The notes beneath the pieces are model-generated. The model searched no databases, was not told the origin of the DNA, and saw only the letters and a list, made by a program, of their open reading frames with translations. A program made the translations under genes and the position numbers. Below, piece after piece: positions 1 through 64,000 of a stretch of DNA of 64,000 nucleotides; positions within the stretch are counted from its first letter, which is position 1, and each line of letters opens with the position of its first letter. The DNA is from Arcuatula senhousia (taxonomy: Eukaryota; Mollusca; Bivalvia; Mytilida; Mytilidae): NCBI GenBank assembly GCA_963971305.1, contig OZ020317.1:11302001-11366000 (forward strand). The letters are read 5' to 3'.

Positions 1-1071
1 TTGGTGTTAGTCTGCCTGATACATTTTGGAGGTCTTAACTCAACATAATATGCTAAACAGATTTTGATCATGTTTGTTGCAATTGTTGAAACCTTTCAGA
101 TCAAGCATGAATTTTGTGTTTGTCATAAATTTAGTATGAAAGCATTTGCTTTGCACATGTGGGGCATTTTATTGTTATTATGATGAAGTTTTGAGGATCT
201 TAATCTAAATGATTTTATATTTATAATGCTCCCTGCAAACAAAGTTTTGGGGAATATACATGTACATGTAGGAATCTCTTGTCTGTTTGTCTGTCCATTT
301 GTCTACATTCCATGTACATGTATTAGCCCATGCTTCCAATTTCTTGATGGATTTTGATGAAATTTTACACAAATTTTGAATGGATATTGAACTACATTGT
401 CTATGGTAGAACTCTTTTGTGAGCTTGTTTTGATATAAATACAACTACCTTGGGACAAGATTGATTTACTAAAACATTAACTTTCATGGTTTTACCTTTC
501 ACCATTGTACTTTTATTTCATAAATCACCATATTAAAATTTAGCATAGTGTATGACAAAATAACAAAATCAACATAGTATTTCATTTTTTTCAATTCACA
601 ACTAAGGAAAAAAAATTGAAGATTTTGGTTAGAATTCCTAAACTTGTTAAATTTTGTATCCATGAAAGATGTTTTCTGTGTTGGTAATTTTCAAGGAAAT
701 TGGGATGTAATCCACAGGCATAAAAAAAGCAAATGAAAAACAAAATTCAGGTTTTCTTTATTTCCAATGGAAATTTCACAGAACAAATTAAATTGGGTTT
801 TCAACATGGAAAATTTTAGACGACTGTGGTTGAAACAGTCTTGTTGTTTTATGAAATTACACTTGCAAATAGAAGTCAAATCCAAGTCAACTCTATAGAG
901 AAGAAAAATTAGGACAAAAAAAATGTCCTAAGCAAATAAATGTCCATGATTAAATTTTCCTCTTGGGCAGTGAAATTCTTGTATTTGTGAAACGGCATAT
1001 TATTGGCATGATTTGTGATCTTAATGCATATATATATATTTATGGTAAATAAATATTCCTGTATTTTGAAG
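1..1071. other. Upstream intron of FADS, no gene seen
   Basis: AT-rich sequence with no recognisable exon. The cytochrome b5 exons expected upstream of histidine box 1 were not found here, so this stretch is probably an intron interior. Confidence 0.5.
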
Positions 1072-1173
1072 GCTCAAACAGCTTGGCTACAACACGATTT
1101 TGGACACGTTTCCATTTTCCACAACTCAAAACTCGATCACTTCTTTCATTATTTTACAATGGGCTTTATAAAG
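1072..1173 (+). CDS. FADS: FADS histidine-box-1 exon, copy A
   Basis: A 102-nt, 34-codon exon that begins and ends in phase 0. The acceptor is TTTTGAAG at 1071 and the donor is AAG|GTATTG. It encodes [16 protein letters not shown] followed by [11 protein letters not shown]. The acceptor lacks a strong pyrimidine tract (ATATTTATGG...CTGTATTTTGAAG), weaker than that of copy B. Relative to copy B it has Ala where most desaturases have Gly before Trp, and HNSKLD in place of KNRFWN. All HDxxH ligands are kept, so it is a plausible functional alternative exon. Confidence 0.8.
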
Positions 1174-4100
1174 GTATTGGTAGTTGCTGTCGTGAAATTC
1201 TATAAATAAATGAGAGTTACTTCCTCATTATGTACTGGTGCCCCCTAGAGCTGCTGCAGACATTTTGTACAGGTGCTATAAATAGAGGGTTTTTTCCCTA
1301 CAATTTTTTTGGGTCAGATTTAAAGCTAAACATATTTTTGAAATACAATGTTTTCAAATTGCTACAGTCTCATTAAATCAGACCTTCAATGTCGCTCCCA
1401 CCTTTTTACTATGTCCGACTCCCTCGATGAACGAGCCAACATAGCAAAAAAAGGGTGAGCGATATTGATGGTCTGATTTTAATAAGACTGAAATTGCTAT
1501 AAAATAGGGTTTTCCACCAATACCAATGCAAATTCATTACTTTTGGTTTTCCCAGCTGGCCAGGTATTAAAACTCATAGAAAGGGGTGGAACACAAAAGA
1601 CTATTGTGTCAGCTGACCTGTGTGCAATATTTTCATTGGTCAATTTTGAATTTTGAACAAAAAGGACTGCTGCATGGTCATAACCTCATGGTCCCTTGTG
1701 TCAAAAAAATGGAAATTGACTTATGAAAAAATATTGTCACCTGATGATCGAACAACTGTAACCCAGTCTTTTGTGTTCCACCATGTTCCATATGTCCAAA
1801 TACCTGTCATAGTTTTTCACATATGACAAATTAAGTATCTTCAATTTATTTTTAGAATCTGTACAATTTAACTAAAGTTTGAATTAACCAAACCCCTTCA
1901 TTTTTGATCGTAAGACATAATCACTGTGCACTTTTAACGACCATATCCTAACCAAAGCATCTTTTCTGCCGCTGCACAATGATAATTCAACAATTAAAGC
2001 TTTGAAATGAATAACAATTTAACAAATTCGTTAACTACTTAAATTTTCACAGCAAAATTTTCAAATGTTTAAAAAAGTATATAAGAAAGGATACTTTAAA
2101 AAACGTTTAAAAAACATTATGTTTGGATTAAATTTTGGAAGGGTTACTTTCTTTTATTAAAATGTTTGAAGTAACTTTTGTTAGGTAATTTTTTTTTTTT
2201 AATTTGATGTATAGTATAAACATGTTCATGTTATATTTTATGTGTTTTTTTTTTATATTATTTCAAACCACATTTATATAGATAAAATAGCACTTTTACT
2301 TGAAAAAAAATTCAAAATATTTTTTTAAGTGCATGATATTTTTTGTTATATATTTTGTCCAATACATGTTTGTAAAATGTTGTATTTAGCATGACTCAGA
2401 AAAGTAGATTTTAATAAAAAAAAAATCAGTAAATATAGATAGTTCCTTTTCACCCTTTATTTAAAATGCAGATGTAAAATTTTGTCAATAAAAATTATCA
2501 TTTATTTACAACTGAATCATTGAATATTTCAATTTTTTTTTACATAAAGATTTTCCATCTTTCGATAAAAAGTTCTTTTGCCTTTCTTGAGGTGAAAATT
2601 TAGGTTATATAATATTGAATGAAAGGCATAGTATATATTGTGTGCATTAATGTTGCATAAACATTTTGTAGTTATTAAAATAAAAATTCAAAATGATAAA
2701 TAACATCTTTAACTAATTAAGCTGCAGTGCTGTGGGGAGTAATTCAATTAAAATCATTTATAACAATTTAACACAGTCTTAACTCTAATTTACTGACAAT
2801 CGCTCTTAAAAAAAGGGGGTTATCCATAGTCTTCTAAGGACGAAAAGGAAAGTGTTCAATCCCCAAAACCCTCCACAGGATTTGTCTCTAAAAACCTAAT
2901 TAAATAGGATATGCCAGTTTTAAGGAAGGTTTGCACTCCATTTGTGATTTGTGCATACTGTGGTCAACTTTTAAAAATCTTACTACCAGAAAATAGAACA
3001 AAATACTGATGTTTGTTGTGTCACATGTCCCATCAACTCCTGACTCATTGTTAAGAGATGGACCTGATTATTGCAACCTTTTTTGTACGTGTATGTTTAT
3101 TTTAGATTTTCAGATGACCTAGTTTATGAACTCCATTGTTATTCTTTAACCTTAGTGATAGCCTTTTAGGGTATTGTTATTTCAGACGCAAGCTGGCTGG
3201 TTGCAACACGATTTCGGTCACTTGTCTGTTTTTAAGAACAGATTTTGGAACCATTTTTTTCATTATTTTACTCTTGGATTTGTAAAGGTATATTTAAGCA
3301 CCATAAACCATAGGGGAATGGAGCAAGATATATATATTTTTTGTCATAAAAGGAAAGCTCTGGCGCTTAACTTTATATTCTTGCAGTTTATATGCACTGG
3401 ACCTGCTACTCTCAGTCTTCAAAGTACTTTGAAAATAACTACAGTGAAACCTTGCTGATCAGAGCATAAAAATTCAGTTTATTAAAATCCAAGAAACTTA
3501 CACATCAAAAGAAGTTGTGAAACATTTAAAAGAAATACTGAATTGGAAATGTTAAATGTTACCTGTATAAAAATGAGGTTTTACATGAAGGATTTACATG
3601 AACTTACCCAGGGAATCCAAAATTTTTTAATGGGAGCCGAGATTTCTGGCACAAGAGTGGTGGGTTCCAGGTTTATATTAGACATAATTCTGCAATATGA
3701 TTGCAAAATATTTTAGGGGAAAAAGGGGGAGGGGATGAATCAGCCACTTTAAGCTTGGTTTCACTGAACTAAACCTTAACTAACGTTAGAACTTATCTTG
3801 CTCTACGTAATAAATGCTCTAAACTAACTTGCTGTTCACTTAAACCTTTCATTACCGTGTTTACAGTTTAAAAATAAATGTTAAGAGTCTTCAACTAATT
3901 TTCTGCATTGATTTTTTGAAGTGCTGCAATTTAATCTGTTTATATTTTTCACTTTAATATTTTTCTTTATTTGAATAAAAAAATATTTTATTTTGCATGT
4001 TATTATTGTTTAGTTGAGTTTAGTTTGAATGTTGTTGTATTTATCAATGATCAGTAAATTAAACAAATTCTTATTAAAGAATTGTTATGCAAAAAAGATG

Positions 4101-7100
4101 ATATATAGATAAACTTAAAACAAGTTCAAATTTTATAGAATTTTAGGATAGATAATTTTGCTTAAATTTTTAAGTTAAAGTTTATATTATTTTCTATAAT
4201 TCTCAAGGTTTATCAATTTATTTATACAATAAATAAAATTTCTTTTATGTTTCAAGTAAAAGTTTTACATTGCAAGATTTTCATTTCATATATCCTATGC
4301 ACCCTCATTTGTGTGCCTAATATTTTTTTTCTCTTTCCTTAGGGGGCCTCACCACATTGGTGGAACCACATGCATTATCAGCACCATGCTAAACCTAACG
4401 TGGTAAGTTATGTTTTCCTGTAAACAGGCTGGGTATTCTTACATGTAAAATCAGGCAGTATTCCAGGTGGAATACAGAAGACTGGGTTAGAGGTGTATGT
4501 CAGCTGACAATATCCAATATTTTATTCAGTGATAAATTTTTAGCCAGATTTCATGGAGTAAAATATTCAGGTTATAAAATGGTGAATGACAAGTGGGAAA
4601 ATAACTTTCATAACAGTTTTCTCAGCAACTACTTATCACAGCCTCTTGATATTTGGTATGCACCATCAGCATGGGGTCCCATGGCATGGGATTCAATTTT
4701 AGGTCTGTCGATCACCTACTTCTTGTTAAACAAAATCCAGCCATTTTTGACTTTGACAGATTTTAATTTCTTGGACACAAAACAAAAATAGGTTCATGAC
4801 TCACACAATGATATGTTTGTCTAAAAAATCAAAAATCAATGAAAATGTTTGATATTGGTCAGCTGACAAGCTATCCAAACAGAATTTTTTTGTTCAACCA
4901 GGTTTTATGTATCTGACATGATAGAATCTAAGAAGTTCTAATGGGACTTTCATACACAGAAAGTGTGATTAACATTAATGATAACAACAACATGGGCAAG
5001 CCGACAACATCATAAAATACTAAATGCCAACATAAATACAAAAAATACAATATTACAAGCACTTTAAACAGCTAAACTTCAATCAGCAATCAAAACTTGC
5101 ATTCTCTGACAGAGTTAGCAGTTTCTGCTTGTTGCCATGATCAAATTTTATTTATAGTCAAATTGATTGACCCACAAAAAACAAGAACATTGGTACACTA
5201 TGAAAAATGGCATGTGCAATGTTATAATCTAAATCAAGTTGTGTAATACACATAAAGCCTTTTGTAGAGAGTGTTACACCAGAATATCATACGGGGTAAA
5301 TTTATCACCCCAAAACACAGTCAAGGGTGATATATTTACAGAGTGGAATATTCTGGCATAGCGCCCTCTGCAACAGGCAGTATGTGTAATATTAAAATGA
5401 ACATTTTGTTTCATACTATTACTTTCAGTAACATCAATGACGTCATTGTACAGTTGGAGGGTGATCTAACAGAGGGGTGTTTTACCAAAATATCACCCTC
5501 CTCTTAGCCAATCAAAATTCAGGAAACTTATGTGAAGTTTAATATATCTTGAATATACATGAATGTTGTTTTTTTTCCAAGATGGATAAGGACCCTGATT
5601 ATTCTGAGTGAGGTGTCAATTTTCTTGATTTTCCTCAGTGAATGTCAACCACGAAAATAAAAATCCAATGAAGTGTTCATTCCTAATAATTCTCTCTAGC
5701 AAAATTTTCAAACCACCAAACAAAATATCTTTTTTTGCAAAAGGAGGAAAATTGATACCCAAGAAATAAATGAATCTACAGTACTGTGGATTCATTTATT
5801 TTTTGTTGACCAGAACCAATTTTTATGGTTTCATGAAAATTGATAAGTTTAAAAAATAGTGGGTTCTTAAATTTGTGGTTATGAGGTTTGTGTACCAAAT
5901 TTCGTGGGTCAAGCCCACCCATGAAAACCACGAAAGTTGATACCCCACGAATAATGATGAAACCACAGTATGTATTTTTTTTTTTTTCAGATGGATAAGG
6001 ACCCTGATGTAAGAGTAGAAAAACTGTTTGTTATTGGAGATGTAATGCCTGTAGAAGTTGCCAAGACAAATAAGTCGTCTCCACCCTTTAACCACCAACA
6101 TAAGTATTTCTTTATTGGTACGTCAGACTGCTGAACATTTCTTGTACTTATTACTGTAAACCAACTTATTTTCGCGACTATTTTATTTCGTGTTTTGGGG
6201 TCAGAGGGCGATTTCGCTGCAATCTTTTTTCGCGATTCTTAGTAACAACAGTTAAATTACTATGAAAATAAGTACATTGGCAACAATTTATTTTTGTGTA
6301 TTCTGTTCCTCGCGAAACATGCGAAAATATTTCGCTCACAAAAATAAGTTGGTTTACAGTATATTCAACTTCAGATTTATGATCAAAACGTGTATTCCAT
6401 TACGATTTAGTAATATGATTTAGTTGGTTGCTTTTAGGGAGCAAATAAATATCACAAAAAAAGTCCAGCAAAAAATATCCATTTTAAGATATGACAAAAT
6501 CTGGAAATGGCAAAACAGTCAGGAGATGAGAAATGCATATTGTTTCACATTAAAAAAGAGTGGAAATAGAATCAGCAAAAATTTTAATGCTACAGATATT
6601 GTGAAAAACTTATCCTTGGCTTAATGATCCTGTAATAGAGTTTCATTATTACTATTTCAAATTATGATTACTGATACAGAAATGCAATTCTTGAAATTAT
6701 TGGCTTTGCTAATTGACTGAACAAATAAAAATCAGAGAATTGTACAAAACAATAGAAGTTTTTGCTGATATTTCATATTTTATTGCTTCACTGTAGCTTT
6801 AACACTGTATTTATTGTCTTGAACTTTGTTGTAATTTTAATTTCTAGTTGACAAATGTAAATCTTGTTTTCTATATTTCAGCTGGACCACCTCTATTATT
6901 CCCTACCTACTTCCAGTTTATGTTATTCAGACATGTCTACACCAGAAAGCTTTGGTTGGTAAGTATACATAATTATGTTATTCAGACATGTCTACATGTC
7001 TATTTGTTTAACCATTATAAAGAAAGTGCATGATGAACTGTGTCTAAACAAAGGCAAAGTCAAACAAATTTTGATTTGGTCAGACAGAAAATTGGAATAT

Positions 7101-10100
7101 TTCAGTTAAATATGCAGAAAAAAAAGCTCAAAATGCCATTCAGTCCAACAGATTTGAAATCCTTTTGGTCAAGTGTGATTTTAAAGGCTGCAAGAAAGGG
7201 CACAACAAATACTTAAAATCTTTGAAAATTTCTGAAGTATAATTGTCAATTAATCTTGATTTACATGTATGTTGTTTCAAATGATCTCTCCTACTATGAA
7301 ACCACTGTTTTTCACTTGTAAAAATGTAAAAGTGTTTTTATGTTGCCTGCAATTTAAAGCTATTCTATGCCCATCATTCATTACTTCCTGTTTATCGAAA
7401 TCCCAGATGACAATAACATACATCTTCCATATAAGACCGCCATTTTAGTTTATAATTCCTATATCTTTGCCATTTGTTGACAAATTTTTCCTAATCTTAA
7501 ATGTATGATTAAATTTTACATTTCAGGATGGAGCTATCATGGCTGTTTTCTTCTTTAAGTTTTTCTACTTCTTGGTTCCCATGCTAGGATGGGGATGGAC
7601 TCTTGTCTATTATGAAGCTTTCAGGTAAGTTAGTGAGTCAGTGTTAACAAGGTCGTGGCGGACGGGTGTATTTGGTGCAAATGCACCCCATTTCAGAGAG
7701 TGTTCTCCACGTTGGAGGTTGGTTTATCTTTATGACTCTCCTTGCACCTCCTTTGCAAGAATCCTGGTGACAGAGAGGTTTCTCTTATAGTAAAGAAAAA
7801 AAAATATTGTGAAAGTACTTAAATTTGTGGGTATCAAGTAGTAAATTGCATGCTTTTCACAATTCTTTTAAAAAAAGTAATGTTAAATTTTCTGTTTGTT
7901 GAGATTTTAATTTCATGGGTTGCCTGACTGGTGAAACAAACTTACGTTCACAGTAATTATACAACCATTATACAACCAGTCTAAACTGAACCTTTTCATT
8001 ACTGGAAAATTTGTTTGCTTAGTACAGGTTCATGATGTATGAAGTTAAACAGATGAACTGAAAAATCAGTTGTTCAGACAGGACAAAAAGGATTTCAAGA
8101 TGTAATACAAAAAATGATGGATTATGTCTAAAGTTGGAAAATCCCAATTTTTTTTAAGACTGGAACACTAATTTATCTACTGAGAATGAATTTTCCAGGT
8201 CAATTTTGCTCAGAATTTGCATAGAATTTTAAAAATTTCCAATGAGGGGGGATGTTCTGATTCCCAGAGCCCCCCTTCTGCATCTGCCACTAATGAACAC
8301 TTTAAGTAGGTAAATCAGTAAAGCATTTTAGTTTAATATGGTATTTTTTTTGCAGGGTGATGGAATCTACATGGTTTACCTGGGTTGCTCAATCTAACCA
8401 CATTCCTATGAATATTGACCATGACGACCAGAAACCTTGGCTCAAACTTCAGATGTCTGCCACTTGTGATGTTGAAAAGTCATTCTTTAATGACTGGTTC
8501 ACAGGACATCTCAACTTCCAAATTGAGCACCAGTTAGTATTTAAATTTTAGCCACTTGTGATACTGAAAAGTATTTTCTTGCTGGGTTGCAGAAAAATAA
8601 ATTTGAAAGTTTTGCCTCACATCAAATTATTTCAAGAAGGGGAAATATAATCTCACAAAATATCCCTCATTGACAGTTGAAACAGAAAAAAAAATTGATT
8701 TTAATGATGTTGAAAAAGGACCTGGTGTATGGATTTTTATACGACCGCAAAAAATTTGCGGACGTATTATGGTATGATGCTGTCGTCGTCGTCGTTGTCG
8801 TCGTCGTCGTTGTCGTCGGTGTCTGTTAACTTTTTAGTGTTTCCACAATAACTTTAGTTCCAGTTATCCGATTGCTATGAAACTTTACAATGATGTTCCT
8901 TACCATAAAAGGATGAATGGGATTGATTCTGGGGGTCCCCCCATTTTTCGTTTAGAAATTAGGGGCCAAAAAAAGGGCCAAAAATACTACTTTTTTGTTT
9001 GTTTCCACAATAACTTTAGTTCTAGTTATCCAATTGCTATGAAATTTGACAGTAATATTCCTTACCATACAAGGATGAATGGGATTGATTTTGGGGGTCC
9101 CCCGTTTTTTTGTTTCGAAATTAGGGGCCCAAAAGGGGCAAAAAATTCAAATATTTTACTTTTTTCCACCATAACTTTGGTCCTAGTTGGCCTATTGCTG
9201 TGAAATTTGTCAAGAATGTTTCTTACAATAAAAGAATGAACCTGATGAATTTTTGTGCCCCCTTTTTCTCCGTTGTGTAATTAGGGGCCAAAAGGGGCCA
9301 AAATAAAAACTTCTTTATTTGTGGTCCGATTTTGAAAATTTTTTTTGCATGTTTGTTCTTGTCAAATAGCGGATACAAAATTAAGAATTAATTTTTGCGA
9401 CCACCCCTTTTTCCCCTATTACATAATTAGGGGCAAAATGGGGCCAAAATCGAAACTTTTATTTGTGGTCCGATTTTGAAATTTTTTTTGCTAGTTTATT
9501 TTTGTCAAGTAGCAAATCCAAATTTGAGAATTTATTTTTGCGACCCCCACCCCTTTTTCACCTGTTACGTAATAAGGGGCTAAAAGGGGACGAAAGCGAA
9601 ACTTTTTAAATTCTTGTCCGATTTTGATAATTTTTTTTGCAAGTTTATTCTTGTCAAGTAGCAGATATATTTTTGTGTCCCCTTTTTTTACTGTTACGTT
9701 ATTAGGGACCAAAAGGGGCCAAAATTGTAACTTTTTTATTTCTGGTCCGATTTTGAAAATTTTTTTTGCATGTTTGTTCTTCTCAAATAGCGGATACAAA
9801 ATTAAGAATTAATTTTTGCGATCCCCCCTATTTTCGCCTATTACGTAATTAGGGGGCCAAATGGGGCCAAAATCGAAACTTTTTTATTTGTGGTCCGATT
9901 TTGAAATTTTTTTTGCTAGTTTATTTTTGTCAAGTAGCGAATCCAAATTTGAGAATTTATTTTTGCGACCCCCACCCCTTTTTCACCTGTTACGTAATAA
10001 GGGGCTAAAAGGGGCCGAAAGCGAAACTTTTTTAATTCTTGTCCGATTTTGATAAATTTTTTTGCAAGTTTATTCTTGTCAAGTAGCAGATATATTTTTG

Positions 10101-12983
10101 TGTCCCCTTTTTTTACTGTTACGTTATTAGGGACCAAAAGGGGCCATAATTGTAACTTTTTTATTTCTGGTCCGATTTTGAAAATTTTTTTTGCATGTTT
10201 GTTCTTGTCAAATAGCGAATACCAAATTAAGAATTAATTTTTGTGACCCCCCTTTTTCCCCCTATTACGTAATTAGGGGCCAAATGGGGCTTTTTTTGTG
10301 GTCCGATTTTTAAATTTTTTTTTGCAAATTAATTCTTGTCAGGTAGCGATTCTAAATTTAAGAATAAATTTTTTGGGCTGTAATCATAATTTTAAGAAAA
10401 TTCTGGTTCGATTTTTAATTTTTTCCCCAAACATTATTCTTTTAAAGAGTAGAATACAACATTCAAAATTTATATTTTTACCCCCTGGGTCGAAAGTCCA
10501 TCAGAGAAGCATGTGTCAAAAACCTTTGTCAGTCCACCATGGGATGCATGTGTCCAGAACAATAGACTATCCATATTAGGCCTAAAACGTACAGAGTTCA
10601 ACATGTTGCGGTCGTATCATGCTGCGCTCGGCGAAGCTTTTTATTAATAATACATTTTTAGAGGATCAGATTTTTGTTGATCAGATAAGAAAAGTATTTG
10701 AAAAAGAGATTGAATCAGATTTTTATTTTGAAAGTCCACTTATTTGGTGGGATAATTTGAAGTTCACTATCAAGAGAATAAGTCAAATTTATGGCAAAGA
10801 AAAACTAAAACAATTTAATAAACAATATTTTAGATTGCAAAATAAAGTTCAAGAAATGTCTATGAAATCTGCCAATGGTTATGTCATTGATCATGGAAAA
10901 TATTTAGAGTTACAATATGAATTAGAAGTTTTTGAAAAGCATAGATGTCAAGGTGCAATTTTAAGGTCCAAATCTCAATATGCTCTAGAGAAATACTTCT
11001 TATTTTTTAAAGCTTGGAAAACATAGACAGAATAAAAATATGATAAGTGAGTTACAAACAATTGATGGTAATATTGTTAATGAGTCTAGTTCTATGTTAG
11101 ATGTTATACACGATTTTTATGCAAATCTGTTCTCATGTGTGCAAAATAAACTATGTTTTTAAAGAAGATTTTTTGAAGGAATGTTCAGTGTTAAAATCAC
11201 TTCCAACACACATTGTATTTATAGTAAGAGGTGTGTAAGTTTTATTTTCAGGAAGAATCTGAAATATAAGTAGGAAACTGCTGACCTTTGGTAGATCACA
11301 TGCAAACTCTATTACACACAGGTTAAAAAGTTTATTACACACAGTCTGATGAACCTTACAAAGATGTTTTATACTTGTACTGAACAGTTCTTCACTGTCT
11401 TCAACTATGGAAACCAGCTACAAAGAACAAGTTTTACATACATGAATTGTATTTAAAGTAGCAACCTTCACAAACCAGCTGATCCAGAAATTTTTGAAAG
11501 GGGGGGGTCCACATACTGGGTTCTGTGGGCCAAAGGGTGGGTTCCAGACCAATTTTGCTGAAAATCTAGGCAAAAATTTAAAAATTTCGGAGGAAAGGGG
11601 GGGGTTCCGACCCCCAGAACCTCCCCCTTGTATCCGCCACTGCATGTAGCCACTCCTTCTTATTTGTCAGGTAGGAATGGTTGAACTTAATTTTACTTAT
11701 TTTTGTTTTCAGTTTGTTCCCCACCATGCCACGTCACAACCTGTATAAGATCCAGCCGTTAGTACAGTCCCTATGTAAGAAGCATGGCATACCCTTCCAA
11801 GTGAAATCTCTGTACAACTCCTTTGCTGATATAGTTAGGTATGTATGATCCAAAACTCCAGCTGTTGAGGCACTACCACAGGATACCCCAAATCCCAGGG
11901 TGACTGGTGGATTTTTATAGTCGTGACTATAGGCCATATATATAAAGGCCTCTGCAGCGACTGTTTTAGACTTGCTACGTGTCATGGGTCGTCCAGCATG
12001 GACACACCACCGCAAGTGGTAGCTGCTTCAAAGTTGCCTTTGTTATCACTGGACCAGTGCCAGTGTTGCACAACGGGAAGGTACTGGTTGGAATTGGCAA
12101 GATCCAAACCCCAGTGGTTTCTCAAACTCTTATGTAGTAATCATGGGATATTCTTCTATTTGAAATATCTGTACTATGTTATCCTTATGAGATACTGGTA
12201 CCTTGCCATTTGAAATCATGTTTAAACTCATTTCCTTATATAGTTAAGTAAGTGTTCCCCAACTCCAACAGGTGGGGCTTAAACAGAATTACAACAATTT
12301 GTAAAAATTGTATGTAAGAAGCATGAAATCCTTGCTATGGAACATAATTTCATCTATTCAAGGGTCATCACAGATGCTCTAGCCAAAAGGTTGAAAAGGC
12401 AAAAGAAAAGCATTAAATAATGTAACCAAAAATGCAGAGAAGGAACCCAAATTTTGGCCTATGATCAGTCTTAGCCTGGAGTAGAAAGAACCTAGATTGT
12501 TTTCAATTCAAGTATAAATGATAGACTTAAAACTAAAAATACTTTTTTTACTCATGTATAAGGAATATGAAATTACATTTGAAAATTGAATGCAGACATG
12601 ATGTAGAAAGCAATAGGAAAGAAAAGAAAATGAAAAAGGCCTTTGGCCAAAACCTTTTAAGACATTTCAGGCTGGATTTGAATTGTATGCATTTTACTTA
12701 GACCATGGGCCAATTGCAGAACCGCGAGCAGCGCCTACTGGCCTCGTTGAAAGCTGCTGGCGGTTGTCCATTGTGGATTTTCTGAATTGCTGCTTGATTG
12801 TGGGCTGTGTCACAATACACTTATTCCACATCTCATTATTTTCTTTTGAACAATTATATAAAAATACTTTTACAAAAAATTGTACATACTGATTTTAATT
12901 GACATTTGATCTATTTCTACAGGAGTCTAAAGCATTCAGGAGAGATATGGAGTGCAGCTTACCACCAATACCATCTATCTTAG
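1072..12983 (+). CDS. FADS: Front-end fatty acyl desaturase (FADS delta-5/delta-6 type), 3' part of a multi-exon gene
   Basis: This membrane di-iron enzyme introduces a double bond between an existing one and the carboxyl end of fatty acyl-CoA, in the ER, for long-chain polyunsaturated fatty acid synthesis. Nine exon candidates with GT-AG borders were read. In order they give HDFGH (box 1, in two alternative exons), [10 protein letters not shown] (box 2), the KDPDV...NHQH.YFF segment, [11 protein letters not shown], a membrane stretch, and [13 protein letters not shown]...[16 protein letters not shown] (box 3, with the Gln typical of front-end desaturases). The protein ends with YHQYHLS and a stop. 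Exon phases agree throughout except for one extra T in exon 7527-7625. Using one box-1 exon and discounting that T gives about 275 residues. Family members are about 440, so the cytochrome b5 domain and first membrane helix lie upstream. Substrate specificity cannot be read from sequence. Confidence 0.93.
1364..1488. repeat. Hairpin MITE in the FADS intron
   Basis: The left arm CAGTCTCATTAAATCAGACC...CTTTTTACTATGT is mirrored by the right arm ACATAGCAAAAAAAGGGTGAGCG...GACTG. The arms are about 50 bp and nearly identical, with a short loop around TCCCTCGATGAACGAGCC. This is a compact foldback/MITE; its superfamily is not assigned. Confidence 0.7.
1574..1790. repeat. MITE-like inverted repeat (GGTGGAACACAAAAGACT ends)
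   Basis: GGTGGAACACAAAAGACT near 1575 is inverted as AGTCTTTTGTGTTCCACC near 1770. A related sequence (GGTGGAATACAGAAGACTGG) followed by GTCAGCTGAC occurs near 4468 in the same gene, with a second GGTCAGCTGAC near 4857. This suggests two diverged copies of one family in these introns. Confidence 0.55.
3186..3287 (+). CDS. FADS: FADS histidine-box-1 exon, copy B
   Basis: A 102-nt, 34-codon exon, phase 0 to phase 0, with acceptor TTATTTCAG and donor AAAG|GTATAT. It encodes [16 protein letters not shown] followed by [13 protein letters not shown]. This is closer than copy A to the family consensus (AGWLQHD.GHLSV, and Trp-Asn-His downstream). It lies about 2 kb after copy A with identical length and phases, so including both exons would duplicate the first histidine box. 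One-or-the-other splicing is inferred. Confidence 0.9.
3288..4342. other. FADS intron, no gene seen
   Basis: AT-rich intron. Near 3613-3670 there is a weak remnant of a dispersed repeat (ATCCAAAATTTTTTAATGGG...). No exon was recognised. Confidence 0.5.
4343..4402 (+). CDS. FADS: FADS histidine-box-2 exon
   Basis: A 60-nt phase-0 exon after CTTTCCTTAG, ending at GTG|GTAAGT. It encodes [20 protein letters not shown], carrying the HxxHH box that binds the di-iron centre. The AKPN after the box is typical of animal FADS proteins. Confidence 0.93.
5580..5609 (+). pseudogene. Partial duplicate of the FADS exon start (decoy exon fragment)
   Basis: Twenty bases, AGATGGATAAGGACCCTGAT, are identical to the junction and start of the real exon at 5991, and the preceding T-rich tract is copied too (TTTTTTTTCCAAG). 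After the match the copy diverges and reads DYSE then TGA. If the local CCAAG were used as an acceptor, translation would stop after nine codons. A MITE (5782-5970) lies between the fragment and the true exon. Confidence 0.75.
5782..5970. repeat. MITE with TACTGTGG...CCACAGTA ends
   Basis: The left end TACTGTGGATTCATTTATT is mirrored by the right end AATAATGATGAAACCACAGTA. The left border also lies in a near-perfect palindrome (5764-5800, AATAAATGAATC/GATTCATTTATT), suggesting two abutting copies. Superfamily not assigned. Confidence 0.65.
5991..6117 (+). CDS. FADS: FADS exon, KDPD/NHQH segment
   Basis: A 127-nt exon after a long pyrimidine tract ending TTTCAG. It encodes [20 protein letters not shown] and ends ...[12 protein letters not shown] in phase 1, with donor G|GTACGT. 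It matches the conserved loop between box 2 and the third membrane helix. A 20-base perfect copy of its start lies about 410 bp upstream at 5580. Confidence 0.92.
6152..6361. repeat. MITE with TACTGTAAACCAAC ends, copy 1
   Basis: TACTGTAAACCAACTTATTT at the left and AAATAAGTTGGTTTACAGTA at the right are perfect inverses. The interior holds short TTCGCG / CGCGAA motifs. A second copy with the same ends lies at 14821-15016. The terminal TA on each side could be a TA target duplication around CTGTAAACC. Confidence 0.8.
6882..6958 (+). CDS. FADS: FADS exon, GPPLL membrane segment
   Basis: A 77-nt exon after CTATATTTCAG with donor TTG|GTAAGT. It completes an Ala codon and encodes [20 protein letters not shown] up to RKLWL. 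It matches the conserved GPPLLIP.YFQ segment of FADS enzymes. Confidence 0.92.
7527..7625 (+). CDS. FADS: FADS exon with a one-base frameshift in a T run
   Basis: A 99-nt exon between TTTCAG and AG|GTAAGT. The first half reads [13 protein letters not shown] in the incoming frame, matching the family's D-A-W-...-RFF. The second half reads [19 protein letters not shown], which joins the next exon in frame, but only in the +1 frame. The switch falls in AAG followed by six T (7560-7565), where five would keep one frame. The incoming frame then reads on into out-of-frame codons. It is either an inactivating indel, an allele, or a homopolymer error in the assembly. With five T the summed exon lengths from copy B to the stop are exactly divisible by three. 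Confidence 0.88.
8356..8532 (+). CDS. FADS: FADS exon ending inside histidine box 3
   Basis: A 177-nt exon after TTTTTTTTGCAG. It encodes [20 protein letters not shown], then a stretch ending [22 protein letters not shown]. The last two bases (CA) begin the second His of QIEHH, completed by T from the next exon. The donor is CA|GTTAGT. The conserved WF.WV.Q.NHI and [15 protein letters not shown] blocks identify it securely. Confidence 0.94.
8734..10644 (+). mobile_element. TTTTTATACGACCGC element, copy 1 (in the FADS intron)
   Basis: It starts TTTTTATACGACCGCAAAA, followed by a GTCGTCGTCGTTGTCG microsatellite, and ends GTTGCGGTCGTATCATGCTG then CGCTCGGCGAAGCTTTTTAT. ATACGACCGCAA at the start is the inverse of TTGCGGTCGTAT at the end. 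The body holds repeated GGGGCCAAAAGGGGCC blocks and two tandem units of about 425 bp (near 9310-9735 and 9736-10160). Short open frames inside are by-products of the repeat. Copies 2 and 3 lie at 16262-17532 and 17784-20555. Confidence 0.75.
10645..11150 (+). pseudogene. LINE fragment (L1/Tx1-like ORF2, linker between endonuclease and RT)
   Basis: About 125 codons read [16 protein letters not shown], then [15 protein letters not shown]. After a frame change come the equivalents of STKYFFNLE...., [12 protein letters not shown] and [12 protein letters not shown]. This is the charged, coiled region of L1/Tx1-type ORF2 between endonuclease and reverse transcriptase (GA+.RS+..W...GEK.TKYFF.LE). 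It lacks both catalytic domains, has a frameshift near 10990, and begins exactly where the neighbouring TTTTTATACGACCGC element ends. Confidence 0.7.
11480..11645. repeat. Dispersed repeat with GATCCAGAAATTTTT...GTATCCGCCACTG ends
   Basis: The left GATCCAGAAATTTTTGAAAGG and right CCCCCTTGTATCCGCCACTG are inverse-related (CAGTGGCGGATaCA...). G-rich and C-rich tracts face each other. Diverged relatives occur at 15530-15665, and fragments near 8160-8290 end CATCTGCCACTAATG. This looks like an old MITE family. Confidence 0.55.
11713..11838 (+). CDS. FADS: FADS exon, [10 protein letters not shown] segment
   Basis: A 126-nt exon after TTTTCAG. It completes QIEHH and gives [20 protein letters not shown], then [21 protein letters not shown]. 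It ends AG|GTATGT. The intron before it is about 3.2 kb and full of transposon remnants. Confidence 0.93.
12660..12850 (+). repeat. Dispersed 190-bp repeat (ATTTGAATTRTATGCATTTTA...CCACATCTCATTA), copy 1
   Basis: It lies in the last FADS intron. A close reverse-oriented copy is at 27445-27640, with older + strand relatives at 40395-40545 and 53985-54155. Read on the minus strand all share a reading such as EMWNK...QP..K.QF.KS, so the repeat may derive from a coding segment of an unidentified element. Copy 1 keeps an open minus-strand reading down to GPWSK and a stop. Confidence 0.7.
12923..12983 (+). CDS. FADS: FADS terminal exon and stop
   Basis: After CTATTTCTACAG the exon completes an Arg codon, then [19 protein letters not shown] and TAG at 12981-12983. 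SLK.SG..W..AY is the usual C-terminus of animal FADS proteins. Confidence 0.9.
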
Positions 12984-13312
12984 CCTGGTAAACAGATCTG
13001 ACATGACTCTTTATTTGTAGTGCTGAACAAAACTGTTTTCTGTCTACTTATATACTGTTGGAGTATTCCATTAAAATTGATGAGGGTGGGAAGGTTGATA
13101 GTTGGAGAAATACAACATCTCAATATGAGTAGAACTTTTACATAGTTTTTTAATACGAACAAAAATGATATGGAATTTATTGTAAGCCACCTTGTAGAAT
13201 TTCTTGCTAGTCCGGTCAGCTTCAGACTTCTAACATTTGACAAAGATTCTATAAAATTGGGCTAGTAATATAGCAGGTAAAATTTTATTGTTAGGTTCTG
13301 AAAACTTTAAAA

Positions 13313-13318
13313 AATAAA
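13313..13318 (+). terminator. Possible FADS polyadenylation signal AATAAA
   Basis: AATAAA lies about 330 bp after the desaturase stop codon, within an AT-rich 3' flank. AATAAA is common in DNA this AT-rich, so this is only a candidate. Confidence 0.25.
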
Positions 13319-13414
13319 TCTACTACCCTTATTTTGGCTTTTATTGGAATAGTCCAAATGTTTATACACATTTCACATGAACATGTCACAGACGCTAATT
13401 TGATATGATAAACA

Positions 13415-13815
13415 ATTTTTATGCCCCGGCGACGACATGTCGGGGGGCATTAAGTTTTACTCATGTCCGTCCGTCCATCCGTCCGTACGTTCGTACGAAT
13501 TGCCGTCTAGCTTTTCTCACAAACCGAAAATGGGAATGATTCAAAACTTGGTAGGATGGTTCAGTATGACAAACTATATGTCCTAAGCGAATTTTTGACC
13601 TGTTGGACATCTACTTCCTGTTTGGGGCAGGATCAATACCAAAATCGACATGAAAATTTCCGTCAAGCTTTTCTCAGAAACTGTACATGGGAATAATTTG
13701 AAACTCAGTAGGATGGTTAAGTATGATTAACTATGCATCCTAAGCGACTTTCAGACCTTTCGGACTTCTACTTTTTAATTGAGGCCAGCGGGGGCATCTG
13801 TGTCCCATGGACACA
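13415..13815. mobile_element. TTTTTATGCCCCGGCGACGAC dispersed element
   Basis: It starts TTTTTATGCCCCGGCGACGA, with an adjacent GTCCGTCCGTCC microsatellite, and ends GGGGGCATCTGTGTCCCATG then GACACA. GGGGGCAT...ATGCCCC gives short inverted ends. Two internal units (near 13500 and 13650) share CTTTTCTCA.AAACYG..CATGGGAATGATT. The layout (T-rich start, GC hairpin, GTCC/GTCG microsatellite, tandem internal units) parallels the two other families described here. Confidence 0.6.
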
Positions 13816-14418
13816 TTCTTTCTTTATTTTTATCTGATATTGTTAACTGGAGAAACAATGCTTATTAGGGACCTTAAAGAGTATTTTTTATGACAAATTG
13901 TTATTTTGCTTCCTATAAAATCAATTTTTTGTTGTTTTTGATAAATTTTATAAATCTGTTATTTTGGTTAAAAAATGATATTTTGACTTGGTTTTTTTTA
14001 TGAGAAGTATTCTGTATGTTTTCGGTATTTTTTTTATCCAACTTGCTGTTCATGAGTTTAAGAGTACTTAAATCTTTTTAACATTTTTTATGATAACTTT
14101 ATTTGCTTCTAAATCTTAAGTTGCAAAATGCTTTAAAAGGACAAAATTATTATATGATTAGATACAATTTTTGCCTTTGATTTTTATAAATAAAATTTTG
14201 TGTTCATTTTTGATTTTAACATCTATCTCTAAGATTCTCTTATTTCTTTACCTCCAATTTAGAAGAGTATAAAGAGGTTTATTTACCTCCTTTTAAGAAG
14301 AGCTTCACAACTGCCACTTCTTCCAGGGTAGTCACAATTTGTTTATTAATTCTTAAATTACAATATACAGTATATTTATGCTTCTTTGTTTTGTTGTATG
14401 ATGCAGGTTAAACCTGTG

Positions 14419-14712
14419 ACGCTCCCGAAGTTTGAACGTATCCTTAAATATTCTACAAGCTAAAATAAGTTTTCAAATGTTTATTGGGCAATTAATCAAA
14501 ACAAATTCTTATTCGAAAGCAAAACAAAGTAGCTTTTCTTGTGGGTCCTGTGTGCGCTTAATGACGTCAGAAATTTTCAAAGAAAAAAGCGTTAAAATGG
14601 GACAGAAAGTCAGGGAAACCGCGCGTGGTTTACCGGACGTTGAAGGAAAATTGAGCCCATAGTACAACTAGAATATTGACATTTCTACCATTATCCCTCC
14701 CTTCGGGAGCGT
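14419..14712. repeat. ACGCTCCCGAAG MITE, copy 1
   Basis: ACGCTCCCGAAG at 14419-14430 is inverted as CTTCGGGAGCGT at 14701-14712. A copy of the same length with only scattered differences lies at 58430-58724, including the flanking ATGATGCAGGTTA and the conserved interior GGTTTACCGGACGTTGAAGG. The shared flank AGGTTWWACCTGTG suggests that the mobile unit begins a little further left. Confidence 0.8.
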
Positions 14713-14820
14713 ATTATTGATTTTTTAGAATAGGAAATTAAAGTTATTTTAAGAGTACAAGAACAATGAAGATATGTGTTTCTGGAAAAATTATATTTAT
14801 ATGGGGAAAAGGCTCCCATA

Positions 14821-15016
14821 TACTGTAAACCAACAAACTTTCACAGTTTCATTACATTGGACGTTTTCACGATGACAAACATTCGCAGTTTTCGAGATTG
14901 GTTTAATGAATACAATTTCTAAGTGACTTATTAGCGACTACAAACTTTCGCGGATGTAAAGTGCTCGCGAATCCCACGAACGTTTATCGCACGCGAAAGT
15001 TAATTGGTTTACAGTA
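14821..15016. repeat. MITE with TACTGTAAACCAAC ends, copy 2
   Basis: TACTGTAAACCAACAAACTT at the left and TTAATTGGTTTACAGTA at the right. It has the same ends and similar size as the element at 6152-6361, with TTCGCG/CGCGAA motifs inside. Confidence 0.8.
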
Positions 15017-15529
15017 TGCTAGAACTTCAACAATTTTTTTACAAAATTTATATTCTATCTGTCTTTTTATATCCACTTTGGTTAGCACAAACACTTGTAT
15101 AATAAGGCCACAATTGTTAAAATATGACAAAAAGATGAAACAAATACAAATTTAATAGCAAAATCTTCTTTTGAATTGTTTAATGTTTATCTAATTTAAA
15201 TCATTGTAGAAATTATTTTGGCATGAAAGATGTTTGTGCTTTTTGTCAGTTGTATGTTATGAATATATTTTATACTTATTTATTAGACTGTGTAAACATA
15301 TCATGCCAATGTATCTTGATAGTTGGCTTATAGTTACCTCAGTTTATTACCTAGGGGTGGGCAGGAAGGGGTTTCATCCTGTATTCATGTAAAAATAAAT
15401 ATTATATCCTTCCTGCTTTCCCAATGAAATAATGGAGCAACCCCCCCCCCCCCATAAAAATCCTAATTTCGGGAGTTTATGGATTAAATCTGGAATTTCC
15501 AGTTAATAAATAAGGCTGTCCCACTGTCC

Positions 15530-15666
15530 CATGATCCAGAAATTCTGAAAAGAGGGGGCCCACTGACTGGCCTAAGAGGGGGCCTGCTTTGGTCAGGCTT
15601 CAATGATTTCCTATATATTCAACCAAATTTTTCCTCCAAAAGGCCCCCCACCCTGGATCCGCCTAT
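15530..15666. repeat. Dispersed repeat with GATCCAGAAATTCTG...GGATCCGCCTATG ends
   Basis: A relative of the repeat at 11480-11645: GATCCAGAAATTCTGAAAAG at the left, a paired G-rich/C-rich interior, and CCCACCCTGGATCCGCCTAT at the right. Confidence 0.5.
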
Positions 15667-16261
15667 GCTCTCCATACAATCGTATATATGTCACATATTT
15701 TGAAAGAGTGGGTTAAGTTTCCCCAAGAGTAATTTTAATGCCAATTGGTAAAATATACTATTAATTGTTTCAAAACATCAAATTTGTATCAAGCAAACAC
15801 AAACTCTAGAAACCATATAAAGTAACAAAATATGAATATTTGACCTTTTATTTAATTTAAAGTCTTATAAATTGCTTCAAATGCACATTAACTATATCCC
15901 TCACTTAAACTTTATTTAACAAGCTATACATGTATATGATTTTAAGACCATGTAATGGTATCTAAATTTAGTGTAAATTTGAAATTTGGTAAATTAAATT
16001 TGAAATTTGTGGAACCCCCCCCCCAAAAAAAAAAAAAAAAAAAAAACTAAACAAAATGTTAAAATTCAAAAGCAATAAGGAAAAACTTGATTTTACCTGA
16101 TTTTTGATTCAATTCTCAATTTAGTGGTCATGATATACCCCAAGGGTTGTCTCAGAGTGGATATTTCGATAAGTCCCATTATTTAAAAAAAATAAAGATG
16201 TTATGATCAATCCACCATAACCTGACTGTATACAAAAGTGCTATGTTTCAAAGCATAATAA

Positions 16262-16312
16262 TTTTTATACGACCGCAAAATTTTGCGATCGTATAATGTT
16301 ATGGCGATGTCG

Positions 16313-16344
<32 letters not shown>

Positions 16345-17532
16345 TGGGAACATTTGGTTTCCGTGCAATAACTTGAGTAAATGTTGACCAATTGTTTTAA
16401 AATTTTGATATGATGTTTGTAACCACTAAAGGAAGGTTGGTATTGTATTTGGGGTTTGTAGCCCCTACCGTTTTAGAAAAAAGGGCCAAAAGGGGCTAAA
16501 ACGGGTGTATTGACAAAACTGTTGTAAAATGTTTGTTATTCATTCGATTTTGAAAATTCTTTTTTTAATGAATTCCTCATTAAATTCTGTCAACTAAATG
16601 TGTCAATGATTTTGATATTTATTGCACCGTTACATTGCTACAGGGGGTCAAAAAGGGGCCACACCCCAAAAATCGACTTTTTTATTTGTGGTCCGATTTT
16701 CAAAATCTTTTTTTCATTGGAATCCTTGTGAAAATCCCTGCCTGCATTTTTCAATCAGATTTTCAATATCTCTTACTGTTTTTGAGAAATTAGGGGTCAA
16801 AGGGGCCAAAAACGCCATTTTTAAAAGTTTGTCAATGCAAATAGTTTTATACCAAAAATCAAGTTATAGTGGGCCTGCCAATTGTTATGAAGTTTATATA
16901 TGATGATTATATCCACTAAAGGAATCTTGGTTTTGTATTTGGGGTTTGTGGCCCCTACTGTTTTATAAAAAAGGGCCAAAAAGGGCTAAAACGGGTGTAT
17001 TGACAAAACTGTTGTAGAATGTTTATTACTCATTAGATTTTGAAAATTCTTTCTTTGTTGAATTCATCATTAAATTCTGTCAACAAAATGTGTCAATGAT
17101 TTTGATATGTTTTTCACTATTACATTGTTACAGGGGGCTAAAGACAGGCCATGCCCATAAAATCAACTTTTTTATTTGTGGTCCGATTTTCAAAATCTTT
17201 TTTTCATCGGATTCCATGTACACAATTTCCTATTATTTTTTATAGGATTAGCAATATCTTTTACCATTTTTGAGGAATTAGGGGTCAAAGGGCCAAAATT
17301 GTAAATTAATACATGGATGGAAATAAGGCTTTTTGTATAAGATGTTGATGTAAATATATTTGTCAAAAATGCATTTCTATAAGTCCACCACAGGATGCAT
17401 GTGTCAAAAAGCTTTGTAAGTCCACCATGGGCTTCATGTGACCAAAGCAATGGACTATCCATATTGGGTCTCCAACGTACAGGGTTCAACTTGTTGCGGT
17501 CGTATTATGCTGCGCTCGGCGTAGCTTTTTAT
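16262..17532 (+). mobile_element. TTTTTATACGACCGC element, copy 2
   Basis: It starts TTTTTATACGACCGCAAAAT and has a GTCGTC microsatellite at about 16310-16345. It ends GTTGCGGTCGTATTATGCTG then CGCTCGGCGTAGCTTTTTATT. The interior contains two tandem units (near 16380-16860 and 16880-17330), each with TTTTTTATTTGTGGTCCGAT. This uninterrupted copy serves as the empty site for the insertion in copy 3. Confidence 0.75.
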
Positions 17533-17783
17533 TCTACAAAGCACTGAAAAAAGAATCTTTTCAAGTTTCTTGGGATAGTTCAATGAAGGTTTCATATCAA
17601 GTCTATGTCCATTAAAATTGTTAGGAGATAGGATTGTCCTATTTTAGGACACCTTTGATGACATGGCCCCTGTTTTATTAAGGTTGATTTATATGTTAAT
17701 CTTGACTAGAGTACTTAGCACTAACTATGTGCTAAATTAAGAGCTATTGGTCAAGATTGGGTTTTCCCAGTTTTTGTTATAAC

Positions 17784-20555
17784 TTTTTATACGACCGCAA
17801 ATTTTTTGCGATCGTATAATGGTATGGTGATGTCGTCGTCGTCGTTGTCGTCGTCTGGGGACATTTGGTTTCCATGCGATAACTTGAGTAAATATTGACT
17901 AATTGTTATGAAATTTTGATATGATGTTTCTAACCACTAGAAGAAGGTTCCTATTGTATTTGGGGTTGGTGGCCCCTACCTTTTTGGAAAAAAGGGCCAA
18001 AAGGGGCTAAAACTGGTGTATTGACAAAACTGTTGTAGAATGTTTATTATTCATTTGATTTTTAAAATTCATTTTTTACTGAATTCCTCATTAAATTCTG
18101 TCAACAAAATGTGTCAAAGGTTTTGATGTATATCCAACCGTTACATTGCTACAGGGGGCCAAAGATATGCCACACCCAAAAAATCAACTTTTTAGCTCAC
18201 CTGGACCGAAGGTCCATGTGAGCTATTACCATCACTTGGCGTCCGTCGTCGTCCGTCGTCGTCGTCGTCCGTCGTCGTTAACTTTTCTTTGAAAATCTTC
18301 TCCTCTGAAACGACTGAAGGGATTGCTTTGAAACTTTGCACACTTCATCTATGGGATGTCCTCTACCAAGATTGCACAAATGGTGACCGCCGTCCAAACA
18401 ACATGGCCGCCGTTACTAAAAATAGACCAGGGGGGTCATACTACTGTTTTTGGCTTGTAAATCAAAAAGTATAAGAGATAGATGAAATCTGATGCCACGC
18501 TACTGCTTCAGCATCAAAAGCTCTACAAAAGTCTCCATTTAGTCGAAGTTGTCAGATGACCCCTTATAGGAGATACGGCCCCTTAAAGGTGAAAAATAGC
18601 ATTTTTTCATGTTTTTTGCTTATAGATTGAAAACTATGACAGATAGAGAAAAGTTGTTGCTTGCTTAAATGTTCAGCTCATTTAGCTCTACAAAAGTCTC
18701 CATAGGGTCGAAGTTGTCAGATGACCCCTTATTGGAGTTTTGTCCCCTTAAAGGTGAAAAATAGCATGTTTTCATGTTTTTGGCTTATAGAATGAAAACT
18801 ATGACAGATAAAGAAAAGTTGTTGCTTGCTTAAATGTTCAGCTCATTTAGCTCTACAAAAGTCTCCATAGGGTCTAAGTTGTCAGATGACCCCTTATAGG
18901 AGTTTTGTCCCCTTAAAGGTGAAAAATAGCATTTTTTCATGTTTTTGGCTTATAGAATGAAAACTATGACAGATAGAACAAAGTTGTTGCTTGCTTAAAT
19001 GTTCAGCTCATTTAGCTCTACAAAAGTCTCCATAGGGTCAAAGTTGTCAGATGTCCCCTTAAAGGGGTTACGGCCCCTAAAATAACGTTCTTTCATGTTT
19101 TGGCCTATAAAATGATAACTATAGCAGATAGAGAGAAGCAGTTGCTTGCTTAAATGTTCAGTTCATTTAGCTCTACAAAAGTCTCCATAGGGTAAAAGTT
19201 GTTAGATGTCCCCTTTTAGGGGTTACGGCCCCTAATATAACGTTCTTTCATGTTTTTGGCCTATGGAATGAAAACTATTGCAGATAGAGAGAAGCTATTG
19301 CTTGCTTAAATGTTCAGCTTATTTAGCTCTACCAAAGTCTCCATAGGGTCAAAGTTGTCAGATGTCCCCTTAAAGGGGTTACGGCCCCTTAAATAACGCT
19401 CTTTCATGTTTTGGCCTATAAAATGAAAACTATAGCAGATAGAGAGAAGCAGTTGCTTGCTTAAATGTTCAGTTCATTTAGCTCTACAAAAGTTTTCATA
19501 GGGTCAAAGTTGTCAGATGACCCTTATAGGGGTTACAGCCCCTAAAATAACGTTTTTTCTTGTTTTTGGCCTATGGAATGAAAACTATTGCAGATAGAGA
19601 GAAGCTATTGCTTGCTTAAATGTTCAGCTTATTTAGCTCTATCAAAGTCTATATTATGGTCAAAGTTGTCAGATGTCCCCTTATAGGGGTTACGGCCCCT
19701 AATATAACGTTCTTTCATGTTTTGGCATATAAAATGAAAACTATAGCAGATAGAGAGAAGCAGATGCTTGCTTAAATGTTCAGTTCATTTAGCTCTACAA
19801 AAGTTTTCATAGGGTCAGAGTTGTCAGATGACACCTTATAGGTGTTATGGCCCTTAAAATAACGTTTTTTCATGATTTGGGCCTACGGCTACAGAAAGAA
19901 AACTATAGTAGATAGAGAAAATCTGTTACTTGCTTAAATGTTCAGCTCATTTAGCTCTCGAAAAGTCTTTTTAGGGTCGACATCGAGACCAGGTGAGCGA
20001 TTCAGGCTCCTGGGAGCCTCTTGTTTATTTGTGGTCTGATTTTCAAAATCTTTTTTTCATTGGAATCCTTGTGAAAATCCCTGCCTGCATTTTTCAATCA
20101 GATTTGCAATATCTCTTACTATTTTTGAGATATTAGGGGTCAAAGGAGCAAAAGTAGCTCAAGGCAAATGTTTTTACACAGGAAATTTAGCTGTAGTGGG
20201 CCAGTCAATTGATATGAGGTTAAAATATGATGATTATATCCACTGAAGGAAGATTTTTATTGCATTTGGGGTTTGTGGTCCTAACCTTTTAAAAAAAAGG
20301 GCCAAAAGATGGCTAAAACGGGCCAAAAATGTCAATTAATACAGAAATAAGATTTTTCTATTAAATGTTAATATAAATATATATGTGTTAAATGTGCATT
20401 TTAAAGTCCACCATGGGATGCATGTGTCAAAAATCTTTGTAAGTCCACCATGGGCTGCATGTGACAAAAGCAATAGACTATCCATATTGGGCGTCCAATG
20501 TACAGGGTTCAACTTGTTGCGGTCGTATCATGCTGCGCTCGACGTAGCTTTTTAT
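17784..20555 (+). mobile_element. TTTTTATACGACCGC element, copy 3, interrupted by an AGCTCACC element
   Basis: The ends match copies 1 and 2 (start near 17784, end GTCGTATCATGCTGCGCTCG then ACGTAGCTTTTTAT). The body is split at 18194-20023 by a different element. Joining the flanks across the insert restores ATCAACTTTTT...ATTTGTGGTC as in copy 2. Confidence 0.75.
18194..20023 (+). mobile_element. AGCTCACC...CTCTTG element, copy A (nested)
   Basis: It begins with a hairpin, AGCTCACCTGGACC/GGTCCATGTGAGCT, followed by a GTCCGTCGTC microsatellite. It ends GACCAGGTGAGCGATTCAGG then CTCCTGGGAGCCTCTTG. The interior is a tandem series of about ten units of about 170 bp. Each holds GTTGCTTGCTTAAATGTTCA, CATTTAGCTCTACAAAAGTC and GTTGTCAGATG.CCCCTTATAGGGG. 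Compared with the empty site in copy 2 of the host element, insertion is into a T run with at most 2-3 duplicated T. No open frame of note. Confidence 0.8.
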
Positions 20556-20932
20556 TATATTCATACAAATTCTATTGAAAATTGACCCGAATTTAATTCT
20601 CCTATAAGTTTTTTGTTATTTTTTTTTTTTCATTTTTGTTGTAAATTTTGTGTATCCATACAATTTGTATGGAAAATTGATCCTAATTGAACTCTCCTTC
20701 AATCTAAATAAGATTAGACTTTAAGTTCAGATTTTGTGCTATTTCTACTATCATCACCGAAAAATAGAAGATTTGAACTTATTGTCTCCTATAAGTTTTT
20801 TTACCCTGCACATTCTAAGTGGTAAAAAAGTTCGAACACATGTAATAATTCCATGCAGTATTTTGAAACATATGCAATGAATATTTCTTTTGGCTTTGTT
20901 ATAGTTTGCCTGTAAATTTTCCTTTCCTTTTT
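20556..20932. other. AT-rich spacer, no gene seen
   Basis: Non-coding spacer between two dispersed elements. It contains two diverged ATACAAATT.TATTGAAAATTGA motifs (near 20565 and 20655) and nothing else recognisable. Confidence 0.5.
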
Positions 20933-22120
20933 AGCTCACCTGGACCGAAGGTCCATGTGAGCTTATGCCATCACTATGCGTCTGTCGTCGTCCGTCGTCG
21001 TCTGTCGTCCGTTAACAATTTCAAAAATCTTCTCCTCTGAAACCACTGAACCAATTTAACAGAAACTTGGCAGGAATGATATATGACATGTTGGCAACAA
21101 ACGATCCTCATTTTGAAATGCTTTGATAAAAAACATGGCCGCCGTTACTAAAAATAGACTAGGGGGGTCAGACTACTGTTTTTGGCTTATAAATCAAAAA
21201 GTATAAGAGATAGAGGAAATCTGAGGCCACGCTACTGATTCAGCATCAAAAGCTCTACAAAAGTCTCCATTTGGTCAAAGTTGTCAGATGACCCCTTATA
21301 GAGGTTACGGCCCTTTAAAGGTGAAAAATAGCATTTTTTCATGTTTTTGGCCTACAGAATGAAAACTATTGCAGATAGAGATTAGCTGTTGCTTGCTTAA
21401 ATGTTCAGCTCATTTAACTCTACAAAAGTCTCCATAGGGTCGAAGTTGTCAGATGACCCCTTATAGGGGTTACGGCCCCTTAAAGGTGAAAAATAGCCAT
21501 TTTTCATGTTTTTGGCCTACAGAATGAAAACTATTGCAGATAGAGATTAGCTGTTGCTTGCTTAAATGTTCAGCTCATTTAGCTCTACGAAATTCTCCAT
21601 AGGGTCGAAGTTGTCAGATGACCCCTTATAGGGGTTACGGCCCCTGAAAAATAGCCATTTTTCATGTTTTTGGCCTACAGAATGAAAACTATTGCAGATA
21701 GAGATTAGCTGTTGCTTGCTTAAATGTTCAGCCCATTTAGCTCTACAAAATTCTTCATAGGGTCGAAGTTGTCAGATGACCCCTTATATGGGTTACGGCC
21801 CCTGAAAAATAGCCATTTTTCATGTTTTTGGCCTACAGAATGAAAACTATTGCAGATAGAGATTAGCTGTTGCTTGCTTAAATGTTCAGCTCATTTAGCT
21901 CTACAAAATTCTCCACAGGGTCGAAGTTGTTAGATGACCCCTTATAGGGGTTACGGCCCCTGAAAAAAGTGATTTTTCATGTTTTTGGCCTACAGAATGA
22001 AAACTATTGCAGATAGAGATTAGCTGTTGCTTGCTTAAATGTTCAGCTCATTTAGCTCTACAAAAGTATAGGGTCAACATCAAGACCAGGTGAGCGATTC
22101 AGGCTCCTGGGAGCCTCTTG
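20933..22120 (+). mobile_element. AGCTCACC...CTCTTG element, copy B
   Basis: Same hairpin start and GAGCGATTCAGGCTCCTGGG then AGCCTCTTG end as copy A. It is preceded by CCTTTTT, again a T-rich target. About five internal units of about 170 bp, more alike to each other (GCAGATAGAGATTAGCTGTT in each) than to those of copy A. This indicates homogenisation or expansion within the copy. Confidence 0.8.
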
Positions 22121-24117
22121 TCTTCAAATGCAATAAATGTTTCTATTTCTATCATGACAGAGTGTTTTTTTTTTGCAGTGATAAAATATTCACGACCAAC
22201 ACTGAGATGCGAAAATTATGTTGTTATATAATGTTTAATACACCATGATAATTACACTACACGAAAAAAAAAATTCATCTCTTTTTTTTTCACAAAAATG
22301 CAAAATTTTTCACCCATGAAAAAAAATTCTTATGGTATTATCACCAGAGTTTTGAGTGATGTACTTAATGATTCAATTGTTAAGATATTTCTTAGGACGG
22401 TTAATTATTTATTTCACACTTTTTATATTTAGAATTTTTTTCAAATAAGTTTTAAAGATGTTGTGCTAAAACTCGGTTAAAAAAACGATAATTTTTGTAT
22501 ACCTTATGAAAAGTGCTTAATAAAGTATTTATTTTTATATTTAATATTTATGATTTATACATGTAATTTTTGTGAAAGATATTTTTTTTCTGTTCTTAAA
22601 ATTCTTTTCATATTTCTTTGTTGTAAACTGAATTGCAAGTCAAATATATGCTTTTGCATTTAATGGCTTTAAACTGTAAAGCAAGTAATACCTCTGTGTT
22701 AAAAGTATAATTGCTTTATCTTTATAGATATTTCTATAAATACTTACTGTACTTGCTTCCAAAATGTTATTGCTTTTCACAAATTTGTATGCTTGCTATA
22801 ATTCTATTATTATTTTTGTAAGAAAAACAATTGATATTTCTGTAAGAAAAATCATTATATAAATGAAGCAAAACAATTTTATATTTGATGTAAGTAAAAC
22901 TAGTAATATTCTGGGAAGTAAAACTAGACATTTTTGAAGCAGACTTTTGATCTTTTTTTAATTTAGGGGATCAATTGGACTTTATTAAAGGGGATATCAA
23001 ATAGCAAGGCTAAAATAATATTGTGGCCTTTTATTTACTTCAAAATTTGCCAAATTATGTATTTTAATAACTTAAATTAACCTTCTTAATCTAAAAAAAA
23101 ATCAAACCATAGGTGTCTTGTGAAAAGTTTTGTTGAACAAAATGGAGTTTTTAACATTTACTATTTTGATCACTGAGAAGCTTGACATATTTTTAATAAA
23201 TGTAACCAAATAAAACATTCAAATGATTTTAAGAGTTATCTACCTTAGGTGAATTGTATCCCCTTAAATACATGTCACTATACTCCATTCTTTATAAAGA
23301 AAACTTTTCCAATTTTGAGATCAAGAACAATTGCTTGCATCAGAAATGAAAAACTCATATTTTCTAGGAAATTCAAAATTGGTTTTCAATTAATCTATTA
23401 TGGTTATACTAGGTTGGTATAAATGATATTTAATTATTTCTATGATAATTATTATTTTTGTAATTAGTGTTGCTTTTTTGCTTGTTATTGGAATTACATG
23501 CAGGACATTAAATTGTGGGTTTTTATCCCTTACTTTTGAGTAAGATGAAAAAAGTTATAAAGGATATTTTATTAAAAACTTAATGTTCCATGACCAAATT
23601 TGAATAATACGGAAATTGAATATGTAGACCAGTATGATTTGTTTTTGTTGTTAAAGTTGTATAAAACGAGTGAACTGAAAATTATATATAATTTATAATT
23701 CAACACAACTAAATATGAGTAAGGACAAGAATATGTCCAAATCACATATACATAATGTTCCAACTATCAACATTTTGAATGGATGGACCGACGATCAGAT
23801 TATAGCACTATATGCCCCCTTACTTTGGTAGATGGGTCATAACAAATGCATGATAGACCTGTATTTGTATTGATTTTTGTTTATTTTTAGTAATTTCTTC
23901 AAGGAATTTTCAAGTGAAGCTACACATTTTGGGGAATGTATTCACAATTTAAGGTCCTGCATGGTGAATTGGGTTGAGATATGATTTTTTTTTATAAGTT
24001 TGTAATTTTTCTATTATTAGATAATCTATTTTTCTTTTTTTTATAAAAGTATATGATTGTTTGAAATTATTCTTTGTTTTGTGTACTATCATTTAGATAA
24101 TAAATAGATTTGACAAT
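22121..24117. other. AT-rich intergenic stretch, no gene seen
   Basis: About 2 kb of very AT-rich sequence with A and T runs. No open frame with family resemblance, no splice-flanked exon and no RNA gene was recognised. Confidence 0.55.
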
Positions 24118-24210
24118 AAAAATCTTTTTAGTGTTTGACTGGTTGTTGTAACGAGATGATCACCTCAATATCCCAATTATGTCTTCACTATTGTGTTACA
24201 TTTTATGTTA

Positions 24211-24491
24211 CAGGGTTCCCATGCTATCCTTGAATTCAAGTAAACCTGGAAAAGACTTGAATTTCATTTCAATGTTCAAAAACCTGGAAAAATCCTTGAA
24301 TTTTATCAAATATCCTTGAAAAACCCTGGAATTTTGTAATATGCAGATTTGTTGACCGTTTGATAGGCTGAAAAATATTGGATTTTTTCAATTTTTGCGG
24401 ACTATTTTAATCCTTGAAAATGACCTCAATACCTTTGAAAAGTCCTTGAAAAACCCTTGAATTTTGTGTCCAAAAAATAGTGGGAACCCTG
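24211..24491. repeat. hAT-like MITE, CAGGGTTCCCA...TGGGAACCCTG
   Basis: A 281-bp unit with perfect 11-bp inverted ends. The interior is full of TCCTTGAA/CCTGGAAAA variants. CAG(G)G ends are typical of hAT-derived MITEs. The candidate 8-bp flanks (TTATGTTA / AATTGTTA) agree at only five positions, so the target duplication is uncertain. Confidence 0.7.
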
Positions 24492-24573
24492 AATTGTTAC
24501 TTCCAGAACATAAGATAGCAATGGTAGAGGGAGGATTGGCTCACCATAAAACCTGGTTTAACCCACTACTTTT

Positions 24574-26360
24574 AGCTCACCTGGACCAAAGGTCCAGGTG
24601 AGCTATTACCATCACTTGGCGTCCGTCGTCGTCCGTTGTCTGTCGTCTGTCGTCGTCGTCTGTTAACAATTTTTCAAAAATCTTCTCCTCTAAAACTACT
24701 GAACAGAATTTAATGAAACTTTGTATGAATGAACCTTGGGGTGTCCTGCACCAAACTTGTGTTTTGATTTTTGTTCTGCCAAAAAACATGACCAACATAA
24801 CTAAAAATAGACCATGGGGGTCAGACTACTGTTTTTGGCCTGCCAAAAAAAAACAATAAGAGATAGATGAAATCTGATGCCACCCTACTGCTTCAGCATC
24901 AAAAGTTCTACAAAAGTCTCCATTTGGTCGAAGTTGTCAGATGATCCCTTATAGGGGTTACAGCCCATTATAGGTGAAAAATAGCATTTTTTCATGTTTT
25001 TGGCTATTAGAATGAAAACTTTTGCAGATAGAGAAAAGCTTTTGCTTGCTTAATTGTTCAGCTCATTTAGCTCCACCAAAGTCGTCATAGGGTCAAAGTT
25101 GTCAGATGACCCCTTATAGGGGTTACAGCCCCTGACAGACGAAAAATAGTGTTTTTGGCCTATAGAATGAAAACTATTGCAGATAGAAAAAATCTGTTGC
25201 TTGCTTAAATGTTTAGCTCATTTACCTCTACAAAAGTTGTCATAGAGTCCAAGTTGTCAGATGACCCCTTATAGGGGTTACAGTCCCTTAAAGGCGAAAA
25301 AAAAGTGTTTTTTTGCCTATAGAATGAAAACTTTTGCAGATAGAGAAAAGCAGTTGCTTGCTTAAATGTTCAGCTCATGTAGCTCTACAAAAGTCTTCAT
25401 AGGGTCGAAGTTGTCAGATGACCCCTTATATGGGTTACAGCCTCTTGAAGGCGAAAAATAGTGTTTTAGGCCTATAAATGAAAACTATTGCAGATAGAGA
25501 AAAGCTGTTGCTTGCTTAAATGTTCAGCTCATTTTCCTCTTCAAAAGTCGTCATAGGGTCAAAGTTGTCAGATGACCCCTTATAGGGGCTACAGCCCCTG
25601 ATAGGCGAAAAATAGTGTTTTTGGCCTATAGAATGAAAACTATTGCAGATAGAGAAAAGCTGTTGCTTGCTTTAATGTTCAGCTCATGTAGCTCTTCAGA
25701 AGTCTTCATAGGGTCAAAGTTGTCAGATGACCCCTTATAAGGGTTACAGCCCCTTAAAGGCGAAAAATAGTGTTTTTGGCCTACAGAATGAAAACTATCA
25801 CAGATTGAGAAAAGTTGTTGCTTGCTAAAATGTTCAGCTCATTTACCTCGTAACAAAAGTCATCATAGGGTTGAAGTTGTCAGATAACCCTTTATAGGGA
25901 TGACAGCCCCTTAAAGGTGACAAATAGTGTTTTTGGTCTATAGCATATAGAGCAAAGCTGTTGCTTGCTTAAATGTTGAGCTCATTTAGCTCTACAAAAG
26001 CATTCATAGGGTTGAAGTTGTCAGATGACCCCTTATAGGGATTACATCCCCTTATTAAACATGTTTCATAATTTTGGCTTATACACATGTATAATGAAAA
26101 CTAAAGCAGATAAAAAAAGGTGGTTGCTTGCTTAAATGTTCAGTTCATTAAGCTCTTAACAAAGGTCTCTATAGAGTCAAGGTGTGCAGATGGCCCTTAA
26201 AATAACATTTTGCCCGTTTTTTGGCCTATAGAATGAAAACCATTGCTGAAAGAGAAAAGCTGTTGCTTGCTTAAATGTTCAGCTTATTCAGCTCTACAAA
26301 GTTCTTCATAGGGTTGACATCAAGACCAGGTGAGCGATTCAGGCTCCTGGGAGCCCCTTG
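24574..26360 (+). mobile_element. AGCTCACC...CTCTTG element, copy C
   Basis: Starts AGCTCACCTGGACCAAAGGT after CTACTTTT and ends GAGCGATTCAGGCTCCTGGG then AGCCCCTTG before TTTTTTAATGCC. About ten internal units of about 170 bp. Its insertion site can be read against the 56.6-kb and 56.9-kb repeats, where CCCACCACTTCTTTGGAAGT and CCCACCATTTCGTTTGAAAT run on uninterrupted. Confidence 0.8.
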
Positions 26361-26584
26361 TTTTTTAATGCCTCTACCAAGTAAGGACCATTGGGAACTT
26401 CTATTTCTCTTTTATGTCCCTTGTTTTTCTTTTCTTTTTGGACATTTTAGATTGATCCTCCAAGTTCGGTAAATTTGTTATTTCCTTTATTTCACACATC
26501 ATAAATAACTCACTTAGAAAGGTTTTTTATACTCGATTTCAGAATAGTGGTACCTTTTTCAATTGAATTGAAATTGACATGGTA

Positions 26585-26978
26585 TTTTCATTTAATGAAA
26601 AACATCTCACATAATGATAAAGTATTCTCACATAGTAAAAATAGAATACTAGTAACACAATTGAAATAATCTCGCATAATGAATAAAAAACTTCACATAA
26701 TGAAAAAAGGTATAATCATCACATGATGAAAAAAGTTTTTTCTCACATAATGAGATAGTTTAATCATATATTGAAAAATATGTGTACTCAAAAATAAGAA
26801 AGTATCTAAACATAATGACAAATATTTCTTACATAATTATAAAGACATCTAACATAATGACAAAGTATTCTCACATAATGAAAGTGTTCTATCGAATTGC
26901 AAAGTATTTTCACATAACTGCCAAAAAATCTCACAAAATGACAAAGTATTCTCACATAATGCCAAGATATTCTAACAT
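26585..26978 (+). repeat. Satellite TTCTCACATAATGACAAAGTA, left block
   Basis: Imperfect tandem units of about 20-24 bp built on TCTCACATAATGA.AAAGTAT. Same unit and same strand as the large block at 49765-53345. The two blocks flank an RTE-like LINE, as expected if the LINE inserted into one array. Confidence 0.85.
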
Positions 26979-27444
26979 TACTTACTTAGTCCAGGGATTA
27001 AATAAAACTGATTTTGGACATTCCTGCTTAGTCCTCTTCGTCTCTAGTGAGACATAAGGTTGCAATCTTTTCCCTCCACTTGGGTCGATCTTTTGTTAAC
27101 TTCTTTGCCTCAACCCACGTCAAGCCTCCATTACTCAATTCTGCCACCACTGTCCTTCGCCATGTTGGTTTGGTCTTACAGGTTTCCTTTATCCAGGTGG
27201 AGTCCATCTTGGGACTCTTTTTTGGAGTCGTGATTTTCCCAACCTAGCCACCTTAGCCTTCTTTCCTTATTTTCAATACAATGTAGTGATGTTCTTGCAA
27301 CTAGTGAGTTTTCTTCCATAGTTGCCTGTTTGAAAATGTGTTCGGCCAAAATACATTACTTATCTTCCTGAGGCATCCATTATAGAAACTTTCCAATTTA
27401 AATTCTTCAGGTCACTTTGGATGATCCCCCAGCACTCAGTTCCA

Positions 27445-27640
27445 TAATTAGAAAATAATGAGATGTGGAATAAGTGTACGCGACACAGCCCACAATCAAG
27501 CGGCAATTCAGAAAAACCACAATGAACAACCGCCAGCAGCCTTCAACGAGGCCAGTAGGCGCTGCTCGCGGTTCTGCTATTGACCCATGGTCTAAATAAA
27601 ATGCATATAATTCAAATCCAGTCCTGAAATAGTCACAGAT
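27445..27640 (-). repeat. Dispersed 190-bp repeat, copy 2
   Basis: Reverse-oriented close copy of 12660-12850 (GAACCGCGAGCAGCGCCTAC in both when aligned). It sits inside the LINE between its TKIKLLCSNVK and NYGTECW segments, so it inserted after the LINE. Confidence 0.8.
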
Positions 27641-28029
27641 AGACCTCTTTCTTGACATTACTACATAAAAGTTTGATCTTTGTTTTAAGAGAATATAAGC
27701 TTGATTTCCAAATTGGACGGCAAGATTAGGCTTCCTAGGTAGGTGAACTCTTCAACATAATCTATTGTAGTCTATTTTATTGTGAAATATCTGGTTGGGT
27801 TGGTATTACTTTTCATAGATTTTGTTTTAGAAGTGCTGATGTTTAGTCCTGTTTGTTTTGAGAATTTATTAAGGCGGTCTGTTTTTTCCTGGATGTGGCT
27901 GGCGTTGGTTGATAAAATGGCTAGGTCGTCTGGAAAATCAAGATCTTCTAGGTGTGAGGACAAATCCCATTGTATTCCACTGGGTCTGTCTGCAGTTGTT
28001 TTCCTCATTACCCAATCGATTGTTACAAG

Positions 28030-28038
28030 GAAAAGAAT
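28030..28038. repeat. Left 9-bp target site duplication GAAAAGAAT
   Basis: GAAAAGAAT directly precedes ACCTAACACAAG. The identical 9 bp directly follows ...CTTGTGTTAGGT at 47713-47721. Confidence 0.95.
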
Positions 28039-31000
28039 ACCTAACACAAGTGATTTTCCTTTTCGTTTTTCGTTTTTCGTTTTTCAAATTTTTTTTTTCA
28101 AAAATTTTTTTTTTCGAAATTTTTTTTTTTTCGATTTTGAATAGGAAAATGACCCATTTTCCTTTTCGTTTTTCATTTTCCTTTTCGATTTTGAATAGGA
28201 AAATGACTCATTTTCCTTTTCGTTATTCATTTTCCTTTTCGTTTTTCATTTTCCTTTTCGATTTTGAATAGGAAATTGACCCATTTTCCTTTTCGTTATT
28301 CATTTTCCTTTTCAAATTTTTTTTTTCAAAAATTTTTTTTTTTCGAATTTTTTTTTTTTTTCGATTTTGAATAGGAAAATGACCAATTTTCCTTTTCGTT
28401 TTTCATTTTCCTTTTCGATTTTGAATAGGAAAATGACTCATTTTCCTTTTCGTTATTCATTTTCCTTTTCGTTTTTCATTTTCCTTTTCGATTTTGAATA
28501 GGAAAATGACCCATTTTCCTTTTCAATTTTTTTTTTTCAAAAATTTTTTTTTTCGAAATTTTTTTTTTTTCGATTTTGAATAGGAAAATGACCCATTTTC
28601 CTTTTCGTTTTTCATTTTCCTTTTCGATTTTGAATAGGAAAATTACTCATTTTCCTTTTCGTTATTCATTTTCCTTTTCGTTTTTCATTTTCCTTTTCGA
28701 TTTTGAATAGGAAAATGACCCATTTTTCTTTTCGTTATTCATTTTCCTTTTCAATTTTTTTTTTCAAAAATTTTTTTTTTTCGAATTTTTTTTTTTGTTC
28801 GATTTTGAATAGGAAAATGACCCATTTTCATTTTCGTTTTTCATTTTCCTTTTCGATTTTGAATAGGAAAATGACTCATTTTCCTTTTCGTTATTCATTT
28901 TCCTTTTCGTTTTTCATTTTCCTTTTCGATTTTGAATAGGAAATTGACCCATTTTCCTTTTCGTTATTCATTTTCCTTTTCAATTTTTTTTTTCAAAAAT
29001 TTTTTTTTTTCGAATTTTTTTTTTTTTTCGATTTTGAATAGGAAAATGACCAATTTTCCTTTTCGTTTTTCATTTTCCTTTTCGATTTTGAATAGGAAAA
29101 TGACTCATTTTCCTTTTTGTTATTCATTTTCCTTTTCGTTTTTCATTTTCCTTTTCGATTTTGAATAGGAAAATGACCCATTTTCCTTTTTAAATTTTTT
29201 TTTTCAAAAATTTTTTTTTTCGAAATTTTTTTTTTTCGATTTTGAATAGGAAAATGACCCATTTTCCTTTTCGTTTTTCATTTTCCTTTTCGATTTTGAA
29301 TAGGAAAATTACTCATTTTCCTTTTCGTTATTCATTTTCCTTTTCGTTTTTCATTTTCCTTTTCGATTTTGAATAGGAAAATGACCCATTTTTCTTTTCG
29401 TTATTCATTTTCCTTTTCAATTTTTTTTTTTCAAAAATTTTTTTTTTTCGAATTTTTTTTTTTTTCGATTTTGAATAGGAAAATGACCCATTTTCATTTT
29501 CGTTTTTCATTTTCCTTTTCGATTTTGAATAGGAAAATGACTCATTTTCCTTTTCGTTATTCATTTTCCTTTTCGTTTTTCATTTTCCTTTTCGATTTTG
29601 AATAGGAAAATGACCCATTTTCCTTTTCGTTATTCATTTTCCTTTTCAAATTTTTTTTTTCAAAAAAAAATTTTTCGAATTTTTTTTTTTTTTTTTCGAT
29701 TTTGAATAGGAAAATGACCCATTTTCTTTTTCGTTTTTCATTTTCCTTTTCGATTTTGAATAGGAAAATGACCCATTTTCCTTTTCGTTATTCATTTTCC
29801 TTTTCGTTTTTCATTTTCCTTTTCGATTTTGAATAGGAAAATGACCCATTTTCCTTTTCGTTTTTCATTTTCCTTTTCGATTTTGAATAGGAAAATGACT
29901 CATTTTCCTTTTCGTTATTCATTTTCCTTTTCGTTTTTCATTTTCCTTTTCGATTTTGAATAGGAAAATGACTCATTTTCCTTTTAGTTATTCATTTTCC
30001 TTTTCGTTTTTCATTTTCCTTTTCGATTTTGAATAGGAAAATGACTCATTTTCCTTTTCGTTATTCATTTTCCTTTTCGTTTTTCATTTTCCTTTTCGAT
30101 TTTGAATAGGAAAATGACCCATTTTCCTTTTCGTTATTCATTTTCCTTTTCAAATTTTTTTTTTCAAAATTTTTTGTTTCGAAATTTTTTTTTTCGATTT
30201 TGAATAGGAAAATGACCCATTTTCCTTTTTGTTTTTCATTTTCCTTTTCGATTTTGAATAGGAAAATGACTCATTTTCCTTTTCGTTATTCATTTTCCTT
30301 TTCGTTTTTCATTTTCCTTTTCGATTTTGAATAGGAAATTGACCCATTTTCCTTTTCGTTATTCATTTTCCTTTTCAAATTTTTTTTTTCAAAAATTTTT
30401 TTTTTTCGAATTTTTTTTTTTTTTTCGATTTTGAATAGGAAAATGACCAATTTTCCTTTTCGTTTTTCATTTTCCTTTTCGATTTTGAATAGGAAAATGA
30501 CTCATTTTCCTTTTCGTTATTCATTTTCCTTTTCGTTTTTCATTTTCCTTTTCGATTTTAAATAGGAAAATGACCCATTTTCCTTTTCAAATTTTTTTTT
30601 TCAAAAAATTTTTTTTTCGAAATTTTTTTTTATTTCGATTTTGAATAGGAAAATGACCCATTTTCCTTTTCGTTTTTCATTTTCCTTTTCGATTTTGAAT
30701 AGGAAAATGACTCATTTTCCTTTTCGTTATTCATTTTCCTTTTCGTTTTTCATTTTCCTTTTCGATTTTGAATAGGAAATTGACCCATTTTCCTTTTCGT
30801 TATTCATTTTCCTTTTCAAATTTTTTTTTTCAAAAATTTTTTTTTTTCGAATTTTTTTTTTTTTTCGATTTTGAATAGGAAAATGACCAATTTTCCTTTT
30901 CGTTTTTCATTTTCCTTTTCGATTTTGAATAGGAAAATGACCCATTTTCATTTTCGTTTTTCATTTTCCTTTTCGATTTTGAATAGGAAAATGACTCATT

Positions 31001-32038
31001 TTCCTTTTCGTTATTCATTTTCCTTTTCGTTTTTCATTTTCCTTTTCGATTTTGAATAGGAAAATGACCCATTTTCCTTTTCGTTATTCATTTTCCTTTT
31101 CAAATTTATTTTTTCAAAAAAAAAATTTTCGAATTTTTTTTTTTTTTCGATTTTGAATAGGAAAATGACCCATTTTCTTTTTCGTTTTTCATTTTCCTTT
31201 TCGATTTTGAATAGGAAAATGACCCATTTTCCTTTTCGTTATTCATTTTCCTTTTCGTTTTTCATTTTCCTTTTCGATTTTGAATAGGAAAATGACCCAT
31301 TTTCCTTTTCGTTTTTCATTTTCCTTTTCGATTTTGAATAGGAAAATGACTCATTTTCCTTTTCGTTATTCATTTTCCTTTTCGTTTTTCATTTTCCTTT
31401 TCGATTTTGAATAGGAAAATGACTCATTTTCCTTTTAGTTATTCATTTTCCTTTTCGTTTTTCATTTTCCTTTTCGATTTTGAATAGGAAAATGACTCAT
31501 TTTCCTTTTCGTTATTCATTTTCCTTTTCGTTTTTCATTTTCCTTTTCGATTTTGAATAGGAAAATGACTCATTTTCCTTTTAGTTATTCATTTTCCTTT
31601 TCGTTTTTCATTTTCCTTTTCGATTTTGAATAGGAAAATGACCCATTTTCCTTTTCGTTATTCATTTTCCTTTTCAAATTTTTTTTTCAAAAATTTTTTT
31701 TTCGAAAATTTTTTTTTTCGATTTTGAATAGGAAAATGACCCATTTTCCTTTTCGTTTTTCATTTTCCTTTTCGATTTTCATTTTCCTTTTCGATTTTGA
31801 ATAGGAAAATGACCCATTTTCCTTTTCGTTATTCATTTTCCTTTTCGTTTTTCATTTTCCTTTTCGATTTTGAATAGGAAAATGACCCATTGTCCTTTTC
31901 GTTATTCATTTTCCTTTTCAAATTTTTTTTTTCAAATTTTTTTTTCAAATTATTTTTAATTTTTAATTTGACTAGGAAAACGACCCATTTTCCTTTTTGT
32001 TTTTCATTTTCCTTTGCGATTTTGAATAGGAAAATGGC
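28039..32038 (+). repeat. Left arm satellite of the giant Foldback element
   Basis: Tandem blocks such as CGATTTTGAATAGGAAAATG, ACCCATTTTCCTTTTCG and TTATTCATTTTCCTTTTCG, separated by T-rich spacers CAAATTTTTTTTTCAAAAATT. A higher-order period of about 229 bp shows between 28703 and 28932. A larger duplication of about 1.45 kb is marked by the rare variant CCTTTTAGTTATTC near 29990 and again near 31435. All long open frames here are low-complexity by-products. Confidence 0.9.
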
Positions 32039-32040
32039 CC

Positions 32041-32354
32041 ATATAACTCTCAAGGTTATTTTTCAAATTTGTTGACTGTTCAAAACGTTAGACCCCCCCC
32101 CCTCCAATTTTAACCCTACTAGTTGTAATGTTACAGTCCCACATCTTTCAACCAAGCTTCGATTTGAAATTTTTAACAGCTGTAATTATTCACAGTCTTC
32201 TACTGTAAATTGCAGAATATATAACCTAAAAATTGTTAATTTTTGGAAATACATTGTTTTGTTTGTTATCGTAATTTGTTGAATTAATTTCTACCTAGAG
32301 TCATAAGAGTTCAAAATGTTCAAAATGTTTAGGTTCACCAATATGTTATGTACG
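32041..32354. other. Spacer inside the giant element, no gene seen
   Basis: AT-rich spacer with a C run at about 32092-32104, between the left arm and the inner Foldback-like unit. No feature recognised. Confidence 0.5.
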
Positions 32355-32387
32355 GAAGCTTATTAGGGACATGCATAAAAAAAATTT

Positions 32388-32680
32388 CGCCACGGCGAGT
32401 TACTATTTCGCCCTGGCCAATTATCATTTCGCCGCGGCGAGTTACTATCTCGCCTCGGCGACTTATTATCTCGCCCGGCGACTTATCATCTGGCTGCGGC
32501 GAGTTACTATCTCGCCTCGGCGACTTATTATCTCGCCCCGGCGACTTACTATCTCGCCCCGGCGACTTATTATCTCACCCCTGCTAAATTTATCTCGCCC
32601 CGGCGAGTTACTATTTCTCCTCGGTGACATACTATCTCGCCCTGGCGAGTTAACTGTCTCGCCCCGGCGACTTATCCTTC
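32388..32680 (+). repeat. TCGCCTCGGCGACTTATTATC array, left arm of the inner element
   Basis: About a dozen imperfect units of about 24 bp: TCGCC(C/T)CGGCGA(C/G)TTA(C/T)TATC. Each unit contains the short palindrome TCGCC.CGGCGA. The arm is inverted relative to 37684-37975. Confidence 0.9.
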
Positions 32681-32689
32681 AAAAAATAG

Positions 32690-34345
32690 CGGGTAACGAA
32701 AGATTTTTGCGCCATTTTTTCCCCGTAAAAATCGGCTTTCCCATTACGGATTTATTGCTCTTTTTGACATCTTTTGCCGATTTTTACTTTAATAACTTCA
32801 AAAATCTTCTCTACAACTGCTTGGACAAATGCAACCAAACTTGAAACTTGATACATTTGTTTCTTAGGGTATCCTGCACGGAACTGATGAGGAGATTTTT
32901 TATTCTTAGAAATTCATGACCGCCGATTCTAAAAATAGAACATTGGGTAAAAGAGCACTTTTTTAAAAATAACGCAAAAATGGTAAGGTTAAGCCACATT
33001 CTTTGAGGGGTAAACAGTTTCAGAATGATGAAAACTACCTGTGGACAAATATCCGTAAAAATCTGATAACTGATGCTGGAGTAATTTCCCTTTTTGTCGG
33101 TTTTTGCTAATTTTTAGTTTGTCGTTGCTTGGCGTCCGCCATCGTTGTTAGCAATCATTTTATACAAAACCAGAAGGCAAAAATAAGTAAAATTTGGCAT
33201 AAATGTACCTTAGGGTATTATGCAAAAAGTTTGATTTGGGAAGTTTTATCCATCCACAAATATGGTGGCTGTTGCTAAAACAAAATGGAGCCTTCCCCGG
33301 AAGGCATATGTCGCCTGCGTATCTATGTTTTCTTGTAAACAGGAAGTAGATGGGTTACGGGCATAAAAACTCTCTATGCCATATAAAACACTAGAGGCTG
33401 AAGCTGCATGCAAAGTATCAAGTGATCTGACTGTTGCATGCAGTTACCCGAAAAGTGTGACGAAAATTTAGCGTATATGTTCATTGTATATAAAACGTTA
33501 AGTGGTCTGTTGTATGCAGTTACCCGAAAAGTGTGACGAAAATTTTGCGAATATGTTCATTGTATATAAAACGTTTTAACGTATTTGTCAAACAGAAAAT
33601 AGTTATTTTACGGGCATAAAATTTATATTAACCTTAAAGTACTATGGGATGAAGCTACATGCCAAATATCAAGAGGCTGTGGCATGTAGTTGCCCGGAAA
33701 ACTGCGACGAAAATTTTGCATATATGTTCATTGAAAATAAAACGTTTAGTATTGGTCATGTTCGTCAAACATTAATAGTTTTTATTTTACGGGCATAAAA
33801 TCGCTTTACACCTTGTAGTACTATGGGATGAAGCTACATGCCAAATATCAAAGGCTGTGGCATATATTTGCCCGGAAAACTGCACCGAAAATTTTGCATA
33901 TATGTTCATTGTATATAAAACGTTAAATTATTCGTCAAACAGAAAGTAGTTATTCTTCGGGCATAAAATCGCTTTACACCTTGTTGTACTTTGGGATGAA
34001 GCTACATGCTAAATATCAAGAGGCTGTGGCATAAAATTGCCTGGAAAACTGCGACGGAAATTTTTGTGAAACCGCAGGACGACAGATGGAGCCAAAGTAA
34101 TCCCTATATCATGTCGCATCTGCAACACGTTGCAGGCGACATAAAAAGAACATCCTACCTACAGGGATAAAACTAACTTAAGGGCATAGCAACCCAAAAA
34201 CAATAATAGACGGAAGAATTTGAAGTCACCATCCTCATTCAGAATGAAAAGATCTACAAAAGTCTCCATTTAAGATTTTATTTGAACGAAACGTTCATAT
34301 AAGCATACTAGACCAGGTGAGCGATTCAGTCTCCTGGGAGCCTAA
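32690..34345 (+). repeat. Degenerate AGCTCACC-type element with a nested ATGTCGCCTGC element
   Basis: CTTCAAAAATCTTCTCTACA near 32797 resembles the start region of the AGCTCACC family, and GACCAGGTGAGCGATTCAGT then CTCCTGGGAGCCT near 34312-34343 is its typical end. The inner 33308-34143 unit is a separate insertion. No coding content recognised. Confidence 0.55.
33308..34143. mobile_element. ATGTCGCCTGC...GCAGGCGACAT element
   Basis: 11-bp perfect inverted ends. The interior holds about four tandem units of about 150 bp, each with GGGCATAAAATCGCTTTACA-like, GGGATGAAGCTACATGCCAA and TATATGTTCATTGTATATAA segments. A related terminus (ATGTCGCTTACAACGTGTTT then CAAAGCGACAT) occurs at about 37226-37256. 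Confidence 0.65.
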
Positions 34346-34924
34346 AGTTAAATTGATCCGATGAAACCTGCTGCTGTTGCTAAAATAGAGCAGGAGGGTT
34401 AAATAACAGGTTTCTTGCAAAAAGCTCAAAACGGCCATAGAACTATATCAAAATTCTTGCAAGGGTAAAAAAATAACGAACTTGTGAAGAATCAATCTCA
34501 AATATTCATAGCAAAAGACAAATCAAGAGCACTCGCCGGATATATGAATGATCAAAATAGTCCTGACTTGGTAGAGGCGTTCAAATTTGAAACGTTTATG
34601 GCGCCAAACCTCACTGTTCAATTACATTCATATGATCCGGTAGTAACAAAAACACGACATGGTTGTAAATATTAAAACGAAAGAATAGGAAATGTGTGCC
34701 AGAAAGACACGATTCACATATAGACATCATATTATTTAAAAAAGATCAGAATGAATTTCACTGCGTTTAGCGCTTTTCTGGATAAACCTTCATCAGACAA
34801 GCTAGGGGCCGAAAAACTGGAAGACCGGTAACACATACACAGTAGAACATGACATATTGCTGAATGTTAAAAAAAGTCATTATGCATTCCAATGGATGGA
34901 GTCGTACTAGTATATGAGGCCCCG

Positions 34925-35605
34925 TAATGGCCGAGTTGATGTTAACTCCAATGTGTCCTCAGTGCGAGCACTTGACTGCAGTGTTCCACAGGGAAGTTGC
35001 AAGCCTCGGGCCGTGGCTTTACCTAACCTTTGCAGAAACAATTTTTGACAAAGTCCCTCCCTCCATTCAGTGTATGGTTTTGCAGACGATCACACGGCAA
35101 ACAGACGAGAATTGAACCATCGGTAACAGAGGAACACGTGCCTTTACAGAACGTCAGGACTGTGCAATGACCATCAATAAATGAATGAACCATAACAAAA
35201 TAAAATTGAACAATGCAAAATCACTGTTCATTCTGTTTGAAAGTAAGAAACAACTTGAAATAAACATCTGTGAAAACCAAATTAAATCTGAAAACTGTAG
35301 TAGGTATCTTAGTGTATTATAGGTGAATCTTTGAATTATATAAAGAGCGCATAAAAAGAAAACGTAAAACTCCTGTCAAAAGAAGCCACTGAAAACCTAG
35401 TACTTTCTTTGGTTATATCTCACTTAGATTACTGTAATATAATATTGTATGGTATTTCACAAACTGAATTGTCAAAACTTGAAATAATTCAGAAAATGTG
35501 TGCTAAACTTGTATTGTGTCTTTCTATGTATGACAGTTCTAAACAAGCTCTGTTTGAATTGCATTGGCTTCCAATTAAGGCACGTATTATTTTAAAATCT
35601 TAACT
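34925..35605 (+). pseudogene. LINE reverse transcriptase fragment (CR1/L2-like), decayed
   Basis: In shifting frames: VNSNVSSVRALDCSVPQGSC, then LYLTFAETIFDKVPPSIQ, then VYGFADDHTANRREN with the catalytic FADD. Later come KLNNAKSLFILFESKKQLE and LVISHLDYCNIILYGISQTE ending LFELHWLPIKARI. These are RT core and thumb blocks of CR1/L2-type LINEs (VPQGS, FADD, K.EFILFG, S.LDYCN.LLYG, LHWLPV..RI). Several frameshifts and stops: not functional. Confidence 0.8.
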
Positions 35606-35655
35606 TATATGTAGAATTGTTCTGTTGGTAATGTACTATTGTATTTAATTGAACT

Positions 35656-36358
35656 TTTGTCCGTCGTCGTCCGTCGTTCATTAACAATTTCAAAAATCTT
35701 CTCCTCTGAAACCACTGAACCAATTTGACTCAACATTGCAGGAATGATTTATGAAATGTTGACAAGAAAAGATTTTAATATGAAATGATTCGATTAAAAC
35801 ATGGCCGCTGTTACTAAAAATAGAACATAGGGTAAAATCACTTAAAATGGCTTATAACTCAGCAACAATAACAGATAGAAAAAAAATTGAGGATTTTAGG
35901 CTCTTCAGAATCAAAAGCTCTACGATAGTCTCCATTGGGTCGAAGTTGTCAGATGACCCCTTATAGGCATTATGGCCCTTTTAAGGTCAAGAATAGCGTT
36001 TTTCATGTTTTTGCCCTATAGAATGAAAACTACTGCAGATAGAGAAAAGCTGTTGCTTGCTTAAATGTTCAGCTCATTAAGCTCTACAAAAATCTCCATT
36101 GGGTCGAAGTTGTCAGATGACCACTTATAGGAGTCATGGTCCTTTACAGGTCAAAAATAGCGTTTCTTCATTTTTTTTGTCCTATAGATTGAAAACTAAT
36201 GCAGATAAAAAAAAAGATGTTGCTTGCTTATACATGCATCTCTTTACTAGAGCTTCACAAACGTCTCCATTGAGTATCAGTTGTCAGATGACTCCTTAAA
36301 GAAAAGACCCTTATGGCTCAAGGACCAGTTACCAATTCAGGCTCCTGGGGGCCTCTTG
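35656..36358 (+). repeat. AGCTCACC-type element, truncated copy D
   Basis: It begins in the GTCCGTCGTCGTCCGTCG microsatellite and ATCTTCTCCTCTGAAACCAC, and ends CAATTCAGGCTCCTGGGGGC then CTCTTG. Three internal units with GTTGCTTGCTTA and GTTGTCAGATGACC. The 5' hairpin is missing. Confidence 0.7.
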
Positions 36359-37300
36359 TTTCTCGAAGACTAACCCAGACATACACGATAAATCCGAGGC
36401 TTTTGCTACTTGTATCACATTTGGATTTCAAGTGATTTTTCATAGCGATAGGCTGGTACCCCGTTGTTATCATTATCTGAACAGAATGGAACCGTAAAAG
36501 ATGGAGAAAAGGTTTTGTTTGCCTCCATGTTCATGTAATAGAGCTTTACAAAATTGTCCAAGAATTAAAATTGTCAGATGACCACGTTATAAGTGTTATT
36601 GTCCCCTTGAAGCCTTATACATTGAAAGGATAAAAGATAATGAAAATTATGGTTTTGATTTCTTAAATTTCCAGTTAATTAAGCTTTACAGTGGTTCCAG
36701 GCTGTTGGCAATAGGAAATATTGATACATTGAGTACGTTGTTATAGCCAGTTGGGAGCCTCATGTTTATAATGTGGATTTCATATCTCTGGGGTCAAAGT
36801 ACTTTTAAAGCGAAATATATTACCGCAATGACCAAACAGCTCATTAAAATTAATTGCAGTTGCAGTTTTTATTTGTGGTCTCGTGCTCATTTTGCTCCAT
36901 ATCCTTTCATAATTTTTAGCCTTCTAGAATATGAACCAACGAATATAATGAAAAGGTTTTGCATACTTAAATGTTTTGGTAATTGAGCACTACAAAAGTG
37001 TCCATTTGGGTGAAATTGTCAGATGGCCCCTTAATTTCCAAAACAAAAAGTGGATTGTACTTGATAGGCGGTGTGCTACGATAGAAAATAGTGACAAGCA
37101 GTTGCTTGTTTAAAAGCCCATTCAATGAGCACTACAAAGGTTCAAGATGGATGCTGGCAATGAAAAATATTGATACATTGAGTCCTTGAAGCCAGGTGAG
37201 CGATCCAGGCTCCTGGAAATCTGTTTTATGTCGCTTACAACGTGTTTCAAAGCGACATATAGGAGACACTGTGTCATAATCCGTAGCTTTGCGTCCTTCA
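36359..37300 (+). repeat. Older AGCTCACC-type remnants and an ATGTCGC terminus
   Basis: Scattered internal-unit motifs (TTGTCAGATG.CC, GCACTACAAAAGTGTCCATT) and an end GCCAGGTGAGCGATCCAGGC then TCCTGG at about 37191-37216, then the ATGTCGC palindromic terminus. No gene. Confidence 0.5.
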
Positions 37301-37683
37301 TCATGCCTCAACACAAAAACTTCCGTCACAGTTTTCTCAGCAACTACATTAAAAAACCTCTTGATATTTGTCATGCATTTTTGTCCTATTGTACTATTAG
37401 GTATACAGCGATTTTATGCCCCCCAAAAGGCCTACTTCCTGTTTGCCGAGAACTTGATTTTTTTCACATGTAGTGAAATTATAAAGAATTTTCATCGAAG
37501 TCTTTATTAAGAAGAAAAAATATGGAATATATGCCAGAGAGACACGATCCCATATACACTTCATACAAGATATTGTAAAAAAAGAACAAAAGGAACTACA
37601 GTTATTTAGCATGTATCGCTGTTTTATTGTACCATTAGGTGTAAAGCGATTTTATGCCCCCAAAAAGTCCTACTTCCTGTTTA

Positions 37684-37975
37684 ACTCGCCACCGGGAGAT
37701 CATAAGTCGCCAGGGCGAGAGAATTAACTCGCCGGGGCGAAATAGTAACCCGCCGTGGCGAGATAATAAGTCGCCGAGGCGAGGTAACAAGTCGCCGCGG
37801 CGAGATATTTACTCGCCTAGGCGAGATGATAAGTCTCAGATGCGAGATAGTAAGTCGCCGGGGCGAGAAAGTATCTTGCTGGGGCGAGATAGTAACTTGC
37901 CGGGGCGAGAAAATAAGTCGCCGAGGCGAGATAATAAGTCGCCGAGGCGAGATAGTAAGTTGCCGATGCGAGTTT
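37684..37975 (-). repeat. TCGCC-rich array, right arm of the inner element
   Basis: Units such as CGCCGAGGCGAGATAATAAG, the reverse complement of the left-arm unit. It runs into GATGCGAGTTTTTTGTATGC, which mirrors the left end. Confidence 0.9.
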
Positions 37976-38041
37976 TTTGTATGCGTGTCCCTAATAAGTT
38001 TCCGGAGTTGTGCATGAAGGGACTCATTTCTTTTTATTTCT

Positions 38042-38255
38042 AACGTAAAAAGGAACTGCTAACTCTTCCGGAGCACCTGAGTTCACTCTTGTTTCGACTG
38101 GAGTTCGGATTGTTGATTGATATTCAGTATTTTGTGTTTCCATGTTTTTCGTGTTGTCTGTTTTTGTCCCGTTCTTGTAGGTGTTTACTGGTTTTGTCTC
38201 TGCCCTTTCGGACTTTTGACATTTGGATACCCAATTGATACCTCTGCTTCATTTT
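38042..38255 (+). pseudogene. Penelope-like element 3' tail fragment
   Basis: Matches the tail sequence downstream of the Penelope-like RT at 52206-53095 and at 44660-45064: GGAACTGCTAACTCTTCCGG, ACCTGAGTTCACTCTTGTTT and GTTTTGTCTCTGCCCTTTCG. It abuts the end of the inner Foldback-like unit. Confidence 0.75.
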
Positions 38256-38559
38256 GTCCTAATAGGTTGAAAACTTCCAGTCAATCGTGAAACTATCAAT
38301 CAGTGTTCTGTGACTTATCAGGCCATACTACAATCCTGGGTATTTTTTCATAAGTGTGCTTTGCTTTAAAAGTATTACGTTTTCCTACGATGAACTTTCC
38401 AGCTTTTGGAAATAAAAATTCGTTTGCTTATCAACGAACTCGTGTTTTGACACTGCATTTTATTCTGCAAACTGAAAATGATTGATCTATAAGCGCAAAG
38501 AGTAAAATTTTTGAAATGCATGTTATATACATTATGTAATTCAGTTTTTTAGCTTTGCT

Positions 38560-38795
38560 TTCATTTGTTATTGACCGTTATGAACGCGGCGAGTGTGTTG
38601 CAACAAGAACGAACTACGTACTTATCCTTCCGGAACATCTGAGTTCATTCTCGTTAAGATTTGAGTTCGCGAAAAGCCGTTGCTTATTGCTTCTCTGTTT
38701 TTTTTTTTGTTTAGTTTTAACTGATTGTGTATTCGCCTTTTGGGACTATTAACATGTCCCATTGATACTTCGCTGCCGCTATTATTCTGCTATCA
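38560..38795 (+). pseudogene. Ancient Penelope-like 3' tail fragment
   Basis: More diverged copy of the same tail: CTTCCGGAACATCTGAGTTC, then TTTGAGTTCGCG and a TTCGCCTTTTGGGACTATTA end. The reading LPEHLSSFSLRFEFA parallels LPEHLSSLLFRLEFA of the younger copies. Confidence 0.6.
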
Positions 38796-40394
38796 TGTTC
38801 GGTTTGTCGTTGTATTTAACTGGACTACTCTTTATTTCTTTCTAGCCTGCAATTTGTTGTACATTGTATACAGTTTGACCATTCTACAGTTTCTTCCAAT
38901 TGATGATCAAGTTATTGATGATTTTATTGAAACAAAAAGGTTTTGACGTGAGGAAAAGTGTATGATACCGGTGTGTCACCTCTTTTACAACGAAAAATAG
39001 CATAACATGTTCTTTTTTTAAATCTTGATTTTCCTATTCTTGAATGATTTGAGTTAACAAATATGATCATCAGCATCTCATAAAATGTTTCTATCAAGTT
39101 TGGTTTAAGGTTTAGATCAGATGTGATCTGAAATTATTGTTCATTTTTGCCGGACAATTGAAGCCGTTGGAAGAGGAATTATCATCCGCATAGGTTAAAC
39201 ATAGTCATAATTTGACCTCTTAATCGTTTTTTTTGCTTTGTTTAACTGTTACGTGTATTTAGGGTTAGGGTAATTTATGTAAAATTTATGTAATCTATTC
39301 TTGCTCAACGATCAATAAATATCACGTGATCAAACTATTTTAGTGGATTTGTCGAGGTCACCCGGTCAAAGCAATTTTAATCAACGGTAAACATTAAATT
39401 GTACCGTGTCCAGTTCTGCAGTACACAAAATAGCCTAATCATGATCAAATCGTCTCTTCTCCGTAACTGATTCACGATTATAGTTGTTGGTTAAGCCAAT
39501 GAAACATTCTGTTACTTTTGCAAACTTGTTAAACAGCCAATCAACGCGTTCATAAGTGATTGATTATTTCAAGATGGCGTGAATATCCTATGAAATTAAT
39601 AGCTTCGCACCTTGATGCGAAGCAACAAATTTAAATTTGTGTATCAGTCCACCTAAATATGTCGGCCAAAGTTTGTCATAAGTCAAAAATTATCTTTATA
39701 AGGTAGCAACTATTTGATTTTAATGGGGGAGGGTGGGCTTTGGATATTTTCTTCCTGCCTTTTTATTTTCGAAAAAAAAACTAGCCTATTTTTTATGTGC
39801 GGTAGCACCCGCATGTTTTGTTTTATTTTCAATCTTTTATTATTTTTTTTTAGCAAAAAATACCATCCTGTCTTTTTTAATTCAAAGCACTGTCCTGCCA
39901 TTTTATTTCTGGATGTTTGCCATCCTGCCTTTTTATTTCAAAGTTCACCATAGCGCCATCCCTTTTAACAATCAAATGATCGCCCCCTAACCAGCCAAAG
40001 ATTATTCTTTCTGGGAAGTTATATTTTCATATACTGTGTTCATATGTTAGAATAAAATCAAATATGAAATCTTGTTGACATTTGGTTTTGTAACCAAATA
40101 AATTAATCTAAGCTAAAGAGACTGAATAACAAAAATGATGTTCTACTCTCTACCTGACTTCTAATTAGAATACTACTTAAACATTAAAAGTTCAAAGATT
40201 ATAAATCAAATTAAAAAGCATATTTTTAACATATATCTCCATCGATGACACATGACATACATATAATACTTTCATGTCCTAAGTGCGTCCTAACCAAAGT
40301 CGTCGTATTTTATGCTATTTGTTTTTATGTCAAGAAGGGGGTCTTTTATCGACACTTTAGGATTTGGCTTGAATCATATGTAGTTTATTTTTAA

Positions 40395-40545
40395 TCTAAG
40401 GCCACTTGCAAAACAGTGAGCAGCGACCGCTGGTCACATTGAAGGCTACTGGTTGTTGTTCGTTGTTGATGTTTTAAATCGTTGTCAATGTTGAAGCTGT
40501 GTCGCGTACACTTATTCCACATCTCATTATCTTTTATGGATGTGC
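40395..40545 (+). repeat. Dispersed 190-bp repeat, old copy 3
   Basis: GTGAGCAGCGACCGCTGGTC, then GTGTCGCGTACACTTATTCC and ACATCTCATTATCTTTTATG align with copies 1 and 2 with many changes. Confidence 0.55.
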
Positions 40546-42744
40546 AGTGAACAATGGATAGATAATTTCGCCTCTTTAATCTATTTATAAATGTATATGC
40601 ATGTATTTTGTCGATAGCCTAATTCATTGGTGGTGACAAAGTTTAATTCGGTTTTATATTCCTTTTGATATATTATATTCTATTGTTGTCTCTCACCCAA
40701 AGTTTTGTTGTCTTTTACTATTCATAGTTATGCGTGAAATGTAAAAGTATTAGAATAAGTCTATGATTTTTTTTATACTGCGCTTTTCCATATTGACCAG
40801 TTTGTTCGCAATGACCTGTGTGCCTTTCGTAAAGTATTCTTTAATAGCAACTTCGTTCTGTTATTCCGGTATCTCGCTTATAATCTGAAAATAAGTTTTC
40901 AGTATTAAAAAAAATATTAGTCTTGCTTGTGCTTTAATATAATCGGCTACCCTACAAACTCTTCACAAAGTTTTGTGAACATTTCAACAGGTGTTTCTTT
41001 GTCGTGTTAACGTTATATACCCTCTTAAAAAAGAAACACAACATACAAAAAAAATTGAAATTACATCACATAAAGAAGTCGTGCTTTCTATCATCAGTTG
41101 TTGCAATATCAATAAGAATTTTGACTAAGTTTTTCTTTAGTTGCTAAAATTTTGTTAAACTATTAGCAATTCGAGGGCGCATGCCATTAAGAATTGTGTC
41201 AATCAGTTTGTTTGCAAGACAGCACTCAAACTGCTATCCTCTGTTTCAAAAGAACGTTGCATGCAAGATTTCTTATTATCAGATTTCAATCACAAACATC
41301 ACTCATTTTCCCTTTTAAAATGTACAATTATAACGTAAAAATGCCGTTTTTGTGTTCTGAGACCTACCAGTTTGGCACCGTTTCCAAAGAATAAAATTTT
41401 ATTGTAATATTTTGAAAAATATAATATTTTAGAGAAGAATTATTTCTTAAGCCGAATATTTAGATTAAAACCATTTATCATATTAGGCATTAAATGAGGT
41501 TTTCCTATGTCCAATGAACGTCGGTATAAATATGTACCTCTTATTTTAGACATTCCGTATAATATTTAAAATAATAAACGATTAATGTTCTGTAATAGAT
41601 CCTCTGGTAGCAATATTGACTGACCGATTTACCCTGTCTAGACGGAAAAAAAACGCGAAAATCAGATAGCTATATGACTCTATAAGGCTCTGCCTAAAAA
41701 TGATCGGAAAGGGATTTTATTAAGTAGGTGTGTGCTTTATTTTATGGATCTTCGATTGCGCAGTTAGGCTTGGCGCATGCACAGATCCAATTTATTCAGA
41801 TGATAACCGATTTTCTTTCAGATTAGAATTTTCAGAAGTTCTTTAAAAAGCATCGATGTCTCGTGTTATACGTTTGTTATGCTATTGGTAAGGCGTCTGA
41901 AGTACCCATTTGACTCTTTATGCACTTTATAAAAATCCCTGAACTTTTTTTTCACACTGTTTGTAATTAATTGGAATGTTTTCAAGATTTTCTTGTACAA
42001 AAATGGTATTTCAGACCAAGACAATGTTTTGGGACTGATTTCTTCCCTCGAAATAAATTAAAGGGGAATTCCCTTGTTCAAAACTCTTCCAACTGAAATG
42101 CCGTGTACGGGCGAATTTCACACCTAGTATTGAGCCTGCTGTTAACCACTAAAAGAGGCATTATCGTTTTGATAATTGTTGTAACAGAAAACGATTAACA
42201 CATGGTTTTTGAACCAAAAAGCTACTGTTTCAAGCATTGGTCACCAGAATTACTGGATGTTAACTTAGGCCTTCACTTTCAATATTTTTTTAAAAATTAG
42301 ATAAGGGCAATCGCTATAGTGCACCCGACATTATTAAACACTTAAGGTATTGGAGCAGAGTCTTCAATGTATGTGAATATGAAAGCCAGAAGATCGTGCT
42401 CAGCGTTCTTTTTAAAAACCAGAAAGAGCACGAGTTAAGTCGTGACGCAAGCATTTAGTCTATATTACTACTATTGGCGCTACGTATCCGTTAGTTAGAA
42501 CATGCGAGTTTTGCTTATGCCACACGTTATATTATTCTTCAATGCCCATACCAAATGTCACACTAGTACGACAATAACAATAAAGTACCCTCCTCGTTCT
42601 TGTAACATTGTATGAGATTACTGACGAGTGCTAGTGTAAATAGAACCAAGAAATTATTAGTATGAAAGAAAGGAATATTACAAATGAACCTATGGCTACA
42701 ACTAATTGTTATATAAGATTATATCAGTAAACATTTGTTTTAAC

Positions 42745-43090
42745 AGGAGACGACGACCGCCTCATAATTTATCTGGCGACCGCCACTTAGGCTATGGCGG
42801 CGGCCACTTTATTTATCTGGTGGTCACCTTATATTATACATGTAACACAATCGCCACTTAAGTAAATGGCCGTCACCACTTGTTATGTCCCAACATCCAC
42901 TTTATTTATTTTGCGGCTGCTATATAATAGGTACCGACCGCCAGATGCATTTAGAGGCAGCTACCATAAATATTAAGTAGCGGCCGATAAAATAATTAGT
43001 GACGACCGTAATATTAGTTTTGGTGGCCGCAACATAATAAGTAACGACCGCAATATATTAAAGTGGCGGCAGCAATTTAATAAGCGGTTG
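42745..43090. repeat. GCGACCGCCACTTA imperfect palindromic array
   Basis: About a dozen degenerate units of 25-28 bp with a GC core (GCGACCGCC, GGCGGCGGCC, TAGCGGCCG) and an AT spacer (ACTTTATTTATCTG, AATATTAAGT). Units on the left read mainly GACCGCCACTT and on the right AAGTGGCGGC, so the array is roughly symmetrical, like a third, decayed set of foldback arms. Confidence 0.6.
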
Positions 43091-44659
43091 AATCTTATCA
43101 AAACACATATTTTAGTCTTGCTTGGCACTACATGTAAAAGGCTTCCATCAGATAAACTATTTAGGACAAAATACAACATGCCTGATTATTTGGACTTTTA
43201 CACACAAAAAAACCCGTTATGGTCGCTTACAATATAAAAATCATACAAAAGTCAAGGTATAGTGAGGTATGTCGTCTTGTTTTTTCCTCTTTTCTTCTTG
43301 GATATTAGGATTGCCCATCCCAGTTCGGTAATTTTTGTTATTTCCTTTTTTAAAAGGTAAAATTAGCGGTTTTTTTTCATGACATTGGTCAGTTACTTGA
43401 GCTCTTAAAAAATCTATAAATATATATTAGGCACAAAAATAAACGATACCAAAATTATTAAACTGATCTTAAGGCTGACTTCTTAAAGAAGTAACTTTAC
43501 GCGGTTTTAAATAAAAACTACCAGTTTTATCATTTTAAGTTACAAAATTTAACAGTTTAAAAGTGAAAAAAAAAACAATCATATGATCTTTAAATAGCGT
43601 GATGAAAGAGCGATAGTGTGCTACTTTCAGAGTTTGGCTTGCTTGTGGGCCATTTTTGCAAAAGCACTTTCCTGGCGCTTCGATTGCTTTTTTCAAGTCC
43701 AATTCATAAATGGCGTCAGTTCAGCATTAGATATGCAATAAATGAACCAGTTTCGAGCACAGATATGATTTTCTTGTATTTGACGTTTCGACGTTTTTTG
43801 TCCTCGACGTGTACTGGGATGATGTGTGTCAAAAGTGTAATATCAGGTTTGAAAAACAAACTGAGATTAAAATGCAAAGAAACCTGTAAAATTTAATTTA
43901 TCATTTTGCTCTGTTTTGACGTTGACGTTGTTTTCGATTTTCAGATTTTCCAGTTTCAGTTTTGATCGCCTTTTGGTTGTCTTATATTGTAAAAAATGAA
44001 ACATTTCATAATCAAGGTTAAAATTCTAACATTTCTTTCAAGATAATTTTCACTTTTTATTGTTAAAATTGACGTTATTTGACGGCATTGAAAAATGTTG
44101 TTCACTTCAACTGAAGAATAAATTTTTCATTCTATTCATATAACAAATTGCAGTCAAACAGTTTCGTGGAACTATGTTAAAATTAAAAAGCCTTGGTATC
44201 GTTTGTTTTTGTGGCTTGTATATATGGCCCCTTATTGAAGTTATGGGCATTAAAGGGCAGATTTTATCTTGAAACTTGAAAACTGTACAAAACACAAAAT
44301 ATCAATCAAAGCTGTTAAAAAACGGTATATTTGGTTTTGCTATATACTTGTATGCATATTTCAAGAAAAACTTTTAATCAGCATTTAAAGCAAAACATTA
44401 GAAGGTCGAAAACCAACAAAAGAAACGAAAGAAAAACAATCGTTTCCAAAAAGCAAAAAGATAGAAGAAGCGATTACTTAGTACATAAATTTTCATCTAA
44501 AACTGATTATCGTTGTCAAGTATTTATCTCTTAAAAAAAAACACAGAGAAGATTCTCAATCTTTGTTTGATGTCCTGTCCTTTTTGAAAAAAAAACAACC
44601 AAAGATCATCTGAAGCTAACACAAATCAAATATCTAACGAGAACATAGTTTATGTTGCT

Positions 44660-45064
44660 AGGTTATGTTGCTCCTCGGTTGCTGTCTTCACTCAAGAAAT
44701 TTTACGGAAGACATCATGCACTTATAGACAAATATGGGATTTCGATCTCTCAGATGAGTGCAGATGTTGGTTTGTCATAGGGTGTTGTTTTGTCTTCCTT
44801 TACCGGATTTGACACGCTGAATGGACTATTGGCAACGCGACGGGTGTGCTATAGCAAGCAGGAACTGCTTACTCTTCCGGAGCACCTGAGTTCACTCTTG
44901 TTTCGACTGGAGTTCGCGTTGTTGATTGATATTCAGTTATTTTGTGTTTCCATGTTTTACATGTTGTCTGTTTTTGTCCCGTTCTTGTTGGTGTTTACTG
45001 GTTTTGTCTCTGCCCTTTCGGACTTTTGATATTCGGATACCCCATTGGTACCTCTGCTTCTTAG
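44660..45064 (+). pseudogene. 5'-truncated Penelope-like element (C-terminus and 3' tail)
   Basis: It starts with codons matching LLSSLKKFYGRHHALIDKYG, then ISISQMSADVGLS and a stop, as at the end of the minus-strand copy at 52494. The tail (GGATTTGACACGCTGAATGG to GGTACCTCTGCTTC) follows. All RT motifs are missing. It is nearly identical to the 52-kb copy, so both are young. Confidence 0.85.
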
Positions 45065-45164
45065 ATACACGTTAATTTTTTTCTGTTTATGATTTTGCAT
45101 CAAGGCGTTCAAAATTGTGCTTCGGAGACCTGAATTTTGTTTACTTTATAACTTTAAGAAGAAT

Positions 45165-47712
45165 GTAAAGGAAAATTAAAAACAAAAAGGAATATGGGCC
45201 ATTTTTCTATTCAAAATAAGAAAAAAAGAAAAAAAATCAAAAAAAAAAATTTGAAAAAAAAAATTGAAAAGGAATATGAATAACGAAAAGGAAAATGGGC
45301 CATTTCCCTATTCAAAATCGAAAAGGAAAATGAAAAACGAAAAGGAAAATGGGTCATTTTCCTTTTCAAAATCTAAAAAAAAAAATCGAAAAAAAAATTA
45401 AATTTGAAAAGGAAAATGAATAACGAAAAAGAAAATGGGCCATTTTCCTATTCAAAATCAAAAAGGAAAATGAAAAACGAAAAGGAAAATGAATAACGAA
45501 AAGGAAAATGAGTCATTTTCATATTCAAAATCGAAAAGGAAAATGAAAAACGAAAAGGAAAATGAGTCATTTTCCTATTCAAAATCGAAAAAAAAAAAAT
45601 TCGAAAAAAAAAATTTTTGAAAAAAAAAATTTGAAAAGAAAAATGAATAACGAAAAGGTAAATGGGTCATTTTCCTATTCAAAATCGAAAAGGAAAATGA
45701 AAAACGAAAAGGAAAATGAATAACGAAAAGGAAAATGAGTCATTTTCCTATTCAAAATCGAAAAGGAAAATGAAAAACGAAAAGGAAAATGAATAACGAA
45801 AAGGAAAATTAGTCATTTTCCTATTCAAAATCGAAAAGGAAAATGAAAAACGAAAAGGAAAATGGGTCATTTTCCTATTCAAAATCGAAAAAAAAAAATC
45901 CGAAAAAAAAAAATTTTTGAAAAGGAAAATGAATAACGAAAAGGAAAATGGGTCATTTTCCTATTCAAAATAGAAAAGGAAAATGAAAAACGAAAAGGAA
46001 AATGAATAACGAAAAGGAAAATGAAAAACGAAAAGGAAAATGGGTCATTTTCCTATTCAAAATCGAAAAAAAAAAAATTCGAAAAAAAAATTTTTGAAAA
46101 AAAAAAATTGAAAAGGAAATTGAATAACGAAAAGGAAAATGGGTCATTTTCTTATTCAAAATCGAAAGGGAAAATGAAAAACGAAAAGGAAAATGAATAA
46201 CGAAAAGGAAAATGAGTCATTTTCCTATTCAAAATCGAAAAGGAAAATGAAAAACGAAAAGGAAAATGGGTCATTTTCCTATTCAAAATCGAAAAAAAAA
46301 ATTTTCGAAAAAAAAAAATTTTGAAAAAAAAAATTTGAAAAGGAAAATGAATAACGAAAAGGAAAATGGGTCATTTTCCTATTCAAAATCGAAAAGGAAA
46401 ATGAAAAACGAAAAGGAAATTGAATAACGAAAAGGAAAATGAGTCATTTTCCTATTCAAAATCGAAAAGGAAAATGAAAAACGAAAAGGAAAATGGGTCA
46501 TTTTCCTATTCAAAATCGAAAAAAAAAAATCGAAAAAAACAAATTTTTGAAAAAAAAAATTTGAAAAGGAAAATGAATAACGAAAAGGAAAATGGGTCAT
46601 TTTCCTATTGAAAATCGAAAGGGAAAATGAAAAACGAAAAGGAAAATGAATAACGAAAAGGAAAATGAGTCATTTTCCTATTCAAAATCGAACAGGAAAA
46701 TGAAAAACGAAAAGGAAAATGGGTCATTTTCCTATTCAAAATCGAAAAAAAAAAAAAATTCGAAAAAAAAAAATTTTGAAAAAAAAAATTTGAAAAGGAA
46801 AATGAATAACGAAAAGGAAAATGGGTCATTTTCCTATTCAAAATCGAAAAGGAAAATGAAAAACGAAAAGGAAAATGGGTCATTTTCCTATTCAAAATCG
46901 AAAAAAAAAAATTTCGAAAAAAAAAATTTTTGAAAAAAAAAATTTGAAAAGGAAAATGAATAACGAAAAGGAAAATGGGTCATTTTCCTATTCAAAATCG
47001 AAAAGGAAAATGAAAAACGAAAAGGAAAATGAATAACGAAAAGGAAAATGAGTCATTTTCCTATTCAAAATCGAAAAGGAAAATGAAAAACGAAAAGGAA
47101 AATGGGTCATTTTCCTATTCAAAATCGAAAAAAAAAAAATCGAAAAAAAAAAAATTTTGAAAAAAAAAATTTGAAAAGGAAAATGAATAACGAAAAGGAA
47201 AATGGGTCATTTTCCTATTCAAAATCGAAAAGGAAAATGAAAAACGAAAAGGAAAATGAATAACGAAAAGGAAAATGAATAACGAAAAGGAAAATGAGTC
47301 ATTCTCCTATTCAAAATCGAAAAGGAAAATGAAAAACGAAAAGGAAAATGGGTCATTTTCCTATTCAAAATCGAAAAAAAAAAAATCGAAAAAAAAAAAA
47401 TTTTGAAAAAAAAAATTTGAAAAGGAAAATGAATAACGAAAAGGAAAATGGGTCATTTTCCTATTCAAAATCGAAAAGGAAAATGAAAAACGAAAAGGAA
47501 AATGAATAACGAAAAGGAAAATGAATAACAAAAAGGAAAATGAGTCATTTTCCTATTCAAAATCGAAAAGGAAAATGAAAAACGAAAAGGAAAATGGGTC
47601 ATTTTCCTATTCAAAATCGAAAAAAAAAAAAATTTCGAAAAAAAAATTTTTTGAAAAAAAAATTTGAAAAACGAAAAACGAAAAACGAAAAGGAAAATCA
47701 CTTGTGTTAGGT
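45165..47712 (-). repeat. Right arm satellite of the giant Foldback element
   Basis: Reverse complement of the left-arm satellite: GAAAAGGAAAATGAAAAACG, AAAATGGGTCATTTTCCTATTC and TCAAAATCG blocks with A-rich spacers. Shorter than the left arm (about 2.5 versus 4.0 kb). The outermost part mirrors the left end base for base apart from A/T run lengths. Confidence 0.9.
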
Positions 47713-47721
47713 GAAAAGAAT
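47713..47721. repeat. Right 9-bp target site duplication GAAAAGAAT
   Basis: Identical to 28030-28038 and placed directly after the GTTAGGT end. Confidence 0.95.
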
Positions 47722-48236
47722 AGGGGAAATAATGCACACCTGTCTTACTCCACACTCAACCCGAAACCAATTAGATGTGCTGCTGTTTAATATGATGCTG
47801 TATCATAATTTTTTAAATGAATTTGATGTACTTTGACGGTTATCCGTAGTGGTGTAGTATTTGCCATAATCTTTCTCTATTTACACTAGCTGCCAAAGCA
47901 TTTTTGAGATTAATGAAGTTGATTTATAGAGGGCTGTTCCATTTAATGCATTGCTCAATGATGTTTCTTAACGTGAAAATTTGATCTATGCATCCCCTTC
48001 CTCTCCTAAAGCCAGGTTGTTCGTTGTCAATGGCAGATTCTATTCTAGTTAGTAATACTTTACAGAAGACTTTACTGGGTGTTGGCAGCAGTGTGATACC
48101 TCGCCAATTGTCGGAGGTCTCCTTTCTTCGGTAGTTTCACAATTAAACCTGAATAAAAAAGATGTGTTAGGACTGTTGTTGATATTGTTATATCCGTCTT
48201 CAACATTTCAGAGTGTATCTAATCTACATCTGGGGC

Positions 48237-48403
48237 CAATCTAATTAAAATTACACGTTAGTTTGAATCTTTTTTTTGCTCTGGCGACAATCTAATTAAA
48301 ATTACACGTTACATGCGTTAGTTTGGATCTTTTTTTTTGCTCTGGCGATATCGCCAGAGCAAAAAAAAAAGATTCAAACTAACGTGTAATTTTAATTAGA
48401 TTG
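48237..48403. mobile_element. Small 167-bp foldback MITE with a 10-bp target duplication
   Basis: CAATCTAATTAAAATTACAC at the left is perfectly inverted at the right (GTGTAATTTTAATTAGATTG). The centre is the palindrome GCTCTGGCGATATCGCCAGA. The left arm is duplicated in tandem. The 10-bp CATCTGGGGC flanks it on both sides (48227-48236 and 48404-48413). It lies within the same LINE as the giant Foldback. A 10-bp duplication fits a MULE-type transposase. Confidence 0.88.
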
Positions 48404-51400
48404 CATCTGGGGCTTTTCCATTTTTGAGTGATGTAATTGCCTTCCTTACTTCTTACTCTGATGGAGGATTTAAATTTATGTCCATGACTGTCTGGAGGCT
48501 CTAGTTTTGCACTTTCATCTGGTGTAGGATGATTTAGCAGAGTTTATGTCAGCTCAATGATATACTCTAACGCCTTTTATAATGATCTCCTACATTTACC
48601 ATTGATTAAAATGTGGTCAATTTGATTGATTGTTCTGCCGCCTGGTGATTTCCATGTTAGTTTATGAATGTTCTTGTAAAGGAAAATGATATTTCCTACA
48701 ACCAGGTTGTTCTTTTGGCAGGTTTCGACGAGTCTCTCGTCATGGTCATTGATGGTACCACACCAATGTCTTCCAAGAACTTTCTCAAACGTAGTGTTGT
48801 CACTACCTACTTTGGCATTAAAATCGCCTATGACCAGAATCACATCATGCTGTGGCACTTTAAAAATTGGTGTTTGAAGTTGTTCGTACCATTATTTTTT
48901 TTCTTCATCAGTGTCATTTGATGGACCATAGCACTGTATTACTATTAGTTTCTCTTTTGCTATCAGAAGAGCAACTCCGTGCATGTGTTTATCTTTATGT
49001 CCTGAGTGTAGGATAACTGTACCATTATTTGTTCTGCTCTTTCCAGCACCTGTCCATGAATAAGTTTCGCTCACAAATAGAATATCTAGATTGTAGCGTT
49101 TCTTCTCTCTGGTAGCTGAATTGTTTTTGATGGCTCAAACAAAGCACATTCCATGCACCCAGTTTTACAGTGGATTTAGGACCCAGCAGACTCTTATTAG
49201 CACTGTTTATGGTCATACTGTCATCTACATGTAGATGGCAAGAGTCCACTGTTGGATCCGTACTTTTTGCAGTTTCTGTAACAAGTAAGTTTTTTTACAG
49301 TGTGGGGTTGTTAGCCCATTGCAAAACCTCCACACTGGTGGACCGGGTTTTCTCTCTGGGTTGTCCTTCCCGTAGGTGATGGCATTTACCCTGCTAACGG
49401 TGTCATCTTTCTGTCTGGGTTTTTCTCCCATAGCCATATAGCTGGGATCTAGGTTTACAGGTATCAGGGAATATCCACACGCCAGTGGGCCTAGCATATC
49501 GTGCTTCTAGGGGCCTAGACTCCTCCGAGACCCTTTGATTCTGCCTTGGGCTGCAAGGTACCCAGTTACCATCTGCCATCTCGTGGAGGATTCCCATATC
49601 TGAGTTACATAGGTCTTGTTGTAAATGAGAGGCTATACTAGTAATTGGAAGGGTTGACTAATTCACAAGGCTGCTTCCCTTTCGCAGCAAGCTACTATAT
49701 GTATCCAACGGTGAGGCTCACAATTCAGCACTCACACTGTACACATCATACAACCATTTGGCAAACGTATTCTCACATAATGATAAATAATTATCTCTTA
49801 TTAACAAATTATTCTCCCATAGTGACAAATGATTATCATTTATTAACCAAATATTCTCACATAGTGACAAATGATTCTAACATAATTATAAATTCTAGCA
49901 TGACAAAAATTCTTACAGAATTACATAGTATTCTGATAAAATGACCAAGTATTCTAATGTCAAGACTTGATAAATTATTCTCACATAATAGCAAAGTATT
50001 TTCACAAAATGACAAAATATTTTCACATAATGACAATGAATTCTCATATAATGGCAAAGTATTTTCAAAATATTTGCACAAAATGGCAAAGCATTCTCAC
50101 ATAATGATAAAGAATACTCACTTACGGCAATGTATTTTCATATAATGACAAAGCATTCTAACATAATGACAAAGATTACAACGAATGACAACGTATTCTC
50201 ACATAATGATATAGAATTCTCACATAATGGCAAAGTATTTTCACAAAATGGCAAAGGATTCTCACAAAATGACAGTTTTCTAACAAAAAGACAAATAATT
50301 CTCAATACGTGGCCAGAATTCTCATACAATGACAAAGTATACTCACATAACGACAAATAATTCTCACAAATTAAGAAAAAAACTATCACATAATGACAAA
50401 GAATTCTCATAAAATGGCAAAGTATTCTCACATAATGACAAGAATTCTCATATAATGGCAAATCATTCTCACATTAGCACAAAAATTATCACATAATTAC
50501 AAGGTATTCTCATTAAAAGACAAAGAATACTCACTAACGGCAAAGTATTTTCACAGAATGACAAAGAATTCTCACATAACGGAAATTTATTCCCACATAA
50601 CGGAAATTTATTCTCACATAATATGACAAAGTATTTTCACAGAATGACAAAGTATTCTCACATAATGACAAAGAATACACACTATCGCCAAAGTATTTTC
50701 ACATAATGACAAAGTATTGTCACATAATGACAAAGAATACCCACTTACGGCAAAGTTTTTTCATATAATGATAAAGGATTCTCACATAATGACAAAGAAT
50801 ACACACTATCGGCAAAGTATTTTCACAGAATGCCAAAGTATTCTCACATAACGGCAATTTATTCTCACATAATATGACAAAGAATTTTCACAGAATGACA
50901 AAGTATTCTCACATAATGACAAAGAATACACACTATCGCCAAAGTATTTTCACATAATGACAAAGAATACCCACTTACGGCAAAGTTTTTTCATATAATG
51001 ATAAAGGATTCTCACATAATGACAAAGAATTATCACATAATGACAAATTATTCTCACATAATGATAAAGAATTCTCACATAATGGCAAAGTATTTTCACA
51101 AAATGGCAAAGGATTCTCACAAAATGACAGTTTTTTAGCAAAGAGACAAATAATTCTCATACGAGGCCAGAATTCTCATACAATGACAAAGTATTCTCAA
51201 ATAACGACGAGGAATTTACTCTTAATGACAAAGTATACTCACAAAACGACAAATAATTCTCACAAATTAAGAAAAGAAATATCACATAATAACAAAGAAT
51301 TCTCATGAAATGGCAAAGTATTCTCACATAATGACAAAGAATTATCATATAATGGCAAATCAATCTCACATTAGCACAAAAATTATCATATAATTACAAG

Positions 51401-52205
51401 GTATTCTCATTAAAAGACAAAGAATACTCATTAACGGCAAAGTATTTTCACAGAATGACAATGAATTATCTTGTAATGGCAAAGTATTTTCACAAATTAA
51501 AAAAGATTTCTCACATAATTACAAAATATTCTTACATAATGACAAAGTATTCTCACATAATAAAAAAGATTTTCACATAATGACAATGAATTATTATATA
51601 ATGGCACAGTATTTTCACACAATGACAAAGTATTCTCACATAATGTCAAAGAATACTCACTAACGGCAAAGTATTTTCACATAATGGCAAAGTATTCTCA
51701 CATAACGACAAAGTATTCTCACATAGCGACAAAGTATTCTCACATAATACATGTATAACAAAGTATTTTCACATAATGACAAAGTATTCTCACATAATGA
51801 CAAAGCGCTCTAACATTATGATGGCAAAGTATTCTCACATAATAATAAAACTCTCAGATAGTGACAACGTATTCTAAAATAATGACAGAGAATTCTTATA
51901 CATAATGGCAAACTAATTTCACATAACGACAAAGTATTTTCACGTTATTCTTTATTCCAAAGTATTCTCGCTTAACGACAAAGAATTCTCCCGAAATGGC
52001 AAAGTATTTTCACATAATGACCAAGTATTCTCAAATAATGGCAAAGAATTCTCACATTTTGTGGAAAGTATACTCATATAATACAAAGTATACCACAAAA
52101 TGATAAATTATTCTCATGCACATAATGATAAAGAATTCTCACATAATGGCAAAGTTTCTAATATAATGACAAACAATTCTCATAAAATTATGCAAAGTAT
52201 TCTTT

Positions 52206-53095
52206 CAATGAAAGAAGCAGAGGTACCAATGGGGTATCCGAATGTCAAAAGTCCGATAGAGCAGAGACAAAACCAGTAAACACCAACAAGAACAGGACAA
52301 ACACAGACAACATGTAAAACATGGAAACACAAAACAACTGAATATCAATCAACAACGCGAACTCCAGTCGAAACAAGAGTGAACTCAGGTGCTCCGGAAG
52401 AGTAAGCAGTTCCTGCTTGCTATAGCACACCCGTCGCGTTGCCAATAGTCCATTCAGCGTGTCAAATCCGGTAAAGGAAGACAAATCAACACCCTATGAC
52501 AAACCAACATCTGCACTCATTTGAGAGATCGAAATCCCATATTTGTCTACAAGTGCATGATGTCTTCCGTAAAATTTCTTGAGTGAAGACAGCAATCGAG
52601 GAGCAACATAACCCTGTGTGAGCAATTTTTGTGTCAGACGTGTCGCTCTGCTAAGGAAATCGATGTAAGTCCCGCACGCTCTGGAGTAACGTATGAATTG
52701 AGATACGTAAACTCCATAAGCTGGAGCGGACGGAATGTTGCTACACAAGAAGGGGAAGTTGACGATTGGAAAGTTGAAGTCATCACGTTTGTCATAGAGC
52801 CTTGTTGAAAGTCTTCCTTGAGAGTCAATTTCGAGATGTAGATCTAAATATGAAGCAGACTTCCTAGAATCCGTTGTGTCCTTTATCTCAAGCTCCTGTG
52901 GATATATGAGATGGAGAACGTCACCAAATCGAGAATTGTTTAGTGAAAGGACATCATCAATATAACGGAACGTGAGGTTGAAAGAGAGAGCTAGTCTACG
53001 GTCTTTTTTGTCTAGAAGAGATTGCAAGAAGTCTGCTTCATATGAATGAAGAAACAAATCAGCAAGCAAAAGTGCACAATTAGTATGTTCACAAT
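52206..53095 (-). pseudogene. 5'-truncated Penelope-like retroelement
   Basis: The 191-codon minus-strand frame (53069-52494) starts at LADLFLHSYEADFLQ (just after RT motif B). It contains FRYIDDVLSLNN (motif C with the catalytic YIDD) and SASYLDLHLEIDSQG (motif D region), and ends SISQMSADVGLS. A 280-bp tail follows to GAAGCAGAGGTACC at 52206. The fingers, motif A and any GIY-YIG endonuclease are absent. It is inserted in the satellite and nearly identical to the fragment at 44660-45064. Confidence 0.85.
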
Positions 53096-53198
53096 GAAAT
53101 GAATTCTAACAAAATGATAGAGTACTCTCAAAAAGAGTTCTCTCTTAATGACAAACTAATCTCACATAACGAAGAATTCTCGCAACCTAGACGTTTAG

Positions 53199-53278
53199 TG
53201 AAAGGACATCATCAATATAACGGAACATGAGGTTGAAAGAGAGAGCTAGTCTACGGTCTTTTTTGTCTAGAAGAGATT
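53199..53278 (-). pseudogene. 80-bp chip of the Penelope-like RT inside the satellite
   Basis: TTTAGTGAAAGGACATCATC through CTAGTCTACGGTCTTTTTTG and TCTAGAAGAGATT repeats 52940-53025 of the neighbouring copy with one visible difference. Satellite units follow directly on the right. It suggests local template copying during array repair or expansion. Confidence 0.85.
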
Positions 53279-53984
53279 CTCGCAAAATAATAAAGAATTC
53301 TCACTAAATGACAAAGTATTCTCACAAAACGACAAAGTATTTTCACAATAAAAAAGTGATCCTAGTTTTATTTTTCAGTCACTCATTTTTATATACACAT
53401 GTAGTCGCAGCATTGTGCAATAAAAAATGATAAATATAGGTTGTTTATGCCCAACTACGAGGGGAATAACTCCTCAAAGAAATGATCATATAACTTTTCC
53501 TTTGTTACACGTTTTGTAGATATTGATGTGCTTATGCAACAGTATGCAACTTAATATGTGCTAACAATATGCAATTTAAAATTTCTAAATATATTTTATG
53601 GCTGTTAAATTGGGTTTGTGTGATGATATAACACTATATCATTAGTTGTTTGTAGTGTGTTGTTGGATTTATAATCGATATGTTTGTTTTTTTATCAACA
53701 GTCGATAAATGATTCTTAGCTAGCTATCAGTAACTGCGAGTGTTCTCAAGGGAGTTCCTCTACGTCTCAATGTTCTCGTATAGTGTTCTTGTCTCGTGGT
53801 GAATTGAACTCTTGTCGATTTTATTTTTAGAGTGTGTTATATTTATGCTTTATACAAGATTAGCAAAAGGGGGAAGGTTTGGCCCAAAATACTAGTTTAA
53901 CCCCGCCACATTTTATATGCGCCTGTGGAATCCTTGTACAAGCTTTTGTTTTTCCCTGTCATCTATCTGTTTTTGTTTTATGTC

Positions 53985-54155
53985 CAGAAATGGGTCTTGT
54001 CGATAATCTAGGGTTGGCTTTGGTATTTTAGTCCTGAGCCAGTGCAGGGACCTCTGGTCATGTTGAAGACTGCTGTCTGTTTTCCAATGTGATTTTTTAA
54101 ATTGCCGTTTCCTCATTGGTTGGTTGTGTCGCTTATTCCACATTTCTTTATCGTC
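53985..54155 (+). repeat. Dispersed 190-bp repeat, old copy 4
   Basis: GCCAGTGCAGGGACCTCTGG, then GGTTGTGTCGCTTATTCCAC align with the other copies. The minus-strand reading EMWNKRHNQPMRKRQFKKSH is open for 81 codons here and may preserve more of the source protein than the other copies. Confidence 0.55.
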
Positions 54156-54204
54156 CAAGATATGAGAGTAAATAAAAGTAAAATTTTAAGAAGAGGAAAA
54201 ACAA

Positions 54205-54400
54205 GGCAAGATGCTCCCAGTAGCCTAAATCACTCACCTTATGGTCTCTTATATGAGCTATTACCCCTATATAGATGATCATAAAATGGTCATCTGAAAA
54301 CTTTGACCCAATGGGGAGACTTTTATACTGCTTAATTAATGAGCTGAAGGTTTAATAAAGCAAAACAGCTTTTCACTATCTGCAATTAAGAGATATCATT
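54205..54400 (-). repeat. Decayed AGCTCACC-type fragment
   Basis: Reverse-oriented remnants: GATGCTCCCAGTAGCCTAAA then TCACTCACCTTATGGTCTC (inverse of the family's end) and GGTCATCTGAAAACTTTGAC, AATGAGCTGAA...AAACAGCTTTTC (inverse of an internal unit). Confidence 0.5.
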
Positions 54401-54841
54401 CTGTAGTGCAAAAAAGTATATATCTATATATTTGTTTATTGCAATGAGCCTCTTCATGGGTTGCTTGATTTCCCGGTTAATGGAGCATTTTTAATGTGAC
54501 CTTTTGATTCGATTTTTATCACCTCCCCCCCGGTTCTTGATAACTTTATTACCATTTTTTATGAAGTTTTGTGTTTTATCAAATGAAGTGATTTTCTGTA
54601 AATTATTAATGATTAAGCAAAAACTCAATGATTCCCAGATACCCCTATGAGGAGCCCTTAAGCGGCCATGTAGCATGTGCCCACGGCCACTGAGGCCATA
54701 TTAAGTTCTCTTGAACAATAAATTCGAATCTTTAAGGGACTGGCCCTGAGGGATATACGATTTGGTCCCATTTATCATAAGAAATTAATAAAGCTGCCTT
54801 AAAAATACTATAGACGTTTTGCCATTTTCAATTTTTGGGTA

Positions 54842-54900
54842 TATTGCCTCTGATGATTATCAGGTAGACGAAATGCGCGTCAGTCGTGGCGGCAAAATAT
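54842..54900 (+). ncRNA. Candidate hammerhead ribozyme upstream of the Penelope-like RT
   Basis: Contains the core boxes in order: CTGATGA (54850-54856), GAAA (54870-54873) and GTC (54879-54881) after the short ATGCGCG stem III typical of Penelope-element hammerheads. Flanks TATTGCC and GGCAAAATA can pair as stem I. Stem II (TTATCAGGTAGAC) does not pair obviously, so this copy may be inactive. That Penelope-like elements carry such ribozymes is established; activity here is not shown. Confidence 0.5.
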
Positions 54901-54994
54901 ATTGTCTGGAACTCTGTTGTATATATGTAATTTGATGTACAGTCTAACTTTCATGATAGCACTGTACCCGCTCCCACATTAACACTTTTAAACT

Positions 54995-56468
54995 TGCTAT
55001 AAATTACCCGTCGGTTAGCCTGGATAAAGAGGGAAAAGGACCAAGAACCAGAGCTTGAATCACTGTCGGACTGGGTAAGGACTATCCGAATAGACAAACT
55101 TCGCAAATGTGTGAACCCCCGGCCTTCTTCTGTATTTAGAGATCGTGAAGCTCTCAATTGTCTCTCTTCCTTACATGACAGGTATGTTGTCACGCCAGCA
55201 GACAAGGCTTCCAATAATATAGTTTTTGTATGTAAAGCACATTATTACAATTGTCTAATAAAAGAACTAGGCATTGATGGTAATACTTCCGCTAGTGCTA
55301 CATACACACGGACTACATTTAACTATGATGAAATCATAGCCAACCATCCTCTTTCAATATTCCAATGAAAGAGGAACATAAAGAGTTACCATATTTGTAC
55401 TGGATACCTAAACTTCACAAAAATCCGTACAAAGAAAGGTATATAGCTGGATCTTCATCATGTTCAACTACAGAGCTGTCCGTTCATTTAACTAAAATCT
55501 TGTCTGCTGTCAAAGAAGGTCAACAAGCATGCTCCAACACTATTTATAATCGTAGTGGAATTAACCATATGTGGATTTTGAAAAACTCAAAAGATTTGTT
55601 AGATCATTTTAAATCTAGATCATTTTCTGAGGTTCACTCTTTGAAAACGTTCGATTTTTCAACTTTATACACTACCTTGCCACACGAAAAACTAAAATGT
55701 CGCCTGAAAAAACTTCTCGAAAAAGCCTTTTCAAACTCAAGGAATTTTGTTGTTTTGGGTTATAATTCTACATTCTTTTCCAAAACATCTTTCAAAGATA
55801 AAATTTGTTACACACTGGAACAAGTTTGCAGTATGCTTGATTTCCTCATTGACAACATATTTGTCACCTTCGGAGGAGAGATTTTTCAACAAGAAATCGG
55901 CATTCCAATGGGCACAAACTGTGCTCTTCTCCTCGCCGATTTGTTTTTATACTCTTACGAGACTGAATTTCTTCAGGGACTCGTAAAGAACAAGAAGATG
56001 AAAGAGGCTAGGTCATTTAATCTTACATTCAGATATATTGATGATGTCCTTTCTGTCAATAACACTTCATTTGGTAGTTGGATTCCTTCAATATATCCTC
56101 CGGAATTGGAGATTAAAGAGACCACCGAATCTAATTGCTTCACGTCTTTCTTGGATTTGCACCTCGAATTTGACCCAGGTGGTCATCTCAGTACAAAAAT
56201 TTACGATAAACGAGACGATTTTAATTTTCAAATTATTAATTTTCCTAATCTACAGAGCAATATACCTACTTCTCCTGCATACGGTGTTTATATTTCTCAA
56301 CTTATTCGATATGCCAGGGCTTGCACACATTTCACAGATTTTTTTATCAGACACCGGTTTCTTCGTGACCGACTTTTGAAGCAGGGCTATAAGAAAATAC
56401 GTCTCATACGGATCACTAAAAAAATTCTTTCTTCGTTATCAGCCACTAGTAGAAAAGTTCAAAATTGA
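54995..56468 (+). pseudogene. Penelope-like reverse transcriptase, near full RT domain in two overlapping frames
   Basis: The first frame (about 54995-55368) has no early ATG. It reads WIKREKDQEPELESLSDWVR, then LHDRYVVTPADKASNNIVFV. The second (55365-56468, 367 codons) reads LPYLYWIPKLHKNPYKERYI (early RT motif), KTFDFSTLYTTLPHEKL (motif A), GIPMGTNCALLLADLFLYSY (motif B), FRYIDDVLSVNN (motif C), FTSFLDLHLEFD (motif D) and the conserved IYDKRDDFNF and SPAYGVYISQLIRYARAC blocks. The frames overlap by ATGA, which may be a one-base indel or a real arrangement. The C-terminus is cut short compared with the copy at 52494 (no GRHHAL...ISQMSADV). No endonuclease was seen. Penelope class is inferred from the motif set; exact clade is open. 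Confidence 0.8.
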
Positions 56469-56501
56469 GTTTAAAGATATGATAGTTAATTGTTTTAATT
56501 A

Positions 56502-57085
56502 GTGTTTGACTGGTCTGTTGTACTGAGATGATCACCTCAATATGCCTATTGTGTCTCACAATAATGTTGTGTTCTATGGTCATTACAGGATCCTAAGATC
56601 GCAATGGAAGAGGGAGGTTTGGCGCCATAAAACCTGGTTTAACCCACCACTTCTTTGGAAGTGCCTGTTCCAAGTCAGGACCATTGCGATCTTAAATTCA
56701 TCTGGTTTTGTGTTTCTCTCAAATAAAAATTACAACCAAGTTCCAGACAAAAGCTTCTGTATTTTGTTCATGATAACTTTCATATCCTACATGTCCTATT
56801 ATGTTCGACTTATAAAACCTAATTCAAAGAAAATTTTACAGTGTCGCACTATTCTATGTAACTATATATATTATGGACTTGAAGATCGCAATGGAAGAGG
56901 GAGGTTTGGCGCCATAAAACCTGGTTTAACCCACCATTTCGTTTGAAATGCCTGTACCAAGTCAGGACCATTGCGATCCACCAGTTCTCCGGTATGACTG
57001 ATTCGTTTTTGTCATTTTCTCTGGACAATGAGATTGATCATTCAAGTTCGGTAGTTTTGTTATTACCTTTATTTAGTAAATTTAA
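56502..57085 (+). repeat. Dispersed repeat with two GATCGCAATGG...CCATTGCGATC units
   Basis: A copy of the repeat at 24118-26480 without its insertions. Two near-identical ~100-bp units (about 56597-56695 and 56884-56980) share GCAATGGAAGAGGGAGGTTT, GGCGCCATAAAACCTGGTTT, AACCCACCA and GTCAGGACCATTGCGATC, with GATCGCAATGG/CCATTGCGATC inverted ends. The tail CATTCAAGTTCGGTAGTTTT then GTTATTACC is shared with 26460 and, loosely, 43320. Confidence 0.7.
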
Positions 57086-58029
57086 AAATTTTCAAAACCC
57101 AGAATATCTTCCTACCCAGGCATAGGTATGCGGGATCTTAGTCCTTATTTGGTTCCAGTTCGGCATTTTTTTTTGGGGGGGGGGTTAATCTATGCTCTTT
57201 ATATTCATAATCTAAACTATCTATCATTTCCAACCTTATGGGGGAGCGCCTTTGATGAGAATAAGCCATTTCCATTTTCTGCCGCTGAGTATTACACTGC
57301 AAATATGCCGGACGCATGACGCGTCCAGACGCGTTCCTTTTTTTAACACCGTATGTTCAATTTTGAACACCAGTGTTCAAAGTTTAACACACCAATTAAA
57401 GTAAGGAACACTAAGTGTTCCAAATTATAACACTTAAGTTTAAAAAATGTGTTCAGTCAGGGAACATTATGTGTCTGTTTATACTGAAATAGGTTCTTGT
57501 TGGTTTTAGTTCCTATTCAGTGTTGTATAATTTTATGGTCTTTTATAATATCATAAAATCTATCAAATGTGTTGCTTAGTTGACCAATTTTCCAACCTTT
57601 CGAAATATGACAATGACAAAGCTATCGGGCTCTAACAAATCATATTAATATATCACACCCGGGATTACACCACATGTTTCTTGAAAGTTTTTGATGATGT
57701 CTCTTTAAATTCAGTAAGAAACCGAAAAGGAAAGATAAATAAATGTTTTTATCAAGACTCATATCACAGAATTGTAATGTGTTCACTATTGGAACATTAT
57801 GCGTCCGACAGAACACTTTTTCGTTGAACAGTAAGTGTTCAAATACCCACGCTTCCAAACCACTATACGCACGTGCAGTCAGACCGGAAATCGATAAAAA
57901 TTGGCGGTGTTTTCAATGTTTTGAATGTTTTAAAGAACAAGACGTCAAAGAATCCTGATTTTCACGTATGTTTAGTTTATTTAAATGACAAGATAATGAC
58001 AAACCTATATAAAACATTACACTGAAGGA

Positions 58030-58119
58030 GAAAAGTTCGTTTGTAGCTTGTGCTGCTTTTATTCAGGCAATTTCAATATGTCTATGGGTAAACATTTTGT
58101 CAGAAATCACAAACTTTGA
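58030..58119 (+). pseudogene. C2H2 zinc-finger-like fragment inside the CACTG element
   Basis: EKFVCSLCCFYSGNFNMSMG then KHFVRNHKL and a stop. Cys and His spacing C-x3-C-x12-H-x4-H fits a C2H2 finger. A further piece at 58162-58407 (EYRFKVHVHRKHRISDD) looks like the His half of another finger. Such fingers occur in proteins of several DNA transposons; no source protein is assigned. Confidence 0.4.
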
Positions 58120-58429
58120 CGTTTCATATGCAATAGGTTCCTTTGAGATTACTTCACGCAATTGGAGTACCGATTTAAAGTGCATGTTCACAGGAAACAT
58201 AGAATTTCTGATGACTGTGTTGAAGATAATGAACATGAACCCGAATTTTATATTGCTTTGCATACTGTAAACCTCAACTACGAATTAAAAAACCCACTAA
58301 CTACCATATTTTCAGCAATTCACGAAAATAGATACCCACGAACAAAATATAGTCCACAGTATATAAGGTCACACCACTCCATTATTCATGTGTTAATGTC
58401 AACATAATATGATGCAGGTTATACCTGTG

Positions 58430-58724
58430 ACGCTCCCGAAGTTAGAACGTATCCCTAAATATTTTACAAGGTAAAATAAGTTTTCAAATGTTTATTGGGC
58501 AATTAATTGAAACAAATTCTTATTCGAAAATAAAAACAAAGTAGCTTTTCTTGTGGGTCCTGTGTGCGCTTAATGACGTCAGGAATTTTCAAAGAAAAAA
58601 GCGTTAAAAAGACGCAGAAAGTTCGGGAAACCGCGCGTGGTTTACCGGACGTTGAAGGAAAATTGAGCCCATAGTACAACTAGAATATTGACATTTCTAC
58701 CATTATCGCTCCCTTCGGGAGCGT
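58430..58724. repeat. ACGCTCCCGAAG MITE, copy 2
   Basis: Same ends and length as 14419-14712. Interior matches include CTTTTCTTGTGGGTCCTGTG, TGCGCTTAATGACGTCAG and CATAGTACAACTAGAATATT. Confidence 0.8.
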
Positions 58725-59789
58725 ATTATCCATCTGTACTTCAATGCTTCAATGTACATGTAATATGAAATATATTTTTATTTTATGTTATTAGATCCTG
58801 TTTGAATTTGCTGTTCGTTGTGGTGATGAAAAGCTTTCTGCTGTGGAAGATTGTACCAACAGTTCACAGAATGATGGGAAATGACTATGAAAACAATAAA
58901 TCTGAGGTGATTATCTTTTTTGACAAAGGTATTTAGTGATGGTCTTCAGCTTTGTGTCAGATACAAATTCCTCTGAATTTCTGAAACTGCTGAACAATGT
59001 TTGCTGACCTTAGTACACACGGTGATTAGCGATTAGGAATACACAGGGATTTAATTTATTTGATTGTATATGTACATGACTGTATAACTCCACCGTGATA
59101 TAAAGACAACTCAAAACCATTTTTTGATTATATGTAATCAAAAGTCTGTTTTCATCGTTCATCAACATTTATTGCCTGCTAAGAAGTTTATGACTTTCGG
59201 CAATACACCATTTTTTATTACAATTAATTGTTGGATAAATGAGGAAAAATCTTTACTGATGTTTTTTTTTCTAGAATGCTGATGATGACCAAGTGCAGAA
59301 AGAATTAGAAACTAAGGCACTGGTACTGCCCCACCTTGGATGGCACCAACATTGGCATATACATTGTAGGGGACACAAAGGCAGTGTAGTGTGACCTCCA
59401 CCTTGACTCAGTTGTTGAGTGTATACTATGTGTTTGATATAGACTATCCCAAGTGTTATGCAATGTTTCTTAGATTACTACAAATTTTATTTTTTATGAA
59501 AAAATATGAAAATTGCTTGTTATTGGATATGAAACTTATTTCAATTTGAAAATATTATAAAATGATATAGAAACATAATTTTAAGATTATTTTTCGAGTA
59601 ATGCATAAATTTCAATTGTAAATGTTTTTTTTTTCAAATGTAAATTTTCCTGTAGTCATTCATACAGTCGTATTTTCAATTGTCTCTTATATTCTATTGT
59701 TGAATAATTGCTTAAAAATAAATAAGTTGAAAATTAGAAATTTGTTGTTGCTTTTATTTCACAGAATATCCCAAAGAAAATTATGGAAC
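58725..59789. other. Interior of the CACTG element, no firm gene
   Basis: Short open pieces near 58795-58915 and 59280-59395 are flanked by intron-like sequence (a ...TTTTTTTTCTAG acceptor near 59273). They could be decayed exons of a transposon gene. No family recognised. Confidence 0.3.
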
Positions 59790-60299
59790 ACTTTTATCTG
59801 GAACACATAAAAAAGTGTTCCAGATTTATATACATAGTGTTCTATATTTGAACATTTATGTCTTGAACACAGTCCATGTGTTCCAGAAGTGTTTCATGCC
59901 TTTAAACATGTAAATGTGTTCAATATTGCACACAAGGACATGTTCCAGATTTTAACACATATGTTCAAAAAATACACACATAGCGTTCCAGATATGCACA
60001 CATAGTATTCCAGCTATGAACACTCAGTGTTCAACAAATGTACACATGGCATTCCAAATTTGCACACATGGTGTTAAAAGTTGAACATGCATGTTAAGTT
60101 TTAGAACACATTTACATGTTCCAAAAGTGTTTCATTGGAACACATTTAGGCGTTCAAGAAGTGTTCTAAATCTTAACACTTATATTTACAGTGTATGTAA
60201 GATATTTTAGATTTTAACCTATTTTAATCATTTTAATGCTCAAAAGACTGATACCCCATTTTTGGCCTATAAAAATATGAGGTACCCGACAAAGTAATT

Positions 60300-60800
60300 G
60301 CTGAAATACTGAACATGTGGATTACCAGACCCGGAAAAAACATTCGTAATACAATTACAGTGGTGAGACGAAATGCATGTCAGGTGTAACAAAATTAGTC
60401 TGGAACTTTTTTTGTAATTTCAAGTTATTTCTTACATCCGTGACGATAAGCGCTGCTGGATGAGTTTTAATTCCACGAGGCTTGCCCGCTCCGACATCAA
60501 CTTTTTGTGTTGACTAAAGAACACACATCACAGCCATAAATGGTCATAAATCATGCGTTTAAATTTAATAAAGTCAAAACCTTATAAAGATTCTTCCTAC
60601 ACTCAGTCTATCCGAGACATAGTTTAATTTGATCTTAGTCCAAATTTGGTTTCCAGTTCGACTTTTTTTAGTACGTGCTCTTCATGTTCGTGATAGACGA
60701 AATGAGTGTCATGCAGGCTAAGCAAAATTTATTGTCTGAAGAACTCTGTTGTATTTTTTATTTCCGACATTGAAAACTGAATTATTACGCTTTTGATAGT
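60300..60800 (+). pseudogene. Decayed Penelope-like leader sequences
   Basis: Two pieces, near 60365-60415 and 60692-60750, contain GAGACGAAATGCATGTCAGG and ATAGACGAAATGAGTGTCAT, followed by variants of CAAAATT...GTCTGGAAC. These parallel the segment around the hammerhead candidate at 54865-54915, but CTGATGA is lost in both. An intervening CTCCGACATCAACTTTTTGT and GTCTATCCGAGAC recall the RT leader near 54965-55095. Confidence 0.5.
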
Positions 60801-61218
60801 ACTTGGCTAATTTAATATTCTATTTCGGGTTAATAAAAGCGGGGGGAAAAGTTTTTATTTTAGACAATTTTAAGGCCCCCCCCTTTAAAAAATGAAATAA
60901 AAAGGAAAAGAAAGAAATAATATGGCTTTGAAAAAATGTCTAAACAAATAAGTATTCTGAAAAAAAAAGCGTTTTGTTGCACTTAAAGTTCAATAAACCT
61001 CAGTTATTTGGTTTGACCCATATTTTGGATGTGTATTGATTTATAATTGTAACGGTCGACCTACTTTTATATCTACCTCATACATATTCATAGTATGCAG
61101 AAAAGAAGCCATGATGCCTGTTGTGTTCTTACATGGACGACATTTTACAACTTTATTTGCAAAGTTTATTTACAAAAAGTAAAAACGACGGCGCCAAATA
61201 AATTTTCGGAGCTCGTAA

Positions 61219-61294
61219 ATGGACACATCGTCCATAATTACTCAAGTCGGACGAGATGAGGAACTTCTTAATACGTTTCCTCCATCGGAAAAAG
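61219..61294 (+). CDS. Candidate first coding exon of an unknown gene
   Basis: ATG at 61219 opens MDTSSIITQVGRDEELLNTF then PPSEK, and a perfect donor AAAG|GTAAGT follows in phase 1. The 5' flank (CGACGGCGCCAAATAAATTTT, CGGAGCTCG) is richer in CpG than its surroundings, as at a promoter. The family is not recognised. The gene would continue right, out of the transposon-rich zone. Evidence is codon-like composition plus the splice site. Confidence 0.5.
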
Positions 61295-61579
61295 GTAAGT
61301 GTTTACGTTGTGTTGGCCAAAACATGGCGATTTATAATTCGAGTACCTGTTCCTCCGCGGTACAATATAGTTCGTCAAATTGACAGCAAAGACATCTGCA
61401 TTTTGGTCTAAATCGTTTAAAAAGTGACTTTTGTATTGAAAAATTGTATTATTCTACTACAATTTTGATAAAACAAGGCAGCACGTGATCAAATTCAATG
61501 TTTATAAAGTTCAAGGTCGAGTAAACAATCGTGTGCCAAGAATTTTAAAACTTTATTGCGCCCTTTATTTTAATTACAG

Positions 61580-61687
61580 AAAAAGAAGCTCATGTAAAAA
61601 GCATGTTTAGGAAACAAATAAAGTGTGTTAACGATTGGGTTAACAATCGGAGGCATTTATCAATGCTTTTTCAACATAAAACGCGAA
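61580..61687 (+). CDS. Possible second exon of the same gene
   Basis: After CGCCCTTTATTTTAATTACAG the frame continues in phase with 61294 as EKEAHVKSMFRKQIKCVNDW then VNNRRHLSMLFQHKT. A GTATGT donor occurs at 61688. The intron would be 285 bp. The acidic-to-basic helical reading is plausible but no family is recognised, and the 3' border is a guess. Confidence 0.35.
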
Positions 61688-61914
61688 GTATGTTTATTTT
61701 AGTGGCACTTCCGGTGAAGCAAAAAGGGGGAGGGTGCCTTTTCAAAATCCAACGAATCATTTTATTGTGGATTTTTTTGTAAGATAAAAAAACATTGTTA
61801 TGACAAACAAATATATCTATGTAATCCATAACACTTGCACCAGTGATTGAACACTTGTGTTGGGTTGTGAGTCGTGACAGCTTGTTGAAACTTGAAAGCT
61901 ATAGCCTATAGATG

Positions 61915-62125
61915 GGGGTGGACAGGGGGTTCTCTTCCCCTGTTTTCCACCTCCACTCCCCGCCGTTCCACCCCCTCTCCCCACCACCTCAACCCCCGTA
62001 CCCCCTTGTCCACCCATGTACCCCCGCTCCCCGCCCCTTCCACCCCCATTCCCTGCCCCTTCTACCCCCCTCCCCACCTCCTCAACCCCGGTACCCCTGT
62101 CCCACCTGTCCGCCCCCTCATAGAT
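61915..62125 (+). repeat. C-rich low-complexity minisatellite
   Basis: Units such as CCACCTCCACTCCCCGCCGT, CCACCCCC and CTCCCCACC recur with strong C/G strand asymmetry; the minus strand has many G runs able to form quadruplexes. Proline-rich open frames here are composition artefacts. Confidence 0.75.
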
Positions 62126-62239
62126 TTAGCAGTCAATCCAAAGGTCTGTCAAACACAGAACAAATCTGGTAAAATTTGTCTTGGTCCAGTAAAATATTTT
62201 GACTTTTTCCATTGCAATGTACATGGTTACAGCAGTGTC

Positions 62240-62337
62240 CGTTCGATAGTCCGAAGGGTCGATAGTCCGAAGGGGCAATGGTCCGAAGGGTCAATAGTCC
62301 GAAGGGTCGATAGTCCGAAGGGTCATTGGTCCGACAA
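62240..62337 (+). repeat. Tandem repeat GATAGTCCGAAGGGTC
   Basis: Six units of about 15-16 bp: (A/T)AGTCCGAAGGGTC(G/A) with a GGTCCGAAGG variant. Small local minisatellite. Confidence 0.85.
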
Positions 62338-62953
62338 CGCGCTCATCCATTCATAACATAAAGAATCCTGACCACCCGTGTGGGCAAGACAGGGTGCATA
62401 TTTATCCATGCTTTTTATATTTTTCTTAATGAAGAATAAAGAAAGGTTGGTCCCCAGTACAGTCATGACAGCATCACGATTGCCGTTTCATCAAGCAATC
62501 GTCAGGGGACAAGCATTTGATTCTGAGAGGGGAGCCTGGCAGTTTTTTGTAAATTAAAGGATTCTGGCCTTTACTTCCAAAAATAAATAAATACATGATC
62601 TGTATGGTATGTAGAAAATAAATATTCTCGCCGCGTAGCTGCGGAAAAATAAATCAAATGGTCGTCCCCTTACAATGTAGCTCAATTGTAAAGATTTTGA
62701 ATAAAATGGTCGCCTCTTTCGAATTCGCTAAATTGATGTAAATCTCATTTTTAATTGGAAAACACTAATTTTCACTATACCATTAACTCTTTAGCGTGTA
62801 ACAACTAATGGAGCAATGTGTTCATGGCAACAAAAGACCTACAAAACAAGAAGTGGTTGTCTGACAGGTCTGAAGCTTAAGGTTGCTCTAAGTTTCAAAT
62901 AATTCTAATGTACGATTTCTGGGTCGGAGGAAATTTTTATGAAAATTATCGTA
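62338..62953. other. Non-coding stretch, no gene seen
   Basis: AT-rich sequence with no recognised exon or repeat. It includes the short palindromic CGCCGCGTAGCTGCGG-like motif near 62630. Confidence 0.4.
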
Positions 62954-62957
62954 TTAA

Positions 62958-63628
62958 AGGCATATTGTCTACGGCAAACTCATTTTTTTTAACCCTCAAT
63001 TTTTGGGTGTCAATTAGACCGAAATGCAATAAAATGAATATTGAAAAACAAATTTGCTACAAATTTTGCCTCAAAAGTAGTTTATTTTGATCAAAATAGC
63101 TCGACAATATTGATTGATATTTTATTTACCTGCACTACGTCACATTGACACAGATTTAGACTGAGTAGTTTTAACACGGACGCTAAGCGGAATCTCGAGT
63201 TTTGTCCCCGAATACATTGATATGTTGAAAAAATACCGATATTTTTCGTGTTTACCTTTTAAATAACATTCAAAAATTAATACAGGCAATAATTGTCAGT
63301 TTAATTCATTAAGTAGCTCTAATATTCGGTTGCCGTTTAAATTTTCTTCCGAGCTAAAACTTCGAGAAACAGATTATGCACCACGTGCAAGAACTATTGA
63401 AGTTTTCAATCAAAGAAAGTATAGTGCGCATGCTTACAGCTCATCTACATCTCATGAATATGAATTTTTGTAAAGCTTTACAAATATTATTTATTTTTCA
63501 ATTTTTGAAGTAATAAAGAACCTTAGTGGTATTTTGAAAGTTTGTATCTTTCTAAATAAACAAAACGAATAGTCTGACGACAATTTTTTGGTTTTACAAA
63601 AAAATATTTTTTCGTAGACAATATGCCT
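62958..63628. mobile_element. TTAA-flanked element with AGGCATATTGTCTACG ends
   Basis: AGGCATATTGTCTACG at 62958 is perfectly inverted as CGTAGACAATATGCCT at 63613-63628. TTAA abuts both ends (62954-62957, 63629-63632). A 671-bp non-autonomous element. TTAA target duplications are characteristic of piggyBac and Kolobok families. Confidence 0.85.
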
Positions 63629-63632
63629 TTAA

Positions 63633-64000
63633 GAACTTTAGAAAAATAAATAAAATAATTGAAGTTATGAAAAATCAAACAATAGACTTTATAGGAACAA
63701 AATATCATATTCTACTCTACGCAATAGGAAGTTTAAGTCAGGGGGTGGGGGCTAGATTGTAATTCAATAAAACTCAAACTTAGCATATAAGACCCCCTTT
63801 TAATTTTACAAAGTGAAATTGTCCTTTAATTCCAATCTTTTGACATCTATCAAAACATCCACACAAATGCAACTTCTCTCATAATCATACAGCTATGACA
63901 GGAAGTGTCAGGAATTGCAAATGTCACATTCAAGAATAAAAACTTCCATTCACTTTTCCCGCTACTTCTCTGTTTTGGTCCTTCGTTGACACCCAATGCC
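63633..64000. other. Window end, no gene seen
   Basis: AT-rich sequence without recognised feature; a further exon of the gene starting at 61219 was not found here. Confidence 0.4.

Follow-up and report, generated by a model that had tools for sequence, protein, structure and literature searches.

A probable Foldback-type transposon of 19.7 kb with satellite-like arms inside a LINE of Arcuatula senhousia

Introduction

The FARE elements of Arabidopsis reportedly combine foldback ends and 9-bp target duplications with large members of up to about 16.7 kb; their terminal inverted repeats (TIRs) are said to measure about 550 bp, their termini to be palindromic, and the interior of the large members to be coding. 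The repeats of the Foldback element Tetris are described as forming kilobase-size arrays as well (PMC4079207), and the termini of Rehavkus-1_TC are given as mostly 5 and 8 monomers of 164 bp in the account of this element (PMC10218199). The hosts named for Rehavkus are arthropods and annelids (PMC6446971). For Tm1, the description includes a group with a putative transposase (PMC3169594), and the tandem repeats of Galileo are reported to contain further binding sites for the THAP domain of its transposase (PMC3573991, PMC3688188). Moreover, MULEs were reported in all mollusc genomes analysed in a study of bivalve transposons (PMC10294476).

Here, we describe a locus in a 64,000-nucleotide stretch of DNA from Arcuatula senhousia, referred to as the window. 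An element of 19.7 kb spans positions 28039-47712, lies inside another mobile element, a LINE, with a duplicated target of nine bases. Transposons of this kind are known; the present one is unusually large among them.

Results

The element is flanked on both sides by the 9-mer GAAAAGAAT (28030..28038 and 47713..47721, both read on the + strand). The two copies are perfect (0/9 differ), and there is no third occurrence on the + strand of the window; the reverse complement of GAAAAGAAT is present at 22601 and 55772. Given the base composition, the chance of a 9-mer match at two fixed places is approximately 9e-6, and it amounts to 1.5e-4 with the real repeat-rich flanks (294 of 2,000,000 random pairs). 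The element begins with ACCTAAC and ends with GTTAGGT. Its left terminus (28039..28097, + strand) and its right terminus (47654..47712, - strand) are identical in inverted orientation over 59 bp (0/59 differences), and the first 14 bp of the terminus are confined to the two element ends. The claims of an earlier note on this DNA, namely a Foldback-type element with a perfect 9-bp duplication and with ACCTAAC and GTTAGGT as its ends, are hence borne out with exact coordinates. An imperfect terminal palindrome was not supported, as the best scores were no better than those of many shuffles: for the first 14, 16 and 21 bp they were equalled in 1691, 2747 and 4065 of 5000 shuffles, respectively. 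Imperfectly palindromic termini are reportedly described in the FARE paper for several foldbacks, not as a universal trait.

The flanks of the element are the two halves of one LINE, which is interrupted in its reverse-transcriptase gene. The 5′ part (47722..49757, - strand, outer limit approximate) encodes the endonuclease and the N-terminal half of RVT_1, and the 3′ part (26981..28038, - strand, outer limit likewise approximate) the C-terminal part of RVT_1 and a weak DUF6451. Taken alone, the right flank matches RVT_1 positions 3-107 with 28.2 bits and the left flank positions 152-202 with 23 bits, both below the curated cut-off of 29.6. When the flanks are joined with one copy of the 9-mer, however, the reverse transcriptase reads without interruption, and the resulting 115-aa peptide covers RVT_1 positions 107-193 with 38.1 bits (E=1.8e-9). 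Among the 17 relatives found, 14 run continuously through SP and ILF at the join; of the other three, two begin at the join or slightly ahead of it, and one is without that part. The empty site can thus be read directly, and it provides the strongest evidence for a single insertion, independent of the 9-bp duplication. In addition, arrays of related short units in the same orientation are located on both sides of the LINE (26572-26980 and 49759-52203).

Both arms of the element are tandem arrays of the same AT-rich modules of 54, 73 and about 100 bp, which together build a higher-order unit of about 227 bp. The left arm (28039..32045, + strand) comprises 4,007 bp with block duplications, and the right arm (45171..47712, - strand, inner limit approximate) 2,542 bp in inverted orientation, so that arm length and repeat number vary between the two arms of one copy. 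This agrees with the previous description of the long arms as inverted satellite arrays, here of 4.0 and 2.5 kb. The arms are not mirror copies of each other, since the order of modules and several diagnostic variants differ. The left arm holds long exact block copies, and internal exact copies within the arrays reach 436 bp; the longest exact match between the left and the right arm is 177 bp.

In each arm the modules are arranged head to tail behind the common terminus and repeat its subterminal sequence. A 19-mer that corresponds to nucleotides 15-33 of both termini forms the core of the arm modules; it was found 33 times in the left arm and 21 times in the right arm, never on the opposite strand of an arm, and neither in the interior of the element nor in the rest of the window (0 occurrences each). 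Of nine short module motifs that were counted, two have one match each outside the arms in the window. Folding of one 229-base unit as single-stranded DNA yielded a z of -5.7, with none of 200 shuffles being as stable. Scans of viral contigs for the terminus and the module, and of prokaryote genome contigs for the terminus, returned no matches, a result of weak informative value for an animal element.

The interior (32046..45170) comprises 13,125 bp, and no Pfam family was detected in its six frames at E<=0.1; thus, no transposase was recognised in this search, including one with a PHD finger as in Rehavkus, which is expected of any non-autonomous copy. The sole match at a lax threshold was DUF7042 (E=1.4, 9.3 bits vs a cut-off of 27). 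The same stop-masked method also detected the decayed LINE in the flanks. Visual inspection suggested a decayed LINE reverse transcriptase near 34950-35640; Pfam did not support it in any of the three + frames searched, and it was not counted. This case also shows that genes in an advanced state of decay can escape the method. Repeats account for 6,464 of the 13,125 bp, about half of the interior, if the whole of an older inverted-repeat structure nested at 32353..38004 is counted. This structure has outer arrays of a 21-bp minisatellite, its ends are identical at 29 of 32 positions and its arms are about 78% alike; a target duplication was looked for around it and not found. Two truncated 3′ ends of retroelements follow, both on the + strand (38051..38250 and 44661..45062), the second being 97.5% identical to 52212-52613 (- strand) outside the element. 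The other half of the interior has no match elsewhere in the window. Beyond the element, an ORF at 55332-56465 has at least 120 relatives; among those listed, two bear a species name, Pinctada imbricata in both cases.

Discussion

Taken together, the segment is best explained as one insertion of a non-autonomous Foldback-type cut-and-paste DNA transposon, and we consider this explanation, taken whole, to be likely. The structural features of Foldback elements, long inverted termini of tandem repeats and a target duplication of about 9 bp, are present, as are those of Rehavkus, a 9-bp duplication and a tandem repeat in or next to the TIR. The pattern of Helitrons and Helentrons, which are not known to duplicate their target, is not seen, as the arrays are terminal and inverted and the target is duplicated. 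A DDE transposase from another locus would act in trans; to judge from the stagger of 9 bp and the tandem repeats at the ends, it most likely belongs to the MULE/Rehavkus group. This enzyme would bind the termini and probably the 19-mer copies of the arms as well, and would cut and paste the element. Unequal exchange or slippage could make the arms longer or shorter, perhaps with the help of hairpins formed by the modules. With less confidence, we propose that some or all of the repeat-rich interior moved as cargo, the older nested structure included. The 9-bp duplication alone is no proof of a MULE, as other superfamilies likewise give duplications of 8-9 bp. It fits the range of 8-11 bp described for MULEs (PMC6446971).

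A single element could be mimicked by two separate inverted satellite arrays, or by an inversion or an assembly join within the arrays. Arrays are hard to assemble, in particular with exact internal copies of up to 436 bp. However, the perfect 9-bp duplication and the 59-bp termini would have to coincide with the restoration of the LINE frame at exactly this join, and the continuity of the LINE across the joined flanks is strong evidence that neither unrelated arrays nor a faulty join in the assembly produced the pattern. An independent origin of the arrays and an inversion were therefore rejected, as was a mirrored assembly chimera, given that the arms differ in module order and private variants and share no exact stretch beyond 177 bp. 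We regard such mimicry as very improbable, and the claim that the segment is a single element holds. The origin of the arms is a separate question, as an existing genomic satellite may have been captured by the transposon in place of an amplified terminus. The modules fill kilobases and show higher-order structure, as satellites do. Against this stands the 19-mer: it begins at nucleotide 15 of both termini and makes up the core of the modules, and the window has no further copy of it outside the arms. Since the modules contain this subterminal motif, the terminus was probably the source from which the array expanded. Capture thus appears improbable, and judged from their sequence the arms probably represent an amplified transposon end, not a picked-up satellite.

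The mobilising transposase could also belong to another superfamily, be it P-like as in Galileo, Merlin or an unknown one, with the foldback form being convergent. No enzyme was recognised inside the element, and Galileo shows that the foldback form exists within the P superfamily; yet the duplication described for Galileo is 7 bp long (PMC3573991), and the combination of a 9-bp duplication with terminal tandem repeats fits Rehavkus, Tm1 and Tetris best. A non-MULE enzyme is a real alternative, albeit a less likely one. A further question concerns the unit that jumped, as 19.7 kb may exceed the transposed length, with nested insertions perhaps having enlarged the interior later on. According to this scenario, a much smaller foldback consisting of the arms and little else hit the LINE and expanded at that site, and at no time did the full 19.7 kb transpose together. 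Consistently, about half of the interior is assigned to repeats, and one retroelement piece looks young because of its 97.5% identity to the copy outside the element. Large cargo is also described as generally disfavoured, with an efficacy of transposition that falls above 6 kb of cargo and with no member above 7 kb in the one Pack-MULE survey referred to (PMC6431247). On the other hand, the outer termini (0/59) and the duplication (0/9) differ less than the nested ends (3/32) with their arms of about 78% likeness. The outer ends hence look younger than the nested structure, which suggests that the latter was already inside at the time of the jump. This age argument is weakened if conversion occurred between the outer ends, or if the nested arms were unlike from the start. 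Moreover, the remaining half of the interior has no counterpart elsewhere in the window. We consider growth in place quite possible, somewhat short of an even chance.

A more far-reaching reading of the Foldback-type insertion is that its ends are true satellite arrays, kilobases long and with block duplication, that were still excised and inserted together with about 13 kb of repeat-rich cargo as one unit of 19.7 kb. We put this forward tentatively and with rather more doubt than conviction. If true, every new insertion of such a unit would found further inverted satellite arrays, and this would take place in a bivalve lineage, for which comparable foldback elements were not found in the literature searched. 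At this locus, a satellite-like array can be shown cleanly to belong to a transposon, which offers a direct route for the spread of inverted tandem arrays. Inverted tandem arrays are prone to rearrangement. The readable empty site, together with an array that holds its own subterminal motif, renders the order of events testable, with the terminus first and the array second. The length of the arms and the total size also bear on the load of repeat DNA that a cut-and-paste transposase can carry.

The earlier note had offered the locus as a way by which satellites could be moved as transposon termini. The arrays are indeed part of the element; the principle, though, had already been published for Tetris (PMC4079207) and for Rehavkus-1_TC with TCsat23 (PMC10218199), as far as these accounts go. 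Its view that size and satellite composition are exceptional stands in so far as arm length and higher-order structure exceed the cases compared, the kind itself being known from Tetris, Tm1 and Rehavkus-1_TC as described. In the bivalve satellite-DNA papers examined, the passages that mention foldback name Tetris alone, and the word is absent from the main text of the bivalve transposon study (PMC10294476).

With the Cg_HINE Helentrons of oyster, the element has in common that a bivalve mobile element carries satellite-like arrays, but these are described as central repeats of non-autonomous Helentron elements (PMC7492417), whereas here they form inverted ends accompanied by a 9-bp duplication. 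As in the Ising transposing elements of Drosophila, large DNA lies between foldback sequences; the Ising units are portrayed as composite and spanning hundreds of kilobases with a foldback transposon on each side (PMC6431247), in contrast to a single arm on each side and 19.7 kb here. Galileo, of the P superfamily, likewise has long, internally repetitive TIRs and arms that vary independently, and differs in the reported 7-bp duplications, TIRs of about 0.3-1.2 kb and P-superfamily transposase (PMC3573991, PMC3688188). Tm1 of Meloidogyne is similar in that its foldback-like TIRs are composite, vary in length and carry a redundant motif, in its 9-bp duplications and in the elements nested inside. 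Its copies are described as small, with 1,080 bp, typically less than 0.5 kb for one class and a clone of 3,154 bp around Cg-1, with a motif of about 14 bp and asymmetric 7-bp ends outside the inverted repeat (PMC3169594).

Rehavkus shares the 9-bp target duplication; its TIRs are given as 26-400 bp with a minisatellite before the 3′ TIR and its transposase as containing a PHD finger (PMC6446971), whereas here both arms are arrays and no transposase was found. In Rehavkus-1_TC of Tribolium, the tandem repeats of the inverted termini double as the satellite TCsat23, in an element of 9.5 kb (PMC10218199) as compared to 19.7 kb here. Tetris of Drosophila virilis is likewise a Foldback element, apparently non-autonomous, with target duplications of 8-10 bp, tandem repeats inside the TIRs, part of whose sequence also occurs in the outer TIR domain, and a middle domain described as lacking coding capacity (PMC4079207). 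Its TIRs reach 1,735 bp, with repeats of about 220 bp that lie behind an outer domain of up to 866 bp according to the same account (PMC4079207), whereas the arms described here measure 4.0 and 2.5 kb, the repeat theme begins after 14 bp, the higher-order unit of about 227 bp is built from AT-rich modules, and the interior spans 13.1 kb.

Ends, target duplication and the interrupted LINE

The 19.7-kb Foldback-type element at 28039-47712 is bounded by the 9-bp target duplication GAAAAGAAT, with copies at 28030-28038 and 47713-47721, and its inverted ends are identical over 59 bp. The positions given in the earlier note were confirmed for ends, target duplication and arms. By base composition, two specified sites would share a 9-mer by chance with a probability of ~9e-6; 294 matches were obtained in 2,000,000 pairs drawn from the real, repeat-rich flanks. 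Moreover, the first 14 bp of the terminus occur within the window at the two element ends only.

The flanks of the element (26981-28038 and 47722-49757, outer limits approximate) are the two halves of a single minus-strand non-LTR retrotransposon. In the right flank there are matches to PF03372, an endonuclease domain, and to positions 3-107 of the RVT_1 profile; in the left flank, to RVT_1 positions 152-202 and, weakly, to DUF6451. The RVT_1 match of either flank alone is below the curated cut-off. Joined with one copy of the 9-mer retained, the flanks translate as ...GVRQVCIISP, followed across the join by ILFLVTIDWVMRKTT..., with ILF encoded by the 9-bp target itself, and the joined 115-aa peptide matches RVT_1 positions 107-193 above the cut-off (38.1 bits, E=1.8e-9). 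In addition, 14 of the 17 relatives found in the database are continuous across the join; two start at or just before the SP of the join, and one is without this part. Beyond the LINE, the arrays 26572-26980 and 49759-52203 consist of related short units in the same orientation, 67-78% alike where matching. Because these arrays stand outside the LINE halves, the order array, LINE, element is coherent, the LINE seemingly having inserted into an older array.

The LINE also contains a self-complementary, MITE-like hairpin of ~167 bp (48237-48403) with CTCTGGCGATATCGCCAGAG near its 3′ side. Elsewhere, an open frame of 378 aa (55332-56465), which includes a YIDD motif, appears reverse-transcriptase-like by eye. 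It yielded no Pfam match; of 7998 sequences scored against it, 5538 were relatives at E<=0.001, some of which carry precomputed PF00078. Two of its listed relatives are named Pinctada, which, together with the repeat types, makes a bivalve the probable host. A minus-strand frame at 52497-53105 looks related to this open frame by eye.

Arms

The left arm (28039-32045; 4,007 bp) and the right arm (approximately 45171-47712; 2,542 bp) are built from three module types, 54, 73 and ~100 bp long, which for the most part follow one another in this sequence. The mean mismatch of same-type modules was 1.4-3.2% within arms versus 1.6-2.8% between arms. This count covered 52 modules of the left arm and 29 of the right, disregarded gaps, shortened long T runs, and excluded one short left and three long right modules (92-93 bp). 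Therefore, the arms are no more different than modules inside one arm. Some variants are confined to the left arm, which also harbors long block duplications (one exact over 436 bp, offset 1451), and 92-bp modules are a feature of the right arm. A 19-mer (nucleotides 15-33 of the terminus) has 33 copies in the left arm and 21 in the right, and was found neither on the other strand of the arms nor in the interior or the rest of the window. From the sequence we infer that the arm array arose out of the subterminal region, an origin likewise proposed for Tetris. Folded as single-stranded DNA, one 229-base unit gave -27.8 kcal/mol versus -12.4 (sd 2.7) for 200 shuffles.

Interior and nested structure

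The interior (32046-45170; 13,125 bp) yielded no Pfam family in six frames at E<=0.1, and a laxer scan of 38251-44660 a single match with E=1.4. The stop-masked method detected the decayed LINE in the flanks and gave no match for an interior stretch read by eye as a decayed RT; a heavily decayed gene could therefore escape it. Repeats account for 6,464 bp (49%) of the interior, a figure that includes the nested structure described below. The other repeats are two truncated retroelement 3′ ends, one at 38051-38250 and one at 44661-45062 that shares 97.5% identity with 52212-52613, and a 210-bp piece (40327-40536; 73% to 27449-27658). The 97.5%-identical piece looks young and may well have arrived after the jump. 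All three retroelement 3′-end copies end at the same ...CTGCTTC, and the copy at 52212-52613 abuts the array 49759-52203. A dispersed repeat of ~180 bp is present at 12664-12844, 27450-27630 (in the LINE flank) and 40327-40536.

The nested structure at 32353-38004, with inverted outer arrays of a 21-bp minisatellite (TCGCC..GGCGA) and inner repeats of ~170 bp, is probably a second, older foldback-like element. Its ends share 29 of 32 positions, and its outer arrays are ~78% alike; a target duplication of this structure was looked for and not found. It encloses a piece (35659-36301) related to arrays at 18-26 kb. A satellite-like repeat of ~155-165 bp (AGCTCTACAAAAGTCTCC...) forms dispersed arrays at 18445-19978, 21177-22077 and 24830-26317, with one piece (35916-36301) inside the element. 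The outer ends differ at 0 of 59 and the outer target duplication at 0 of 9 positions, versus 3 of 32 for the nested ends. Since the outer ends and duplication are cleaner than the nested ends and arrays, the nested structure would be older than the insertion, and the simplest reading of the sequence is that it travelled within the element. This reading would be less secure if conversion had homogenised the ends, or if the nested arms had never been alike.

Possible mechanism

The element was most likely excised by a transposase supplied from another locus and inserted with a 9-bp stagger; a Pfam search in six frames recognised no candidate enzyme in the interior. By analogy, the MULE/Rehavkus group is suggested by the 9-bp duplication together with the terminal repeats: PMC6446971 gives target duplications of 8-11 bp for MULEs and of 9 bp, with a minisatellite, for Rehavkus. 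The repeated 19-mer may provide extra putative transposase binding sites, reminiscent of the further THAP-domain binding sites identified within the TIR tandem repeats of Galileo (PMC3688188). Mobility of a 19.7-kb unit is disfavored by the drop in transposition efficacy above 6 kb of cargo stated in PMC6431247; the same review describes Ising elements, where hundreds of kilobases are mobilised between foldback transposons. The whole argument rests on one locus.

Comparison with known elements

FARE reportedly reaches 16.7 kb, and the total size of the element alone is therefore not outstanding. No bivalve foldback element is described among the literature matches listed, as far as titles and abstract starts go, and four bivalve satellite papers apply the term foldback to Tetris alone. 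Foldback arms were shown to feed satellite DNA in Tetris (PMC4079207), and Rehavkus-1_TC is reported to contain a satellite in its inverted termini; at 9.5 kb, the latter (PMC10218199) is smaller than the 19.7-kb element described here. Moreover, the arms of 4,007 and 2,542 bp are longer than those given for Tetris (up to 1,735 bp; PMC4079207), and likewise exceed the arthropod MULE TIRs of up to 1,193 bp (text) or 1,527 bp (table row) in PMC13359780.
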